Made by a program: the position numbers and the translations under genes. From Xanthomonas indica (GTDB taxonomy: Bacteria > Pseudomonadota > Gammaproteobacteria > Xanthomonadales > Xanthomonadaceae), in contig NZ_CP131914.1 of NCBI RefSeq assembly GCF_040529045.1, positions 4,324,501 through 4,388,500 of the forward strand: a stretch of 64,000 nucleotides of DNA, given 5' to 3'. Shown piece after piece: positions 1-64,000 of the stretch (positions within the stretch are counted from its first letter, which is position 1; every line of letters begins with the position of its first letter). The notes below the pieces were generated by a model, which had not been told where the DNA came from, searched no databases, and was given only the letters and a program-made list of their open reading frames with translations.

Positions 1-421
1 ATGTAGGTACTGACCCGCGCGTTGGACTGCGAGCGGCCTTCCAGGGTCAGCATGTCGCCTTCCTGCTTCACCGAGGTCAGCACCACGCCATCGGGAATGG
101 TCCGCACCAGCGAGTCGAACAGATGCACCATCTGCGAGCGCTTGGCCTGCAGTTCCTCGATGACCTGCTTGCGCGCCAGCAGCCGGCGCTTCTTCTCGTC
201 GAGGGTGTCGATTTCCTTGTTCTGCGCCTGGACCTTCTCGATCTCGGTCTGCAGATAGGCGTTGCGTTCGTTCTGGCCGCTGATCTGCAGGTCGTAGTAG
301 AACCAGATCAGCCCCGCCAGCAGCACCCCGGCGAATGCGGCCAGGCCAAGCATCGAATAGAACTCGCGTTCGCGCTGCTTGCGCCGTTCCGCCCGCCAGG
401 GCAGCAGATTGATCTTCGCCA

Positions 422-422
<1 letters not shown>
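1..422 (-). CDS. pilN: PilN, type IV pilus inner-membrane assembly protein (partial, C-terminus beyond the left edge)
   Basis: PilN forms the inner-membrane alignment subcomplex of the type IV pilus with PilM (cytoplasmic) and PilO. The visible 140 or so residues start MAKINLLPWR, the conserved PilN N-terminus that binds PilM in known family members. A membrane segment follows near residues 22-42, then a charged coiled coil (EIEKVQAQNKEIDTLDEKKR) entering the periplasmic domain. The ATG overlaps the pilM stop as ATGA, so the two are translationally coupled. The stop codon lies outside the window. Confidence 0.93.
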
Positions 423-1585
<1,163 letters not shown>

Positions 1586-1698
1586 TCACGGCATGACCTG
1601 CGGCAGCAAACCCGTCGCATCCCCGGAACCGGCCCCAGCCGTTCCCCGGCGTACTCTATACTCTGCGCCCAAGAAATCTGCAATCGGAATCTCTCGCG

Positions 1699-4131
1699 AT
1701 GCCCCGTTTTCGTCGTTGGCTGCGCTGGGCGCTGGTCACGTTCGTCCTCCTTGGCCTGGTCGGCGCCGCCGTGGCAGGCGGGCTGTACTACGTCGTTTCC
1801 TCCAAGCTCCCGGACGTGCAGACCCTGCGCAAGGTCGAACTGCAGGAGCCCATGTACGTCTATTCCAGCGACGGCAAGCTGATGGCGCTGTTCGGCGAGA
1901 CCCGGCGCTACCCCATCACCATGAAGGACGTGCCGGAGCGGCTGAAGCAGGCCTTCCTGGCCACCGAGGACGCCCGTTTCTACGAGCACGGCGGCGTCGA
2001 CTACAAGGGCATCGCCCGCGCGGTGTGGCTGCTGGCCACCACCAACGACAAGCGCGTGCCGGGCGGCTCCACCATCACCCAGCAGGTGGCCCGCCAGTTC
2101 TTCCTGAGCTCGGAGTACAGCTACACCCGCAAGCTGGCGGAGATCCTGCTGGCGCGCAAGATCGAGGCCGAGCTGAGCAAGGACGAGATCTTCGAGCTGT
2201 ATCTCAACAAGAGTTTCTTCGGCAACCGCGCCTACGGCATCGCCGCCGCCGCCGAGTACTACTACGGCAAGAAGCTCAACGAGCTGAGCCTGGACGAGAT
2301 GGCCTCGCTGGCCGGCATCCCCAAGTTCCCCTCCAGCGGCAACCCGATCAGCAATCCCGAGCGCGCCAAGCAGCGCCGCGACAACTATGTGCTCAGCCGC
2401 ATGGCCGCGCTGGGCTTCATCACCCCGGCCGAGGCCGAGGCGGCCAAGGCGGTGCCGATGCACGCCGCGCCCCATGAGCGCCCGGTCGAGGTCGAGGCGC
2501 CGTACGTGGCCGAGCTGGTGCGCCAGGAGATGATCGCGCGGTTCGGCGGCGACGTGCTGGACAAGGGCTACCACGTCTATACCAGCATCGACTCGACCCT
2601 GCAGACCGCGGCCAACCACGCCGTGCGCGAGGGCCTGATCGTCTACGATCGTCGACATGGCTGGCATGGCGTCGAGAAGCACTTCGACGTTCCCGCCAAT
2701 GCCGATGCGGCGGCGCTGGCCAGCCACCTGAGCGGCGTCTACGTGCAGGGCGGGATGCTGCCGAGCATCGTCGCCAGCACCGGCAGCGACGGCAGCGCCA
2801 CCGTGGTGCTCGCCAACAAGACCGAGCTGGTGCTGCCGGTGGCCGCCAGCCGCTGGACCGGGCGCAGCCCGGCCACCCTGCTCAAGCGCGGCGACCTGGT
2901 GCGCATCCAGGCCGGCGACAAGCCGGGCGAATGGGAGATCACCCAGATCCCGCGCGGCCAGGCCGCCCTGGTCTCGCTGGACGCCAACAACGGCGCGCTG
3001 CGCGCCATGGTCGGCGGCTTCAGCTATGCCGGCAACAAGTTCAACCGCGCCACCCAGGCGCGCCGCCAGCCCGGCTCCAGCTTCAAGCCGTTCCTGTACG
3101 CAGCCTCGTTCGAGAAAGGCTTCAACCCGGCCTCGATCGTGCTCGACGCGCCGGTGGTGTTCCGCGACCGCCGCGGCAAGACCTGGTCGCCGCAGAACGA
3201 CGGCGGCGGCTTCCGCGGCCCGATGCGCCTGCGGGAGGCGCTGGTGCAGTCGCGCAACCTGGTCTCGGTGCGCCTGCTGGACGCCATCGGCGTGGACTTC
3301 GCGCGCAAGTACATCAGCCAGTTCGGCTTCCAGGAAGCCGAGCTGCCGCCGAACCTGTCGATGTCGCTGGGCACCGCCTCGCTGACCCCGCTGTCGGTGG
3401 CACGTGGCTATACCGTGTTCGCCAACGGCGGCTCGCTGGTCAACACCTGGATCATCGACAAGGTCACCGACCGCGACGGCAAGGTGCTGTTCCAGGAGCA
3501 TCCGCTGACCGCCTGCCGCAGTTGCGGCAGCGTCGGCGGCAATGCCGCGCCGGTCAGCCAGGTGGTGGACGGCTTCAACTTCGGCGCGGCCACGCCGCCG
3601 CCGGCGGCCAAGCCGGCCGCGACCGCCGCCACGCCGGCCGCGGACGAAAAGACCCCGGCCACCGACCCGGAGGCCAAGGTCGCGCCGCGCGCCATCGACG
3701 AGCGCACCGCCTATCAATTAGTGTCGATGATGCGCGACGTGGTCCAGCGCGGCACCGGCACGCCGGCCAAGGTGCTCGGCCGCGAGGACGTCGGCGGCAA
3801 GACCGGCTCCACCAACGACCATCGCGACGCCTGGTTCTCCGGCTTCGGCGGCCCGTACGTGACCACGGTGTGGGTCGGCCGCGACGACTACCGCTCGCTC
3901 GGCTACCGCGAGTACGGCGGCAAGGCGGCGCTGCCGATCTGGATCGACTACATGCGGGTGGCGCTGAAGGACCAGCCGATCGCCCGCAACGACCCGCCGG
4001 CCGGCATGGTCCAGGTCACCCTCAACGGCGCCACCGAGTGGGTCAAGACCGAGGACATGGACCGCATCCAGCAGTTCGACGAAAGCCTGCAGGACCAGAA
4101 GACCGACGACGCGGCATTCGACATCTTCTGA
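1699..4131 (+). CDS. mrcA: Penicillin-binding protein 1A (bifunctional transglycosylase/transpeptidase)
   Basis: Class A PBP that polymerises lipid II and cross-links peptidoglycan in the periplasm. Residues 9-32 form the signal anchor. The GT51 domain carries [12 protein letters not shown] with catalytic Glu90, then GGSTITQQ. The transpeptidase domain has the SxxK serine (Ser460 in PGSSFK), an SRN motif (QSRNLVS) and KTG at 701-703. An OB-like insert separates the two domains. A low-complexity Ala/Pro stretch (about residues 630-660) precedes the last part of the transpeptidase domain. The 810 residues are normal for the family. Divergent from pilMN, as in Pseudomonas. A TATACT -10-like hexamer at 1657-1662 has no clear -35. 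Confidence 0.96.
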
Positions 4132-4283
4132 TCGCGCCACTCTCCTAGCCCCGGCGCTGGCCGGGGCAGATGCCGCCGGGCGCGCCTCGCCCGGCGGACG
4201 CCGCAGCAGGCAGCGCAGCCGGCTACACCCGAATTTCGCAAGGCTGCGGTACAGTCGGGGCAGGCTTTGAGGGGAGGCGCTCC

Positions 4284-4928
4284 ATGCACCACGCTCGGCA
4301 ACATGCCAGGACCCGCACGCACGAACGCCGGCGCCGGCTGGCGCACGAAGCCGCCCGCCTGATGGCCGAGGGCGGCATCCGCGACTTCCATCAGGCCAAG
4401 CTCAAGGCCGCCGACCGGCTCGGCATCCACGACGATGCCTCGCTGCCGCGCAACAGCGAGATCGAGGACGCGCTGCGCGAATACCAGCGGCTGTTCGCCG
4501 GTCCGGACCATGCCGGCGAGCTGCGGCGACGGCGCGAAGCCGCGCTGCGCGCGATGGACTTCCTGCACGCGTTCGCGCCGCGCCTGGCCGGCCCGGTGCA
4601 CGACGGCACCGCCGACGCCAACAGCCCGGTGCAACTGCACCTGCATAGCGACGATGCCGAGGCGGTGGCGCGCTTCCTCGAAGAGCACCGCATCCCGGCC
4701 GAGTTGCGCAGCCGTCGCCTGCGCCTGGACCGCGAGCGCAGCGAGGACTTCCCGGTGTGGCTGTTCACCGCCGAGGAACTGACCTTCGACCTGACCGTGC
4801 TGCCCTACGACGCGCTGCGCCAGGCGCCGTTGTCGCAGGTGGACGAAAAGCCGATGCGGCGCGCCTCGATGCCGCAACTGCGGCAGCTGCTGACCGAGCA
4901 GGACATCGCCGACTACCAATACGGCTGA
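4284..4928 (+). CDS. Conserved hypothetical protein, 214 residues
   Basis: Soluble charged protein without signal peptide or membrane segment. The Arg-rich N-terminus (HERRRRLAHEAARLMAEGG) leads into a helical segment AKLKAADRLGI and a region ending in FDLTVLPYDALRQAPLS. Similar proteins are widespread in gammaproteobacteria and have at times been labelled nucleotidyltransferases, but I see no catalytic motif that supports this. I prefer the ATG at 4284, preceded by GGGGAGG, over an in-frame start at 4170. It stands alone between mrcA and the convergent gltA. Confidence 0.8.
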   Translation: MHHARQHARTRTHERRRRLAHEAARLMAEGGIRDFHQAKLKAADRLGIHDDASLPRNSEIEDALREYQRLFAGPDHAGELRRRREAALRAMDFLHAFAPRLAGPVHDGTADANSPVQLHLHSDDAEAVARFLEEHRIPAELRSRRLRLDRERSEDFPVWLFTAEELTFDLTVLPYDALRQAPLSQVDEKPMRRASMPQLRQLLTEQDIADYQYG

Positions 4929-4991
4929 GCCCGGCCGCGGCGCGACGTGACACCTGCCTGCCCTCCTCCCCGCTTCATCGCCGCCACAACG

Positions 4992-5017
4992 AAAAACGCC
5001 CCGCAAAGCGGGGCGTT
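4992..5017 (-). terminator. Rho-independent terminator of gltA
   Basis: Perfect 10-bp stem (AACGCCCCGC / GCGGGGCGTT) with a 3-nt loop, followed on the minus strand by a run of T, 25 bp after the gltA stop. The convergent gene at 4284-4928 ends just before it. Confidence 0.9.
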
Positions 5018-5041
5018 CCGGACAGCCTTGAGGGCGATCGA

Positions 5042-6331
<1,290 letters not shown>

Positions 6332-6570
6332 AGTGTGCGCTCCTCGATGGAAGGCGCCTGTCCGATTACGTTGCGAACAGACGCGTGAAGGAAGTCCACG
6401 GCAATCGCCACGGATCGCGCCATTATCGCACAGCAGCATTTGCGTCGTCGCTCACCCCTCCTGCGGCACGATGGCGGCAGGAAAGCGACACAGCGTTGCA
6501 TCCTCGCCGCACTTTCACGGAAGGATGACACCGGCGCGCCCACGCCGGGAAGGGACCATGCAGCGGATAG

Positions 6571-6594
6571 CAAAACGGCCGCGCAAGCGGCCGT
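6571..6594 (-). terminator. Rho-independent terminator of rpmE2
   Basis: 8-bp stem (ACGGCCGC / GCGGCCGT) closed by a GCAA tetraloop and followed on the minus strand by TTTT, 27 bp after the rpmE2 stop. Confidence 0.85.
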
Positions 6595-6621
6595 CGCTTT
6601 ACATCCGTTCGACGGTTCCGG

Positions 6622-6864
6622 TCAGCGCGCGTAGCGCTTCTGGAACTTGTCGATGCGGCCGCTGGTGTCGATGACCTTGTGCTTGCCCGTGTAGAACGGG
6701 TGCGAAGCCGAGGAAATTTCGACCTTGATCAGCGGATACTCTTCGCCGTCCTCCCACTTGACCGTCTCTTTCGAGGACATGGTCGAACGGGTCAGGATCT
6801 TGAAATCGGAGGTGACATCGTGGAACACGACGTCGCGGTACTGGGGATGGATGTCGGCCTTCAT
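6622..6864 (-). CDS. rpmE2: 50S ribosomal protein L31, type B
   Basis: 80-residue protein starting [22 protein letters not shown] and containing [28 protein letters not shown]. It lacks the zinc-binding cysteines of type A L31, so it is the cysteine-free paralogue, which in other bacteria can replace the zinc form. In many species it is repressed by Zur when zinc is plentiful; no Zur box was recognised here. A good promoter and terminator flank it, so it is transcribed alone. Confidence 0.95.
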
Positions 6865-6901
6865 GGGCTCGCACCGTAGGTGGCTGCTGGACAAGAGGGA
6901 A

Positions 6902-6931
6902 ACTATAACAGCCCTGCCGCCCCCCACGCAA
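6902..6931 (-). promoter_or_regulatory. Promoter of rpmE2
   Basis: Minus strand: TTGCGT (6931-6926), 18-bp spacer, TATAGT (6907-6902), about 40 bp before the start codon. A close sigma-70 match in otherwise GC-rich sequence. Confidence 0.6.
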
Positions 6932-6985
6932 CGTTTACGTCGCGGCAGATGCGGTGGCAACGCCCATGGGCGCCCCGCCCCGGGA

Positions 6986-7011
6986 GATCCCGCCCGGATG
7001 CGGGCGGGATC
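6986..7011 (-). terminator. GC-rich hairpin after the nucleoside hydrolase gene
   Basis: 11-bp stem (GATCCCGCCCG / CGGGCGGGATC) with a 4-nt loop just after the stop codon at 7019. There is no T run, so it may protect the 3' end or pause transcription rather than terminate alone. Confidence 0.5.
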
Positions 7012-7018
7012 GGCAGGC

Positions 7019-7957
7019 TCAGCCGGCGCCGACTGCGGCCCGCGCCAGGCCCAGGAAGCGGGCGTGGTCGTAGCGGATCAGCATGGTCGCGTTGTCCGGC
7101 AGGCCCAGCTGGCGGTTCCAGTCGACCAGGGTGGCGCCGCGGGTATGCACCCCGGACAGCTCGATCTGCATCGGGCGCGCCTGCACCTCCTGGGCACCGT
7201 CGGGCTGCAGCGCCCAGGCCATCGCCAGTGCGTCGGCGGCATACCAGTGTTCGCCGCGCGCGTCTTCCGACCACAGCCGGGTCTTGCGCGAGATCAGCTC
7301 GTAGAAGCGCGCCTTCGGCGCATCCACCGCCAGCCACTGCTCGACCTCGCGGTGCGGCAGGCCATGCGCCACGGTCGCCTCCCAATCCGCCACTTCGATG
7401 TGCGGGAACGCCTTGAACACGATGTGCGCCGCCTCCGGATCGAAGGCGATGTTGAACTCGGCGGCCGGGGTGATGTTGCCATGGCAGGTGATCGCCCCGC
7501 CCATCACCAGGAAGCGGCCGACGCGCTGCGGCAGGGTCGGGTCCAGCTTCAGCGCCAGCGCGATGTTGGTCAGCGGTCCCAGCGCGACCAGCAGCAGGCG
7601 CCCGGCGTACTGGTGCGACAGGCGCAGGATCGCCAGCGCGGCATGCTCGGCCTCGGCGCCGCGCGCGGCCGCCGGCAGGTCGACGTCGCCGAAGCCGTCC
7701 TGGCCATGCACGTGCCCGGCGTCCACCGAGGGATGCAGCAGCGGATCGGCGCAGCCGGCGAACACCGGCACATCCTCGCGCCCGGCCACTTCGCACAGCT
7801 TCAGCGCATTGCGCACGGTGTGGCGCAGGCCGACGTTGCCGGCGGCGATGGTCAGCCCGACCACCTCGTGGCGCGGATCGGCGAACGCCATCAGCAGCGC
7901 CAGCGCATCGTCCACGCCGGGGTCGGTATCGATCAACAGGGGAATCTTGTCGCTCAT
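7019..7957 (-). CDS. Inosine-uridine preferring nucleoside hydrolase family protein
   Basis: Hydrolyses the N-glycosidic bond of (probably pyrimidine or inosine) nucleosides to ribose and free base. The N-terminal calcium-binding [12 protein letters not shown] motif (residues 8-19) is diagnostic. Other conserved parts are [53 protein letters not shown] and [15 protein letters not shown] with a late Asp. The 312 residues are typical. The start [14 protein letters not shown] at 7957 is supported by family alignment. Substrate preference cannot be read from the sequence. Confidence 0.92.
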
Positions 7958-8020
7958 GCGTCGCTTCGCTCGTCCATTCGGCCGCCGAGTCTGGCACCGC
8001 GGCGCGGGCATGGGAAGGCG

Positions 8021-8226
8021 CGGGGATTGGGGAGTCGGGATGACCAGCCATTCGGCTGTTGAAAACGGGGATTCGCAGAGGCGGCGCCACCGCCGTTCGT
8101 CGTAGGAACGGCTTCAGCCGCGACCGGGCGTTACCAGGACAGCCCCATCGCGGCTGAAGCCGCTCCTACGAGGAAGCCGTGGCGATGCCGCGTTTGCGAA
8201 TCCCCAATCCCCAATGCCGAATCCCG
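8021..8226. repeat. Heptad-repeat inverted element 1, with a REP pair inside
   Basis: Left arm GGGGATTGGGGAGTCGGGA (8022-8040) and right arm about 8197-8226 (units CCCCAAT and CCGAATC) are inverted relative to each other. Inner segments CGGGGATTCGCAGAGGCGGCG and GCGTTTGCGAATCCCC also partly pair. A GTAG-type REP pair sits in the middle. It lies between the nucleoside hydrolase start and the recG stop. Confidence 0.8.
8102..8169. repeat. GTAG-type REP pair (REPIN-like)
   Basis: Two REP palindromes of the form GTAGGAGCGGCTTCAGCCGC in inverted orientation around a short spacer; the first carries GGAACGG. They resemble the GTAG REPs described in Stenotrophomonas and Xanthomonas, which RAYT transposases are thought to mobilise. 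Confidence 0.88.
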
Positions 8227-8232
8227 GCCCCC

Positions 8233-10380
8233 TCACGCCCCGGCAAACCGCACCGCGCCACCGACCCAGCGCGCGACGATGCGGTCGGCCAGGACCGGCG
8301 CCTCCTCCAGCAGCCGGTCGGCCAGGGCGTGCACGCGCGGCAGCAGGCCGGCGTCGCGGGCCAGGTCGGCCACGCGGAACGCGGCCAGGCCGGTCTGGCG
8401 GGTGCCGAGCAGTTCGCCGGGGCCGCGCAGTTCCAGGTCCTTTTCGGCGATGACGAAGCCGTCGTTGGTCTGGCGCATGGTTTCCAGGCGCTGCCGCGCC
8501 ATCGCCGACAGCGGCGCCTGGTACATCAGCACGCAGCTCGACGCCGCCGCACCGCGCCCGACCCGGCCGCGCAACTGGTGCAACTGCGCCAGGCCCAGGC
8601 GTTCGGCGTTCTCGATGATCATCAGCGAGGCGTTGGGTACGTCCACGCCGACCTCGATGACGGTGGTGGCGACCAGCAGGTCGATCTCGCCCTGCTTGAA
8701 CGCGCGCATCGCCGCCTGCTTCTCCGCCGGCTTCATGCGCCCGTGCACCAGGCCCACGCGCAGCTCCGGCAACTGCGCCGACAGCGCCTCGAAGGTGGCC
8801 TGCGCGGCGCTGGCCTCGAGCCGGTTGCCGGCGCCGGCCTGCGCGGATTTCTCGCTGTCCTCGGCCTCTTCGATCAGCGTGCAGACCCAATAGGCCTGGC
8901 GGCCTTCGGCACAGGCCACGCGGATGCGCTGCACCAGTTCGGGACGGCGCTCGGCGTTGAGCACGATGGTCTGCACCGGGGTGCGCCCCGGCGGCAGTTC
9001 GTCGATCGAGGAAACATCCAGGTCGGCATACGCGGCCATCGCCAGCGTGCGCGGGATCGGCGTGGCGGTCATCACCAGTTGGTGCGGCACGCCTGCACCC
9101 GAGGCACCCTTGTCGCGCAACGCCAGGCGCTGGTGCACGCCGAAGCGGTGCTGCTCGTCGACGATGGCCAGGGCCAGGTCGTGGAAGCGCACCGCCTCCT
9201 GCATCAGCGCATGCGTGCCGACCACCACCTGCGCCTCGCCGGAGGCGATCTGCGCCAGGGTCGCGCTGCGCGCCTTGCCGGTGACCTTGCCGGCCAGCCA
9301 GGCCACGCGCACGCCCAGCGGCTCCAGCCAGCCGCGCAGGTTGGCCAGATGCTGTTCGGCGAGCAGTTCGGTGGGCGCCGCCAGCGCCGCCTGCTTGCGC
9401 TTGTCCACCGCCAGCATCGCCGCCAGCGCGGCGACCACGGTCTTGCCGCTGCCGACGTCGCCCTGCACCAGCCGCAGCATCGGCGCCGGCCGTTCCAGGT
9501 CGGCGCGGATCTGTGCGAACACACGCTGCTGCGCGCCAGTCAGTTGGAACGGCAGCGATTGCTGCAGGCGCTTGGCCAGCAGCCCGCGACCGCGTAGCGA
9601 CGGCGCCGGCTGGCACTGCAGGGCGATGCGCTGACGCCGCAGGCTCAGGTGATGCGCGAGCAACTCCTCCAGCGCCAGGCGCTGCTGCGCCGGATGCAGC
9701 CCGGCGGCGAGCGCGCCCAGGTCGGCCTGCGGCGGCGGCCGATGCGCGACCAGCAGCGCGCTGCGCAGCGACGGCAGCCCGAGTTCGGCCAGCAACGACG
9801 CCGGCAGGAGCTCCAGCGCTGCCTCCTCGGGCAGCCGGTCCAGCGCCTGCCCGACCAGCCGGCGCACGGTCGCCGGGCCGACGCCCTCCACCGCCGGGTA
9901 CACCGGATCCAGGCGATCACCCAGCGCCGCGTCGTCGTCCTCGCCGAGGATCTGATAGCTGGGATGCACGAACTCCAGCCCGTGCTGGCCCGGCTTGGGC
10001 GTGCCGAAGGCGCGCAAGCGCGCACCGACCGCGAACTGTGCCGCCTGCGCCGCACGGAACTGGAAGAAGCGCAGCACCACGGTGCCGCGCGAGTCGTCGG
10101 CCACCGCCACGCGCAGCATCGGCCGGTAGCGGAAGCCACGGTCCACCGCCTGCACCCGCCCCTCGATCTGCGCGGGCACGCTGGGTTGCAGCGCCGCCAC
10201 GGTGGTCAGGCGGGTGCGGTCCTCATAGCGCAGCGGCAGGTGCAGCCACAGGTCCTGCAGCGTGGACAGGCCGCGCGCGGCGAATTTCTCCGCCAGCTTG
10301 GGACCGACGCCGGGCAGCGTGGTCAGCGGCACCTCGCCTGCCGCCGACAGCGCCGGCGCCGGAACCTGCACGCGCGGCAC
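8233..10380 (-). CDS. recG: ATP-dependent DNA helicase RecG
   Basis: Superfamily 2 helicase that remodels stalled replication forks and branch-migrates Holliday junctions. 715 residues. The N-terminal wedge/OB domain begins LTTLPGVGPKLAEKFAARG and carries YEDRTRL. The helicase core has Walker A VQGDVGSGKT, Walker B VDEQHRFGVHQR, MTATPIPRT, GLVHGRMKPAEK, ATTVIEVGVDVPNAS and QLRGRVGRG. The start is GTG at 10380 with a weak ribosome-binding site, 9 bp after the ridA stop, so the two are probably cotranscribed. Confidence 0.96.
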   Translation of the reverse strand: MPRVQVPAPALSAAGEVPLTTLPGVGPKLAEKFAARGLSTLQDLWLHLPLRYEDRTRLTTVAALQPSVPAQIEGRVQAVDRGFRYRPMLRVAVADDSRGTVVLRFFQFRAAQAAQFAVGARLRAFGTPKPGQHGLEFVHPSYQILGEDDDAALGDRLDPVYPAVEGVGPATVRRLVGQALDRLPEEAALELLPASLLAELGLPSLRSALLVAHRPPPQADLGALAAGLHPAQQRLALEELLAHHLSLRRQRIALQCQPAPSLRGRGLLAKRLQQSLPFQLTGAQQRVFAQIRADLERPAPMLRLVQGDVGSGKTVVAALAAMLAVDKRKQAALAAPTELLAEQHLANLRGWLEPLGVRVAWLAGKVTGKARSATLAQIASGEAQVVVGTHALMQEAVRFHDLALAIVDEQHRFGVHQRLALRDKGASGAGVPHQLVMTATPIPRTLAMAAYADLDVSSIDELPPGRTPVQTIVLNAERRPELVQRIRVACAEGRQAYWVCTLIEEAEDSEKSAQAGAGNRLEASAAQATFEALSAQLPELRVGLVHGRMKPAEKQAAMRAFKQGEIDLLVATTVIEVGVDVPNASLMIIENAERLGLAQLHQLRGRVGRGAAASSCVLMYQAPLSAMARQRLETMRQTNDGFVIAEKDLELRGPGELLGTRQTGLAAFRVADLARDAGLLPRVHALADRLLEEAPVLADRIVARWVGGAVRFAGA

Positions 10381-10389
10381 GGCGGGGGA

Positions 10390-10773
10390 TCAGTCCAGCA
10401 CCATCACCGCGTCCACTTCGAAGCCCGCGCCCTTGGGCAGCGCCGAGACTTCGATGGTGGAACGCGCGGGGAACGGCGCCTGGAAGTAGTCCTGCATCAC
10501 CGCGTTGACCTGCGCGAACTGCGCCAGATCGGTGAGGTACAGCCCCAGGCGCACGATGCGATCCAGCGAGCCGCCGGCCGCCTCGGCCACCGCCTGCAGG
10601 TTGTCGAAGGCGCGGCGCGCTTGCGCGGCGATGTCGCCGGCGACGATCTCGCCGGTGGCCGGATCCAGCGGGATCTGCCCGGAGAAGTACACGGTGTTGC
10701 CGGCGCGCACGGCCTGCGAATACGGACCGATCGCGGCCGGTGCACGGTCGGTATGGATGATCTGGCGGGACAT
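10390..10773 (-). CDS. ridA: RidA family 2-iminobutanoate/2-iminopropanoate deaminase
   Basis: Cytoplasmic enzyme that hydrolyses reactive enamine/imine intermediates released by PLP enzymes. The 127-residue protein shows APAAIGPYSQAVRAGNTVYFSGQIPLDP, DNLQAVAEAAGGSLDRIV and the active-site segment PARSTIEVSALPKGAGFEVDAV, with the conserved substrate-binding Arg in ARSTIEV. It lies between spoT and recG, a position kept in xanthomonads. A second, exported RidA-like gene lies at 43608-44114. Confidence 0.95.
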   Translation of the reverse strand: MSRQIIHTDRAPAAIGPYSQAVRAGNTVYFSGQIPLDPATGEIVAGDIAAQARRAFDNLQAVAEAAGGSLDRIVRLGLYLTDLAQFAQVNAVMQDYFQAPFPARSTIEVSALPKGAGFEVDAVMVLD

Positions 10774-10820
10774 GGCGACTCCGTTGGAAGAATGTCCGCC
10801 TAGTTTAGCTGGCGTGCGCG

Positions 10821-11041
10821 GTTGGGGATTGGGGATTGGGGATTGGGGATTCGGAACTGGTCTGGTCCTGGCGTCGTAGGAGCGGCTTTAGCCGCGACGC
10901 CTTATCGATGAAGCGTCGCGGCTGAAGCCGCTCCTACTAAAATCTCCTGAAAGCGGGCGCCGCGGCGTGTCCCGCCCTCATGCTGCTCCCGAATCCCGAA
11001 TCCCGAATCCCGAATCCCGAATCCCCAATCCCCAATCCCGA
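10821..11041. repeat. Heptad-repeat inverted element 2, with a REP pair inside
   Basis: The clearest copy. The left arm (10821-10855) has four tandem TTGGGGA heptads. The right arm (10987-11041) has five CCCGAAT and two CCCCAAT heptads. A GTAG REP pair lies between the arms. It fills the ridA-spoT gap; the right arm ends a few bases before the spoT stop. Confidence 0.88.
10876..10937. repeat. GTAG-type REP pair (REPIN-like)
   Basis: GTAGGAGCGGCTTTAGCCGC and its inverted partner ending CCGCTCCTAC surround a 16-bp centre. It is nested inside heptad element 2. Confidence 0.9.
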
Positions 11042-11045
11042 CGCC

Positions 11046-13217
11046 TCACTGGCGCCGCACGCTCTGCACCGCATTCAAGCGCCGCAGCCGGCGCATCACC
11101 TCGGCCAGGTGGTTGCGGTCGCGCACCTGGATGTTGAAGCGCAGCACCGCGGCGTTGAAGTCGCGGTCCAGGTAGTCGACGCGCTCGATGTTGGACTGGC
11201 TCTGCGCGATCGCCGCGGCCAGCTGCGCCAGCACGCCGGTGCGGTTCTCCACGTCCACCACCAACGCGGTGTCGTAGTCGCCGATGACGCTGGTATCCCA
11301 GCCGATCGGCACCCAGCGCTCGGGCGACTTGCGCAGTTCGGCCAAGTTCGGGCAGTCCAGCCGATGCACCACGATGCCCTTGCCGGCGGTGTGGTAGCCC
11401 ATGATCTCGTCGCCGGGAATCGGCTGGCAGCAGTTGGCGAAGCTGACCACGCCGCGCTCGGTGCCGTTGATCAGGATCTTTTCCTGCGAGTGCTTGGAAT
11501 GGCCGCCGCCGCGCAGTTCGGCGTACGCCATCAACGCCTGCGCCGCCTGGTTGGGCATCCAGTTGCCCAGCGCGACGTCGGCCAGCAGCGCTTCCAGGCG
11601 CGGGTAGCGGTGCTCGCTGAGGAACGAATCCAGGCGCCCCTTCGGCAGCCGTTCCAGCGAACTGTCCATCGCCTCCAGCGCGCGGTCGAGCATGCGGTGG
11701 CCGAGCTGCACCGCGTCCTCGTGCTCGAGCTGCTTGAGCTGGTGGCGGATCGCGGTGCGCGCCTTGCTGCTGACCACGAACTCCAGCCACTGCGGCTTGG
11801 GCGTGGCCGAGCGCGCGGTGATCACTTCCACCGTCTGTCCGCTGACCAGCTTGGTGCGCAGCGGCACCAGCTTCTTGTCCACGCGCGAGGCCACCGCGCG
11901 GTTGCCCACGTCGGTGTGCACCGCATAGGCGAAGTCCAGCGCGGTGGAGTTGCGCGGCAACGCCAGGATCTTGCCCTTGGGCGTGAACAGGTAGACCTCG
12001 TCCGGGAACAGGTCGACCTTGACGTTGTCCAGGAACTCCAGCGACGAGCCGGCGGCGCGCTGCGATTCGATCAGTTCGACGATCCACGCATGCGCGCGGC
12101 TCTGCGCGCTGTTGGGCGAATCGCCGCCGAACTTGTAGGTCCAGTGCGCGGCGACGCCGCGCTCGGCGATCAGGTCCATCTCCTCGGTGCGGATCTGCAC
12201 TTCGATCGGCGAGCCGTAGGGCCCGAACAGCACCGTGTGCAGCGACTGGTAGCCGTTGGCCTTGGGAATGGCGATGAAGTCGCGGAAGCGCGCATCCAGC
12301 GGCTTGAAGGTGGCGTGCACCGCGCCGAGGGCGTGGTAGCAGTCGGGCACGCCACGCACCACCAGGCGGAAGCCGAACACGTCCATCACCTGGTCGAAGG
12401 ATTTGTTCTCGTCGCGCATCTTGTTGTAGATGCTCCACGGGGTCTTGATCCGGCTCACCAGCCGGTGTTCCAGCCCTTCCTTGGCCAGGCGCTGCGACAG
12501 TTGCACCTCCACCTGCGCCATCGACTCGCGGCGCACCACCGGCTGGCTGCGGATATGCTTTTCGATGATCGCGTGGCGCCAGGGATGCAGCGCGCGGAAG
12601 CCGAGGTTCTGCAGCTCGGACTTCATCAGGCTCATGCCCAGGCGCTGGGCGATCGGCGCGTAGATCTCCAGGGTCTCGCGGGCGATGCGGCTGCGCGCCT
12701 CGGCGCTCTGCGCGCCCAGCGTGCGCATGTTGTGCAGGCGGTCGGCGAGCTTGATCATGATCACGCGCAGGTCGCGCGACATCGCCAGCAGCATCTTGCG
12801 GAAGCTCTCGGCCGCCGCTTCCTGGCGGTCGCGGAACTTGAGCTTGTCCAGCTTGGTGACGCCGTCGACCAGTTCCGCCACCGCCTCGCCAAACTCGGCG
12901 GCCAGTTCGGCGCGGGTCAGCGGCGTGTCCTCGATGGTGTCGTGCAGGATCGCCGCGATCAGCGCCTCCACGTCCAGGCCGAGCTCGGCCAGCACGCCGG
13001 CCACCGCCACCGGATGGGTGATGTAGGGCTCGCCGGACTTGCGGGTCTGCCCCGCGTGCGCGGCCGCGCCGACCTCCCACGCGCGGCGCAGCAGCGGGAT
13101 CTGCTCGGCAGGCAGATAGCTGGCGCTGCGTTCGAGCTGCAGGACGTAGTCGGGGACCGCCTCGTCGGCCGACGGCGGCGCGGCACTGGCGACCTGGGCA
13201 GAAGGGCCTGGGTTCAT
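11046..13217 (-). CDS. spoT: Bifunctional (p)ppGpp synthetase/hydrolase (SpoT/Rel)
   Basis: Controls the stringent-response alarmone. 723 residues. The N-terminal HD hydrolase domain has HPVAVAGVLAELG and the metal site HDTIED (His92, Asp93, Glu96-Asp97), plus LADRLHNMRTL. The synthetase domain contains RDFIAIPKANGYQSLHT and EVQIRTEEMDLIAERGVAAHW. TGS (LALPRNSTALDFAYAVHTDVG) and C-terminal ACT domains follow. The intact HDxxED suggests an active hydrolase; whether the synthetase is strong cannot be judged. Downstream of rpoZ, but a hairpin lies between them. Confidence 0.96.
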   Translation of the reverse strand: MNPGPSAQVASAAPPSADEAVPDYVLQLERSASYLPAEQIPLLRRAWEVGAAAHAGQTRKSGEPYITHPVAVAGVLAELGLDVEALIAAILHDTIEDTPLTRAELAAEFGEAVAELVDGVTKLDKLKFRDRQEAAAESFRKMLLAMSRDLRVIMIKLADRLHNMRTLGAQSAEARSRIARETLEIYAPIAQRLGMSLMKSELQNLGFRALHPWRHAIIEKHIRSQPVVRRESMAQVEVQLSQRLAKEGLEHRLVSRIKTPWSIYNKMRDENKSFDQVMDVFGFRLVVRGVPDCYHALGAVHATFKPLDARFRDFIAIPKANGYQSLHTVLFGPYGSPIEVQIRTEEMDLIAERGVAAHWTYKFGGDSPNSAQSRAHAWIVELIESQRAAGSSLEFLDNVKVDLFPDEVYLFTPKGKILALPRNSTALDFAYAVHTDVGNRAVASRVDKKLVPLRTKLVSGQTVEVITARSATPKPQWLEFVVSSKARTAIRHQLKQLEHEDAVQLGHRMLDRALEAMDSSLERLPKGRLDSFLSEHRYPRLEALLADVALGNWMPNQAAQALMAYAELRGGGHSKHSQEKILINGTERGVVSFANCCQPIPGDEIMGYHTAGKGIVVHRLDCPNLAELRKSPERWVPIGWDTSVIGDYDTALVVDVENRTGVLAQLAAAIAQSQSNIERVDYLDRDFNAAVLRFNIQVRDRNHLAEVMRRLRRLNAVQSVRRQ

Positions 13218-13259
13218 GCGGAAAGACTATGCCAGCGGCGCGTGGACGGCAAACCCGCA

Positions 13260-13289
13260 AAACGAAACAGCCCGCGGATGCGGGCTGTT
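13260..13289 (-). terminator. Terminator/attenuator between rpoZ and spoT
   Basis: 10-bp perfect stem (AACAGCCCGC / GCGGGCTGTT) with a 4-nt loop, followed on the minus strand by TTTCGTTTT. It lies after the rpoZ stop and 43 bp before the spoT start, so spoT needs read-through or its own promoter. Confidence 0.8.
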
Positions 13290-13318
13290 CGCAGGACGAT
13301 CGCGACGCGGGGACGCGA

Positions 13319-13618
13319 TCAGTCGTCGTTCTTGGACATGTCCTCGTCGGCCACCACCTCGGCCGCGGCCCATTCCAGGGCTTCGCGCTCGGCGCGCTCG
13401 CGCTCGGCCTTCTCGACCTCGTCGATCAACGCGTTGTCGATCTTGCGCGCGGCGATTTCGCGCAGCGCCAGCACGGTCGGCTTGTCGGCCGATTCGGTGT
13501 TGTCGAGGGTGGCCTGCACGCCGTTGGCGAGCTGGCGGGCGCGCTTGGACGCCATCATGACCAGTTCGAAACGGTTGTTAACGACTTCCAGGCAATCTTC
13601 TACGGTGATGCGGGCCAT
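13319..13618 (-). CDS. rpoZ: RNA polymerase omega subunit
   Basis: 99-residue subunit that aids assembly of RNA polymerase and, in other bacteria, forms part of a ppGpp site. It starts [30 protein letters not shown], the typical omega N-terminus, and contains [16 protein letters not shown]-like sequence ([13 protein letters not shown]) and an acidic tail. The start at 13618 follows the family. The gmk-rpoZ-spoT order is the usual one. Confidence 0.96.
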
Positions 13619-13730
13619 GCGGGCTCCCGGCGGGCCGGCAACGGCCACGCGTTCGAATGAGGGAAAGGGCGGGGATTGTAGGGCGAACGCCGCCCAAGAT
13701 CAACCCCACCCCCTTGCGTTCCCTTTGGAA

Positions 13731-14357
13731 TCAGCCAGTTGGCTGTTCCTGCAGGAGGGTGGCGATCAGCGCGGCATGGCGCTGCTGCTGCGGCAGCCGG
13801 CGCAGGCGGCTGGCGACGAAGATCGCGCACATCTCGTCCACGGCGGTGTCGAAGTGCTCGTTGACGATCACGTAGTCGAAGTCGGCGTAGTGCGACATCT
13901 CTTCCCGCGCGGCAGCCAGCCGCTGCGCGATCACCGCCTCGCTGTCCTGGCCGCGCTTGCGCATGCGCTGCTCCAGCGCCTCGCGCGAGGGCGGCAGGAT
14001 GAACACGCTGACCGCGTCCGGCACCTTGGCCCGGACCTGGCGGGCGCCCTGCCAGTCGATCTCCAGCAGCACGTCGTGGCCGGCGGCCAGCTGCGGCTCC
14101 ACCGACTGCCGCGCGGTGCCCTTCCAGTCGCCGTGCACGCGGGCGTACTCGAAGAAGTCGCCGGCATCGATCATCCGCTGGAACTCGTCGGCGGAAACGA
14201 AATGGTAGTGCTCGGCATGGCGTTCGCCCGGGCGCGGCGCACGCGAGGTGAACGAGATCGACAGCGCGATCTGCGGATCGCGCGCCAGGGTCGCGTTGAC
14301 GATGCTGCTCTTGCCGGCGCCGGAGGGGGCCGCCACGATGTAGAGAGTGCCGCGCAT
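13731..14357 (-). CDS. gmk: Guanylate kinase
   Basis: Phosphorylates GMP to GDP. 208 residues with P-loop APSGAGKSSIV near the N-terminus, the GMP-binding segment FTSRAPRPGERHAEHYHFVS, and LEIDWQGARQV followed by FILPPSREALEQRMRKRGQDS. The ATG at 14357 begins MRGTLYIVAAPSG. The arm of heptad element 3 reaches within 5 bp of the start, so there is no recognisable Shine-Dalgarno sequence (only CAAGAAA). The frame stays open far upstream through yicC as a GC artefact. Confidence 0.95.
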   Translation of the reverse strand: MRGTLYIVAAPSGAGKSSIVNATLARDPQIALSISFTSRAPRPGERHAEHYHFVSADEFQRMIDAGDFFEYARVHGDWKGTARQSVEPQLAAGHDVLLEIDWQGARQVRAKVPDAVSVFILPPSREALEQRMRKRGQDSEAVIAQRLAAAREEMSHYADFDYVIVNEHFDTAVDEMCAIFVASRLRRLPQQQRHAALIATLLQEQPTG

Positions 14358-14362
14358 TTTCT

Positions 14363-14466
14363 TGGGAATGGGGAGTCGGGAATGGGGAATGGGAACAGCA
14401 CCGAGCCGGGCTGGGGGTGAATCGTACCCGCTTTGACGATTCCCCATTCCCGATCGCCCATTCTCG
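14363..14466. repeat. Heptad-repeat inverted element 3
   Basis: Left arm with GGGAATG/GGGAGTC units (14363-14394) and inverted right arm (14438-14466). It occupies the gmk-yicC gap and touches both genes: 5 bp from the gmk start and 1 bp from the yicC stop. Confidence 0.82.
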
Positions 14467-14467
14467 G

Positions 14468-15328
14468 CTACTCCAGGTTCTGCACCTGCTCGCGGATCTG
14501 GTCGATCAGCACCTTCAGTTCCACCGCGGCGTTGGAGGTGCGGCTGTCCACCGACTTCGAGCCCAGGGTATTGGCCTCGCGATTGAACTCCTGCAGCAGG
14601 AAGTCCAGGCGCCGGCCGGCCGGTTCCGGCTGGCGCAGCACCCGGCGCAGTTCCTTGATGTGGCTGCCGAGCCGGTCCAGTTCCTCGTCCACGTCGAGCT
14701 TTTGCAGCCACAGCACCAGCTCCTGCTCGGCGCGGCCGGGGTCGACCGGATGCGGCAGGTCGGCCAGGCGCGCCGCCAGCTTGGCGCGCTGGCCGTCGCG
14801 GATGGCCGGGATCAGCGTGCGCACCTCGCCGGCGATGCGTTCCACCGCATCGACCCGCTCGACGATGGCCGCGGCCAGCTTGCCGCCCTCGCGCTCGCGC
14901 GCGGCGACGAACTCGGCCAGCACCTCGTCCAGCAGCTCCAGCGCCTGCGCCTGCAGCGCCGCCGGATCGACGCTCTGCCCCTGCAGCACGCCGGGCAACT
15001 GCAGCAGGTCGACGAACTGCACCTGCATCTGCGCAAAGCGCGCGCCCAGCCGTTGCGCCAGCACGCCCAACTGCTCGACCAGGGCCTCGTTCACCGCCAG
15101 GGTCTGCGCCGCGTCCGGCGCGCGCAGGCGCAGCATCAGGTCGAGCTTGCCGCGGCTGATCCGCGCGGCCACGCGTTCGCGCAGTTGCGGCTCCAGCGCG
15201 CGCAGTTCCTCCGGCAGGCGCACGCCCACCTCCAGGAAACGGTGGTTGACCGAGCGCAGCTCGCACCCCAGCGTGCCCCAGGGAGTGATGCGCTCGGCGC
15301 CGGCGTAGGCGGTCATGCTGCGGATCAT
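14468..15328 (-). CDS. yicC: YicC/YloC family endoribonuclease
   Basis: 286-residue protein starting MIRSMTAYAGAERITPWG, the YicC signature. It ends with the C-terminal domain EANTLGSKSVDSRTSNAAVELKVLIDQIREQVQNLE. Family members have been reported as endoribonucleases acting on small RNAs. A long Leu/Ala/Glu-rich helical middle is visible. The start at 15328 is preferred over an ATG 21 bp upstream because homologues begin MIRSMTAY. It adjoins gmk and is divergent from rph, as in many proteobacteria. Confidence 0.93.
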   Translation of the reverse strand: MIRSMTAYAGAERITPWGTLGCELRSVNHRFLEVGVRLPEELRALEPQLRERVAARISRGKLDLMLRLRAPDAAQTLAVNEALVEQLGVLAQRLGARFAQMQVQFVDLLQLPGVLQGQSVDPAALQAQALELLDEVLAEFVAAREREGGKLAAAIVERVDAVERIAGEVRTLIPAIRDGQRAKLAARLADLPHPVDPGRAEQELVLWLQKLDVDEELDRLGSHIKELRRVLRQPEPAGRRLDFLLQEFNREANTLGSKSVDSRTSNAAVELKVLIDQIREQVQNLE

Positions 15329-15435
15329 GCGGTGTTCCAATGCGGACAAGGGGCGGATGTTAACCTAGCGCCCTTTCCTGCCTTGCCGAACGCGGTCACA
15401 TGCCGCGCATGGCCCCGCCCTTCCCGGAATCCTGC

Positions 15436-16157
<722 letters not shown>

Positions 16158-16161
<4 letters not shown>

Positions 16162-16547
16162 ACCGGCGCCTGGCCCTGGTCACCCTGGTGGTGGCCGACT
16201 ACGACGAGGCCATCGCCTGGTACACCGGCAAGCTGGGGTTCCGGTTGCTGGAAGACGTGGACCAGGGCCACAAGCGCTGGGTCGTGGTCGGGCCTGGCGA
16301 TACGCGCGGCGCGGCGCTGCTGCTGGCGCGCGCCAGCGACGAGGCGCAGCGCAGCCGCATCGGCGACCAGACCGGCGGCCGGGTCGGCTTCTTCCTGCAC
16401 ACCGACGACTTCCAGCGCGACCATGCGGCGATGCGCGCCGCCGGCGTGGAATTCCTGGAAGCCCCGCGTCACGAACCCTACGCCACGGTCGCGGTGTTCC
16501 GCGATCTCTACGGCAACACCTGGGATCTGCTGGAGCCCACCGCATGA
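16158..16547 (+). CDS. VOC (glyoxalase/bleomycin resistance fold) family protein
   Basis: 129-residue single-domain protein with a metal-dependent dioxygenase-like vicinal oxygen chelate fold: [29 protein letters not shown] at the start, [27 protein letters not shown] in the middle, [17 protein letters not shown] at the end. Substrate unknown. It overlaps both rph (ATGA) and rdgB (ATGA), so it is translationally coupled to two RNA/nucleotide maintenance genes. Confidence 0.88.
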
Positions 16548-17155
16548 AACTGGTCCTGGCCAGCAGCAACGCCGGCAAACTCGAAGAACTGCATGCCCTG
16601 CTCGACGACGTCGGCGTCGACCTGATCGCGCAATCCACGCTCGGCGTCAGCGATGCCGACGAGACCGGCCTGACCTTCGTCGAGAACGCGCTGCTCAAGG
16701 CGCGCCACGCCGCCCGCGTCACCGGCCTGCCGGCACTGGCCGACGACTCCGGCATCTGCGTGGACGCGCTGCACGGCGCGCCGGGCCTGTATTCGGCGCG
16801 CTACGCCGGCGAACACGGCAATGCGCAGGCCAACATCGACAAGCTGCTGGACGCACTGCGCGATGTCCCGGACGCGCAGCGCGGTGCGCACTTCTACTGC
16901 GTGCTGGTGCTGCTGCGGCATGCCGAGGATCCGCAACCGCTGCTGGTGGAAGGCCGCTGGCGTGGCCGCATCGCGCGGGCCCGTGCCGGCACCGGCGGGC
17001 ACGGCTACGACCCGGTGTTCCTGGACCCGGACCACGGCCAGACCGCGGCCGAGATGCCGCTGGCGCTGAAGAACCGCATCAGCCATCGCGCCATTGCGCT
17101 GCAGCAGCTCAGGCAGCGCCTGGCCGACCTGCTGGCGGCGCAACCCGCCGGGTGA
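16544..17155 (+). CDS. rdgB: dITP/XTP pyrophosphatase (HAM1/RdgB)
   Basis: Removes non-canonical purine nucleoside triphosphates (dITP, XTP) to keep them out of DNA and RNA. 203 residues; [16 protein letters not shown] at the N-terminus, [44 protein letters not shown] and [18 protein letters not shown] are all family signatures. Coupled to the VOC gene and followed by hemW, as in many proteobacteria. Confidence 0.95.
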
Positions 17156-17306
17156 ACGCGCCGCGCGCGGGCGCCAGGCCAGGACATGCGCCATGGCGCG
17201 CGCGGCCCGTGTCGCGCCACACCGCCAGGCCCTGACCACCACCCAGCACCCGCGCCGCCCGCCTCTCCGCTTTCCCCGCTTTCCCCGCTTTCCCGCCCTC
17301 GCCGCC

Positions 17307-18536
17307 ATGCCGCACGCCCACGACCCTTGCCAGCATCCGCCCGGCGCCGCCTGCCCGGACCCGTCCGCGCACGCCGGCAGCCCGCCGCTGGTACCGCCGC
17401 CGCTGTCGCTCTACGTGCACCTGCCATGGTGCGTGCGCAAATGCCCGTACTGCGACTTCAATTCGCACGCGGCCAAGGGCGCGCTGCCGTTCGACGCCTA
17501 CGTGGAGGCGCTGATCCGCGACCTGGACCAGGATCTGCCGCTGGTCTGGGGCCGGGTGGTCAACAGCGTGTTCTTCGGCGGCGGCACGCCCAGCCTGTTC
17601 CCGCCGGAGGCGATCGACCGCTTCCTGCAGGCCGCCAGCGCCCGGCTGCGCTTCGCGCCCGGCCTGGAGATCACCCTGGAGACCAATCCCGGCACCGCCG
17701 AGCACGGCCGCTTCGACCGCTATCTGGCGGCCGGGGTGAATCGCCTCAGCTTCGGCATCCAGAGCTTCGACGATGCGGCCCTGCAGCGGCTGGGCCGCAT
17801 CCACGACGGCGCCGAGGCCGAGCGCGCGGTGAAGCTGGCGCAGGACGCCGGCTACGCCAATCTCAACCTGGACCTGATGTACGCGCTGCCGCAGCAGACC
17901 CTGGCCGAGGCCGAGCGCGACATCGCGCAGGCGCTGGCGCTGCAGCCGACCCACCTCAGCCACTACCAGCTCACCCTGGAACCGAACACGCTGTTCGCCG
18001 CGCGGCCGCCGCAGGGCATTCCCGAGGACGACGACGCCTGGGACATGCAGGAGCGCTGCCAGGCGCTGCTGGCCGAGGCCGGCTACGCGCAATACGAGGT
18101 CAGCGCCTACGCCCGCGCCGGCTACCGCTGCGCGCACAACCTCAACTACTGGACCTTCGGCGACTATCTCGGCATCGGCGCCGGCGCCCACGGCAAGATC
18201 AGCTCCGGCGCCGAGCAGAGCATCCTGCGGCGCTGGAAGCACAAGCATCCGCAGGCGTTCCTGGACGCGGCCGGGACCCCGGCGGCGATCGGCGGCGACG
18301 AATGGATCGCGCCGGAGCGGCGCCCGTTCGAGTACATGCTCAACGCGCTGCGCCTCAACGACGGCTTCGCGCTGCGCGACTTCAGCGCCCGTACCGGCCT
18401 GCCGCTGCAGGCGATCGCTCCCGCCCTGGCCACCGCGCAGGCCCGCGACTGGCTGCGGGTGGACGCCGGCCACGCCGTGCCGACCGAGCTGGGGCGGCGC
18501 TTCACCAACGACGTGGTCGCCCTGTTTCTGCCCTAG
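17307..18536 (+). CDS. hemW: HemW, radical SAM haem chaperone
   Basis: Formerly called oxygen-independent coproporphyrinogen oxidase-like; binds haem and a 4Fe-4S cluster and is thought to deliver haem to respiratory proteins. The radical SAM motif is CVRKCPYC (CxxxCxxC). FFGGGTPSL, ETNPGT, RLSFGIQSFDDAALQRLGRIH and YWTFGDYLGIGAGAHGK follow. The start MPHAHDP at 17307 gives 409 residues; the Pro-rich first 40 residues are less conserved and the real start could be slightly later. The upstream gap holds a tandem CTTTCCCCG run at 17270-17295. Confidence 0.92.
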   Translation: MPHAHDPCQHPPGAACPDPSAHAGSPPLVPPPLSLYVHLPWCVRKCPYCDFNSHAAKGALPFDAYVEALIRDLDQDLPLVWGRVVNSVFFGGGTPSLFPPEAIDRFLQAASARLRFAPGLEITLETNPGTAEHGRFDRYLAAGVNRLSFGIQSFDDAALQRLGRIHDGAEAERAVKLAQDAGYANLNLDLMYALPQQTLAEAERDIAQALALQPTHLSHYQLTLEPNTLFAARPPQGIPEDDDAWDMQERCQALLAEAGYAQYEVSAYARAGYRCAHNLNYWTFGDYLGIGAGAHGKISSGAEQSILRRWKHKHPQAFLDAAGTPAAIGGDEWIAPERRPFEYMLNALRLNDGFALRDFSARTGLPLQAIAPALATAQARDWLRVDAGHAVPTELGRRFTNDVVALFLP

Positions 18537-18623
18537 GACGGTGTCCTGGCGACGCCGCCCGCCTTGGTTGCGGCGGCGGATCGTGCTACATACCGCGCAG
18601 AAAAGTACAACGGCGATCACAGG

Positions 18624-21008
18624 ATGCCCGTGTCTGCGACCATGTCGGCCCCGCCGGCGACGCTTGCCAGCGCCGCCCTGCCGGCGCGCGTGCGCGACCT
18701 CCTGCAGACCTTGCACGCCCAGCTGTGGCAGGCCCTGGACACGCCGTTGCAGGCGACCCTGGACGACCTGGAGCAGACCCTGTTCGAGCAGGCCCAGCGC
18801 GCCCGCAACGGCCAGGTGCAGCAGGACATCTACCAGGAAGTGCAGCGCTTGCGCGCGCAGCGCGCGGGCGTTGCGCCGTTCTATCGGGGGCACCTGGAAG
18901 CCGGATTGGCCGGCATCCGCAGCCCGTTGGCGATGGCCGCCACGCCGCGCGCGGCCAAGGCCGGCGCCACCGCGCAGATGATGACCCTGGTCGCCGATGT
19001 GGATATCGACCGCGACATCGTGCTGCACGAGATCGCCCGCCGCGAGGCCACCCGCTGCAACATCCCGCTGCAGTTGCTCGGCCAGCGCTTCGGCGTGCTG
19101 GCGGCGCGGCCCGCCTTCGAGATCGAGCAGTTGCCGCTGGGGCCGCACGCGCTGTGCCGGCTGCTGCGCGATGCCGGCGACGCGCTGGGCCTGGGCCTGG
19201 ACACGCAATTGGCGCTGTACCGCGCCTTCGAACGCCAGGCGCTGGCGCGCTACGGCGAGATGGTGGAACGGGCCAACGTCATGCTCACCCGGGCCGGGGT
19301 GCTGCCGGGCCTGATCTACCTGCCCTACGTGGCGCGCAGCACCAACGTCGAGCCGGGCGCGCGCCGCGTCGCGCGCATGCCCGCAGGCACCGAGCCAGCC
19401 GCTGCCGCCAACGGCCCCAGGGGGAGCGGCAGCGCTCCCGGCCAGGCCGCGCCTGCCGCGAGCGTGTCGCCAGGGCCCGCCGCCCCACCGCCGCTGCCGC
19501 CAGCGGGGCCGGCGGCCGGTGCCGGCGAGCCAGCCGCTGGCGGTCCCGATCTGGCCACGCTGCGCCAGCTGCTGGCGGCCGCACGCGCGCATGCCACGCC
19601 CGCTGCCGCGGCGCCGGCGGCCATGGCCACCGGTGCCGCCCCCCTCCCGTCGCTGCCGGCGAGCGCCGTCGGCGCGGCGCCGGTGCCGACCGCCAGCCTG
19701 CTGGAGGCCCTGGGCGAACTGCAGGCGCAGCCGCCGGCCCACAGCACCCTGGGCGGGCTGCGCGGACGCCGCCACCTGCGCGACGTGCGCGCCGCCCTGC
19801 TGCAGGCGCTGCGCGCCACCCACGGCGCACAGGCGATACTGGCACCGCAGCAGGCCGACACCTTCGACCTGCTCGGCCTGCTGTACGGCGAGATCGAGCG
19901 CGAGGTACGTCCCGACGCACCGGCTGCGGGGCTGCTGGAACGCCTGCAGGTGCCGCTGGTGCGCGCGGCGCTGCAGGATCCGGCGTTCTTCGCGCACAGC
20001 CGCCACCCGGCGCGGGAACTGCTCAACGCCGTCGCCGAATCGGGCGCGACCTGGCTGGGCGAAGACGACAGCGATCCGACGCTGCTGCTCAAGCTCAACC
20101 ACGCGGTGGACCGCGTGGTCGAGGAGTACGAAGGCGACGAGGTCGTCTTCGAACAGGCCCACCAGGACATCCTGGCGCAGCAGCGCAGCCTGGCGCACAA
20201 GGCCGAGATCGCCGAACGCCGCCACGTCGAGGCCGCGCGCGGCAAGGAACGGCTGGAGCTGGCCAAGCAGACCGCGACCGCCACCCTGGAGGCGCTGTGC
20301 ACTGCCCGGCAACCGCCCGGCTTCGTGCAGACCCTGCTGCAGCAGGCCTGGTCCGACGTACTGGTGCTGACCCTGCTGCGCCAGGGCGAGGACTCGGAGA
20401 CCTGGCGCGAACGCATCGGCCTGGCCGAGCGCATCGCCGAGGTCACCTGCCAAAGCGACGGCGCTTCCGATGCCGCCCTGGCCGAGCGCGTGTGCCAGGC
20501 GCTGCTGCAGGTGGGCTACCACCAGCAGGAAGCCGAGGCGATCGCCCGCCGCCTGTCCACGCCCGGCGGCACCGATGCCACCACCTCGCGTACCGAACTC
20601 AGCGTGCGGCTGAAGGCGCGCACCCGCCTGGGCGACCAGGGCGAGGACGGCGAACGGCCGTCGCTGCCGCCACGCACCGAGACCGAACAGGCCGCGTATG
20701 CGCGGCTGCGCACGCTGCCGTTCGGCACCTGGTTCGAGTTCGTGGTCAACCAGCAGGGCGACCTGAAACGGCAGCGCCTGTCCTGGTACAGCCCGATCAC
20801 CGATCGCGCGCTGTTCGTCAACCAGCGCGGCCAGAAGGCCGCCGAGCACACCCTGGACGGGCTGGCGCGGCTGTTGGCGCAGGGCCAGGCCCGCATCGTC
20901 AGCGAAGACCGCGCCCGCCTGATCGACCGCGCCTGGCAGGCCGCGGTACGCGCGCTGCGCACCCTGGCAGGCGCGCCCGCGGCCGACGACGCGATGGAGG
21001 GCGCATGA
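18624..21008 (+). CDS. DUF1631 family protein
   Basis: Large soluble protein of 794 residues with no assigned activity. It begins with a helical N-terminal region. An Ala/Pro/Gly-rich low-complexity linker (about residues 255-370) separates it from a C-terminal half with long helices (EEYEGDEVVFEQAHQDILAQQRSLAHKAEIAERRHVEAARGKERLELA). The last 100 residues (FGTWFEFVVNQQGDLKRQRLSWYSPITDRALFVNQRGQ) look like a beta-rich domain with PilZ-like flavour. The stop overlaps the next gene, a PilZ protein, suggesting a cyclic-di-GMP-linked role. Start chosen at ATG 18624; ATG 18642 is possible. Confidence 0.82.
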   Translation: MPVSATMSAPPATLASAALPARVRDLLQTLHAQLWQALDTPLQATLDDLEQTLFEQAQRARNGQVQQDIYQEVQRLRAQRAGVAPFYRGHLEAGLAGIRSPLAMAATPRAAKAGATAQMMTLVADVDIDRDIVLHEIARREATRCNIPLQLLGQRFGVLAARPAFEIEQLPLGPHALCRLLRDAGDALGLGLDTQLALYRAFERQALARYGEMVERANVMLTRAGVLPGLIYLPYVARSTNVEPGARRVARMPAGTEPAAAANGPRGSGSAPGQAAPAASVSPGPAAPPPLPPAGPAAGAGEPAAGGPDLATLRQLLAAARAHATPAAAAPAAMATGAAPLPSLPASAVGAAPVPTASLLEALGELQAQPPAHSTLGGLRGRRHLRDVRAALLQALRATHGAQAILAPQQADTFDLLGLLYGEIEREVRPDAPAAGLLERLQVPLVRAALQDPAFFAHSRHPARELLNAVAESGATWLGEDDSDPTLLLKLNHAVDRVVEEYEGDEVVFEQAHQDILAQQRSLAHKAEIAERRHVEAARGKERLELAKQTATATLEALCTARQPPGFVQTLLQQAWSDVLVLTLLRQGEDSETWRERIGLAERIAEVTCQSDGASDAALAERVCQALLQVGYHQQEAEAIARRLSTPGGTDATTSRTELSVRLKARTRLGDQGEDGERPSLPPRTETEQAAYARLRTLPFGTWFEFVVNQQGDLKRQRLSWYSPITDRALFVNQRGQKAAEHTLDGLARLLAQGQARIVSEDRARLIDRAWQAAVRALRTLAGAPAADDAMEGA

Positions 21009-21346
21009 GCGTCGAGGCCCGCCGCTCGCCGCGCCGCCAGGTCCCGGAGATGGTGCCGGTGCTGGACCTGATGGAAGACGCGGTGGTCGGCCGCCTCGGC
21101 AACGTGTCCGAACACGGCATGCTGCTGCTGGCCTCGGCGCCGCTGCACGAGGACGCCCTGTACCAGCTGCGCTTCGCGATGCCACACGCCGACCGCGAGG
21201 TGCAGATCGACGTCGGCGCGCACCTGCTGTGGAGCGAAGCCTCGCACGCACCGGGCCAGGCCTGGGCCGGCTTCCGCTTCCTGACCATTGCCCCCGCGCA
21301 CCGCGACCTGCTGCGGCAATGGATCAACGCCGCATCCGGCGGCTAA
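21005..21346 (+). CDS. PilZ domain protein
   Basis: 113-residue stand-alone PilZ domain. The cyclic-di-GMP-binding motifs are visible: an arginine cluster RRSPRRQ near the N-terminus and NVSEHG matching the (D/N)xSxxG motif. The remainder is beta-rich (LYQLRFAMP, VQIDVGAHLLWSE). It overlaps the DUF1631 gene by ATGA, so the two are coupled and may act together as receptor and effector (inference). A REP pair follows directly. Confidence 0.88.
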   Translation: MSVEARRSPRRQVPEMVPVLDLMEDAVVGRLGNVSEHGMLLLASAPLHEDALYQLRFAMPHADREVQIDVGAHLLWSEASHAPGQAWAGFRFLTIAPAHRDLLRQWINAASGG

Positions 21347-21359
21347 CGCCGCCGATCTC

Positions 21360-21427
21360 GTAGGAGCGGCTTTGGCCGCGACCGGCATTCGCGGGAACGC
21401 CTCGGTCGCGGCTGAAGCCGCTCCTAC
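21360..21427. repeat. GTAG-type REP pair (REPIN-like)
   Basis: GTAGGAGCGGCTTTGGCCGC and its inverted partner ending GCCGCTCCTAC, 14 bp after the PilZ stop codon. It may form the 3' hairpin of the hemW-DUF1631-PilZ transcript. Confidence 0.9.
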
Positions 21428-21613
21428 GACAGCCATCCGAGTCCGTTGCGCGCTCCGACTCAAAAAGATCCAGCGGATCGACAAAGCCCCGCGTCGCCGG
21501 CGCAGCTTCGGCAACGTACGCTATGCGCACGCCGCCCGCTCACGTCCGCACACCTACACCGTTTCCGGCACACTTGGCGCCCCCGTTTCCGCATCGCCGA
21601 ACGAGCCACTGCC

Positions 21614-22936
21614 ATGCCCCAGCACGACCCCAGCGCCCTGTACGCCGACCACCTGCGCACCCTGACCCGACGCGCCGACGAGGCGCTGGCGCGCGGCGGC
21701 TTCGACCACCTGGTGGTCCCCAGCGGCAGCCTGCACTACCAGGTGTTCGACGATCGCGACTATCCGTTCGCGGTGAACCCGCAGTTCAAGGCCTGGCTGC
21801 CGCTGACCCGGGTGCCCAACAGCTGGCTGGTATACACGCCCGGGCGCAGGCCGCAGGTGATCTTCCACCAGCCGCGCGACTACTGGCACGTGGTGCCGGA
21901 CGCACCCAGCGGCTGGTGGGTGGAGCACTGCGACGTCCACCTGATCCGCACCCCGGACGAGGCGCTGGCGCTGCTGCCGGATGCCGCGCGCAGCGCGATC
22001 CTGGGCGAGCCGCAGAGCGCACTGGGCGGCTACGTGCCGAACAACCCGGCGCAGGTGCTGCAGTACCTGGAGTACCACCGCGCCTACAAGACGCCCTACG
22101 AGCTGGCGCTGATGCGCCAGGCGCAGCACTCGGCGGTGCGCGGCCATCGCGCCGCCGAGGCCGCGTTCCGCGACGGCCGCAGCGAATTCGAGATCCACAT
22201 GGCCTACTGCGCCGCGGTCGGGCAGGACGCGAACGAACTGCCGTACGGCAACATCGTGGCGCTGAACGAACACGGCGCCGTGCTGCACTACACCGAACTG
22301 CAGCGGCAGGCGCCGACGCCGCTGCGCAGCTTCCTGATCGACGCAGGCGCCTCCGCGCACGGCTACGCCAGCGACATCACCCGCACCTATGCCGCCGATC
22401 CCGGCAGCGAGTTCCAGGCGCTGATCGACGCGGTGGACGCCGCGCAGCAGCGCATGGGCCAGAACGTGCGCGCCGGCGTCGACTACCGGCAACTGCACCT
22501 GGAGGCGCACCTGGCGCTGATGGGGGTGCTGAAGGATGCCGGCGTGCTCACCGTGTCGCCGGAAACCGCGGTGGCCACCGGCGTCAGCGCCGCGTTCTTC
22601 CCGCACGGCCTGGGCCACCCGATCGGCCTGCAGGTGCACGACGTCGCTGGCTTCGCCGCCAGCGACCGCGGCGGCCGCATCGAACGCCCCGATGGCCACC
22701 CCTACCTGCGCATGACCCGCACCCTGGAGCCGGGCATGGTGGTGACGATCGAGCCGGGCCTGTACTTCATCGACATGCTGCTCGACGACCTCAAGCAGGC
22801 CGGCCACGGCGACAGCGTCGACTGGGCGCGCGTGGAACAGTTCAAGCCCTACGGCGGCATCCGCATCGAGGACGAGGTGGTGTGCACCGAGGACGCGCCC
22901 GAGAACCTGACGCGTCCGGTATTCGCGGCGGCCTGA
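21614..22936 (+). CDS. pepQ: Xaa-Pro dipeptidase (prolidase PepQ)
   Basis: M24 metallopeptidase that cleaves Xaa-Pro dipeptides in the cytoplasm. 440 residues. The creatinase-like N-terminal domain is followed by the pita-bread fold with metal ligands in FLIDAGASAHGYASDITRTY (two Asp), FFPHGLGHPIGLQVHDVAG (His), TLEPGMVVTIEPGLYFI (Glu) and GGIRIEDEVVCTE (Glu). The start MPQHDPSALYADH at 21614 is preferred to longer in-frame options because homologues begin here. Convergent with pepP, with heptad element 4 between. Confidence 0.93.
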   Translation: MPQHDPSALYADHLRTLTRRADEALARGGFDHLVVPSGSLHYQVFDDRDYPFAVNPQFKAWLPLTRVPNSWLVYTPGRRPQVIFHQPRDYWHVVPDAPSGWWVEHCDVHLIRTPDEALALLPDAARSAILGEPQSALGGYVPNNPAQVLQYLEYHRAYKTPYELALMRQAQHSAVRGHRAAEAAFRDGRSEFEIHMAYCAAVGQDANELPYGNIVALNEHGAVLHYTELQRQAPTPLRSFLIDAGASAHGYASDITRTYAADPGSEFQALIDAVDAAQQRMGQNVRAGVDYRQLHLEAHLALMGVLKDAGVLTVSPETAVATGVSAAFFPHGLGHPIGLQVHDVAGFAASDRGGRIERPDGHPYLRMTRTLEPGMVVTIEPGLYFIDMLLDDLKQAGHGDSVDWARVEQFKPYGGIRIEDEVVCTEDAPENLTRPVFAAA

Positions 22937-22947
22937 GGGCCGCCGCC

Positions 22948-23064
22948 GGGATTGGAGAATCGGGATTGGGGAATCGCAACAGCAAAAGCGCCGGGTCCGC
23001 TAGCTGACCTTTCTGCGCGCGGTCGCCGCTTTTTCCATTCCCTAGTCCCTATTCCCCATTCCCA
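22948..23064. repeat. Heptad-repeat inverted element 4 (overlaps the pepP 3' end)
   Basis: Left arm GGGATTGGAGAATCGGGATT (from 22948), then inner arms with AGCAAAAGCG / CGCTTTTT, right arm 23034-23064 (CCATTCCC, CCCATTCCC). The pepP stop at 23049 lies inside the right arm, so the last five residues of PepP (AGNGE) are encoded by the repeat. Confidence 0.82.
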
Positions 23065-24380
23065 GCCATCAAGGCCTCGATCTCCTCGGCGCTGCGCGCC
23101 AGGGCCTCGGTGAGCACGCGGTGGCCGTCGTCGGTGATCAGCACGTCGTCCTCGGTGCGGATGCCGATGCCGCGCCACTTCGCATCCACGTCCTTGTCGT
23201 CCGGCGACACGTACAGGCCGGGTTCGATGGTGAACACCATGCCCGGCTCGAGCAGGCGCGATTCGCCGGCCAGCCGGTAGTCGCCGACGTCGTGCACGTC
23301 CAGGCCCAGCCAGTGCCCGGTCTTGTGCCGGTAGAAGCGCCGGTAGTCGCCGCTGGCCAGGTTCTGCTCCAGGCTGCCCTTGAGCAGGCCCAGCCGCAGC
23401 AGACCTTCGGTCAGGGTCTGCACCGCGGCCAGGTGCCCGGCCTCGTAGGCCACGCCCGGCCGCGCCTGCGCCAGCGCGGCGGCGTGGGCAGCGCCGACCA
23501 GGTCGTGCAGCGCGCGCTGTTCGGCGCTGAAGCGGCCGTTGGCCGGAAACGTGCGGGTGATGTCGGCGGCATAGCCGCGGTACTCGGCACCGGCATCGAC
23601 CAGCACCAGCTCGCCGTCGCGTAGGCGCGCGGCGTTAGCGCGGTAGTGCAGCACGCAGGCGTTGTGGCCGCTGCCGACGATGCTGCCGTAGGCCGGCCAG
23701 GCATCGCCGGCGCGGAATTCGCGCTCGATCTCGGCCTGCAGTTGGTATTCGTGCACGCCCGGGCGCGCCAGCCGCATCGCCGCGCGGTGCCCGGCCACGC
23801 TCAGGTCGGCCGCCACCTGCATCAGCGCGACTTCGTCGCGCGATTTGAACAGGCGCTGCTCGTGCAGCAGATGGCCCAGTTCCAAAAATTCGTGCGGTGG
23901 CTGCGCGCCGTGCCGCACCTGCTCGCGCACGCGCTTGACCCAGCCGATCAGCTTCAGGTCGAAATCGACGTCGCGGCCGAAGTGGTAGTACACCCGCGAG
24001 CGGCCTTCCAGCAGCCCCGGCAGGATCTCGTCGAGGTCGTCGATCGGATAGGCATCGTCCATGCCGTAGCGCTCGACCGCGCCTTCCTGGCCCGCCCGCG
24101 GGCCGTCCCAGGCTTCGCGCTCGGGGTCGCGCTCGCGGCAAAACAGCAGCGCTTCGCCGTGGCGGCGCCCGGGCACCAGTACCAGCACCGCATCCGGCTC
24201 GGGGAAGCCGCACAGGTACCAGAAGTCCGAATCCTGCCGGTACGGGTAGTGCGTGTCGTGGCTGCGCACCCGCTCCGGCGCGCTGGGCAGCACCAGGATG
24301 GCCTGCTCGCCGGCCATGTCCATCAGCTGCCGACGGCGGCGCGCGTACTCGCCGGAGGAAATCCCGGTGAGCCGCTTCAT
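23049..24380 (-). CDS. pepP: Xaa-Pro aminopeptidase PepP
   Basis: M24 metallopeptidase that removes N-terminal residues before proline. 443 residues. The N-terminal domain includes the family signature HDTHYPYRQDSDFWYLCGFPEPDAV. The catalytic domain has metal ligands in LVLVDAGAEYRGYAADITRTFP, FYRHKTGHWLGLDVHDVG, LLEPGMVFTIEPGLYV and GIGIRTEDDVLIT. The ATG overlaps the ygfB stop (ATGA). In E. coli pepP is followed by ubiH and ubiI; here it is followed by a repeat and the convergent pepQ. Confidence 0.95.
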   Translation of the reverse strand: MKRLTGISSGEYARRRRQLMDMAGEQAILVLPSAPERVRSHDTHYPYRQDSDFWYLCGFPEPDAVLVLVPGRRHGEALLFCRERDPEREAWDGPRAGQEGAVERYGMDDAYPIDDLDEILPGLLEGRSRVYYHFGRDVDFDLKLIGWVKRVREQVRHGAQPPHEFLELGHLLHEQRLFKSRDEVALMQVAADLSVAGHRAAMRLARPGVHEYQLQAEIEREFRAGDAWPAYGSIVGSGHNACVLHYRANAARLRDGELVLVDAGAEYRGYAADITRTFPANGRFSAEQRALHDLVGAAHAAALAQARPGVAYEAGHLAAVQTLTEGLLRLGLLKGSLEQNLASGDYRRFYRHKTGHWLGLDVHDVGDYRLAGESRLLEPGMVFTIEPGLYVSPDDKDVDAKWRGIGIRTEDDVLITDDGHRVLTEALARSAEEIEALMAGNGE

Positions 24381-24925
24381 CAGTTCAGGCGCTGCCGGTG
24401 GCGCGGGCCGAGCACGCAGTCGCTGTGCAGCAACAGCGCCGCCACGCGCACGAACTCCTCGATCTCGGCCAGCGCGTCCTCGTCCTCGTCGCCGCTGTCG
24501 AAGTCGTCGGCACTGGCCTGGGCCAGCCGTGCGAGGTCCTGCAGCGCTTCCTGGCCCTCCTCGGACAGCGGCGGTGCCGCCCCTGCGGCCAGGCCGAAGC
24601 CGCCGAGGAAGCCGCGGCACCAGTCGAACAGCGCGTCGGCGCGCTCGGGCAGCGGCGCGCCGGCATCGGCCAGCACCAGGTCGAAACCGAAATCGCGGTC
24701 GTTCAGTTGCGCAGTCGTGGCCTCGCGCAGGCGATCCAGCGCGTCGCCGCTGCGCGGCGCGGCGATGCTGGCATCGGCCAGCACGGCAGCCGGCCACGCC
24801 GGCAGTTCGGCGCCGCCGCCGGCCAGCCAGCCGCACAGGGCGCCGTGCAGTTCGGCCGCCGACGCAGCCAGGCCAAGCGTCCGGCTGGCATCGGCGATCT
24901 GGTCGGCAGTGGGAAGTTCGGTCAT
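24380..24925 (-). CDS. ygfB: UPF0149 family protein YgfB
   Basis: 181-residue acidic all-helical protein with the UPF0149 features AELHGALCGWLAGGG near the N-terminus, LFDWCRGFLGGFGLA in the middle and an Asp/Glu-rich segment SGDEDEDALAEIEEFVRVAALLL near the end. In Pseudomonas a homologue modulates gene expression, but its role here is not known. Coupled to pepP by an ATGA overlap, as in E. coli. Divergent from the GGDEF-EAL gene. Confidence 0.92.
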   Translation of the reverse strand: MTELPTADQIADASRTLGLAASAAELHGALCGWLAGGGAELPAWPAAVLADASIAAPRSGDALDRLREATTAQLNDRDFGFDLVLADAGAPLPERADALFDWCRGFLGGFGLAAGAAPPLSEEGQEALQDLARLAQASADDFDSGDEDEDALAEIEEFVRVAALLLHSDCVLGPRHRQRLN

Positions 24926-25084
24926 GGAGCGAAGCCTGTCGGGCGCTGGCCACGGGCCTGTGGCGGCCTGCAGCGGAATCGGGACTGCGCAGTGTAGCAA
25001 TCGCGTGTGCGCCGCCGCTTGTGGAGGCTTCCGACACGCGCCTACACTCCACCACCCGTTCTTTGACAGAAGTCACTTTCCGCC

Positions 25085-27319
25085 ATGCCATTGGAGCACG
25101 TTGCTGCAGGAGCTGCGGAAAGGACCGGCCTTGCCTTGTTCGGCGAGACCTTGCTGGCCGCATGGCCGCTGGTGGCGCTCGCCGCGCTGGCGGCCTGCGG
25201 GATGGCCGCGCTGTTCGCACTGCGCTCGCGCCGGCGCCTGCGCGAGCAGTTGCACCGGCACGCACAGCTGCAGCAACGCGACCAGCACCTGAAACTGGCG
25301 CTGTGGGCCTCGGGCGAGCACTTCTGGGATTACGACCTGCAACAGCGCACGCTGCGGCTGATGCGCGCCGACGAGGCCACGCCGCACGCGCAGGACATCG
25401 GCCTGGTGATCCGCGAGAACGAGCCGCTGCGGATCCATCCCGACGACATGGAACAGGCGCGGCAGGTGCTGCAGGAACACCTGCAGGGCCTCACCGCGAT
25501 CTACACCGCCGAGTATCGGGTGGACCTGGCCGGGGATGGGGTCTGGCACTGGGCGCGGGTGCGCGGCCGCGTGGTCGACTACGACGCCAGCGGCGCACCG
25601 CGTCGGCTCGCCGGCACCGCACGCGACATCACCTCGCACCGCCAGGCCGACCTGGAGCGGCGCATCGCCGCCGAAGTGCTGCGCAGCATGGGCGAAGCAG
25701 TCGCCGTGCTCGACGAGGAGCGCCGCTTCATCTCGGTCAACCCAGCCTTCACCCGCATCACCGGCTACAGCGAACGCGAGGTGCTGGGCCAGCCAATGAC
25801 GCTGATCGACCACACGCCGGAAACGCCGGCCGCGCCAGTGGCCGAGCATGGCCGGCACTGGCGCGGCGAGGCCTGGAAGCGGCGCAAGGACGGCCAGGAG
25901 ATCCTCTGCCACCTGCGCCGCAACACCGTGGTCGACGCCGACGGCCGCCAGAGCTTCCAGGTGGTGGTGCTGGAGGACATCACCGACCAGAAGCGCGCCG
26001 AGCAGGAACTGCGCTACCTGGCCAACTACGACACGCTGACCAGCCTTCCCAACCGTGCGCTGCTGTCCGAGCGCCTGGCGCGGGCGATCGTGCGTGCGCG
26101 ACGCCAGGCCGGCTCGGTCGCGGTGCTGTTCCTGGACCTGGACCGCTTCAAGGACATCAACGATTCGCTCGGCCACGCGGTCGGCGACCGCGTGCTGCGC
26201 GCCGTGGCCGAACGCCTGCAGCAGGCGGTGGGGCCGCAGCACACGGTGGCGCGCCTGGCCGGCGACGAATTCACCGTGGTGGTCGAGGACATCGTCAGCC
26301 AGGGCGAGGCCGAGGCGGTGGCCGCCCGCGTGCTGGCCGCCTTCGAGGCGCCGCTGCGGCTGGACGAACGCCGCGAGGTCGCGGTCTCCAGCTCCATCGG
26401 CATCTCCCTGTTCCCGCAGCACGCGCTGCTGCCCAGCGAACTGCTCAAGCACGCCGACACCGCGATGTACCAGGCCAAGGCCGCCGGGCGCCGCAACGTG
26501 CAGGTGTACTCGGCGCGCATGGACGAGGCCACCCGCCATCGCGCCACCCTGGCCAGCACGCTGCGCAAGATCCCGCTGGACCAGGAACTGAAGCTGGTCT
26601 ACCAGCCGCGCTACTCGCTGCGCACGCAGCGGGTGGTCGGCGTGGAAGCGCTGCTGCGCTGGCACAGCGCCGATTTCGGACCGGTCTCGCCGAGCCAGTT
26701 CATCCCGCTGGCCGAGGAGACCGGGCTGATCCTGGAGATCGGCGAATGGGTGCTGCGCCAGGCCTGCGGCGCGCTGCGCGACTGGCGGCGGATGGGGCTG
26801 ACCGACCTGTGCATGTCGGTGAACGTGTCGGCGATCCAGCTCGAGCGCGGCAACCTGCCGGAGCTGATGGCCGAGATCCTCGCCGAGACCGGCGTGCCGG
26901 CCGCCAACATCGAACTGGAACTGACCGAGAGCGTGGTGATGTCGCAGGTCGGCAAGAACGCCGAATTGCTGCGCGCCTGCCGCGCGTTGGGGCTGACCCT
27001 GGCCATCGACGATTTCGGCACCGGCTATTCGTCGCTGGCCTACCTGAAGCGCCTGCCGATCAACACCCTGAAGATCGACCAGGAGTTCATCGGCGATCTC
27101 ACCCGCGACCCGGACGACGAGGCGATCACCAGCACCATCATCGCGATGGGCCACTCGCTGGCGCTGAAGGTGGTGGCCGAAGGGGTCGAAGACGCCGGCC
27201 AGCTGGCGTTCCTGCGCGCGCACGGCTGCGACGAGATCCAGGGCCACCTGGTGGCGCCGGCGCTGGAGCCGGACGCCTGCCTGCGCCTGTTGCAGCAACC
27301 GCTGCGGCTGCCTGCCTGA
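25085..27319 (+). CDS. PAS-GGDEF-EAL cyclic-di-GMP turnover protein
   Basis: Membrane-anchored protein of 744 residues. One hydrophobic segment (about residues 20-46) is followed by two PAS-type domains (about 60-190 and 200-315, the second with SVNPAFTRITGYSEREVLGQ). The GGDEF domain carries AGDEF at 392-396 in place of GGDEF. The EAL domain has Glu521 in GVEALLRW, NVSAIQL, ELTESVVM, IDDFGTGYSSLAYLKRLPI and EGVED, so its catalytic motifs look intact. It is probably an active phosphodiesterase; diguanylate cyclase activity is possible but unproven. It lies between ygfB and zapA, neighbours that are adjacent and divergent in E. coli. Confidence 0.92.
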   Translation: MPLEHVAAGAAERTGLALFGETLLAAWPLVALAALAACGMAALFALRSRRRLREQLHRHAQLQQRDQHLKLALWASGEHFWDYDLQQRTLRLMRADEATPHAQDIGLVIRENEPLRIHPDDMEQARQVLQEHLQGLTAIYTAEYRVDLAGDGVWHWARVRGRVVDYDASGAPRRLAGTARDITSHRQADLERRIAAEVLRSMGEAVAVLDEERRFISVNPAFTRITGYSEREVLGQPMTLIDHTPETPAAPVAEHGRHWRGEAWKRRKDGQEILCHLRRNTVVDADGRQSFQVVVLEDITDQKRAEQELRYLANYDTLTSLPNRALLSERLARAIVRARRQAGSVAVLFLDLDRFKDINDSLGHAVGDRVLRAVAERLQQAVGPQHTVARLAGDEFTVVVEDIVSQGEAEAVAARVLAAFEAPLRLDERREVAVSSSIGISLFPQHALLPSELLKHADTAMYQAKAAGRRNVQVYSARMDEATRHRATLASTLRKIPLDQELKLVYQPRYSLRTQRVVGVEALLRWHSADFGPVSPSQFIPLAEETGLILEIGEWVLRQACGALRDWRRMGLTDLCMSVNVSAIQLERGNLPELMAEILAETGVPAANIELELTESVVMSQVGKNAELLRACRALGLTLAIDDFGTGYSSLAYLKRLPINTLKIDQEFIGDLTRDPDDEAITSTIIAMGHSLALKVVAEGVEDAGQLAFLRAHGCDEIQGHLVAPALEPDACLRLLQQPLRLPA

Positions 27320-27386
27320 GCGCCGGCCATGGCGCCGCCGCGCGGCGTCTTGACCGCCCCTCCGGCGCATGCCTATCGTGAGCGCC

Positions 27387-27608
27387 ATGGACAGCCCTGA
27401 CGCCCTCGCCGAGCTTCGCGCCCTTGCCGCACGCGTGGAAACGCTGGTCGAGCGCTGCCAGCGCCTGTCCGACGAGAACCGCAGTTTGCGCCAGCAGCAG
27501 GAACACCTGATCGGCGAGCGCTCGCAGTTGCTGACCAAGAACGAACAGGCGCGTTCGCGCGTGGAAGCGATGATCGCCCGATTGAAGTCCCTGGAGCAGC
27601 ACACGTGA
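27387..27608 (+). CDS. Small coiled-coil protein (TIGR02449-like) upstream of zapA
   Basis: 73-residue protein, almost wholly a heptad coiled coil (LRALAARVETLVERCQRLSDEN ... LLTKNEQARSRVEAMIARLKSLEQ). Its size and coiled coil recall ZapB, and it is coupled to zapA by a GTGA overlap, so a role at the division ring is plausible but inferred. The start is MDSPDALAE at 27387; an upstream ATG at 27369 is possible. Confidence 0.82.
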   Translation: MDSPDALAELRALAARVETLVERCQRLSDENRSLRQQQEHLIGERSQLLTKNEQARSRVEAMIARLKSLEQHT

Positions 27609-27898
27609 GCGAGCCGGTCAGCGTCCGCATCCTCGACCGCGAGTACACCGTCGGCGTCGAGGCCGAGGAGCGCGACGGCCTGCTCGCCGCCGCGCGCCTG
27701 CTCGACGCGAAGATGCGCGAGGTGCGCGGCAGCAACCGCATGGCCGCGGTGGATCGCGTCGCCGTTCTCGCGGCGCTGAATCTGGCGCACGAGCTGCAGC
27801 AACTGCGCGACGAGCACGCGCAGCGCGACCGCGAGATGGCGCGCACACTCGCCGATCTCAATCGGCGCCTGGACAGCGTGGTCGATACGACGCGCTGA
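27605..27898 (+). CDS. zapA: Cell division protein ZapA
   Basis: 97-residue FtsZ-associated protein that bundles FtsZ filaments. It starts with GTG: MSEPVSVRILDREYTVGVEAEERDGLLAAARLLDAKMREVRGS shows the N-terminal ZapA domain. The C-terminal half is a coiled coil (ALNLAHELQQLRDEHAQRDREMARTLADLNRRLDSV). The next gene downstream is 6S RNA, the classic zapA-ssrS order. Confidence 0.94.
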   Translation: MSEPVSVRILDREYTVGVEAEERDGLLAAARLLDAKMREVRGSNRMAAVDRVAVLAALNLAHELQQLRDEHAQRDREMARTLADLNRRLDSVVDTTR

Positions 27899-27983
27899 TC
27901 CGCTCGTGGCGCGGCGATCATCAACGTGAATTGCAACGCACCGAAGCACCGACGAACGGACTAGCCAAGCGCGACGACGGCGC

Positions 27984-27989
27984 TATACT
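27984..27989 (+). promoter_or_regulatory. -10 element of the 6S RNA promoter
   Basis: TATACT 7 bp before the predicted 5' end of 6S RNA. No strong -35 was recognised. Confidence 0.7.
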
Positions 27990-27995
27990 CCACTT

Positions 27996-28181
27996 GCGTT
28001 CTCTGCTGTGAACGACAGCGTGTGCAAACATTCGCCTTGTCCCTTAATGACGACCACGGGGTGGCGACGGAATCGGGAGTGCAAGTCCGCCTCGTAGCGG
28101 GAAGCCCGATGATTCTCCAGCCATCCCACTTGAACCCCGGGTTCAAGGTCGTTTCGCACGCATCGTCACGGCGGAGAATGC
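27996..28181 (+). ncRNA. ssrS: 6S RNA, regulator of sigma-70 RNA polymerase
   Basis: About 186 nt. The two ends pair over a long closing stem: GCGTTCTCTGCTGTGA at the 5' end matches, with wobble pairs, the complement of the segment ending CGGCGGAGAATGC at 28168-28181, and the pairing continues through GCGTGTGCAAAC / GTTTCGCACGC. The interior holds the large bubble that mimics open promoter DNA. It lies directly after zapA and before fau, as in E. coli. Ends are predicted by pairing and promoter position, to within a few bases. Confidence 0.92.
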
Positions 28182-28190
28182 AATTCTTCC

Positions 28191-28224
28191 AGGAAGCGGC
28201 GCCGCAAGGCGCCGTTTCCTTTTT
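28191..28224 (+). terminator. Rho-independent terminator after 6S RNA
   Basis: 13-bp stem (AGGAAGCGGCGCC / GGCGCCGTTTCCT, one G-T pair) with a GCAA tetraloop and a T run at 28219-28224. It could leave a 3' tail to be trimmed from 6S RNA. Confidence 0.92.
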
Positions 28225-28338
28225 GTGCGTCCGCAACCTGCGTGTCCACCACATCGTTGCCGGCGCAGCGCATGCGCGACGCGTTCTCGCGCCGGCCGAA
28301 ACCCGGGATACTGGTGTCCCCACCACGGAGATCCCGGA

Positions 28339-29118
28339 TTGCCGACGCTCGCCCAGATCCTCGACCGCTTCGACCCCGCAGCGGGATTCGATGTCCCCGC
28401 CAGCTGGCGACAAGGCCGCACCGCCTTCGGCGGACTGTCCGCGGCGCTGGCGCTGCAGGCGGCGCTGCGCACGGCGCCGTCCGCGTTGCCGCCACTGAAG
28501 TCGGCGCATATCGGGTTCATCGGCCCGGCCGACGGCACCCTGCGCTTCGATACGCAGGTGTTGCGCCAGGGCAAGTCCGCCACCTCGGTCGCGGTCGATT
28601 GCCTGGCCGACGGACAGGTCGCCCTGCGTGCCGCATTGCTGTTCGCGCAGCCGCGCCCCAGCCGCATCGCCCACGACTTCCTGCCGGCACGGCCGGCGGT
28701 GGTCGGCCCCGAGGCGGCGACGCCGATCGCCGACAGCGCCGCGACGCCGGCCTTCGTCGCCAACTTCGACATGCGCCTGGCCGGCGGCGCGCTGCCGCTG
28801 TCCGCCGCGGCCGACCCGGAGTTGCTGGTCTGGGCGCGCCATCGCGACGCCGACGGCGTGGACCCGAGCGTGGCCCTGGTCGCGCTGGGCGACTGCCTGC
28901 CGCCGGCCGCGATGACCTGCTTCAGCGCACCGGCGCCGGTCAGCTCGATGACCTGGACCCTGGACTTCCCGCAGCCGGCCAGCGCCAGCGACTGGTTCCT
29001 GCTGCGCTCGGCCAGCCTGCATGCCGAGGACGGCTACTCGCTGCAGGACATGCAGATCTGGGACACGGCCGGGCGGCTGGTGCTGTGGGGCCGGCAGACG
29101 GTGGCGCTCTACGCGTGA
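28339..29118 (+). CDS. Acyl-CoA thioesterase family protein (TesB-like double hotdog)
   Basis: 259-residue protein with two hotdog-like halves: FGGLSAALALQAALRTAP with LKSAHIGFIGPADGTLRFDTQVLRQGKSATSVAVDCL in the first, and SSMTWTLDFPQPASASDWFLLRSASLHAEDGYSLQDMQIWDTAGRLVLWGRQTVALYA in the second. It probably hydrolyses acyl-CoA thioesters; substrate unknown. I propose a TTG start at 28339, because GGAG stands 8 bp before it and homology begins there; no ATG fits. It lies between 6S RNA and fau. Confidence 0.8.
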   Translation: MPTLAQILDRFDPAAGFDVPASWRQGRTAFGGLSAALALQAALRTAPSALPPLKSAHIGFIGPADGTLRFDTQVLRQGKSATSVAVDCLADGQVALRAALLFAQPRPSRIAHDFLPARPAVVGPEAATPIADSAATPAFVANFDMRLAGGALPLSAAADPELLVWARHRDADGVDPSVALVALGDCLPPAAMTCFSAPAPVSSMTWTLDFPQPASASDWFLLRSASLHAEDGYSLQDMQIWDTAGRLVLWGRQTVALYA

Positions 29119-29199
29119 TCGCCGCGGCGGCGACCGCGCCTGCTGGTCAGTGCGTGCGCCGGCGCCGACAATAGCGCCAATCCTCGCCACGCCTGCCCG

Positions 29200-29789
29200 A
29201 TGACTGCCGACGACCGCGATTCCCTGCGCCAGGACCTGCGTGCGCGCCGCCGCGCGCTCACCGCGCCCGTGCGCCTGGCCGCCGCCGATGCGCTGGCGCA
29301 GCGGTTGCTGGACTTGCCGTTCGCGCCGCAGCACGGCCATGTCGGCGGCTACTGGGCCATGGACGGCGAGATCGCGCTGCACCGCTGGCAACTGTCGCTG
29401 CCGGACGCGGTGCAGTACTGCCTGCCGGTACTCAGCGGCGACACCCTGCGCTTCGCGCCGTGGCGTCCCGGGCAGCCGCTGCGCGCCAACCGCTACGGCA
29501 TCCCCGAGCCCGACGTCGACCCGGCCACGACCCTGGGCCCGGCGCAGATGGCGCTGGTGGTGGCGCCGCTGGTCGGCTTCGACACCGCCGGCGGCCGCCT
29601 GGGCATGGGGGGCGGCTGGTATGATCGCAGCTTCGCTTTCCGCCAGCGGCAGGCCCCGCCGCCCTGGCTGGTCGGGGCCGCCTTCGACGCGCAACAGGTC
29701 GCGGCCTTGCCGCTCGCCGCCTGGGACGTGGCGCTGGACGCGGTCTGCACCGAATCCCTCACCCTGTCGACCGCGCACGATTTCCCCGC

Positions 29790-29793
<4 letters not shown>
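29200..29793 (+). CDS. fau: 5-formyltetrahydrofolate cyclo-ligase
   Basis: ATP-dependent conversion of 5-formyl-THF to 5,10-methenyl-THF. 197 residues. An N-terminal basic segment RQDLRARRRALT is followed by YWAMDGEIALH, FAPWRPGQPLRANRYGIPEP and the nucleotide-binding loop GGRLGMGGGWYDRSFAF, the family hallmark. In E. coli the gene is ygfA, next to 6S RNA. Its stop overlaps the EVE gene (ATGA). Confidence 0.94.
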
Positions 29794-30260
<467 letters not shown>

Positions 30261-30261
30261 C

Positions 30262-30351
30262 CGGGATTCGGGATCGGGGATTGGGGATTTGCCTCCCAGC
30301 CCACCCGCCTGCCGCTTCAACGAATCCCCAATCCCGAATCCCCACTCCCGA
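30262..30351. repeat. Heptad-repeat inverted element 5
   Basis: Left arm GGGATTCGGGATCGGGGATT (from 30263) and right arm 30320-30351 (CGAATCCCC, AATCCCGAATCCCC). It fills the gap between the EVE stop and the rpiA start and leaves only 9 bp before the rpiA ATG. Confidence 0.82.
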
Positions 30352-30360
30352 GCTCTTCCA

Positions 30361-31008
30361 ATGTCAGACGCCAAACGCCTTGCCGCCGAGAAAGCCATCG
30401 ACTACGTCCAGGACGGCATGATCGTCGGCGTCGGCACCGGCTCCACCGTCGCCTATTTCATCGACGCGCTCGGCCGCATCGGCCACCGCATCAAGGGCGC
30501 GGTGTCCAGTTCCGAGCAGAGCACCGCGCGCCTGCGCCAGCACGGCATCGAGGTGCTGGAGCTGAACCACACCGGCAACCTGTCGCTGTACGTGGACGGC
30601 GCCGACGAGTGCGATCCGAACAAGTGCCTGATCAAGGGCGGCGGCGCCGCGCTGACCCGCGAGAAGATCATCGCCGAGGCCAGCGAGCGCTTCATCTGCA
30701 TCGTCGACCCGAGCAAGCAGGTGCAGACCCTGGGCGCGTTCCCGCTGCCGATCGAGGTGATCCCGATGGCGCGCAGCCTGGTCGCCCGCGAGATCCTGGA
30801 GCGCACCGGCGGCCAGCCGGTGTGGCGCGACGGCGTCATCACCGACAACGGCAACGTGGTACTGGACGTGCATCACCTGTCGATCACCGACCCGGTGGCG
30901 CTGGAGCGCGAACTGAACCAGATCCCCGGCGTGGTCTGCGTCGGCCTGTTCGCACGCCGCCCGGCCGACGTGGTGATCGTCGGTGGCGAGCCGCCGCGCG
31001 TCCTGTAG
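30361..31008 (+). CDS. rpiA: Ribose-5-phosphate isomerase A
   Basis: Interconverts ribose-5-phosphate and ribulose-5-phosphate in the pentose phosphate pathway. 215 residues with [16 protein letters not shown] (phosphate binding), [25 protein letters not shown] (catalytic Asp region) and [17 protein letters not shown] (catalytic Glu and Lys), and the C-terminal [14 protein letters not shown]. The start [12 protein letters not shown] at 30361 fits the family. Flanked on both sides by heptad elements 5 and 6. Confidence 0.95.
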
Positions 31009-31028
31009 ACGCGCGCTGTCGCGCGCGT

Positions 31029-31111
31029 GGGATTGGGGAGTCGGGATTGGGGATTCGTAAAAGCGTGGATCCCGGCTTTTACGAATCCCCAATCTCCAAT
31101 CACCAATCCCA
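31029..31111. repeat. Heptad-repeat inverted element 6
   Basis: Near-perfect inverted pair: GATTGGGGATTCGTAAAAGC (31050 region) against GCTTTTACGAATCCCCAATC (31075 region), with outer heptads on both sides and only about 10 bp between the inner arms. It would form a strong hairpin after the rpiA stop. Confidence 0.88.
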
Positions 31112-31177
31112 GCTCTTGACGCCACGCGCACCATGCAACAAGGTGCGCGCTGTCTTCCTCTTGCCCTGGCCCTGCCC

Positions 31178-31627
31178 ATGTCCCTCTTCCGCGCGCTCGG
31201 CGTCCTTCTTCTGCTCGCTCTCAGTGGCTGCGCCAGCGCCGGCGACCATTGGGTGGAACTGGGCGGACACCGCTACGAAGTGGAACTGGCGCAGAACGAT
31301 GCGACGCGCGCGCGCGGACTGATGTTCCGCGACCAGATGGACGCCGACCACGGCATGCTGTTCATCCACGACCGCGAGGAACCGCAGGCCTACTGGATGA
31401 AGAACACCAAGATCCCGCTGGACATCCTGTACTTCGACAACCAGCGCAAGCTGGTGGCGCAACAGCGCGACGTGCCGCCGTGCTCGGCCGGCGACGCCTG
31501 CCCGCCCTACCCGAGCAACGCGCCGGCGCGCTACGTGCTCGAACTCAACGCCGGCCAGGCCGAGCAATTGAAGCTGCAGGACGGCACCGAACTGCGCTTC
31601 GGCCCGGGAATTCCACAGGGCCACTGA
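31178..31627 (+). CDS. DUF192 family lipoprotein
   Basis: 149-residue protein with a lipoprotein signal: MSLFRALGVLLLLALSGCAS has a lipobox LSGC, so the mature protein would be anchored by its Cys. The DUF192 domain follows: YEVELAQNDATRARGLMFRDQMDADHGMLFIHDREEPQAYWMKNTKIPLDILYFD and YVLELNAGQAEQLKLQDGTELRF. Function unknown. An in-frame start at 31133 would add a longer, less typical leader. Confidence 0.85.
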   Translation: MSLFRALGVLLLLALSGCASAGDHWVELGGHRYEVELAQNDATRARGLMFRDQMDADHGMLFIHDREEPQAYWMKNTKIPLDILYFDNQRKLVAQQRDVPPCSAGDACPPYPSNAPARYVLELNAGQAEQLKLQDGTELRFGPGIPQGH

Positions 31628-31745
31628 CCCGTCAACGGTGCCGGCGGCGTCGGGAAAAGGCCCCGCGACCACGGCGCTGAACCCGACACCGCTGTCGGGA
31701 ACGGCCGGACTTGATCGGGCCCGGCTTTGCCGCCAGTCTTGGGCC

Positions 31746-32591
31746 ATGGCCGCCCCATTGACATTGCCGAGCTGGAATACCCTGGCCGCTCTGGATGACG
31801 ATGCCCTGCCGCTGCTGGCGACCGCACTGCTGATCGCCCGCGACGAGTATCCGGAGCTGGATGCCGCCCATTACGACACCCTGGCGCAGAGCCACGCCGA
31901 CCACCTGCGGCACGAGGTGGCGACGATCGAGCAGTGGCCGCTGAAGATGGCGGCGATCAATCGCCACCTGTTCGAAGAGCTGGGCTATACCGGCAACCAC
32001 GACGAGTATTACGACCCGCGCAACAGCTACATGAACCAGGTGTTCGAGCGGCGCCTGGGCAACCCGATCTCGCTGGCGCTGGTGCAGATGGAAGTGGCGC
32101 GGCGCCTGGACATCCCGCTCGACGGCGTGTCCTTCCCGGGGCATTTCCTGGTGCGCCTGCCGGTGGACGACGGCCTGCTGGTGATGGACCCGTTCAACGG
32201 CGGGCGCCCGCTGGCGGTGGAGGAACTGCGCGAGCGCGCGCGGCCGCACATGGGCGGCGAAAGCCCCGACGACCGCGCCCTGCTGCAGATCCTGGACCCG
32301 GCACCGCACCGCGCGATCCTGACCCGGGTGCTGCGCAACCTGCACGGCGTCTATGCCGAACGCGACGAGTGGGACCGCGCCGCGCGCAGCGCAGACCGCG
32401 TGCTCAAGCTGATGCCGGACCAGCCCGAAGCCCTGCGCGACCGCGGCATGGCCTACCTGCAGATGGACTACGTGCCCGGCGCGCGCCGCGACCTGGGCCG
32501 CTACCTGCAACTGAACCCCGAGGCCGCCGACGCGCTGCCGATCCGCGAGCGCCTGGTGGAACTGAGCGCGCGTGCGCAGCGGATGCATTGA
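31746..32591 (+). CDS. SirB1 family transglutaminase-like protein with TPR
   Basis: 281-residue protein. The N-terminal half has the SirB1/transglutaminase-like signature YYDPRNSYMNQVFERRLGNPISLALVQMEVARRLDIPLDGVSFPGHFLVRL; the C-terminal 90 residues form tetratricopeptide-like helices (RVLRNLHGVYAERDEWDRAARSADRVLKLMPDQPEALRDRGMAYLQ). The family includes PA3043-like proteins linked to protein turnover or stress, but the role here is unknown. The position corresponding to the catalytic Cys is Asn (LGNPISLA), as usual in the family. Confidence 0.88.
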   Translation: MAAPLTLPSWNTLAALDDDALPLLATALLIARDEYPELDAAHYDTLAQSHADHLRHEVATIEQWPLKMAAINRHLFEELGYTGNHDEYYDPRNSYMNQVFERRLGNPISLALVQMEVARRLDIPLDGVSFPGHFLVRLPVDDGLLVMDPFNGGRPLAVEELRERARPHMGGESPDDRALLQILDPAPHRAILTRVLRNLHGVYAERDEWDRAARSADRVLKLMPDQPEALRDRGMAYLQMDYVPGARRDLGRYLQLNPEAADALPIRERLVELSARAQRMH

Positions 32592-32595
32592 CGGC

Positions 32596-32768
32596 GGGGA
32601 TTGGGGATTCGGGATTGGGGATTCGCAAGGGCGGCTGCGGCGTGATCTGACGCGTCGCTGAGCAACGCCACTTTTTCTTGAGGGCTTCCGGGCTGAAGGC
32701 GCTCAGGATGGCTTGCAGATTGCGGATCGCCGCTCTTGCGAATCCCCAATCCCGACTCCCCAATCCCA
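32596..32768. repeat. Heptad-repeat inverted element 7
   Basis: Left arm GGGGATTGGGGATTCGGGAT (from 32597) and right arm 32738-32768, with inner GGATTCGCAAGGGCGGC facing GCCGCTCTTGCGAATCC. The 110-bp centre has no gene. It lies between the convergent SirB1 and rubredoxin genes. Confidence 0.85.
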
Positions 32769-32772
32769 GCCC

Positions 32773-32964
32773 TCACTCCATCTCCACCATCTCGAAATCG
32801 TCCTTGGTCACGCCGCAGTCCGGGCAGGTCCAAGTGTCGGGCACGTCTTCCCAGCGGGTGCCGGGGGCGATGCCTTCTTCCGGCAGGCCGTCGGCCTCGT
32901 TGTAGATGAACCCGCAGACGACGCACATCCAGGTGCGATAGGTGGTGGCGGTGGCGTCGCTCAT
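32773..32964 (-). CDS. Rubredoxin
   Basis: 63-residue electron carrier with one iron held by four cysteines: [48 protein letters not shown] contains both CxxC motifs. Cytoplasmic. Its partner reductase or alkane hydroxylase is not in the window. Divergent from thiE; the pair is common in xanthomonads. Confidence 0.94.
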
Positions 32965-33036
32965 TGGATAATCGCAGGTCACAGTCGGACGGAACGGCAT
33001 TGTCCCATCGCCGTCGACGCATCGGAAGGCTTGGCC

Positions 33037-33660
33037 ATGAACGCATCCCCGGCGCCGCGCGGCGTGTACCTGATCACTCCCGACGAAGCCGACGGCGCGC
33101 GCCTGCTGGCGCGGGTGGCACCGCTGCTGGACCAGGGCGTGACCTGGCTGCAGTACCGCAACAAACGCGCCGATGCCGCGCAACGGCAGCAGCAGGCCGC
33201 AGCGCTGCAGGCACTGTGCGCGCAGGCCGGGGTGCCGCTGATCATCAACGACGACGTCGCCCTGGCGCAGGCGGTGGGCGCGGCCGGCGTGCACCTGGGC
33301 GAGGACGACGGCGACCTGGCCGCCGCGCGCGCCGCGCTCGGGCCGCAGGCGCTGATCGGCGCGTCCTGCTACGACGCCCCGGCGCTGGCCCGCAGCGCCG
33401 TGGCAGCCGGCGCCAGCTACGTCGCCTTCGGCGCGTTCTTCCCCACCCGCAGCAAGGTCACCACGCGCCGCGCCACGCCCGACCTGTTGCGCGATGCAGC
33501 GGCACTGGGCGTGCCGCGCGTGGCGATCGGCGGCCTCACCCCGGACAACGCGCGCCCACTGGTCGCGGCCGGCGCCGACCTGCTGGCGGTGATCAGCGGC
33601 GTGTTCGATGCGCCCGATCCGCGCGCGGCGCTGGCCGCGTACCGCGCCTGTTTCGACTGA
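33037..33660 (+). CDS. thiE: Thiamine phosphate synthase
   Basis: Joins HMP-pyrophosphate and thiazole phosphate to give thiamine phosphate. 207-residue TIM barrel with [94 protein letters not shown] and the phosphate-binding [28 protein letters not shown]. The ATG at 33037 has GGAAGG upstream. No TPP riboswitch was recognised before it. Confidence 0.95.
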
Positions 33661-33692
33661 GGGGCGGAGGCGTCACGAGTCGCTACGCGCCG

Positions 33693-33806
33693 AACCCTCA
33701 CCCCAACCCCTCTCCCGAGGGGAGAGGGGCTAGGCGGTCCCTTCTCCCTCCGGGACCATGGCCCCCTTTTCGGGGGAAGGTGTCCCGCAGGGGCGGATGA
33801 GGGTAC
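33693..33806. repeat. Dispersed CCCTCACCCCAACCCC-type intergenic repeat
   Basis: Low-complexity palindromic repeat with a hairpin CCCCTCTCCC / GGGAGAGGGG (33707-33729) followed by a second block (CCCTTCTCCCTCCGGGA ... GGGGCGGATGAGGG). It lies between thiE and the convergent receptor gene. A related block lies at 33850-33892, another after the second receptor (46316-46350) and a decayed one inside mpl. Confidence 0.75.
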
Positions 33807-33904
33807 GGGCGCAGCCTCGTGCCCCCAAACACCACGAGACGCTGCGCGCCGACCCCTCCCCCCAAACCCGATCCCGATGGGAGAAGGGCTAGCCCGCTGC
33901 CCGC

Positions 33905-36900
33905 TCAGAAGTCGTAGCTCAGCGTCACCCGTGCCGAGCGCGGCGCCTGGTAGGCCACCGCCTGGTTCCACAGCGGGTTGACCTCGCCCGGGTTCAACTC
34001 GGAGAACGGATAGACGTTGACCGCCGTCTGCCGGTTGGTGACGTTGAACACGTCCAGGCTCAGCGCCAGCTTGCCGTCGGCGAACTTCGGCTTGTAGCTC
34101 ACGCCCAGGTCCAGTTGCGCCACCCAGCCCAGGGTGCCGTGCGACCCCGGCGGCGACGGCTCGCCGGTGCCGGTGCTGGGGTTGAAGCAGAAGTGGTAGG
34201 GGCCGCCGGTGACGCTGGGATTGGCATAGCCGGCCGGATCGCGATCGCCGGGATCGTAGTTGTCGCCGTAGTAGTAGCCCAGGCAGGGCCGCGGCGCGCC
34301 GGAGATCAGGCTCAGGTTGGCCGAGGTGCCCCACTCCTCCGTCAGCTGGTAGAACCCGTAGGCCTTGAACTGGTGACGACGGTCGTTGGACTGGTTGCCG
34401 TTGAAGTGCTCCATCAGCGCCGCATGGTCCCAGCTCTGCGTGGTCGAGGTCGCTGCCTGGCCCTGATAGCTGCCCAGCGCACCGCCGGTCCGCCACAGGT
34501 CCGAGCGCAGCTGGCCCTCGGTGGTGCCGTAGCTGTGCGACCACACGTAGCTCATCTTGGTGTACCAGCGGCCGTCGAACGGCCGTTCCAGGTTGAATTC
34601 CACCGCCGAATAGCGACGCTTGAATTCGGGGTAGCCGCCCTGCTCGCGGGTCACGGTCAGGGCATGGATCTGGCCATCCGTGCCGATCACCCGGTAGGTG
34701 TTGGTCTTGCCCGGATTGACCAGCGCGGCGCTGGCGTTCTTGGTCCAGTCGATATCCACGCCCGCCGCCGCGGCTGCGGCCAGCAGGCCGGCATTGGAGT
34801 TGTCGAGGTTGGTGTCGTCGATGCCGTCGTTGAGCCGGCGATGCACGCCACGCACGCCGAGCACCCAGTCGTTGGGCAGCAGCTTGCTGAAACCGAGGAT
34901 GAGCTCGTCCTGGTTCTCGCCCTTGATGTCCTCCACGACCGCGGTGCGCACGTCGGCGAGGCGGCCGAAACGCGAGTTGGCCGAGACCGGCGGCGCGAGT
35001 TGCCGGGCCAGGATCGGCGTGCCGTCGGCGTTGATGCCGCTGTAGGTGTAGTAGGTGCTGGTGGACACGGCCGGGGTAAACAGGCCAGCGGGCGACAGCG
35101 GCAGGCCGAGGTAGTAGCGGCCGAGGTTGCCGTACACCTTGAGGCTGGAATCGCCGTTGACGTCCCAGCTGAAGCCCAGCCGCGGCGCCCACTGGTTCTT
35201 CAGCGCGATATAGGCCTGGCCGAACGGGGTGTAGTTGGTGAAGCTGTCGTTGCGCACGCCCAGCGAGAGCAGCAATGTGTCGGTGGCCTGCCAGTGGTCC
35301 TCGATGTAGTAGGCGGTCTGCTTGGCATCGTAGGAATACAGGTTGGTGGCGATGTCCTTGGTGACGTAGTAACCGGTGCTGCCGTAGGTGGGATCGGCCA
35401 GGCCGGGGCTTGGCACGCCGATGCTGCCGTCCTCGGCGACGGAGCCGCTGACCAGGCCGCCGCTGTTGCGGCCGAAGGGATCCGGGGTGTAGCCATAGGT
35501 CCAGGCATAACCGGGGCCGGAACTGTACGAACCGATATTGATCGCCTCGCTCTTCTGGTTGTCGATGCCGACGTCGACGCTGTGCTCGCCGAGGCGCCAG
35601 TTGAGGTTCAGGCGCAGGTTGTCCTTCTTGTATTCGCGGTCCGGATCGGTGATCGAGCTGACCGTCTGCGCGTTGCCGATCGGGGTGCCGCCGGTGTAGG
35701 CCGGGTTCTGGTTGGCGACGCTGTTGAGGAACGGGCCGTTGCCGGCGTCGTAGCCGATCGCGGTGAGCTTGTTGGGCAGTCGTTCCTTGCCGTACAACGC
35801 GGTCAGGGTGACGTTGTCGCCGAAGTACCCGGTGTACTTGCCCAGGAACAGGGTCGGGCCGAAGGTGTTCTTGGCTTCGCGCCCCTTGTAGCTGCCCACG
35901 TCGCGGTTGACGTAGTCGTAGCGGTAGATGCTGCCGTTGGTGCGCGCCTCGTCCTGCGCGCCGGTGAACTCCAGCAGGTGGTTGTCGCTGATCTGCCAGT
36001 CGATCTTGGCATAGGCGCGGGTCTGCTTGTAGTCGTAGCGGGTCCACGGCGAGCCGGAAATGCCGCCCGAGGTGACGCGGGCATCGGCGACGCGGGTGCC
36101 GCTGGAATCGACCTGCTCCAGGGCCAGGAAGAAGAACAGGCGGTCGCGGAGCAGCGGGCCGCCGACATAGGCGCTGTAGGTGGTCTGGTCGGCGCTGGTC
36201 TCGCTCAGCGGCTGGTAGTTGCCGGCGGTGTACTTGGCGTTGGCGGGATTCCAGTACACGCTGTCCCTGCGGAAATACAGGTCGCGCTGCCTGGCGCTGA
36301 GGCTGTCCGGTTGCCAGATCACCGCCGCGCCGAAGTGCCAGTCGTTGCTGCCGCGCTTGCCGACCTGGCTGATCACGCCGCCGTTGGAGCGGCCGTACTG
36401 CGCGCCATAGCCGCCGGTGAAGATTTCCTGCTGGTCGATCGCGCCGTAGGGCAAGGTCAGTCCGCCCAGGCTGCTGGCGGGATCGGTGGTATTGAAGCCG
36501 TTGAGGTGATAGGCGTTCTCGCTGGCCGCCGAGCCGCCGAAACTGGCCAGCGAGCCGCCGAGCGGGCCGTTGTCGTAGCCGCCGCTGTTGTTGACCACGC
36601 CGGGCGCGAGCAAGGCGATGGCCTCGGCGCTGCGGCCCAGCGGCAGCACCGCCAACTGCTCGGCGGTGATCACGGTGCGGCTGTCGACGCTGGCGACGTC
36701 GATCCGCGCCACGTTGCCGGCCACGACATTGACCGCATCCAGCGTCTGCGCGGGGCCGCCGAAGCCGACCTCGGTCCCGGCACCGACCACCAGGCTGATG
36801 TTCTCGCGCGTCTCCACCACCTTGCCGTCGCGCTTGAGCGAGACCGTGTAGGTGCCCAGCGGCAGGTTGCCCTGCGCGTAGCGGCCGCGTTCGTCCACCT

Positions 36901-37069
36901 TCACCTCGCGGCTGAAGCCGCTGCTGGTGTTGGTGATCAGCACGCTGCTCTCGCCGGCGCCTGGCGGCACGCTGCCGACGATGCTGCCGGTGGTGGACTG
37001 CGCATAGCCATTGCCGGCGGCAAGCGCCAGCGCGAGCGCCAGGGCGCTCCTGCGGATCTTACGATGCAT
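33905..37069 (-). CDS. TonB-dependent receptor, Oar-like, with carboxypeptidase-regulatory-like N-terminal domain
   Basis: Outer-membrane transporter of 1054 residues. Signal peptide MHRKIRRSALALALALAAGNGYA, then a Cna-B/carboxypeptidase-like domain (GSIVGSVPPGAGESSVLITNTSSGFSREVKVDERGRYAQGNLPLGTYTVSLKR, about residues 28-110). A plug domain follows (ITAEQLAVLPLGRSAEAIALLAPGVVNN ... NAYHLNGFNTTDPAS ... YGAQYGRSNGGVISQVG), then a long beta-barrel ending in a terminal aromatic residue (VTLSYDF). Oar-type receptors have been tied to peptide or protein uptake; the ligand here is unknown. GGGAGAG precedes the ATG. The promoter carries the same paired boxes as the amine oxidase operon. Confidence 0.93.
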   Translation of the reverse strand: MHRKIRRSALALALALAAGNGYAQSTTGSIVGSVPPGAGESSVLITNTSSGFSREVKVDERGRYAQGNLPLGTYTVSLKRDGKVVETRENISLVVGAGTEVGFGGPAQTLDAVNVVAGNVARIDVASVDSRTVITAEQLAVLPLGRSAEAIALLAPGVVNNSGGYDNGPLGGSLASFGGSAASENAYHLNGFNTTDPASSLGGLTLPYGAIDQQEIFTGGYGAQYGRSNGGVISQVGKRGSNDWHFGAAVIWQPDSLSARQRDLYFRRDSVYWNPANAKYTAGNYQPLSETSADQTTYSAYVGGPLLRDRLFFFLALEQVDSSGTRVADARVTSGGISGSPWTRYDYKQTRAYAKIDWQISDNHLLEFTGAQDEARTNGSIYRYDYVNRDVGSYKGREAKNTFGPTLFLGKYTGYFGDNVTLTALYGKERLPNKLTAIGYDAGNGPFLNSVANQNPAYTGGTPIGNAQTVSSITDPDREYKKDNLRLNLNWRLGEHSVDVGIDNQKSEAINIGSYSSGPGYAWTYGYTPDPFGRNSGGLVSGSVAEDGSIGVPSPGLADPTYGSTGYYVTKDIATNLYSYDAKQTAYYIEDHWQATDTLLLSLGVRNDSFTNYTPFGQAYIALKNQWAPRLGFSWDVNGDSSLKVYGNLGRYYLGLPLSPAGLFTPAVSTSTYYTYSGINADGTPILARQLAPPVSANSRFGRLADVRTAVVEDIKGENQDELILGFSKLLPNDWVLGVRGVHRRLNDGIDDTNLDNSNAGLLAAAAAAGVDIDWTKNASAALVNPGKTNTYRVIGTDGQIHALTVTREQGGYPEFKRRYSAVEFNLERPFDGRWYTKMSYVWSHSYGTTEGQLRSDLWRTGGALGSYQGQAATSTTQSWDHAALMEHFNGNQSNDRRHQFKAYGFYQLTEEWGTSANLSLISGAPRPCLGYYYGDNYDPGDRDPAGYANPSVTGGPYHFCFNPSTGTGEPSPPGSHGTLGWVAQLDLGVSYKPKFADGKLALSLDVFNVTNRQTAVNVYPFSELNPGEVNPLWNQAVAYQAPRSARVTLSYDF

Positions 37070-37090
37070 GCTCTCTCCCGAAGACGAACA

Positions 37091-37108
37091 TCGTTGGCAC
37101 GCCAACGA
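37091..37108. promoter_or_regulatory. 18-bp perfect palindrome in the receptor leader
   Basis: TCGTTGGCACGCCAACGA, 22 bp upstream of the receptor start and downstream of the proposed transcription start. It could be an operator for a dimeric repressor or an mRNA hairpin near the ribosome-binding site. A second inverted repeat (CCCGATT, 9 bp, AATCGGG) lies at 37173-37195. Confidence 0.5.
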
Positions 37109-37217
37109 ACGTGCAGGCGCAACGCCGGATGGCGATCCCCGCGCCCGCGGTGGACACTCCGCCCATCGCATGCCCGATTCCCATCGGCAATCGGGTCATG
37201 CGCCCCTGGACGTTCCG

Positions 37218-37282
37218 ATCCTAGGCAGCGAATCGCGGCGCGGCGCCGGCGGCGACGGGTAGGTGGCGCAGGACCGGGTAGG
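37218..37282 (-). promoter_or_regulatory. Activator-type promoter of the Oar-like receptor (paired CCTACCC boxes)
   Basis: In gene sense: CCTACCC (37282-37276), 12 bp, CCTACCC (37263-37257), 33 bp, -10 TAGGAT (37223-37218), with no -35. Box spacing and box to -10 distance are identical to the promoters at 46211-46275 and 49149-49213. Probable binding site of the MalT-like regulator encoded at 38894. The remainder of the 37070-37377 gap holds the leader palindromes and the hemL upstream region. Confidence 0.6.
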
Positions 37283-37377
37283 CGACATGGCGCGCATCGG
37301 CGGCAGCCGCGACAATAGACGGCCTCGCTCCGTGCCCGGCCGATCGGCCCGGCCAGCATCGTCAAGGATTTCCGCTC

Positions 37378-38670
37378 ATGAACCATTCCCGCTCGCACGC
37401 CCTGTTCAGCCAAGCGCAGTCGCTGATTCCCGGCGGCGTCAATTCGCCGGTGCGCGCCTTCAAGTCGGTGGGCGGCGAGCCGTTCTTCGTGCAACGCGCC
37501 GATGGCCCTTATCTGTACGACGTCGACGGCAACCGCTACATCGACTACGTGGGCTCGTGGGGGCCGATGATCGCCGGCCACAACCATCCAGCGGTGCGCG
37601 AGGCGGTGCAGCGCGCGATCGGCGACGGGCTGTCCTTCGGCGCGCCGTGTCCGGCCGAGGTGACGATGGCGCAGACCATCACCCGGCTGGTGCCGTCCTG
37701 CGAGATGGTGCGCATGGTCAATTCCGGCACCGAAGCCACGCTGTCGGCGGTGCGCCTGGCGCGTGGCGCCACCGGGCGCAACCGCATCGTCAAGTTCGAG
37801 GGCTGCTACCACGGCCACGGCGACTCGTTCCTGGTCAAGGCCGGCAGCGGCATGCTGACCCTGGGCGTGCCGACCTCGCCGGGCGTGCCGGCGGGCCTGA
37901 GCGAACTCACCGCCACCCTGGCCTACAACGATGCCGAGGGCGCCACCGAACTGTTCGAACGGATCGGCCACGAGATCGCTGCGGTGATCATCGAGCCCGT
38001 GGTCGGCAACGCCAACTGCATTCCGCCGCGCCCGGGCTATCTGCAGCACCTGCGCGACCTGTGCACGCAACATGGCGCGCTGCTGATCTTCGACGAGGTG
38101 ATGACCGGTTTCCGCGTCGCGCTGGGCGGCGCGCAGGCGCACTACCGGGTGACGCCGGACCTGACCACCTTCGGCAAGATCATCGGCGGCGGCATGCCGG
38201 TGGGCGCCTATGGCGGGCGCGCCGAGCTGATGCGGCAGGTGGCGCCGTCCGGGCCGATCTACCAGGCCGGCACGCTCAGCGGCAATCCGGTGGCGATGGC
38301 CGCAGGACTGGCGATGCTGGAACTGATCCAGGCACCGGGCTTCCACCAGCGCCTGGACGCGGCCACCGCACAGCTGTGCGCCGGGCTGGAGGCCGCTGCG
38401 GCGGCGGCCGGCGTGGCAGTCACCACCAACCAGGTCGGGGCGATGTTCGGGCTGTTCTTCACCACCGAGAAGGTGGAGACCTATGCGCAGGCCACCGCCT
38501 GCGACACCGCCGCGTTCAACCGGTTCTTCCACGCGATGCTCGAGCGCGGCGTGTTCCTGGCGCCGTCGGCCTACGAGGCAGGCTTTCTGTCCAGCGCCCA
38601 CGACGACGCGGTGCTGGAGGCCACGCTGGCCGCGGCGCGCGAGGCGTTTGCGGCGGTCGCCGCCGGCTGA
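37378..38670 (+). CDS. hemL: Glutamate-1-semialdehyde 2,1-aminomutase
   Basis: PLP enzyme that makes 5-aminolevulinate for haem. 430 residues: [22 protein letters not shown] at the start, [70 protein letters not shown] and the PLP lysine in [23 protein letters not shown]-type ribosome-binding site. Housekeeping gene that lies between the two parts of the accessory region; its promoter shares the gap with the receptor promoter. Confidence 0.96.
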
Positions 38671-38893
38671 ACGAACCGCGGGCAGGCGTGGGCGGCTTTG
38701 CTTTTGTGGCGACGCTGGCATAAGTTCGACAGGCAAGGCCAGCGGACGGCACCAGGGTGGGGACCCGTGGAACCTACGCGGCCAAGACCGTTCCGCACTC
38801 CGTGCGGCACGGCGGCGCGCGTCCGGTTCCGTCCCGTCAACCGAACCGCCGGAGGGCGCAAGGGCGACCGCTGCAGAAGACATTGCTGGCGAC

Positions 38894-41668
38894 ATGCCCA
38901 AGCCTGTCACGCTGTTGAACCCGCGTTTTCCTGCGTCCACGCACGACAGCGCCGCCGTGCCCGATTGGGTATTGGTCGACAAGCTCGCACCGCCACGCGT
39001 GCGCGTGGCCACGGTGGCGCGCGAGGCCTTGCTGCAGCACCTGGACCGCGCCGCCGACCTGCCGCTGACCCTGCTGCTGGCACCGCCGGGGTTCGGCAAG
39101 ACCACCTTGCTCGGGCAATGGCACCAACGCCTGCGCGAGCGCGGCGAGGCCGCGGTGGCATGGCTGTCGCTGGACGAGGACGATGCCGACCCCGGGCGTT
39201 TCCTCGCCTACCTGGCGCTGGCCGTGCGCGATGCCGGAATCGAACTCGGCGCGCCGCTGCAGGCCGCGTTGCAGCAGCAAGGGCAGGATCTCGATGCGGC
39301 CGTCACCGTGCCCAGCCTGGTCCGTGCGATCCGCGCCGCGCCGCGGCGCCTGCTGGTCATCCTCGACGATTACGACCGCGGCCAGACCAGCGCGCTCGAT
39401 GAGGTACTGACGCGGCTGGTCGAACATGCCGGCGGCCAGCTACACCTGCTGTTGGCGACGCGGCGCGCGCCGGCGCTGCCGCTGGCGCGCTGGGCGCTGC
39501 AGGGCCAGGTGGAGCGCATCGGCGCGCGGGAGCTGGCCCTGGACGAGGCGGAGACGGCAGCGCTGCTGGGCGCGCAGGTACCGCTGGCGATGGCCCGCCA
39601 GCTGCGTCGCCAGACCGAGGGCTGGGCGGTGGCGCTGCAACTGGCCGGGCTGTGGCTGGGCGGCGACGAACGCCGTCGCGACGACCTGGGCCGCTTCTCC
39701 GGCCGCACCGCCGAGCTGGCGGCGTACCTGGCCGAACAGGTGCTCAACGACCTGGATCCGGAACTGCGCACGCTGCTGCTGCAGCTCTCGCCGCTGGAAC
39801 GATTCAACGCCGCGCTCGCCGACGCAGTGCGCCAGCGCGATGACAGCGGCCGCCTGCTGGAACGGCTGGCGCACTTCCAGGGCCTGCTGGTGACGCTGGA
39901 CGGCGAGCACGAATGGTTCCGGTTCCATCCGCTGTTCGCCGATTACCTGTCCCAGCAACTGGAACGCGCGACGCCCGGGCTGGCACCGCAGTTGCAGCGA
40001 CGTGCCGCGCAGTGGTTCGACGCGCACGGACAGCTGCCCGAGGCGGTGCGGCACGCGGTGCGCGGCGGCGCGATCGACAGCGCCGCCGACTGCATCGCCC
40101 GCGCCGGCACCTGGCAGTTGCTGCTGCGCCACGGCACCGCGCCGGTTCGGGCGCTGCTGCGCCGCTTTCCGCGGCGTTGCATCGGCGAGCAGCCGGCGCT
40201 GGCCCTGACCCAGGCCTACCTGCACATGAAGCTGGGCGAGTTCGCGCACGCGCAGACCCTGCTGGAGCGATTCCGTGATTTGCCCGAACCGATGCGCACG
40301 CCGTTCGAACGCGACTACACGGTGGTGGTGGCGTTGCTGCGCGACCTGCTCGACCAGGTCTGCGCCAACCGGCGCGGGCTGGCGCAGATCGCCGCACAGG
40401 CCGCCGCGCTGGACGCGGACGACAGCCTGGGCCGCGGCACCCTGTGGTGCATCTGCGCCACCACCGCGCTGGGCCGCGCCGATTTCGCCGACGCAGAACG
40501 CTATGCGCAACTGGCCGGCACCGCGATGCAGGCCAGCGGCAGCGAGGTCGGCGTCAGCTATGCGCTGACCCACCTGGCGCAGAGCCAGTTCTACCGTGGC
40601 CAACTGGATCGGGCGGAGGCCACCTGCCGCCAGGCGCTGGCCATCGGCCAGCGCCAGCAGCAGCTCGACCCGACCCTGCAGGCGGTGGGGCAATGCCTGC
40701 TCGCGCAAGTGCAATGCGAACACGGCCGCTACGACGCGGCGGCCGACTGCCTGCAGCCGGCGCTGGCGTTCCTGGAACAGCACGACGGCTGGCTGGACGT
40801 GTACGCCGCCGGCTACGAGACCGCCCTGGTGCTGGCGCGGCAGCACGACCGCAGCGGCCGCGCCGCACTGGACCTGCTCGACCGCATCGACCGGATCGCG
40901 CATGCCCGACACCTGAGCCGGCTCGCCGACCTGGCGCTGGCCTGGCGGCTGCACGTGCTGCTCGACCAGCCGCCGTCGCCGGCGATCGACCTGCTGATCG
41001 CGCGTGCCAGCGGCGAGGCGCGCTTCACGCACGCCCTGGCGCAGCCGCAGGATTGGCGCTTTCTGACCGCGCTGGGTTTCGCCCTGGCCCGTTGGCATCG
41101 CCTGGGCGGACGCACCCGCGCCGCGCTGGCGGTGTTGCAAGGTGTCGAAGCGCGCTGCGTGGCCACCGACAACCAGGTGCACCTGGCCCGCGCACGCGCG
41201 CGCATCGCCCTGGTGCTGCACGACCGCGGCGAATCCGCCGCCGCCCTGCCCTACTTGCGTCACGCGCTGCAGCACGTGGCCGCCACCCAGGCCTGGCAAT
41301 GCCTGCTGGAACTGGGCGTGCCGGGCAAGGCACTGCTGCGCATGGCGCGCCAGCAGGACCCGCAGGCGGCGCCCAACACCACGCTGGCAATGACCATCCA
41401 GACCTTGCTCGACAAGCTGCGTCACGACCAGGACAACGGCGCCGAACTGTTCAGCGAACGCGAACTGGAAGTGCTGGCGCTGCTGGCGCAAGGCGACACG
41501 AACAAGCAGATCGCGCGGCGCCTGGCGCTGTCGGAGAACACGGTCAAGTTCCACCTGAAGAACCTGTACCGCAAGCTGCAGGCCGGCAATCGTGAGGCCG
41601 CCCTGGCCAACGCGCTGCAACGCGGGCTGCTGCAGCGCGCGGCGACGCCGGAGCGCGCAGCGGACTGA
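38894..41668 (+). CDS. MalT-like LuxR family transcriptional activator (LAL type)
   Basis: 924-residue cytoplasmic regulator of the STAND ATPase class. Walker A APPGFGKTT at 63-71, Walker B RLLVILDDYDRG near 155, then WH and a long TPR-like helical sensor region (about 420-820). The C-terminal LuxR HTH is FSERELEVLALLAQGDTNKQIARRLALSENTVKFHLKNLYRKL. Relatives such as MalT bind ATP and an inducer, oligomerise and activate from direct-repeat boxes. It sits between the Oar-like receptor/hemL and the exported amine-oxidation operon, and convergent with the latter. It is the likely activator of the three CCTACCC promoters (inference). The 223-bp gap before it shows no such box pair. Confidence 0.92.
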   Translation: MPKPVTLLNPRFPASTHDSAAVPDWVLVDKLAPPRVRVATVAREALLQHLDRAADLPLTLLLAPPGFGKTTLLGQWHQRLRERGEAAVAWLSLDEDDADPGRFLAYLALAVRDAGIELGAPLQAALQQQGQDLDAAVTVPSLVRAIRAAPRRLLVILDDYDRGQTSALDEVLTRLVEHAGGQLHLLLATRRAPALPLARWALQGQVERIGARELALDEAETAALLGAQVPLAMARQLRRQTEGWAVALQLAGLWLGGDERRRDDLGRFSGRTAELAAYLAEQVLNDLDPELRTLLLQLSPLERFNAALADAVRQRDDSGRLLERLAHFQGLLVTLDGEHEWFRFHPLFADYLSQQLERATPGLAPQLQRRAAQWFDAHGQLPEAVRHAVRGGAIDSAADCIARAGTWQLLLRHGTAPVRALLRRFPRRCIGEQPALALTQAYLHMKLGEFAHAQTLLERFRDLPEPMRTPFERDYTVVVALLRDLLDQVCANRRGLAQIAAQAAALDADDSLGRGTLWCICATTALGRADFADAERYAQLAGTAMQASGSEVGVSYALTHLAQSQFYRGQLDRAEATCRQALAIGQRQQQLDPTLQAVGQCLLAQVQCEHGRYDAAADCLQPALAFLEQHDGWLDVYAAGYETALVLARQHDRSGRAALDLLDRIDRIAHARHLSRLADLALAWRLHVLLDQPPSPAIDLLIARASGEARFTHALAQPQDWRFLTALGFALARWHRLGGRTRAALAVLQGVEARCVATDNQVHLARARARIALVLHDRGESAAALPYLRHALQHVAATQAWQCLLELGVPGKALLRMARQQDPQAAPNTTLAMTIQTLLDKLRHDQDNGAELFSERELEVLALLAQGDTNKQIARRLALSENTVKFHLKNLYRKLQAGNREAALANALQRGLLQRAATPERAAD

Positions 41669-41790
41669 ACGCGGCGACACGCGCGTTGCGTGCCATCAGG
41701 GTTCTGCAGGCGCGAGCGCCGCCGTGTTCATCCGCGGCGCCGGCACGCGCAACACTTCGCCGCCGTACCGCGCGCTGCGCGCGATGTGCC

Positions 41791-42246
41791 TCAGCCGAAC
41801 ACGAACTTGCCCTTCATCACCGCCCAGTGCCCCGGGAACGAGCAGAAGAAGGTGTAGTCGCCGCCCTTGACGAGCTTGGCGGTGGAGAACGTGACGGTGT
41901 CCGACTGCCCGGCGCCGATCACCTTGGTGTGCGCGATGACCCGCGCATCGTTCTTGGGCAGGTAGCTGTCGGCCAGGCTGCTACTGACGCCGGCATTGGC
42001 CACGGCGGGGAAATCGGCGGTCTTGGTCAGCACCCAGTTGTGGCCCATCACCGCGGCGGCGAGCTTGCCGCTGTGCTTGAGCGTCAGCGCCACCTCGGTA
42101 CAGTCGGCGGCGACCTTGATCTGGGTCTGGTCGAAGGACATCTGGTCGGTGCCGGTGATGGTCACCGCACAGGTCTTGGCCCAGGCCGCCGGCGCGAACG
42201 CGAGCGCAGCGAGGACCAGCAAAGGGGACAGCGAGGATGCTTTCAA
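41791..42246 (-). CDS. azu: Azurin (periplasmic type 1 blue copper protein)
   Basis: Periplasmic one-electron carrier. 151 residues with Sec signal peptide cleaved after AWA (residue 23). Copper ligands His69 (GHNW), Cys135, His140 and Met144 (FFCSFPGHWAVM) are all present, plus the Cys26-Cys49 disulfide. The start is TTG at 42246 with a strong AAGGAG site 6 bp before it. It is the last gene of the amine-oxidation cluster, 140 bp after the aminotransferase, and may have its own promoter. It could accept electrons from the cytochrome or flavoenzyme. Confidence 0.95.
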   Translation of the reverse strand: MKASSLSPLLVLAALAFAPAAWAKTCAVTITGTDQMSFDQTQIKVAADCTEVALTLKHSGKLAAAVMGHNWVLTKTADFPAVANAGVSSSLADSYLPKNDARVIAHTKVIGAGQSDTVTFSTAKLVKGGDYTFFCSFPGHWAVMKGKFVFG

Positions 42247-42320
42247 GAAAAACTCCTTGGCAATGGAAACGGCGCAGCGACGTCATGTGCGGCACCACGC
42301 GCTGCCTGCGCAGCGCCACG

Positions 42321-42350
42321 ACTGTCCGCTTTCGCGCAAATGCTTGTCAA
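42321..42350 (-). promoter_or_regulatory. Possible separate promoter for azurin
   Basis: TTGACA (42350-42345) is a perfect -35, but the -10 candidate GACAGT (42326-42321, 18-bp spacer) is weak. A 7-bp hairpin (GCGCTGC / GCAGCGC, 42299-42316) lies in the leader. Confidence 0.35.
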
Positions 42351-42386
42351 CGTCGAACTTTGCGCGCATCGCGGCATGCGCAGTCG

Positions 42387-43574
42387 CTAGGCGTTGCGGA
42401 AGAATCCATGCAGCGGATCGTGCGACGCAAGCGGCGCCGGCACCGGCAGCGGCCCACGCTTGCCCGCCGCCACCTGCGCGAACGCCTGCTTGAACCGCGC
42501 CATCTCCGCCGCGGTGCCGACGGTGATGCGCGAGCGCTCCGGCCACAGCGTCCAACTGCGGCCGACGAACACGCCATAGGTCGCCATCGCATCCATGAAC
42601 TCCTTCGCCGGGCGCTTCACGTCGACCATGAAGCAATTGCTCTCCGAGGCAGTGCACGCGTATCCCTGCGCGCCGAGCCAGCGCACCACGTCGCTGCGGA
42701 TGGCGCTGTTGAGCGCGCGCCGCTGCGGCACCAGCGCCGGATCGCGCAGGCTGGCCAGGCCTGCGGCGACCGCAGTCACCGGCAGGCTGTTGATGCTGTA
42801 GAACTGGAGCTTGGCCAGCAGCTCGGGGCGCGCCACCGCGTAGCCCAGGCGGATGCCGGCCATGCCATAGAGCTTGGAGAAGGTGCGCAGCACGATCACG
42901 TCGTCGCCGGCGGCGACGCGGTCGACCATGCTGCTGGCGCTGTCGGAGAAATGCAGGTACGCCTCGTCGACCACCAGCACGCTGCCCTTGGGCTTGTGCG
43001 CCAGCGCGTATTCCAGGTCCTTGCGCGGGGTGACCGAGCCGGTGGGGTTGTTCGGATTGCAGATGTAGATCACTCCGGCATGGGCGTCGGCGGCGCACAT
43101 GGCCTGCACGTCGTGCGCGTCGTCCTTGCGGAGCGGCACTTTGATCACCTTGGCGCCATTTCGCGCGGCCGCGCGCCAACCGGATTCGTAGGTGGGATCG
43201 GCGGTGACCAGGGACGCAGCGGGCGAAGTGAACGCCAGCATGGCGTAGTCCAGCGGCTCGGTGGAGCCGGCGTAGGCCATCAGATGATCCAGGCCCACAC
43301 CGAGCTGGGTGGCGAGGGTCTGCAGCAATTCGAGCTGCAGTTCGCCCAGGTAGCGCCCGCCGCTGGAGGCGATCGCGGCGATCGCGCGCTGCGCTGCCGG
43401 CGAGGGGCCACCGGGATACTCGTTGGCGTTGATCAGCACCGGCGCCAGTGCGGCGCCGGCGGCCGGCGCCGCCGTGGACGCGGCCTGCGCCAGCCACGGT
43501 GTCCCGAGGCCGGCCGCGGCGGCCAGCGCCGACTGCTGAAGGAACCGGCGGCGCGAAGGCGACGACTGCTGCAT
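42387..43574 (-). CDS. Tat-exported PLP-dependent aminotransferase (HisC-like, fold type I)
   Basis: 395 residues. The N-terminus SRRRFLQQSALAAAAGLGTPWLAQAA is a twin-arginine signal, so the enzyme would be exported folded with its cofactor. The catalytic domain has NPNNPTG (173-179), VDEAYLHF with Asp203 and Tyr206, the PLP lysine Lys234 in TFSKLYGMAGIRLGYA, and late RITVGTAAEM. It resembles histidinol-phosphate aminotransferase, but a periplasmic location rules out histidine synthesis. It probably acts on an amino acid or amine handled by the neighbouring oxidase. AGGAG precedes the ATG; 33 bp from the RidA-like gene. Confidence 0.88.
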   Translation of the reverse strand: MQQSSPSRRRFLQQSALAAAAGLGTPWLAQAASTAAPAAGAALAPVLINANEYPGGPSPAAQRAIAAIASSGGRYLGELQLELLQTLATQLGVGLDHLMAYAGSTEPLDYAMLAFTSPAASLVTADPTYESGWRAAARNGAKVIKVPLRKDDAHDVQAMCAADAHAGVIYICNPNNPTGSVTPRKDLEYALAHKPKGSVLVVDEAYLHFSDSASSMVDRVAAGDDVIVLRTFSKLYGMAGIRLGYAVARPELLAKLQFYSINSLPVTAVAAGLASLRDPALVPQRRALNSAIRSDVVRWLGAQGYACTASESNCFMVDVKRPAKEFMDAMATYGVFVGRSWTLWPERSRITVGTAAEMARFKQAFAQVAAGKRGPLPVPAPLASHDPLHGFFRNA

Positions 43575-43607
43575 GACGGACTCCTGGCAAGAACGTGGCG
43601 AAGGGAA

Positions 43608-44114
43608 CTACGGACGCACCGCGACCACTTCGATCTCGATGCGATACAGCGGATTGCCAAGCGCGGCGATCTGGAACGCCGAACGCGCCGGCAGGTTGGG
43701 CTGCTCGGGCGTGCCGAAGAACTGCCGGTAGCCCTCCATGAAGCCGGCGAAATCCATCTTCCCGCCCAGCGCCGGATCCCCGACCAGGAACGCCTGCATC
43801 TTGACCACGTCGCGCATGCCCAGGCCCATGCCTTCCAGCTGCGCCTTGATCTGCGACAGCACGCTGACCGTCTGCGCCTTGGTGTCGCCGTAGCTGGCCG
43901 GCGCATCCTTCGCGGCCGGATCGAGCGGCCGCGGCACCGCACCGCTGAGATAGACCGTGGTCTTGCCGGCCGGGATCTCCACCGCCGCGGAGATCGGGAA
44001 ATCGCTGTTGGGAATCTTGTGGCGCACGATCTCGGCGGCGCCGGCCAGCGCGGGCAGCCACAACGCGGCGCACAGGCCGACACGGAGCGAACGGGAAACG
44101 ACGCGATGGCGCAT
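43608..44114 (-). CDS. Exported RidA family protein
   Basis: 168 residues: a Sec signal peptide (VSRSLRVGLCAALWLPALAGA) followed by a RidA domain with VYLSGAVPRPLDP, TVSVLSQIKAQLEGMGLGMRDVVKMQAFLVGD and the active-site part LPARSAFQIAALGNPLYRIEIEVVAV, where Arg144 matches the substrate-binding Arg of RidA. Cytosolic RidA is encoded separately at 10390-10773. Between the cytochrome and the aminotransferase, it could hydrolyse the imine made by the flavin oxidase in the periplasm (inference). AAGGAG before the ATG. Confidence 0.9.
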   Translation of the reverse strand: MRHRVVSRSLRVGLCAALWLPALAGAAEIVRHKIPNSDFPISAAVEIPAGKTTVYLSGAVPRPLDPAAKDAPASYGDTKAQTVSVLSQIKAQLEGMGLGMRDVVKMQAFLVGDPALGGKMDFAGFMEGYRQFFGTPEQPNLPARSAFQIAALGNPLYRIEIEVVAVRP

Positions 44115-44159
44115 GCGGAACTCCTTGCGATCGGAACGGGAAAGGAAAGCCAGGCCGGC

Positions 44160-44588
44160 TCAGTGCCGCAGCGCGTGCACGTCCTCGGCACTGAGCCGGC
44201 CGGGATAGTCGTTGCCGAACTGGCTGCGCACGTAGTGCACCACCTCGGCGACCTGGCGGTCGTTGAGCGTGTCGGCGAAGCCGGGCATGCCGCCGTGGCC
44301 ATCGAGCACCATCATCGCCACGTAGGGCGCCGCGGCCACCTTGGGATTGCCGGCCAGCGCCGGATACTCGCCGGCGCCGCGCGCGCCCTGCCCGCCCGGC
44401 ATGTGGCAGCCTTGGCAGATCGCCGCGTACACGGTGGCGCCGGAGGTGGTGGTGAACTCGGCCTGCGGATACAGCGGGGTGGCGTCGGAACTCTGCGCCG
44501 TGGCCGGACCGATCCCCGGCGGCAGCATCAGCGCGACGAGGGCGGCGACGATCGCCGCGGCGAGCATCCAGGAACGATCCAGCTTCAT
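44160..44588 (-). CDS. Small c-type cytochrome
   Basis: 142 residues with an N-terminal signal or anchor (MLAAAIVAALVALMLPPGIGPATA) and one haem site CQGCH at 58-62, distal Met101 in GGMPGFADTLNDRQVAEVVHYVRSQFG. Class I periplasmic cytochrome. Its ATG overlaps the amine oxidase stop (ATGA), so the two are made together, which suggests that it takes electrons from the flavin. NicA2 of Pseudomonas, in the same flavoenzyme family, is known to use a neighbouring cytochrome c instead of oxygen. Confidence 0.93.
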   Translation of the reverse strand: MKLDRSWMLAAAIVAALVALMLPPGIGPATAQSSDATPLYPQAEFTTTSGATVYAAICQGCHMPGGQGARGAGEYPALAGNPKVAAAPYVAMMVLDGHGGMPGFADTLNDRQVAEVVHYVRSQFGNDYPGRLSAEDVHALRH

Positions 44589-46189
44589 GCGCTAGCTCCG
44601 TTGACCACGCGCCGGTGCAGGCGCTCGATCGCGTCCAGCGCCGAGGTGATGGCGCCTTCCTGCCAGGCCGGGATGTACGAGGCGTGTTCGCCGGCGAGGG
44701 CGATGCGGCCGTCGATCTGGCACAGGTTTTCGTAGTGCTCGGCGCGTGCGGCATCGCTCCACACGCCGAAGCAGCCGTGCGTGAACGGCACCCGGTGCCA
44801 GCCCACGGCGATGCCGTTGTCGAATTCGCGCGGGTACTGCGGATGCAGGTGGGTGCCGTACTCCACCGCCTTGGCCACGCGCTGCGGCGGCGGCATCGAG
44901 GTGAACTCGAACGCCTCCAGCCCCCACACGTAAGCGCCGAGCAGCACGCCCTTGCCGGCGCGCTGGAAGCCGGTGCTCGGATAGCTGATCAGGGTGATCG
45001 GCAGGTCGGTGTAGCTGATGCCGCCGTAGATCGCCTCGTCCTCTTCCCAGAAGCGGCGCTTGAACTGCAGGCCGACCTTGACCGAGGCCGCATACGGCAC
45101 CTGGCCGATCGCCGCGGCCATCTTCTCGCCCACCGCGATCGGGATGCGGCTGAGGATCGACAGCGGGATCGTGCACACGCACCAGTCGGCCTTGGCCAGC
45201 CGTTCGCCGCCGTCCGCCTCATAGGCGACGCTGACCCCGTGCGCGTCCTGGTCGATGCGGGTGACCCGCGCGTCGTAGCGGATCGCATCGCCGAGCTGGC
45301 GCGCGAAGGCCTTGCCGATCTGGTCCATGCCGCCGACCGGCTGGAACATCGCGGTCTGCATCTCGTAGTTGTTGCCTGCCGCCAGCGTGGTCCACAGCCG
45401 CGAGCGCAGGATGTCCTCGGTAGTGAACGGTTCGGAGAATTCCGGCTTGCCGGACAGGCCGCCGCCGGGATACTTGGCGAAGCCGCGGCGCTCACTGCTC
45501 TCGCGGCCCTTGACGTAGCCGAAGTCCTTGTCCAGCGCGCCCCAGTTGCGCAGCGACTCGAGCAGGATCTCCTGGTCCTCGCGCTGCAGTTGCGCGTCCA
45601 GCGCGCCCTGCTTGGTGCTCTTGGCCAGCAGTTCGGCCACGTGCCCCTTGTAGTCGGCGTCGATGTCGCGGAAGCGCTGCGGCCTGCCGCCGAAGCCGGC
45701 CTGGCTGTGCAGCAGCGCGTTGAAGTTGACCTGCACGAACGGCTCCAGCGCCACCCCGAACTGCTTGCAATAGGACAGCACCGCCTTGTGGTGGTGCGGG
45801 ATGCGCCACGGCCCGGGGTTGAGGTACAAGCCCTCGTCGAATCCGCACTGCTGGGTGAAGCCGCCCAGCTCGGTATAGCGGTCGCCGCCGCGCAGCGTCC
45901 AATTGCGGCCGCCGGGACGCGCGTTGTACTCGAGCACCTGGACGCGGTAGCCGGCCTTGCGCAGTTCGTAGGCCGCGGTCAGGCCGGCCAGGCCGGCGCC
46001 GAGCACCAGCACCGAGGCGCCGCGGGCGTCGCCGTCCAGCCGCGGCACGCCGGCGAAGCGCGATTCGGTGGCCAGGCCCAGGCTGTGCATCGCCTGGTAC
46101 ATCATCGCGCCGCCGCCGGCCAGGCCGATCCTGGCGAGCAACTGGCGGCGGGTCATGGCTCCCTTGGGGGCTGCGTGCATCGTGGACAT
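44585..46189 (-). CDS. Tat-exported flavin monoamine oxidase family protein
   Basis: 534 residues. Twin-arginine signal TRRQLLARIGLAGGGAM (Arg14-Arg15). FAD-binding Rossmann motif VLGAGLAGLTAAYELRKAG (62-80), Glu87, RPGGR (91-95); GGMDQIGKAF in the middle; C-terminal flavin segment GEHASYIPAWQEGAITSALDAIERL. It has no MAO-type covalent flavin Cys motif. The family oxidises amines or L-amino acids to imines. Genes coupled or close downstream encode a cytochrome, a RidA-like protein and an aminotransferase, so it may be a dehydrogenase rather than an oxygen-using oxidase. Start taken at 46189; ATGs at 46180 and 46156 keep the Tat motif. Confidence 0.92.
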   Translation of the reverse strand: MSTMHAAPKGAMTRRQLLARIGLAGGGAMMYQAMHSLGLATESRFAGVPRLDGDARGASVLVLGAGLAGLTAAYELRKAGYRVQVLEYNARPGGRNWTLRGGDRYTELGGFTQQCGFDEGLYLNPGPWRIPHHHKAVLSYCKQFGVALEPFVQVNFNALLHSQAGFGGRPQRFRDIDADYKGHVAELLAKSTKQGALDAQLQREDQEILLESLRNWGALDKDFGYVKGRESSERRGFAKYPGGGLSGKPEFSEPFTTEDILRSRLWTTLAAGNNYEMQTAMFQPVGGMDQIGKAFARQLGDAIRYDARVTRIDQDAHGVSVAYEADGGERLAKADWCVCTIPLSILSRIPIAVGEKMAAAIGQVPYAASVKVGLQFKRRFWEEDEAIYGGISYTDLPITLISYPSTGFQRAGKGVLLGAYVWGLEAFEFTSMPPPQRVAKAVEYGTHLHPQYPREFDNGIAVGWHRVPFTHGCFGVWSDAARAEHYENLCQIDGRIALAGEHASYIPAWQEGAITSALDAIERLHRRVVNGASA

Positions 46190-46210
46190 CGCCTCGCGGA
46201 TAGCGGATCG

Positions 46211-46275
46211 ACCATAGCCGCCGCGACGGCGGCGCAGGTCGGCTGCGGCGGGTAGGCCGCGATGGAGTGGGTAGG
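46211..46275 (-). promoter_or_regulatory. Activator-type promoter of the amine oxidase operon (paired CCTACCC boxes)
   Basis: In gene sense: CCTACCC (46275-46269), 12 bp, CCTACCC (46256-46250), 33 bp, -10 TATGGT within GGCTATGGT (46216-46211), no -35. The predicted start of transcription is about 15 bp before the ATG. The same layout stands before both TonB receptors. Confidence 0.68.
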
Positions 46276-46315
46276 TGGGTGGGGGTGGGTGCTTGGCGGG
46301 GATTGCGGCCGCCGC

Positions 46316-46350
46316 ACCCTCACCCCACCCCCTCTCCCGGGGGGAGAGGG
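46316..46350. repeat. CCCTCACCCC-type repeat with hairpin after the second receptor
   Basis: CCCTCTCCC / GGGAGAGGG stem (46330-46350), same family as 33693-33806. It is 17 bp after the receptor stop and may act as its terminator or 3' stabiliser. Confidence 0.7.
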
Positions 46351-46366
46351 CTCAAGCGGGCGCGGC

Positions 46367-49063
46367 TCAGAAGCGGTAGGTGAGCTTGGCGTAGTAGCGC
46401 GCGCCGAAGTAGCCGATCGGGCTGCCGGTCAGGTACGGCGAGTTGTAGTAACTCAGGTAGTTCTTCTCGAGGTAGTCGTAGGCCGCCGCCGGGATCTTGT
46501 CCGGATACGTGTTGAACACGTTGTCGCCGCCGATGCTGACCGTGAGCCGCTCGGTGGGGCGGTAGGTCAACTCGACGTTGGTCAGCGCCAGCGTGCCGAT
46601 CTCCTGCTTGTAGTACGGCGCGCCGTTGACGTCGACCACGTCGAGCTTGCGGAGCACGCTGTCGGGGAACACATCGCCGTTCCAGTCGTCGTACGGCGTG
46701 ACCAGCTGGTATTGCGGCCCGTAGATCGCCTCGGTCACGCGCAGGCTGAACTTGCCGATGTTGAAGGTGGCGCCCAGGTTGACCCGGTACTTGGGCGCGT
46801 TGTTCTCCAGGTTGATCAGGGTCGCCGCGCTGTACATGGTGGCGCCGCCGAGCACCTGTGGCGCCGGCTTGGCGTCGAGCACCTCGGTCTTGTTGTAGTT
46901 GGCCGCCAGGATCCAGTCGATCGAGCCCCAGTCGAACTCGCTGATGTAGTTGGTCACCCAGTCCACGCCGCTGCTGCGGGTCTTGAGCGAATTGTTGAAG
47001 ATCGCCACGGAGATGTTCTGGCGCGCGGTGGCGTCGAGCGAGCCGCCCGGCGCGGACGGGTCGACGCCGCCCAGGTAGCCGAAGTCGACCAGGGCCTGGC
47101 CCAGCGCGGTGTTGTAGCTCGCGTCGGGAACGCCGTCGCCGTTGGTGTCGCCCGGCTCCCCGGCCCGGGAATACTCGAAGGTCCCGACGCCGATGCGGTC
47201 GGAGATGGTGATGCGGTAGACGTCGAGCGTGCTGTCGAGGTTGGGCATCGGCCGGAACACGAAGCCCAGGCTGTAGTTGGTGCTGGTCTCCGGCTTCAGG
47301 CTGCCGAAGCCCAGCGCCGCGGCGGCCGCGCTGTTGGGCTGCAGCGTCGGGGTGGCGCTGGTCGGGCCGACCTGCACCGCCGAGTAGTAGCCTTCCTGCA
47401 GGGTCGGCGCGCGGAAGCCGGTGCTGGCGGTGGCGCGCACCGCGAACGTGTCGCTGAGGTCGAAGCGGGTGGTCAGCTTGCCGACCACCTTGCTGCCGAA
47501 GTCGCTGTAGTTCTCGTAGCGCCCGGCCACGTCCAGCAGCCACTTCTCGGTCGGATTGAACACCACGTCGGCATAGGCGGCGTAGCTGTGGCGGCTGTAG
47601 GACCCGGTGTTGAACAGCGGGTTGTAGCCGGGGAAGGAGGAGGCGCCGGCGCCGTAGTACGAGGTCGGGTCGCCCGCATCGATGCCATAGCCGTCGCGGC
47701 GGTACTCGATGCCGGCGTTGAAGGTCAGCGGCTGCGACAGGCCGACCTCGAAATCGTGGGTGGCGTTGAGGTTGGTGGTCCACTGGCTGGCCCAGAAGCT
47801 GCCGTCGTAGAAATCCTCGGGCGAGTAGCCGTCCTCCTGCCACAGGCTGAAGTTCATCGAGTTCAGCGTGTACACGTCCATCTTGTTCTTGCCGTAGCTG
47901 CTGGAGAAATCCCAGGACCAGTCGGCCAGCACGCCCTTCAGCCCGGCAGTGAGCTCGTAGTCGACCTCGTCGGAGGCCTCGGACGGATTGAAGCCCAACG
48001 GGTACTTGTGGCTGACCGTGCCGGTGGCCGGATCGACATAGCCGCCATCCTGGCTGGGACGCCGGTAGTTCTCCTCCGACTGCGCGGTCTTCTTGCCGAA
48101 GCTGCCGAACGCGTAGAACTCGAGCGTGTCGCTGAGCACCGCGCCGGAGTTGAAGAACAGCACCTTGCGGTGCACTTCCGGCGGATTGAGCCAGGCGTTG
48201 ACGTTGGGAAAGCGCGGGTTGAGGGTCATGCCGCGCACGTCGTCGGCGAGGAAGGCGGCCATACTCGGATTGACCGCCGAGCAGTCGGCGTAGTTGGCCA
48301 CGCAGTCGGCGTAGCTGTAGGAGCCGAGCCGGTACACGGTCTTGCGGTTCTCGACCTCGGCGCTGAGGCTGAAGTACGCCGCATCGCTGCCGAAGCCGAT
48401 GTTGGCGCCCCACGAATCGGTCCCCCCGCCCCCGTCCTTGTAGCCGGCATAGCCGGCATCCACTTCGCCACCGTCGTGGTTCTTCTTCAGGATGATGTTG
48501 ATGACGCCGGCGATCGCGTCCGAGCCGTACAGCGCCGCGGCACCGTCGGTGAGCACTTCGACGTGGTCGATCGCCGCAGCCGGGATGAACGACAGGTCCG
48601 CCGACGCCGCGCCGGTGGTGGTGTTGACGTTGGAGGTGATGTGGCGGCGCTTGCCGTTGACCAGCACCAGCGTGTGGTTGGGCGAGAGGTTGCGCAGGCT
48701 GGCGGTGAGCGTCTGGCTCGCCATGTCGTTGCCGGTCTGGTTGGCGTTGTAGGACGGCACCTGGTTGGCGATGGCGTTGATGAGGTCCGGCGCGGCCGAC
48801 TGCTTGAGCATCTCCGCGCTCACCAGCTGGATCGGCGCCGGACTGTCGGTCACCGCCATGTTGGCCTTGCGCGTGCCGGTGGAGATCACCGTGATCGCAT
48901 CCAGCGTCTTGGCCTGGCCGTCCGCGTCTTCCGCCAGCGCCGGCAGCGCCTGTGCGGCGGCCAGCACCACCGCCAGCGTGGCCGTTCCGTGGCGATGCCC
49001 GGCGTTCCCCAGTCCCCTGCGCACCGACTCCGCCAGACGATGCGTTTTCAATCGCTTGCTCAT
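46367..49063 (-). CDS. TonB-dependent receptor next to the amine oxidase operon
   Basis: 898-residue outer-membrane transporter. Long leader ending AQALPALAEDADG, TonB box-like LDAITVIST, plug with ELK-like SAEMLKQSAAPDLINAIANQVPSYNANQTGN, RNLSPNHTLVLVNGKRR and VEVLTDGAAALYGSDAIAGVINIILKK, then a barrel ending YYAKLTYRF. A loop near residue 597 contains DTNGDGVPDASYN, a calcium-binding-like motif. A GGGGG ribosome-binding site precedes ATG 49063. It probably supplies substrate to the exported enzymes; ligand unknown. Confidence 0.93.
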   Translation of the reverse strand: MSKRLKTHRLAESVRRGLGNAGHRHGTATLAVVLAAAQALPALAEDADGQAKTLDAITVISTGTRKANMAVTDSPAPIQLVSAEMLKQSAAPDLINAIANQVPSYNANQTGNDMASQTLTASLRNLSPNHTLVLVNGKRRHITSNVNTTTGAASADLSFIPAAAIDHVEVLTDGAAALYGSDAIAGVINIILKKNHDGGEVDAGYAGYKDGGGGTDSWGANIGFGSDAAYFSLSAEVENRKTVYRLGSYSYADCVANYADCSAVNPSMAAFLADDVRGMTLNPRFPNVNAWLNPPEVHRKVLFFNSGAVLSDTLEFYAFGSFGKKTAQSEENYRRPSQDGGYVDPATGTVSHKYPLGFNPSEASDEVDYELTAGLKGVLADWSWDFSSSYGKNKMDVYTLNSMNFSLWQEDGYSPEDFYDGSFWASQWTTNLNATHDFEVGLSQPLTFNAGIEYRRDGYGIDAGDPTSYYGAGASSFPGYNPLFNTGSYSRHSYAAYADVVFNPTEKWLLDVAGRYENYSDFGSKVVGKLTTRFDLSDTFAVRATASTGFRAPTLQEGYYSAVQVGPTSATPTLQPNSAAAAALGFGSLKPETSTNYSLGFVFRPMPNLDSTLDVYRITISDRIGVGTFEYSRAGEPGDTNGDGVPDASYNTALGQALVDFGYLGGVDPSAPGGSLDATARQNISVAIFNNSLKTRSSGVDWVTNYISEFDWGSIDWILAANYNKTEVLDAKPAPQVLGGATMYSAATLINLENNAPKYRVNLGATFNIGKFSLRVTEAIYGPQYQLVTPYDDWNGDVFPDSVLRKLDVVDVNGAPYYKQEIGTLALTNVELTYRPTERLTVSIGGDNVFNTYPDKIPAAAYDYLEKNYLSYYNSPYLTGSPIGYFGARYYAKLTYRF

Positions 49064-49148
49064 GCCCAAGACCCCCTGGATGACGTGGATATCGCGTGGA
49101 AACGCACCTGTCCCCCGACCGGCGACGCCGTGAACGCGGCGCGGAGGA

Positions 49149-49213
49149 ACCATAGCCAGGGAGGTGCGGCGAGCGGCCGCAGTCGAGGGGTAGGTGGGCC
49201 GCATGCGGGTGGG
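49149..49213 (-). promoter_or_regulatory. Activator-type promoter of the second receptor (paired CCTACCC-like boxes)
   Basis: In gene sense: CCCACCC (49213-49207, one mismatch), 12 bp, CCTACCC (49194-49188), 33 bp, -10 TATGGT within GGCTATGGT (49154-49149), no -35. Geometry identical to 46211-46275 and 37218-37282. The predicted leader is about 79 nt. Confidence 0.65.
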
Positions 49214-49342
49214 CCGCGCGCGACCGGCGGCAGCGCGCGGGTAGCCGCGTTCGCCGCGGCGGGGACTGGGTTAATCTCGGGTGCCCCCACCCACGACCCG
49301 TCGCATGCCCCAGTACCGCCCTTGCGTACCGCCGCCCGCGCC

Positions 49343-49969
49343 ATGGCCGCGTTGACCCTGCCGCGCCCGCGCCTGCTGCTGCTCGATTTCGACGGCGTGC
49401 TGGCCGGGTATACCCGCGCGGCGCGTATCGCCTGCCTGGCCGAGCAGTGCGGCTGCGAACCGGCACAGGTGCGGCAGGCGCTGTTCGCGTCCGGACTGGA
49501 AACCGCCTACGACGGCGGCGAGATCGCCACCGCCGACTACCTGCAACGGCTCGGGCAGGGCCTGGACAGGCAGGTGCGCGAGGCCGACTGGATCGCCGCG
49601 CGCGTCGTCGCCAGCCGCGGCGATCCCGGCGTGGTCGAGCGCGTCCTGGCACTGGCCGGCAGCGTCGACATCGGCGTGCTGACCAACAACGGCGCGCTGA
49701 TGGCCGAGGCGGTCGAGCAGATCGTGCCGGCGCTGTTTCCGTTGCTGCAGGGCCGGGTGCTGTGCAGTGGCGCACTCGGCGGACGCAAGCCGCAGGCCGA
49801 GGTCTATCGGCGGGCGCTCGAGCGGTTCGGCGTCGCCCCGCGGCACGCGCTGTTCATCGACGACCTGTTCGTCAACGTGCGCGGCGCCCGCGCCATCGGC
49901 ATGCGCGCCGAGACCGCCAGCGGCGCCCGCGCCGTGCGCCGCGCCCTGGCGCGGCATGGCCTGGCCTAG
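49343..49969 (+). CDS. HAD superfamily hydrolase
   Basis: 208-residue haloacid dehalogenase-type phosphatase. Motif I LLLLDFDGVLAGY with the nucleophile Asp, motif II VLTNNGAL, motif III GGRKPQAEVYRRAL (Lys), motif IV FIDDLFVNVRGARAIGMRA. Helical cap between motifs I and II. The substrate is unknown. The start MAALTLPRPRL at 49343 follows CGCGCC without a good ribosome-binding site. Divergent from the second receptor. Confidence 0.9.
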   Translation: MAALTLPRPRLLLLDFDGVLAGYTRAARIACLAEQCGCEPAQVRQALFASGLETAYDGGEIATADYLQRLGQGLDRQVREADWIAARVVASRGDPGVVERVLALAGSVDIGVLTNNGALMAEAVEQIVPALFPLLQGRVLCSGALGGRKPQAEVYRRALERFGVAPRHALFIDDLFVNVRGARAIGMRAETASGARAVRRALARHGLA

Positions 49970-50027
49970 GTATCGCACCCACCCGCGCGGCAGACGCGCC
50001 CTGCCGCAGCCACAAAGGTGAATTAAA

Positions 50028-50508
50028 GCGGCTTCAGCCGCGACGCGCGATGCGATGGTCTCGCGAACCCCAAAGGCCATCACCCCCGCATTGCGGCAGC
50101 CACCGGTCATCGCGTCGGGACTGAAGTCCCTCCCACAGGCGCTTGCCTGCACGTGACGTGACCGCTGGCGCGATGCACACCGTGGGAGCGGCTTCAGCCG
50201 CGACGCGCGATGCGATGGCCTCGCGGACCCCATAGGCCATCGCCACCCGTATTGCGGCAGCCACCGGTCATCGCGGCGGGACTGAAGTCCCTTCCACAGG
50301 CGCTTGCCTGCACGTCACGTGACCGCTGGCGCGATGCCCACCTGTGGGAGCGGCTTCAGCCGCGACGCGCGATGCGATAGCCTCGCGAACCCCAGAGGCC
50401 ATCGCTCCCCGCATTGCGGGAGCCACCGGGCATCGCGTCGGGACTGAAGTCCCTCCCACAGGCGCTTGCCTGCACGTGACGCGTTCGCTGGCGCGATGCC
50501 TACTTGTC
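50028..50508. repeat. Three tandem copies of a 160-bp unit built from two REP types
   Basis: Copies begin at about 50028, 50188 and 50350 (spacing 160 and 162 bp). Each has GCGGCTTCAGCCGCGACGCG, a variable middle with GCGATG and GGCCATCG, then an inverted second REP (GTCGGGACTGAAGTCCCT) and CAGGCGCTTGCCTGCACGT. It fills the 549-bp gap between the HAD gene and argD; no gene is seen there. Confidence 0.88.
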
Positions 50509-50518
50509 GGAGTGACGG

Positions 50519-51751
50519 TCAGCGCGTGCCGACGTAGTCCCGCAGCGCCGCACGCAACCGCTGCAACCCTTCGGCCAGTTCCTGGTCGGTGAGGTTCAGC
50601 GCCGGCACGAAGCGCAGCACGTCCGGCCCGGCCTGCAAGGTCAGCACGCCGTGCGCGGCGGCGTGGTCGAGGATCGTCGCGGCCTGCCCGGCATGCGCCG
50701 GATTCAACACCGCACCGAGCATCAGGCCGCGTCCGCGCACCTGCGAGAACAGCCTGAACTCCTCGTCGAGCGCCGCCAGGCCCTTGCGCAGCGCCGCCGA
50801 CTGCCGCGAGACGTTGGCGGCGATCGCCGTCGAGGCCAGCTTGCGCAGCGCCACCCGCGCCACCGCCGCGGCCAGCGGGTTGCCGCCGAAGGTGGTGCCG
50901 TGCGCGCCGAACTGCATGGTCTCGGCGACCTTCGGCCCGGCCAGCAGCGCGCCGATCGGGAAGCCGCCGCCCAGCGCCTTGGCCAGGGTCACGATGTCCG
51001 GCGTCACCTGGTCCTGCCAGTGCGCGAACAGGGTGCCGGTGCGGCCCATGCCGCACTGGATCTCGTCCAGCACCAGCAGCGCGCCGTGGTGGTCGCACAG
51101 CGCCCGCACCTGCGCCAGGAAGCCCGGCGCCGCCGGCATCACCCCGCCCTCGCCCTGCACGGGCTCCAGCATCACCGCGGCCACGTCGCCGGCGGCCATC
51201 GCCGTTTCCAGCTGCACGATGTCGTTGAAGTCGACGTAGCGGAAACCGCCGGGCAGCGGCTCGTAGCCTTCCTGGTACTTGGGCTGCGCGGTGGCGGTCA
51301 CCGCCGCAAGGGTGCGGCCGTGGAAGCTGCCGCGGAAGGTGACGATCACCCGCCGCTGCGGCGGGCGGCCCTGGGCGGTGGCCCATTTGCGCACCAGCTT
51401 GATCGCCGCCTCGTTGGCCTCGGCGCCGGAATTGCACAGGAACGCCTTGTGCGCAAAGCGCGAGGCCACCACCAGTTCCTCGACCAGGCGCAGCGGCGGC
51501 TCGCTGTAGAACACGTTGCTGGTGTGCCACAGCTTGCCGGCCTGTTCGAGCAGCGCCGCCTGCAGGTCTGGATCGTTGTGGCCGAGCCCGCACACGGCGA
51601 TGCCGGCGGACAGGTCGATGTAGTCGCGTCCCTCGCTGTCCCAGACCCGGGCGCCCTGGCCGCGCTCCAGCACCAGTTGGCGCGGACGGTAGATCGGCAG
51701 GCTGTAGCGTTGACCGAGGGCGATCAGCTCCGCGGCGGAAGAAGCGGTCAT
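50519..51751 (-). CDS. argD: Acetylornithine/succinyldiaminopimelate aminotransferase family
   Basis: PLP enzyme of class III that forms N-acetylornithine (or N-succinyl-diaminopimelate) with glutamate as donor. 410 residues with YIDLSAGIAVCGLGHNDPD, CNSGAEANEAAIKLVRKWA, FRGSFHGRTLAAVTATAQPKY, LVLDEIQCGMGRTGTLFAH and the PLP lysine in TLAKALGGGFPIGALLAG. Start MTASSAAELIALGQRYSLP at 51751. Xanthomonads usually keep the main arginine genes elsewhere, so the acyl group used cannot be fixed here. Confidence 0.92.
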   Translation of the reverse strand: MTASSAAELIALGQRYSLPIYRPRQLVLERGQGARVWDSEGRDYIDLSAGIAVCGLGHNDPDLQAALLEQAGKLWHTSNVFYSEPPLRLVEELVVASRFAHKAFLCNSGAEANEAAIKLVRKWATAQGRPPQRRVIVTFRGSFHGRTLAAVTATAQPKYQEGYEPLPGGFRYVDFNDIVQLETAMAAGDVAAVMLEPVQGEGGVMPAAPGFLAQVRALCDHHGALLVLDEIQCGMGRTGTLFAHWQDQVTPDIVTLAKALGGGFPIGALLAGPKVAETMQFGAHGTTFGGNPLAAAVARVALRKLASTAIAANVSRQSAALRKGLAALDEEFRLFSQVRGRGLMLGAVLNPAHAGQAATILDHAAAHGVLTLQAGPDVLRFVPALNLTDQELAEGLQRLRAALRDYVGTR

Positions 51752-51938
51752 CGAGGCAGTCCTGCGGGGAAAGCGCCGATTATAGAGACCGCCGGCAGTG
51801 CTTGCCCGGACCTCCGGCGGCCGCCTGCAACGACCGGGGTGGCGCCGCCCAACGCGGCAGCACACGCCGGCCCGCACGCCGCCGACTGTCGCGCTGCGCG
51901 CGCCCGCCACTACAATGCGGCTCGGGTAGCATGGGCGC

Positions 51939-52808
51939 ATGCGATTTTTCCTCGATTCCCAGCTCGCCCCGGCGACCGAGCACGGCTGGCGGCGCCGCTG
52001 GTTCGACATCATCTATCGGCACGACACCAAGCCTTCGCGCAACTTCGACCTGTTGCTGGTCGCGGCGATCGTGGCCAGCGTCGCGGTGATCCTGGTCGAC
52101 AGCGTCCCGGCGCTGCACAGCCGTCACGCTGGCACCCTGTACGTGCTCGAGTGGGGTTTCACCGCGCTGTTCACCGTCGAGTACGCCTTGCGCCTGGCCA
52201 CGGTAAAGCGGCCGCTGCGCTATGCGCTGAGCTTCTGGGGCGTGATCGACCTGTTGTCGATCCTGCCCACCTACATCTCGTTTCTGTTGCCCGGTGCGCA
52301 GACGCTGCTGGTGGTGCGCGTGCTGCGGGTGCTGCGGCTGTTCCGCATCCTCAAGCTCACCCGCTACGTCGAAGAAAGCAGCATGCTGGTCGATGCGTTA
52401 TGGCGCAGCCGGCGCAAGGTGTTCGTGTTCCTGTTCACGGTGATCACCCTGGTGGTGATCTTCGGCGCGCTGATGTACGTGGTCGAAGGCCCGGCCAACG
52501 GCTTCACCAGCATTCCCACCGCGATGTACTGGGCGGTGGTGACGATGGCCACGGTCGGCTTCGGCGACATCGCCCCGCTCACGCCGCTGGGCCGCGCCAT
52601 TACCTCAGTGCTGATCCTGATCGGCTACAGCATCATCGCCGTGCCCACCGGCATCTACACCGCCGAACTGGCCAACAGCCTGCGCGACGCCGACCGCCGC
52701 CGCGCGCCGGATCAACGCACCTGCGCGCGCTGCGGCCTGCAAGGCCACGACCGCAACGCCGGCTATTGCCGGGGCTGCGGCCAGGCGTTGCCCGAGACCG
52801 CGCCCTGA
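51939..52808 (+). CDS. Voltage-gated potassium channel-like protein with C-terminal zinc ribbon
   Basis: 289-residue inner-membrane channel. Six membrane segments with an S4 voltage sensor (VVRVLRVLRLFRILKLTRY), pore helix and selectivity filter TMATVGFGD, then S6. After a short linker the last 28 residues hold two CxxC pairs (Cys262, 265, 277, 280) forming a zinc-ribbon-like tail. A TACAAT -10-like element at 51911-51916 is 22 bp before the ATG. Divergent from argD. Confidence 0.92.
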   Translation: MRFFLDSQLAPATEHGWRRRWFDIIYRHDTKPSRNFDLLLVAAIVASVAVILVDSVPALHSRHAGTLYVLEWGFTALFTVEYALRLATVKRPLRYALSFWGVIDLLSILPTYISFLLPGAQTLLVVRVLRVLRLFRILKLTRYVEESSMLVDALWRSRRKVFVFLFTVITLVVIFGALMYVVEGPANGFTSIPTAMYWAVVTMATVGFGDIAPLTPLGRAITSVLILIGYSIIAVPTGIYTAELANSLRDADRRRAPDQRTCARCGLQGHDRNAGYCRGCGQALPETAP

Positions 52809-52812
52809 GTCC

Positions 52813-53235
52813 TTACCACACGCCGGTGTTGGGCATCGACGCCCACGGCTCGGCCGGGGCCAGCGCCTCGCCCTTCTGCAGCAACTCGATCGAGATCAGG
52901 TCGGGGCTGCGCACGAAGGCCATGCGCCCGTCGCGCGGCGGCCGGTTGATGGTCACGCCGAGCGACTGCAGGTGCGCGCAGAGGGCGTAGATGTCGTCGA
53001 CTTCGAAGGCCAGGTGGCCGAAATTGCGGGCGCTACCGTAGTCCTCGTCCGAGCCCCAGTTGTAGGTCAGCTCGACTTCGGCTTCCGGGTTCTCCGGCGC
53101 GCCGAAGTACACCAGGGTGAACTTGCCGGCTTCGTTCTCGATGCGGCGGGTCTCGTGCAGGCCCAGGCCTTCGGTGAAGAATTTGCTGGTCTTCTCCAGG
53201 TCGTGGACGCGGATCATGGCGTGCAGGTATTTCAT
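52813..53235 (-). CDS. gloA: Lactoylglutathione lyase (glyoxalase I)
   Basis: Converts the methylglyoxal-glutathione adduct to S-lactoylglutathione. 140 residues: [62 protein letters not shown] and SIELLQKGE, with the metal ligands His6, Glu (VELTYNWG), His (GHLAF) and Glu (SIELL). Convergent with the channel gene. Confidence 0.93.
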
Positions 53236-53352
53236 CGTGACAACTCCGATGGTGGGGAATGGGGCGCGCGCAGTACTGCGGCGGCGCGCGGGGAGGACGC
53301 ATAGGGTAGCGCCGGCGCTGTGCAGGCATGGCGACGCCGCGGCAGCACCGGT

Positions 53353-54513
53353 TCAGCGGAAATAGCAGGCCTTCAGCGGCAGCGCCGCCGCGCCCACCGC
53401 ACTGGCATCGGCGGTGGCGGCGGCCGGCAGCAGCACCGGCAACGGCCGCGCCTGGCCGCGGCGCGGCTGGTTGTCGATGCGCACGTGCGGAATCAGCCGC
53501 GTCGCCAGCTCGCGCGGCATGCGCCCGCCGAACACCACCGCCTGCGGATCGAAGATCGCCACGATCGCCGACACGATCAGCGACAGGCCCGGCGCCACCC
53601 GTGCGATCCAGCGCTCGATCGCCGGCCACGCCGGATCGTAGGCCGCCAGCAGCGCGCGGATGTCGGGCAGTGCGATGCCGTCCTCGGCCAGCAATTGCCG
53701 CAACAGCTCCAGCGTGCCGCGCTCCAGCCCCTGCTGCGGCAGCATGCCGGCGAACTCGCCGGCGTTGCCGTGCGCCCCGCGCAGGCAGGCGCCATCGATC
53801 ACCACGCCGCCGCCCAGGCCGTAGTTGAAATGCAGGTAGGCGAAGTCGCGGTACTGGCGGCCGATGCCGAGCAGGCTCTCGCCCGCCGCCGCCACCGTGC
53901 CGTCGTTGTCCACCCACACCGGCAAGCCCAGCGCCTCGGCCAGCCAGTCGCCGATCGACAGCGCGCCCAGCGCACGCAGCGGCTCGGGCGGGTTCATGTG
54001 CACGCCATCCTCGACGAAGAAGCCGGTCATCGCCACGCCCGCGCCCAGGCGCGGACCGAGCCCGGCGCCGGCCGCCGCCGTCAGCGCGGCGTCGGCCTCG
54101 CGCAGTTGCGCCAGCAGCGCATCCGGCTCGGTCGAACGCAGCGCGTGCTCGGCGGTGGCGCGGATCTGCCCGCTGAAATCCAGCAGCGCCAGCGACAGCG
54201 CATCGGTGGCGATCGCATAGCCGACGGTATGGCCGTAGCCGGGATTGAGCGCGATGCCCGCACCCGGCTTGCCGCGGCCCGCGTGCGCCAGCGAGGCGCC
54301 GATCGCGACCAGGCCGCGCTCGGCCAGCGCATCGACCAGGCGTACCGCCGACTGCACGGTCAGCCCGGTGCTGCGGCTGAGATCGGCGCGGGTGGCGGTG
54401 CCGGCCAGGCGCAGGCGATCGAGCATGTGCCGCTCGTTGTCGCTGAGATCGGCATGGATGGCGTGGCGGGACTCGGGAAGGCGCGGCAGGGCGACGGCGA
54501 CTGGAGCGGGCAT
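53353..54513 (-). CDS. ROK family transcriptional regulator
   Basis: 386 residues. N-terminal winged helix-turn-helix (MLDRLRLAGTATRADLSRSTGLTVQSAVRLVDALAERGLV, about residues 30-70) followed by a ROK sugar-kinase-like domain with VWVDNDGTVAAAGESLLG and YGLGGGVVIDGACLRGAHGNAGEF. The cysteine-rich zinc motif of canonical ROK repressors is absent. It probably senses a sugar or sugar phosphate; target unknown. No sugar operon adjoins it except the GntP permease about 2 kb away. Confidence 0.88.
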   Translation of the reverse strand: MPAPVAVALPRLPESRHAIHADLSDNERHMLDRLRLAGTATRADLSRSTGLTVQSAVRLVDALAERGLVAIGASLAHAGRGKPGAGIALNPGYGHTVGYAIATDALSLALLDFSGQIRATAEHALRSTEPDALLAQLREADAALTAAAGAGLGPRLGAGVAMTGFFVEDGVHMNPPEPLRALGALSIGDWLAEALGLPVWVDNDGTVAAAGESLLGIGRQYRDFAYLHFNYGLGGGVVIDGACLRGAHGNAGEFAGMLPQQGLERGTLELLRQLLAEDGIALPDIRALLAAYDPAWPAIERWIARVAPGLSLIVSAIVAIFDPQAVVFGGRMPRELATRLIPHVRIDNQPRRGQARPLPVLLPAAATADASAVGAAALPLKACYFR

Positions 54514-54703
54514 GGGCGGCGGTGGCAGGAAGACCCCGGCAGCATAGCCGCGCCACGCTTGGTCATTGCGGCACCGACCGCAACTGGATGGAACAGAGCG
54601 TCTTTACAGCGCGCCGCCACCCCGCACGCAGCGCGTTGCGATCGCGGCCTCCCAGCGTCCGGAACGCGCGCCGCGTCGCATCCGCCTCACCCGCCGCCGG
54701 GTC

Positions 54704-55519
54704 TCAGTCCAGGAACAGATCCGGCAGCAGCGGTTGCGAGGGGTCTAGCGCATAGCCGGACAGATCGTGCACGCCGGCCTCGGCCAGCACCGCGTCGTCG
54801 ATCAGGAACTGGCCGTAGAAACCGGCCACCGGCCGGGTCAGCACGGCATGCGCGGCGTCGGCCATGATCTCCGGGCGGCGGCCGTTGCCGGCCTCGACGC
54901 CAGGGATCATGTTCAACGCCTCGGTGGCGATCAGCGTGCGCGGCCACAGCGCATTGACCGCCACGCCCTGCGGGCCGAACTCGCCGGCCAGGCCCAGGGT
55001 GACGAAGCTCATGCCCATCTTGGCCAGGGTGTAGCCGGTATGCGGCGCCCACCACTTCGGATCCAGCGACGGCGGCGGCGCCAGGGTCAGGATATGCGGG
55101 TTGGCACTGCGCAGCAGATGCGGCAGGCAGGCCTGCGCGCACAGGAAACTGCCGCGCGCGTTGACCTGCTGCATCAGGTCGAAGCGCTTCATCGGCGTCT
55201 CCAGCGCCCCGCGCAGCCAGATCGCGCTGGCGTTGTTGACCAGGATGTCGATGCCGCCGAAGGCCGCGACCGTCGCCGCCACCGCCGCACGCACCTGCTC
55301 CTCTTCGCGAATATCGCACTTCAGCGCCAGCGCGCGGCCACCGGCCGCCTCCACCGCCGCCGCGGCGCTGTGGATGGTGCCGGGCAGCTTGGGATTGGGC
55401 ACCGACGACTTCGCCGCGATCGCCACGTTGGCGCCGTCGCGCGCGGCCCGCAGCGCGATCGCCAGCCCGATGCCGCGCGAGGCGCCGGTGATGAGGAGCG
55501 TTTTACCTTTGAGGGTCAT
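54704..55519 (-). CDS. Short-chain dehydrogenase (HSDL2-like)
   Basis: 271 residues. NAD(P)-binding TGASRGIGLAIALRAARDGANVAI, NNASAIWL and the active-site pair Tyr-x3-Lys in TGYTLAKMGMS, as in the HSDL2-like branch (ILTLAPP before it, NALWPRTLIATEAL after it). Probably a fatty-acid or hydroxy-acyl related oxidoreductase; substrate unknown. Heptad element 8 begins 2 bp upstream of the ATG, so no clear ribosome-binding site is visible. Confidence 0.9.
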   Translation of the reverse strand: MTLKGKTLLITGASRGIGLAIALRAARDGANVAIAAKSSVPNPKLPGTIHSAAAAVEAAGGRALALKCDIREEEQVRAAVAATVAAFGGIDILVNNASAIWLRGALETPMKRFDLMQQVNARGSFLCAQACLPHLLRSANPHILTLAPPPSLDPKWWAPHTGYTLAKMGMSFVTLGLAGEFGPQGVAVNALWPRTLIATEALNMIPGVEAGNGRRPEIMADAAHAVLTRPVAGFYGQFLIDDAVLAEAGVHDLSGYALDPSQPLLPDLFLD

Positions 55520-55520
55520 T

Positions 55521-55648
55521 GGAGTGGGAATGGAGAATGGGGAATCGGGAATGGGAAAAGCTTAGCGCCTTCTCGTCGCGTGCCCCGTCAGACCAGACGC
55601 ACGCGGATTCCGCTTTTTCCATTCCCCATTCTCCATTCCCCACTCCCG
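55521..55648. repeat. Heptad-repeat inverted element 8
   Basis: Left arm GGAGTGGGAATGGAGAATGG (from 55521) and right arm 55612-55648 (CCATTCCCC, CCATTCCCCACTCCC), with GGAAAAGC / GCTTTTTCC pairing inside. It lies between the SDR start and the kinase-like gene stop. Confidence 0.85.
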
Positions 55649-55653
55649 GCCCT

Positions 55654-56316
55654 TCAGGGCTTCGGCCCCTGCCCCTCGTTGTCTTCCCACTTGAGCAGGC
55701 GCCGGGTGACGAAGCGGTACACCGGCTTGCCGCTGGCGAACCACAGGTCGCGCACCCAGGAATGGCGCTTGAGCAGGCGCCGCTCGACCGGGGTCAGGGC
55801 GTGGGCGCAGTACATGCGCTTGTGCTTGAGCAGGTGGCGCAGGTCCTCGCGCGCCAGCAGGCGCATCCAGCGCGCGCGCGGTGCGCCGCGCACGGCGAGC
55901 TGGAAGTCGATCAACGCCGGGCTGCCGTCTTCCAGCACCAGCCAGTTCGCCTCCTTGGCCAGATCGTTGTGCGCCACGCCGCGCCGGTGCACCTGCTGCA
56001 GCAAGCGCCGCGCTGCGCGGAAATACGCCAGGTCGCCACGTGGCGGCCGCTGGTACATCGCCGCCCCGTCCAGGTAGCTGCGGTCCAGGAAGGTGCCGTC
56101 CCAGCCGCGCAGTTGCGGCGTCGCCGCCATGCCGTCCAGGTGACGCAGGGCGAGCGCCTCGCGCCGCGCCAGCCACCACGCCGGCAGCCGCAGCCACCAG
56201 GGCGAGGCGGTGAGGTCGCGGCGGACGAAACGCGCCTCGCCCTCGCCCAGCAGCAGGATGCGGCCGAAGCTGTCGGCCTTGAGGATGTGCACGGTGCGGG
56301 ACGCGGGAGCAGGCAT
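55654..56316 (-). CDS. Protein kinase-like phosphotransferase
   Basis: 220-residue small kinase-fold protein. The catalytic loop is GVAHNDLAKEANWLV (Asp118, Asn124) and the metal-binding DFG is replaced by DFQ (IDFQLAV, Asp137). It is related to RIO/LPS-kinase-like bacterial proteins. It has no signal peptide; a basic C-terminal tail. Because the first Gly-rich loop is weak (LGEGEARFVRRDL), activity needs proof. Divergent from gntP. Confidence 0.8.
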   Translation of the reverse strand: MPAPASRTVHILKADSFGRILLLGEGEARFVRRDLTASPWWLRLPAWWLARREALALRHLDGMAATPQLRGWDGTFLDRSYLDGAAMYQRPPRGDLAYFRAARRLLQQVHRRGVAHNDLAKEANWLVLEDGSPALIDFQLAVRGAPRARWMRLLAREDLRHLLKHKRMYCAHALTPVERRLLKRHSWVRDLWFASGKPVYRFVTRRLLKWEDNEGQGPKP

Positions 56317-56493
56317 CCGGCCAGTGTAAACGTGCCCCTGCCGCTTGCGAGGCGACTCAGGCCCGTCGCAGCCTCGTCCCTGCCGGCGGCGCGCCGTCCG
56401 CCGCGCGGCATCACACGATCTCGGCGGAAGCGTCCGGCGCTCAGGCGGTGGCGCAGGCTAAGCTTGCGGCCGATCCACGCGACAGCGCCCCCT

Positions 56494-57873
56494 ATGCGTT
56501 CAAACGACCTGTTCCTGCTGTTCACCGCGCTCTTCAGCGTCATTGCCCTGGTCCTGCTGATCGTGGCACGCCCCAAGCTGCATCCGTTGCTGGCCCTGCT
56601 GCTGGTGTCGCTGGTCACCGGCCTGGTCGTCGGCATGCCGATGGAGGCGCTGCTGCATGCCGTCGCCACGGGCGCGGGCAAGACCCTGGGGGCGGTCGGC
56701 CTGGTGGTGGCGCTGGGGGCGATGCTCGGCAAACTCCTGGCCCAGGCAGGCGTGACCGACACGCTGGCCAACGCGATCCTGCGCCGCGCTTCGCCGCGCG
56801 CGCTGCCCTGGGCCATGGCAGGCGTCGCCTGCATCGTCGGTATCCCGATGTTCTTCGAAGTCGGCCTGGTGATCCTGCTGCCGCTGATCTTCGGCGTGGC
56901 CCGCAAGCTGCAAGCGGATCGTCGGGTCAACGGCTCGGCCTATGCCTACGTGGGCGTCCCTGTCATCGCCGCCCTCGCCGCGATGCACGGCATGGTGCCG
57001 CCGCATCCCGGCCCGCTCACGGCCATCGCCACGCTGGGGACCAGCGTGGGCGCCACCATGCTCTACGGCTTCATCGCGGCCATTCCGGCCATCGTCCTGG
57101 CCGGCCCGCTGTACGGCCGCTACATCGCGCGGCACATCCAGGCCGAACCGGATGCGGCGCTGCTGGCGCAGTACGCGTCCGACGACGGCGCGTCCACGCA
57201 CCGCACGCCGCCCGCCTTCGGCCTGGGCGTGCTGGCGGCGCTGGCGCCGGCCCTGCTGATGCTGTGCCACGCCGTGGCCGAGATGGTGTTGCGCAAGGAC
57301 TCGGCCGTGCTGCATGCCACCGCCTTCGTCGGCCATCCCATCGTCGCGATGCTGCTCGGGGTGCTGTTCGCGCAGGTCGCGTTGCGGCCGGGCGCGCCGG
57401 CCGCGCTGCGCAAGACCCTGGGCGACAGCGTCAAGCCGGTCGCCGGGGTGCTGCTGATCATCGCCGGCGGCGGCGCCTTCCAGCAGGTGCTCACAGATGC
57501 GCACGTAGGCGATGCGATCGTGCACATGAGCCAGCAGTTGGCGCTGTCGCCGCTGCTGCTGGGTTGGCTGATCTCGATGCTGCTGTCGGTGTCCACCGGC
57601 TCGGCCACCGTCGGCGTGGTCGGCGCCGCCGGGCTGCTGGCGCCGCTCGGCAGCGCCGAGCCCACGCTCAACCTGCCGTTGCTGGCGCTGTCCATCGGCT
57701 GCGGTTCGCTGTTCTTCAACTACGCCAACCATGCCGGCTTCTGGCTGGTGAAGGAATCCTTCGGCATGAGCATGGGCGAGGCCACCAAGACGATCTCGGT
57801 GGTGCAATCCATCGTGGCGCTGGTCGGCCTGGGCATGGTGCTGCTGCTGAACCTGCTGCCGCCCTTGGCGTGA
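56494..57873 (+). CDS. GntP family gluconate/hydroxy-acid permease
   Basis: 459-residue inner-membrane transporter with about 12 hydrophobic segments. GntP family parts: TGAGKTLGAVGLVVALGAMLGKLL, GIPMFFEVGLVILLPLIFGVARK, GVPVIAALAAMHGMVPPHPGPLTAI and STGSATVGVVGAAGLLAPL. It probably imports gluconate or a related sugar acid by proton symport. No gluconate kinase is next to it, so the substrate stays uncertain. Confidence 0.93.
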   Translation: MRSNDLFLLFTALFSVIALVLLIVARPKLHPLLALLLVSLVTGLVVGMPMEALLHAVATGAGKTLGAVGLVVALGAMLGKLLAQAGVTDTLANAILRRASPRALPWAMAGVACIVGIPMFFEVGLVILLPLIFGVARKLQADRRVNGSAYAYVGVPVIAALAAMHGMVPPHPGPLTAIATLGTSVGATMLYGFIAAIPAIVLAGPLYGRYIARHIQAEPDAALLAQYASDDGASTHRTPPAFGLGVLAALAPALLMLCHAVAEMVLRKDSAVLHATAFVGHPIVAMLLGVLFAQVALRPGAPAALRKTLGDSVKPVAGVLLIIAGGGAFQQVLTDAHVGDAIVHMSQQLALSPLLLGWLISMLLSVSTGSATVGVVGAAGLLAPLGSAEPTLNLPLLALSIGCGSLFFNYANHAGFWLVKESFGMSMGEATKTISVVQSIVALVGLGMVLLLNLLPPLA

Positions 57874-57987
57874 CCCGCGGCGGCGGCCTCGCCGCCTCGC
57901 CTTCGCCCGACGCCAGCGCAGGCAGGCCCAGGAAGCGGTCACGCTCGGCAGCGCGGTCGCTTGCACGGACGGTCATCGTGCTCCCTC

Positions 57988-57993
57988 TATAAT
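57988..57993 (+). promoter_or_regulatory. -10 element giving a probably leaderless transcript
   Basis: A perfect TATAAT ends 6 bp before the ATG at 58000, so transcription should start at or next to the A of the start codon. No Shine-Dalgarno sequence is present. Confidence 0.6.
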
Positions 57994-57999
57994 CGCCCG

Positions 58000-60012
58000 A
58001 TGAATGCCTCATGGACCGATGCCACGCTGGAGTGGATCGCAGCACACCCCGTCCTGGCCGGCGCGGTCATCTTCGCCATCGCGTTCTGCGATGCGGTCAT
58101 CATCCTCGGCACGCTGGTGCCGGCGCTGCCGTTGCTGTTCGCGATCGGCGTGCTGATCGGCCTGGGCCAGATCTCCGGCCCGTATGCGGTGATCAGCGCC
58201 GCGCTCGGCGCGCTGATCGGCGATGCGGTCAGCTACTGGGTCGGCTACCGCTGGGGCCATCAGCTGCGCAGCTATTGGCCGTTCAAGCGCTACCCGCAGT
58301 TGCTCGACCGCGGCGAGGCGATGTTCCGCCGCAACGCCTTCAAGAGCATCCTGGTGGCGCGCTACGTCGGCGCCATCCGTCCGTTCGTGCCGGCGGTGGC
58401 GGGCATGATGAAGATGCCGCTGCGGCGCTATCTGCTGCCCAGCAGCGTGGCCGCGGTGACCTGGGCGCTGCTGTTCCTGGGGCCGGGCTGGCTGTTGGGC
58501 CAGGCCTACGACGCAGTCGCCGCGGTCGCCGGCCGCCTGTTCCTGGTCGTGGGCCTGCTGGCGCTGGCGCTGGGCCTGGTCTGGGCGATCGTGCTGTACG
58601 GCTATCGCTGGTCGGCCGGACACATGGACGCGCTGCTGGCGCGCGGCCTGGATTGGTCGCGCCGGCATCCGGTGCTGGGCCGTTACTCGATCGCGGTGTT
58701 CGATCCGCAGCGGCGCGAGTCGGTGCCGCTGGCGATGCTGGCGGTGATGCTGCTGGCGCTGGGCTGGGGCTGGTTCGCGCTGCTGATGGTGGTGGTGGCG
58801 CACGGCGAGCCGCTGCGCCTGGACCTGGCCGTGCACGACCTGATGCTGGCCTTGCGCAACCCGCTGGCCGACTACCCGATGACCGCGCTGGCCTCGCTGG
58901 GCAACTGGCAGGTGCTGGTGCCGCCCACCGCGCTGGGCCTGCTCTACCTGGCCTGGCGCCGGCGCTGGATGGCCGCGGCGCACTGGCTGGCGGCGCTGGC
59001 CTTCGGCCTGGCCCTGACCAAGCTGCTCGGCGCCACCGTGCACGTGGTGCGCCCGCCGTCGGCCAGCAGCGGTTTCGGCTTCCCCTCGGTGGCGGTGACC
59101 ATGGCCACGATCAGCTTCGGTTTCTTCGCGGTGCTGATCGCGCGCGAACTGCCGGGGCGCTCGCGCGTGTGGCCGTACCTGCTGTCCGGCGCGGTGGTGA
59201 CCCTGATCGGCTTCGCCCGCCTGTACCTGGGCGCGCACTGGCTCAGCGACGTGATCGGCGGCATGCTGTTCGGCATCTTCTGGCTGCTGGTGCTGGGCAT
59301 CGCCTACCGCCGCCGCTTCAACCGCGGGTTCTGGATGAAGCCGCTGGCCTGGCTGTTCTACGGCGGCTTCGCGATCGCCGCGCTGTGGTACGCGCCGCGC
59401 CAGCTGGAACGCAAGCTGGCCAAGTTCGAACCGCCGCCGCCGCAGCTGACGCAGTTGGCCGACGCCGCCTGGTGGCAGCACGACTGGCGGCAATTGCCGT
59501 CGCGGCGCAACGAGTTCGACGACGACCAGCGCTGGCCGCTGGACATCCAGGTGGCCGGACCGCTGGCGCCGCTGCAGCGCCAGCTCGAAGCGGCCGGCTG
59601 GCGCGTGCAGCCGCAGGCCGGCTGGCAGCAGGCGCTGCAGTTGCTCGACTACAAGGCCACGCCGGCGCAGGTGCCGGTGCTGCCGGCGACGCTGGACACG
59701 CGGGTGGAATCGCTGCTGATGCTGCGCCCCGGCCCGAATCCGGACGAGCTGTACGCGCTGCGCCTGTGGCCGGCGCCGGCCCGCCTGCAGCCGGGCAACG
59801 TGCCGCTGTGGCTGGGCAGCGCGCAGAGCCTGCGCTACGAACGCCATTTCAACCTGATCGGGCTGTGGCGCCCGCTGCGCGGCGCGGATCCGGCGCTCAA
59901 CGCGGTGACCGAAGCGCTGCACGCCCTGCCCACGCGCAAGGACATGCACCGCCGCAGCGAGATCCCGGTGCTGCTGGTGCGCAGCGACGGCGAGGCGCCG
60001 CCGTCGCCCTGA
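58000..60012 (+). CDS. DedA-PAP2-LssY fusion membrane protein
   Basis: 670 residues in three parts. DedA domain (about 10-200: FCDAVIILGTLVPALPLLF, GDAVSYWVGYRWG, RYVGAIRPFVPAVAGM). PAP2 phosphatase-like domain (about 260-440). LssY-type soluble C-terminus (about 470-670). DedA proteins move lipids such as undecaprenyl phosphate; PAP2 domains remove lipid phosphates. Here the PAP2 motifs look damaged: KLLGATVHVVRP lacks the usual second Lys (Gly344), and FPSVAVTM has Ala365 where PSGH-type motifs have His. Arg351, Arg407, His413 and Asp417 remain. The phosphatase part may be inactive. Confidence 0.88.
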   Translation: MNASWTDATLEWIAAHPVLAGAVIFAIAFCDAVIILGTLVPALPLLFAIGVLIGLGQISGPYAVISAALGALIGDAVSYWVGYRWGHQLRSYWPFKRYPQLLDRGEAMFRRNAFKSILVARYVGAIRPFVPAVAGMMKMPLRRYLLPSSVAAVTWALLFLGPGWLLGQAYDAVAAVAGRLFLVVGLLALALGLVWAIVLYGYRWSAGHMDALLARGLDWSRRHPVLGRYSIAVFDPQRRESVPLAMLAVMLLALGWGWFALLMVVVAHGEPLRLDLAVHDLMLALRNPLADYPMTALASLGNWQVLVPPTALGLLYLAWRRRWMAAAHWLAALAFGLALTKLLGATVHVVRPPSASSGFGFPSVAVTMATISFGFFAVLIARELPGRSRVWPYLLSGAVVTLIGFARLYLGAHWLSDVIGGMLFGIFWLLVLGIAYRRRFNRGFWMKPLAWLFYGGFAIAALWYAPRQLERKLAKFEPPPPQLTQLADAAWWQHDWRQLPSRRNEFDDDQRWPLDIQVAGPLAPLQRQLEAAGWRVQPQAGWQQALQLLDYKATPAQVPVLPATLDTRVESLLMLRPGPNPDELYALRLWPAPARLQPGNVPLWLGSAQSLRYERHFNLIGLWRPLRGADPALNAVTEALHALPTRKDMHRRSEIPVLLVRSDGEAPPSP

Positions 60013-60095
60013 GCGATGGCGGCGCGCCTGGGTTTGCGATCAGCACCGCGCCGACGCAGCGCCGTCCTGCCTGCGACTGCAGGCAGTGGCGGCGG

Positions 60096-60566
60096 CTACT
60101 TCACCTCGACCCGGATCGAACGCGAGTCGGTGGCGCGATCTTCCCAGTGCCGGGCGTAGAGGAGATCGATCGTGCCGCTGCCGTGCTCGGTGGCCTTGAA
60201 GGTATAGGTGACAGTGCTGGGGCAGCCCATCCGGCCGGCGGCGCAGGCCGTGCCCGGTGCATGTTCGATGTCGAGCAGCGACAGCGACGCGGGCAGACTG
60301 CGCAAGGCCCAGGCGCTGCCGGTCGAGCCGTTCTCGGACAGGGTGACGGCGAACAGTTGGCCGCGCTGCAGGGCGAACGGCTTCATCGACGGCGTCAGGC
60401 AGGTCCTGGGCGACACCTGATCGGCATTGCCGGTGACCAGGGCGATGGCGCCGCGCGGGCAGTCGGCCTGACCGGCGGCGGTGGTACCGGGCGGCTCGGC
60501 GGCGATGGCCGGCAGGCTCACGGCGCCGGCAGCGGACAGCAACAACAGCAGGAAGGAACGCCTCAT
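60096..60566 (-). CDS. Chagasin-type (I42) cysteine protease inhibitor, secreted
   Basis: 156 residues with signal peptide MRRSFLLLLLSAAGAVSLPAIAA. The I42 loop motif appears as LSENGSTGSAWAL (family NPTTGY/F-type loop) and a later loop is YARHWED where RPW is usual. A four-cysteine pattern is also present. Such inhibitors block papain-like cysteine proteases; in a plant-associated bacterium it could act on host or own proteases (inference). Stands alone; 281 bp upstream has no gene. Confidence 0.82.
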   Translation of the reverse strand: MRRSFLLLLLSAAGAVSLPAIAAEPPGTTAAGQADCPRGAIALVTGNADQVSPRTCLTPSMKPFALQRGQLFAVTLSENGSTGSAWALRSLPASLSLLDIEHAPGTACAAGRMGCPSTVTYTFKATEHGSGTIDLLYARHWEDRATDSRSIRVEVK

Positions 60567-60847
60567 ACGAAGTCCTCGATCGTGCGTGGATAGGACGTCA
60601 GGCCGCCAGGGCGGGATGCCGTTGCCGGCAGCCGGGCGGCTGCCGATCGCTGCCAAGCGTCGCCTGCGCCTGCTAGCGCCGCGCTGAATGCCGTGCGTGG
60701 GCACCTTCGCTGCCCCAGCGAGCGCAGCGCGCGGCGATCGTGTCGGATGGGGGCTGATCCTGGCGCCAGGCCGCGCAGAGGTCCGGCCGCCCCGCCCTGC
60801 GATGCGTCATTCGAACCGGGACGACGCTACCGCCCTCGCCCGCCCGC

Positions 60848-61429
60848 TCAGGGAATCCAGGCCAGCAACTGATCCAGCCGCGCGTGCGGGTCGTCTTCCT
60901 GCAGCAGCGACAGGCGCTGGCGTTCGTCCAGCGGCAGCAGTTCGGCCATGCGCCAGCCGACCCAGGCGGCCTGGTCGAGTTGCCGCGGACCGGCCAGCGG
61001 ATACACCGCGGCGGCCTGGTCGAGGATGCTGTCGAGCACGGTCGCCAACAGCGCGTGCTGCGGACGCAGTTCATCGTCGCCATCGGCCTCGCGCCATTCC
61101 ACGTCGCCGACCACCAGGCCGTTGTCGCGGACCCGGCTGCGCAGCACGTGGAAGCGCCGCGCGCCGCGCAGGCTCAGCACCAGCACGCCGTCGGCGCCGA
61201 CATCGAAATCGACGATGCGCGCCTCGGTGCCGAACGCCGCCGGCACCGCCGGGGCGCCGGTCTCGCTGCCGTCCAGGATCAGGCAGACGCCGAAGCCGCT
61301 GTCGGTGCGCCCGCACTCGCGGACCAGGTCCAGATAGCGGCGCTCGAACACCCGCAGCTTGATCGAGGCGCCGGGCAGCAGCACCGCGTGCAGCGGGAAC
61401 AGCGGCAGCGTGGTCCGCTGCGGGCTCAC
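60848..61429 (-). CDS. LON N-terminal substrate-binding domain protein
   Basis: 193-residue protein with only the LON N-terminal domain: LPLFPLHAVLLPGASIKLRVFERRYLDLVRECG at the start, GTEARIVDFDVGADGVLVLSLRGARRF in the middle, helical end. It has no ATPase or protease domain. Role unknown; possibly an adaptor. Start GTG at 61429 with GGAG 8 bp upstream. It follows mpl by 28 bp and is probably cotranscribed. Confidence 0.88.
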   Translation of the reverse strand: MSPQRTTLPLFPLHAVLLPGASIKLRVFERRYLDLVRECGRTDSGFGVCLILDGSETGAPAVPAAFGTEARIVDFDVGADGVLVLSLRGARRFHVLRSRVRDNGLVVGDVEWREADGDDELRPQHALLATVLDSILDQAAAVYPLAGPRQLDQAAWVGWRMAELLPLDERQRLSLLQEDDPHARLDQLLAWIP

Positions 61430-61457
61430 GCGCCGGCTCCGCCGTGCCCGGCGAGAC

Positions 61458-62897
61458 TCATTGCAGCGCCGCCAGGAAGCGCCGCGGCGCTCCGTCGAAA
61501 CCGCCGTTGGACATGAACACCACGTGGTCGCCAGCGCGCGCCTGCGCCTGCAGCGCGGCCAGCAAGGCGTCCACGTCGGGCGCCGCGCAGGCATCCCCGC
61601 GCACCGCGGCGATCACCTTGCCGGCGTCCCAGGCCAGCTCCGGCCGCTGCAGGAACACCACCGCGTCGGCGGCCTCCAGCGACGGCGCCAGCGCTTCGGC
61701 ATGCGCGCCGAGCCGCATCGAATTGCTGCGCGGCTCCATCGCCACCACGATGCGCGCCGCGCCGACCTTGGCGCGCAGGCCTTCCAGCGTGGTGCGAATG
61801 GCGGTGGGATGGTGGGCGAAGTCGTCGTACACGGTGATGCCCTGCGCCTGGCCGAGCACCTCCAGGCGCCGCTTGACGCTGCGGAAGCGCGCCAGCGCCG
61901 GCATCACCTGCGCCGGCGCCACGCCCACCGCATGGGCGGCGGCCAGCGCGGCCAGCGCGTTCATCACGTTGTGGCGACCGAGCAGCGGCCAGTCCACCTC
62001 GCCCAGTTCGCGGCCCTGGTGCAGCACCGCGAAACGGCTGCCGTCGGCGGCGAGCAGGCGTGCGCTCCACTCGAAGGCCGGATCGAAGCCGAAGCGTTCC
62101 ACCGGGGTCCAGCAGCCCATCGCCAGCACCTCGCGCAGGTGCGCGTCCTCGCCGTTGACGATCAGCCGGCCGCGGTGCGGCACCGTCCGCACCAGGTGGT
62201 GGAACTGGCGCTGGATCGCGGCGACGTCGGGAAAGATGTCGGCGTGGTCGTACTCGAGGTTGTTGAGGATCGCCACCAGCGGCCGGTAGTGCACGAACTT
62301 GCTGCGCTTGTCGAAGAACGCGGTGTCGTACTCGTCGGCCTCCACAACGAAGAGCGGCCGCTCCGCCAGCTCCGGTACTCGATTCCCTTCTCCCGCCGGG
62401 AGAACATGGTGCGCAGCGCCGGATGCGGGTCCGACAGCTGCACGCCCCAGTCGCGCGGACACGCCGAAGTCCTCGGCCACGCCGCCGATCAGGAAACCCG
62501 GTTCGCGCCCGGCGGCCTGCAGCAGCCAGGTCAGGATGCTGGTGGTGGTGGTCTTGCCGTGGGTGCCGGCCACCGCCAGGGTGTCGCGCCCCGGCAGCAC
62601 CTGCTCGCTCAGCCATTGCGCCCCGGAGGTGTAGGCGCGCCCGGCGTCGAGCACCGCCTCGACCGCGGCGTTGCCGCGCGACAGCGCGTTGCCGACGATC
62701 ACCTGGTCGCAGTCGGCGGCGATGTGCTCGGGCAGGTAGCCCTGCTTCAGCGCGATGCCCAGGCGCTCCAGTTGCGTGGACATCGGCGGATAGATCGCCT
62801 GGTCGCTGCCCTCGACCGCATGGCCGAGTTCGCGCGCCAGCGCGGCGACACCGCCCATGAACGTACCGGCGATGCCGAGAATATGGATCTTGCTCAT
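61458..62897 (-). CDS. mpl: UDP-N-acetylmuramate:L-alanyl-gamma-D-glutamyl-meso-diaminopimelate ligase, with an internal 30-residue insertion
   Basis: Recycles the murein tripeptide back into peptidoglycan precursors. 479 residues, about 27 longer than E. coli Mpl. MSKIHILGIAGTFMGG at the start, the ATP loop GTHGKTTTTS, FVVEADEYDTAFFDKRSKFVHY, ILNNLEYDHADIFPD and MEPRSNSMRLGAHAEAL. The segment GRAAVGPASGAAHHVLPAGE...RVPELAERP (about 151-181) stands between SARL(G) and LFVVEADEYD, where E. coli has only ESD. It is encoded by a decayed intergenic repeat. The frame is kept, so the enzyme may still work. Confidence 0.93.
   Translation of the reverse strand: MSKIHILGIAGTFMGGVAALARELGHAVEGSDQAIYPPMSTQLERLGIALKQGYLPEHIAADCDQVIVGNALSRGNAAVEAVLDAGRAYTSGAQWLSEQVLPGRDTLAVAGTHGKTTTTSILTWLLQAAGREPGFLIGGVAEDFGVSARLGRAAVGPASGAAHHVLPAGEGNRVPELAERPLFVVEADEYDTAFFDKRSKFVHYRPLVAILNNLEYDHADIFPDVAAIQRQFHHLVRTVPHRGRLIVNGEDAHLREVLAMGCWTPVERFGFDPAFEWSARLLAADGSRFAVLHQGRELGEVDWPLLGRHNVMNALAALAAAHAVGVAPAQVMPALARFRSVKRRLEVLGQAQGITVYDDFAHHPTAIRTTLEGLRAKVGAARIVVAMEPRSNSMRLGAHAEALAPSLEAADAVVFLQRPELAWDAGKVIAAVRGDACAAPDVDALLAALQAQARAGDHVVFMSNGGFDGAPRRFLAALQ
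62355..62444. repeat. Repeat-derived in-frame insertion within mpl
   Basis: 90 bp with TTCCCTTCTCCCGCCGGGAG, then GTGCGCAGCGCCGGATGCGG, matching the pattern of the dispersed CCCTTCTCCC...GGGCGGATGAGGG repeats seen at 33740-33806. The reverse frame reads PHPALRTMFSRREKG, a phrase typical of such translated repeats. Confidence 0.8.
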
Positions 62898-63265
62898 GGC
62901 CCGATTGTCGCCGATCCCCCGACGCACGCAAACCAGCACTGTGCCGGCCGTTGGCCGCGACAGGCCCCGCACGGGATCGCTTCGGGGCAAGCGCGCCGCT
63001 GCGCCGTCAAGTAGGGAATCCCCCACATCGGCTGGGTAAAGTTCCCGATAGGCAAGTCGGGAGCCGACGCCGAGAATGAACGGGCCAGCCTCGACACCCT
63101 GTGGTTCTACTCCCCAAGAGACCATCCCCAAGGGAGCTCATGTCGTGGGGCCCTGAGCAAGCCCGCTCGCTGGCACTTTTTTATCGACCCTGGCCCCATG
63201 GCAAGCGGCCTGCGCGCCCACGGCCGATCACTCGCTGTGCGGCAGCGGGAGACAAGCTTATCTTC
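62898..63265. other. Region without a recognised gene upstream of mpl
   Basis: No supported gene. An open plus-strand frame reads GWVKFPIGKSGADAENERAS then LDTLWFYSPRDHPQGSS from about 63040, but has no start codon with a ribosome-binding site and no known homologue that I recognise. Could be a gene remnant or a leader/sRNA. Confidence 0.4.
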
Positions 63266-63331
63266 GTGGGAGCGGCTTCAGCCGCGATGGGCTTTCCCGG
63301 GAATGCCCGTCGCGGCTGAAGCCGCTCCTAC
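63266..63331. repeat. GTAG/GTGG-type REP pair (REPIN-like)
   Basis: GTGGGAGCGGCTTCAGCCGC and its inverted partner ending GAAGCCGCTCCTAC, between adk and the region upstream of mpl. Confidence 0.88.
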
Positions 63332-63390
63332 GGGCGTTGCGCGTCGTGAACGGGGACGCGCAATCGTCGGATCCCGCACCATCTGCACGT

Positions 63391-63413
63391 CCGGCGCCCG
63401 TCGCGGGCGCCGG
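63391..63413 (-). terminator. Hairpin after adk
   Basis: 10-bp stem CCGGCGCCCG / CGGGCGCCGG with a 3-nt loop, 14 bp after the adk stop. No T run, so a weak terminator or 3' stabiliser. Confidence 0.5.
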
Positions 63414-63426
63414 CGTGTGTGCCGCC

Positions 63427-63990
63427 TCAGCGGCCGATCGCCGCCAGGATGCGGGCGAGCACCTCGTCCAGCGAGCCGACGCCATCCACCCGCGCCAGCG
63501 TGCCGCGCTTGTCGTAGAAGCCGATCACCGGCGCGGTCGAATCGGTATAGACCTGCAGGCGCTTGCGCACCGACTCGGGGTTGTCGTCCTCGCGGCCTTC
63601 GGCCTTGGCGCGGCCAGCGATGCGCTCGACCAGCAGCTCGTTGGCCACGTCCAACTGCACCACCGCGTCCAGCGGCTGGCCGAGCTTGGCCAGCAGTTCG
63701 TCCAACGCGCCGGCCTGGGCCAGGTTGCGCGGGTAGCCGTCGAGGATGAAGCCGTTGCGCACGTCGTCGCGGCCCAGGCGCGATTCGAGCATGCCCAGCA
63801 GGATGTCGTCGGAAACCAGATCGCCGCGCGCCATCACTTCCTTGGCCTGCACGCCCAGCGGGGTGCCGGCGGCGACTTCGGCGCGCAGCAGATCGCCGGT
63901 GGAGATGTGCGGGATCTGCAGCTTGTCCTTCAGGCGGGCCGCCTGCGTGCCCTTGCCCGATCCGGGCGGTCCCAACAGAACCAATCGCAT
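63427..63990 (-). CDS. adk: Adenylate kinase (short form)
   Basis: Interconverts ATP + AMP and 2 ADP. 187 residues: P-loop LLGPPGSGKGTQAARL, ISTGDLLRAEVAAGTPLG (AMP binding), GFILDGYPRN, and RIAGRAKAEGREDDNPESVRKRLQVY. It is the short type without the zinc-finger LID insert. Start ATG 63990 preferred to TTG 63993. Only 10 bp of upstream sequence is in the window. Confidence 0.96.
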   Translation of the reverse strand: MRLVLLGPPGSGKGTQAARLKDKLQIPHISTGDLLRAEVAAGTPLGVQAKEVMARGDLVSDDILLGMLESRLGRDDVRNGFILDGYPRNLAQAGALDELLAKLGQPLDAVVQLDVANELLVERIAGRAKAEGREDDNPESVRKRLQVYTDSTAPVIGFYDKRGTLARVDGVGSLDEVLARILAAIGR

Positions 63991-64000
63991 CAACCTGACT

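Follow-up and report, generated by a model that had tools for sequence, protein, structure and literature searches.

A locus of Xanthomonas indica probably encodes a regulator-controlled module that, judged from sequence, would import a source of amino acids and oxidise L-amino acids in the periplasm. In the proposed route, two TonB-dependent receptors would carry the compound through the outer membrane, and a Tat-exported flavoenzyme of the L-amino acid oxidase (LAAO) type would dehydrogenate L-amino acids, yielding imino acids. The reduced flavin would pass its electrons to a co-encoded cytochrome c and on to the respiratory chain, with NicA2/Pnao-type dehydrogenases and the lao cluster of Gluconacetobacter diazotrophicus as precedents, and an exported Rid3-like RidA would convert the imino acid into keto acid and ammonium, a step with an in vitro Rid3 precedent. 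A neighbouring MalT-like LuxR regulator would bind a direct repeat of 19-base period located before the oxidase gene and both receptor genes. The enzyme core has been described before; the present analysis adds the proposed control switch and the larger set of genes.

Gene content of the locus

The window is a stretch of 64,000 nt of contig NZ_CP131914.1 (GCF_040529045.1, positions 4,324,501-4,388,500, forward strand). An initial annotation of window positions 41,791-46,189 had described five genes for exported proteins, all on one strand, as an amine-oxidising pathway. Its structural observations were confirmed: the five ORFs lie on the minus strand (Table 1), Arg14-Arg15 of the oxidase (OX) is present and invariant across 20 aligned orthologues, and the genes of cytochrome c (CYT) and OX overlap by 4 bases (ATGA). 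Its interpretation was upheld in part. The exported route of flavoenzyme, cytochrome c and RidA is broadly conserved, retains its catalytic residues and has close precedents (PMC5053998, PMC12224317, PMC5619798), while the amine type, the novelty, the role of azurin and the five-gene boundary were not borne out. OX, CYT and RidA recur together across genomes, the aminotransferase (AT) accompanies them, among the testable loci, in Xanthomonadaceae only, and azurin is not specific to the set. The four enzyme genes belong to a larger module, which extends to two TonB receptor genes and probably to a regulator gene. A search of 41600-49700 detected no sigma-70-like promoter, and the five genes are not separated by any terminator-like hairpin; three hairpins, all within the receptor 1 region, did not exceed shuffles (mean 3.5).

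Comparisons within the family used 297 Xanthomonadaceae genomes, 33 with OX and 264 without, and the whole X. indica genome (4.8 Mb) was searched. Export signals were scored in 110 loci with the oxidase by our own hydropathy and motif script rather than SignalP.

Table 1 Predicted features of the module and the adjacent azurin gene, in window positions
Feature	Position	Strand	Remarks
TonB-dependent receptor 2 (plug, OMP_b-brl_4 barrel)	33905..37171	-	PF25183, PF07715
Direct repeat, exact	37257..37282	-	85 bases upstream of receptor 2 ORF
MalT-like LuxR-family regulator	38888..41668	+	ORF 38483-41668; likely start MPKPVTLL near 38888
Azurin, neighbour judged not dedicated	41791..42246	-	151 aa; TTG start behind AAGGAG
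AT, Tat-exported PLP aminotransferase, PtaA/PRK09105-like (predicted)	42387..43574	-	395 aa; PF00155 E 2.4e-42
RidA, exported Rid3-like imine/enamine deaminase (predicted)	43608..44114	-	168 aa; PF01042 E 4.1e-16
CYT, exported monohaem cytochrome c (predicted)	44160..44588	-	142 aa; PF13442 E 6.2e-14
OX, Tat-exported L-amino acid oxidase-type flavoenzyme (predicted)	44585..46189	-	534 aa; PF01593
Direct repeat CCTACCCA-N11-CCTACCC, predicted operator	46250..46275	-	60 bases upstream of OX start
TonB-dependent receptor 1	46367..49063	-	PF00593, PF07715; likely start MSKRLK at 49063 (estimate), ORF to 49204
Direct repeat, one mismatch	49188..49213	-	upstream of likely receptor 1 start

The flavoenzyme, its cytochrome c and its RidA

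OX matched the flavin amine oxidoreductase domain PF01593 with 202.8 bits (cut-off 19.8, E 1.5e-59). Its best solved relative was the LAAO of Rhodococcus opacus (2jae, 326 bits), followed by the tetrapod LAAO group at 151 bits. R129, conserved in 116/116 sequences, corresponds in the alignment to the GATRIP arginine of 2jae, which we take to be the carboxylate-binding residue. By these sequence features OX is an LAAO-type rather than an amine-type enzyme, and the NicA2-type assignment was not supported. The window protein carries the Tat motif TRRQLL, and the motif script found a twin-arginine motif in 106/110 oxidases; of the remainder, one was cut by a contig end (L057) and three had starts seemingly set too far upstream (L067, L068, L101). 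An AlphaFold2 model of OX from a 20-row alignment was set aside (mean pLDDT 62.6).

The partner cytochrome retained CxxCH and Met101 in 105/105 sequences, and a signal-like hydrophobic stretch was present in 108/110, the two others (L081, L087) scoring 1.5 against the threshold of 1.6. A Tat signal together with an adjacent cytochrome c gene has been used as predictor of cytochrome c-using dehydrogenases (PMC12224317), and OX shows both. In this respect it resembles NicA2, Pnao and their relatives, which are Tat-exported flavin amine oxidoreductases encoded beside c-type cytochrome genes; unlike the enzymes of that NicA2-seeded survey, OX is of LAAO type and accompanied by an exported RidA, and the terms 'amino acid oxidase' and 'RidA' do not occur in the survey's main text (PMC12224317). 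By analogy we infer that OX delivers its electrons to cytochrome c rather than to O2.

The converse, a periplasmic H2O2-producing LAAO that uses O2 while the cytochrome serves otherwise, for example in peroxide handling, appears unlikely. Lys371, the equivalent of the O2-reactivity lysine of the superfamily (PMC12224317), was retained in 115/116 sequences, the remaining one having a gap, so an O2-using oxidase keeps a small share of probability. However, proven dehydrogenases such as NicA2 and Pnao carry the same lysine, and sequence alone does not decide between oxidase and dehydrogenase (PMC12224317). In the wider Pseudomonadota, 29 loci with 1.5 kb flanks contained the Tat motif in 24 cases, an orthologous cytochrome in 19 and RidA in 21. 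In ten more distant relatives the 1.5 kb flanks contained no gene for an orthologous cytochrome (RidA was found in eight of them), so O2 or another acceptor could serve in the wider family. Against oxygen as acceptor here, the CYT gene lay directly downstream of OX on the same strand in 80/80 named loci, and in G. diazotrophicus, mutants in cytochrome c maturation produced about 5% of the wild-type amount of auxin (cited in PMC5053998).

RidA had the chains PSPTO3006 and PFL1385 as its nearest solved relatives. Its catalytic Arg144 and conserved Glu162 were each kept in 96/97 sequences (a gap in the other), and a signal-like hydrophobic stretch was seen in 99/99 proteins. The gene was downstream of OX on the same strand in 68 of the 79 testable named loci and was not found there in 11. 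The Rid3 proteins PSPTO_3006 and PFL_1385 speed removal of LAAO-made imines in vitro; the text available does not deal with their export or their partner in the cell (PMC5619798). The RidA of the window is predicted to be exported. An extracellular or periplasmic LAAO paired with RidA also occurs in Chlamydomonas, where LAO1 with LAO2/RidA turns L-amino acids into keto acids and free ammonium. That system differs in being eukaryotic and built on an H2O2-producing oxidase, and the available text mentions neither a cytochrome nor a transaminase or receptor belonging to it (PMC10805672).

The closest described counterpart is lao-cccA-ridA of G. diazotrophicus, an LAAO-cytochrome c-RidA core reported to be conserved in Xanthomonas and Caulobacter, in which cytochrome c and RidA were proposed as LAAO helpers (PMC5053998). 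Since this three-gene core has been published, mutants included, the annotation's view that the combination was not a described pathway did not hold. In both clusters, genes for a Tat-signal LAAO (533 aa in G. diazotrophicus), cytochrome c and RidA follow one another in this order on one strand. Unlike the X. indica module, that of G. diazotrophicus is described, in the text available, without aminotransferase, TonB receptor, regulator or operator, and it was studied for auxin, not for its electron acceptor (PMC5053998).

Synthesis of auxin (indole-3-acetic acid, IAA) from tryptophan via indole-3-pyruvate, as in G. diazotrophicus, was considered for the X. indica cluster and is improbable. In its favour, lao mutants of that species had no detectable IAA (PMC5053998), and the peptides encoded by six published lao, cccA and ridA primers were colinear in the window proteins (residues 404/403, 447/446; 41/52, 108/118; 48/51, 113/116). 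The single peptides are short, with 25, 32, 403, 6, 12 and 217 of 500 shuffles scoring equally high in the GDI2456-2454 comparison. A search for the laoF primer gave no match in 42 genomes from a single genus (up to 3 mismatches) and no exact match in 105 genomes of its family, which may not be Acetobacteraceae. Against auxin, no indolepyruvate decarboxylase exceeded the family cut-off in the genome (best 103 bits versus 946), and an IpdC-completed pathway was rejected there, while IAA could form by another route; the TonB receptors and other repeat-preceded genes point instead to uptake and catabolism. Sub-cut-off decarboxylase matches were also present in all 14 control genomes.

The aminotransferase and azurin

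AT scored 553 bits with NF006580, the PRK09105 aminotransferase subfamily (cut-off 444), and 418.5 bits with the PtaA equivalog NF051461, its second-best NCBIfam match and below the cut-off of 500. It carries the twin-arginine motif SRRRFLQ, and such motifs were found in 53/58 aminotransferases; the five negatives included a broken sequence (L058), a late start (L041) and a real RR-to-RS change (L049). In the family, AT was downstream of OX in 31/33 loci, and an orthologue of at least 70% identity was present in 28/297 genomes, 27 of them with OX. AT was missing from 6/33 OX genomes and from all 45 testable loci outside Xanthomonadaceae, and is thus not essential to the core. Homologous Tat transaminases, 54% and 57% identical to AT, elsewhere on the chromosome of two genomes (G053, G001) had the repeat upstream; they were no closer to AT than paralogues of OX-less family members (48-63%).

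Like PtaA of Pseudomonas fluorescens, AT is a predicted Tat-exported PLP transaminase, but PtaA acts on pyoverdine (review PMC6206403). As the weakest step of the scheme, AT of Xanthomonadaceae would most likely draw its amino acceptor from the keto acid formed in the periplasm. A fuller version, which we offer tentatively, is a closed regulon that would take up amino acids, free or released from carriers of acylated or peptide type, and oxidise them in the periplasm; keto acid made there by LAAO, cytochrome and RidA would recharge the exported transaminase. Among openly licensed PMC full texts, no paper on the operon's transaminase or receptors was found.

Azurin was recognised by TIGR02695 (184.5 bits, cut-off 105.1), and its His, Cys, His and Met copper ligands were present, three of the four being gapped in 2/32 sequences. 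That it serves as dedicated electron carrier of a five-gene amine pathway, as first annotated, is now very unlikely. Its gene followed OX in 30/33 Xanthomonadaceae loci, as that proposal would have it. However, azurin was found in 191/297 family genomes versus 33 with OX, and four close genomes retained it after loss of OX and the other enzymes, which speaks against a dedicated role. Moreover, one OX genome (G186) gave only a partial azurin match (residues 6-79), 140 bases separate the azurin and AT genes, and the enzyme is LAAO-type, not amine-type. Azurin looks like a bystander.

The receptors, the regulator and the direct repeat

Receptor 2 exceeded the cut-offs of PF25183 (99 bits) and PF07715 (33.2 bits) and fell just below that of PF13620 (30 against 32.3). 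The regulator resembles MalT-type LuxR regulators, with a LuxR HTH above cut-off (PF00196, 70.9 bits) and a weak TPR_MalT match (33.5 bits, cut-off 45); it failed the MalT equivalog NF003420 (296.6 bits, cut-off 537). MalT operators are direct repeats, and the repeat of the X. indica module differs from that of MalT.

The direct repeat CCTACCCR-N11-CCTACCC, with a 19-base period, precedes OX and the two receptor genes. With at most one mismatch, the longer pattern occurred three times in the genome, all at the module (reversed control, 2), and the exact core twice (control, 0). Across the family, the exact core was found in 27/33 OX genomes versus 10/264 without OX, the reversed pattern in 4/33 and 20/264; the six OX genomes without it were G018, G041, G042, G092, G175 and G288. 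Of 72 repeat sites at 42 loci, 67 lay at starts of receptors, OX or AT. Some exact core sites seem to have no link with the regulon. Nine genomes share one and the same 25-mer, CTACCCTTCACGAGACCGCCTACCC, and isolated sites occur in G004, G190, G295 (contig 3) and G275 (contig 13), the last adjoining a PhoH-type gene. Surroundings were viewed for the G190, G295 and G275 sites.

From its position, its rarity in the genome and its joint loss with the regulator, we infer that the repeat is the operator of the MalT-like regulator. Where the regulator was found in Xanthomonadaceae loci, its gene adjoined the cluster, and in four related genomes enzymes, both receptors, adjacent regulator and repeat sites were all absent. 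This joint loss may be one event. Such linkage argues against another factor binding the repeat while the regulator merely travels with the cluster, an explanation to which we give little credence. It would be favoured by two OX loci in which the repeat persists with the regulator broken or undetected (L043, L049) and by the survival of a repeat at a relic of receptor 2 (G265). L147, L148 and L151 retain short regulator matches (49 to 62 residues), but these lie in the long-ORF part overlapping the class III aminotransferase gene, so the regulator was counted as absent there. Regulator and receptor 2 persist without OX in G207 and G231, hence they are not strictly tied to the oxidase.

A doubtful alternative is that a lipopeptide, siderophore or N-acyl amino acid is imported through the receptors and then modified or broken down in the periplasm, by PvdQ-like deacylation, PtaA-like transamination and LAAO oxidation of the amino acid set free. 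G053 has the repeat ahead of a penicillin-amidase/PvdQ-like acylase gene (PF01804, 406.9 bits; PvdQ model 236.9, short of the cut-off of 950) and of the AT homologue; in G030 it precedes a TonB receptor whose siderophore receptor match, 112.8 bits, lies below the cut-off of 223.5. However, the acylase link is confined to one genome, and no acylase was found among the subset of window ORFs scanned. Twenty selected neighbour ORFs at five loci outside Xanthomonadaceae (L068, L076, L088, L101, L111) had no common substrate theme.

If the module works as proposed, it would bring the LAAO branch, together with an exported imine deaminase dedicated to it, into the range of cytochrome c-coupled flavoprotein amine dehydrogenation. 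The fuller, tentative version would introduce a new family of MalT-like regulators with a 19-base-period direct-repeat operator and show where a periplasmic transaminase obtains its amino acceptor, a question left open by the pyoverdine review (PMC6206403), and a periplasmic keto-acid supply would make the recycling of Tat-exported transaminases directly testable. The predicted regulator, operator and receptor set would put substrate and function within reach of simple genetics.

Gene content and conservation of the oxidase cluster

The five genes that the initial annotation had read as an exported amine-oxidising pathway were confirmed at their positions on a single strand. The oxidase, a PF01593 flavoenzyme, is followed by a monohaem cytochrome c gene with an ATGA overlap, and then by the genes of RidA, a class I/II aminotransferase and azurin. 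The azurin gene starts with TTG at window position 42246, and a strong AAGGAG ribosome site lies ahead of it.

Features of the locus, with the CCTACCCR-N11-CCTACCC direct repeat
Feature	Strand	Position (nt)	Gap to preceding gene	Repeat upstream
Receptor 1	-	46367-49063		one mismatch, ~124 bases before likely start
Oxidase	-	44585-46189		exact, 60 bases before start
Cytochrome c	-	44160-44588		
RidA	-	43608-44114	45 bases	
Aminotransferase	-	42387-43574	33 bases	
Azurin	-	41791-42246	140 bases	
MalT-like LuxR-family regulator	+	38888-41668		
Receptor 2	-	33905-37171		exact, 85 bases before ORF

Export signals were called by our own motif and hydropathy script instead of SignalP. Judged in this way, the predicted export is kept across relatives: the twin-arginine motif occurs in 106/110 oxidases and 53/58 aminotransferases, and a signal-like hydrophobic stretch in 108/110 cytochromes and 99/99 RidA proteins.

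One scan of a species genome collection found 148 relatives, of which the best 80 named loci, the closest relatives only, were compared. The cytochrome gene was directly downstream of the oxidase in 80/80 loci, and a RidA gene lay further down that strand in 68/79 testable ones (32/33 Xanthomonadaceae and 36/46 others). Within these same 80, the aminotransferase was downstream in 31/33 Xanthomonadaceae loci and 0/45 testable others, and azurin in 30/33 and 0/45. Pseudoxanthomonas composti GSS15 (L060), which is not known as a pathogen, is one relative that carries the complete set. In a wider draw (E up to 1e-25), the oxidase was found in 27 of 398 Pseudomonadota genomes. The 29 loci from this draw other than the window (1.5 kb flanks) included 19 with an orthologous cytochrome, 21 with RidA and 24 with a Tat motif, part of the Tat misses being due to the script choosing a wrong glycine motif. 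A deeper set of ten LAAO (L-amino acid oxidase)-type loci (L130-L138 and L141; 36-44% identity) had an adjacent RidA gene in eight and an orthologous cytochrome in none within 1.5 kb flanks, and three of them carried a different CxxCH protein of ~210 residues downstream. Among 297 family genomes, 33 encode the oxidase and 28 an aminotransferase orthologue (at least 70% identity; fragments in G175, G192 and G231), the oxidase being present in 27 of these 28; azurin matches occur in 191. In a tree of the oxidases, a locus titled Mycobacterium sp. KBS0706 (L070) forms a tight group with Inquilinus limosus, and its label or assembly may be wrong. An Inquilinus locus (L068, 12060-13253) has a cytochrome b561-type protein gene (PF01292) downstream of the cluster, a possible further electron carrier.

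Enzyme identities and published precedents

The best solved relative of the oxidase is the Rhodococcus opacus L-amino acid oxidase (326 bits), with vertebrate-type LAAOs ranking next. An arginine is present in 116/116 oxidase sequences at the aligned position that we take to be the carboxylate-binding residue of LAAO, and the flavin-side lysine of the superfamily in 115/116, the remaining one being a gap. Because an LAAO is the nearest solved relative and the carboxylate arginine is kept, an L-amino acid is the more likely substrate rather than an amine; the amine part of the earlier interpretation is not supported. The catalytic arginine and glutamate of RidA were retained in 96/97 sequences (the remaining one a gap), and the haem motif and methionine of the cytochrome in 105/105. 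The window RidA is nearest to PSPTO3006 and PFL1385, Rid3 proteins reported to act on LAAO-made imines of Leu, Gln, Phe, Met and His (PMC5619798).

Scored against the PRK09105 subfamily model, the aminotransferase lies above the cut-off (553, cut-off 444); against the PtaA equivalog model it lies below (418.5, cut-off 500). PtaA is described as a Tat-exported periplasmic transaminase, and the review adds that it is present also in species lacking pyoverdine and that its cofactor is merely assumed to be 'somehow regenerated' in the periplasm (PMC6206403). A second Tat-type PtaA-like aminotransferase (53%) occurs in the window genome (G000:C1:3300538-3301644; L146 4524-5654); it lies near an SMC-type gene and has no repeat when up to one mismatch is allowed. 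Such paralogues are widespread in the family, also in genomes without the oxidase.

The initial annotation knew of no described pathway with this combination; the LAAO-cytochrome c-RidA core, at least, has been described. The lao-cccA-ridA cluster of Gluconacetobacter diazotrophicus resembles the window core, with a 533-aa Tat-signal LAAO and adjacent cytochrome c and RidA; indole-3-acetic acid (IAA) was reported undetectable in two Tn5 mutants of it, the arrangement is stated to be conserved in Xanthomonas and Caulobacter, and earlier work cited there gives ~5% of wild-type IAA for cytochrome c maturation mutants (PMC5053998). The peptides encoded by six published G. diazotrophicus primers are colinear in the window proteins, each weak alone. 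Tat-exported flavin amine oxidoreductases beside a cytochrome c gene are reported to be cytochrome c dehydrogenases by kinetics, with a Tat signal plus such a neighbour rated a good predictor (PMC12224317). Rid genes are described as clustering with FAD amine oxidase genes (PMC4433059), DadA-DadY is an analogous pair (PMC9714295), and an algal periplasmic LAO1-RidA pair is reported (PMC10805672). From these reports, the core idea is known or predicted already. As a whole, the earlier interpretation is partly supported. A predicted fur box has also been placed ahead of genes including lao (PMC9368920).

A direct repeat shared by the cluster and its receptors

The half-sites of the repeat, a predicted operator, start 19 bases apart. 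Its core, CTACCC-N12-CCTACCC, occurs twice in the whole 4.8 Mb genome versus zero for a reversed-pattern control, and the longer pattern with up to one mismatch three times, all at this locus (control, two). CTACCC pairs up to 60 bases apart, counted by spacing over the sequence then available and with related loci counted repeatedly, numbered 74 at 19 versus 2 at 16, 1 at 20 and 2 at 51. Across 42 loci (the window, 34 of the best 80 and seven later regions), 72 sites with at most one mismatch were found, 60 of them distinct with varying spacers; 67 were near starts of receptor 1 or its replacement receptor, receptor 2, the oxidase or the aminotransferase, and five were unassigned.

The exact core was found in 27/33 oxidase genomes versus 10/264 without the oxidase (Fisher p 2e-24, kinship ignored and genome lists copied manually), compared with 4/33 and 20/264 for the reversed control, and in 0 of 76 loci outside the family. 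In all 27, a site lay within 12 kb of the oxidase (list read by eye). The ten oxidase-less genomes comprised five with one shared identical 25-mer only, three with receptor 2 or its relic, and two with single sites. This 25-mer, CTACCCTTCACGAGACCGCCTACCC, is identical in nine genomes (G057, G071, G111, G207, G231, G245, G256, G275 and G277) and probably represents conserved sequence that has nothing to do with the operator.

Further sites were seen in other genera, in one genome each. In G053 the oxidase operon lacks the aminotransferase, and a homologue (54%) on another contig has the repeat 171 bases upstream. More sites precede receptors and a penicillin-amidase/PvdQ-like acylase ORF (contig 7; L187, L226; 88 bases upstream), and 16 kb from the latter a site with one mismatch precedes a receptor 1 paralogue (52%), which is followed by a DAO-type flavoprotein bearing a Tat signal (QRRNFLHA); the regulon may thus have a D-amino acid branch here. 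The G001 operon includes an aminotransferase of its own, yet the repeat is also found ~380 bases ahead of a second homologue (57%), behind which lies a receptor, as well as ahead of two other receptors and of a second oxidase copy. On contig 7 of this Stenotrophomonas genome (L195; also L066), the second, diverged oxidase-cytochrome pair (68%) has its own repeat, with RidA upstream on the opposite strand. The strongest argument for counting such an aminotransferase as part of the pathway is that its homologues and the oxidase have a common repeat even when apart; caution is due, as comparable paralogues are also present in oxidase-less genomes. In G043 (contig 22; L227 280-305), an exact repeat lies 108 bases upstream of the ORF of an amino acid permease, and EutB, the large subunit of ethanolamine ammonia-lyase, is encoded next, so ethanolamine may join the regulon there. 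In G030, the repeat precedes a TonB receptor that matches a siderophore receptor model below its cut-off.

Joint loss and the proposed route

Four close oxidase-less genomes, G058 (labelled the same species), G226, G281 and G291, were compared with the window. They keep, in order, ThiE, a class III aminotransferase gene, azurin, a second class III aminotransferase gene and a short-chain dehydrogenase gene, and lack receptor 2, the MalT-like regulator and the block from the aminotransferase through RidA, cytochrome and oxidase to receptor 1. The loss thus comprises three blocks around kept genes and may represent one common event. No sites were found in their fetched regions, nor any exact core in their whole genomes. 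A looser pattern was seen in another genus group: G231 no longer has the oxidase, the cytochrome or RidA, and its aminotransferase is broken, while G207 retains only RidA of the core, the regulator and receptor 2 being kept in both; in G140 the core is present without the aminotransferase. Module decay was also observed in Xanthomonas or related loci (L043, L049, L058, L149 and L192), including a broken or partial aminotransferase, a broken regulator and a receptor 2 relic still with the repeat.

Set beside the observed gene content, motif-called export signals, catalytic residues, conserved linkage and repeat positions, the following route is proposed. TonB receptors would import an amino acid source, which the oxidase would turn into an imino acid with electrons going to the cytochrome; RidA would then yield keto acid and ammonium, the aminotransferase could take the keto acid as amino acceptor, and the regulator would bind the repeat. 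Given the acylase and receptors, the imported compound may be an acylated amino acid, a peptide or a siderophore. Beyond the known core, the interest would lie in a regulon with a predicted operator and a putative periplasmic transaminase.
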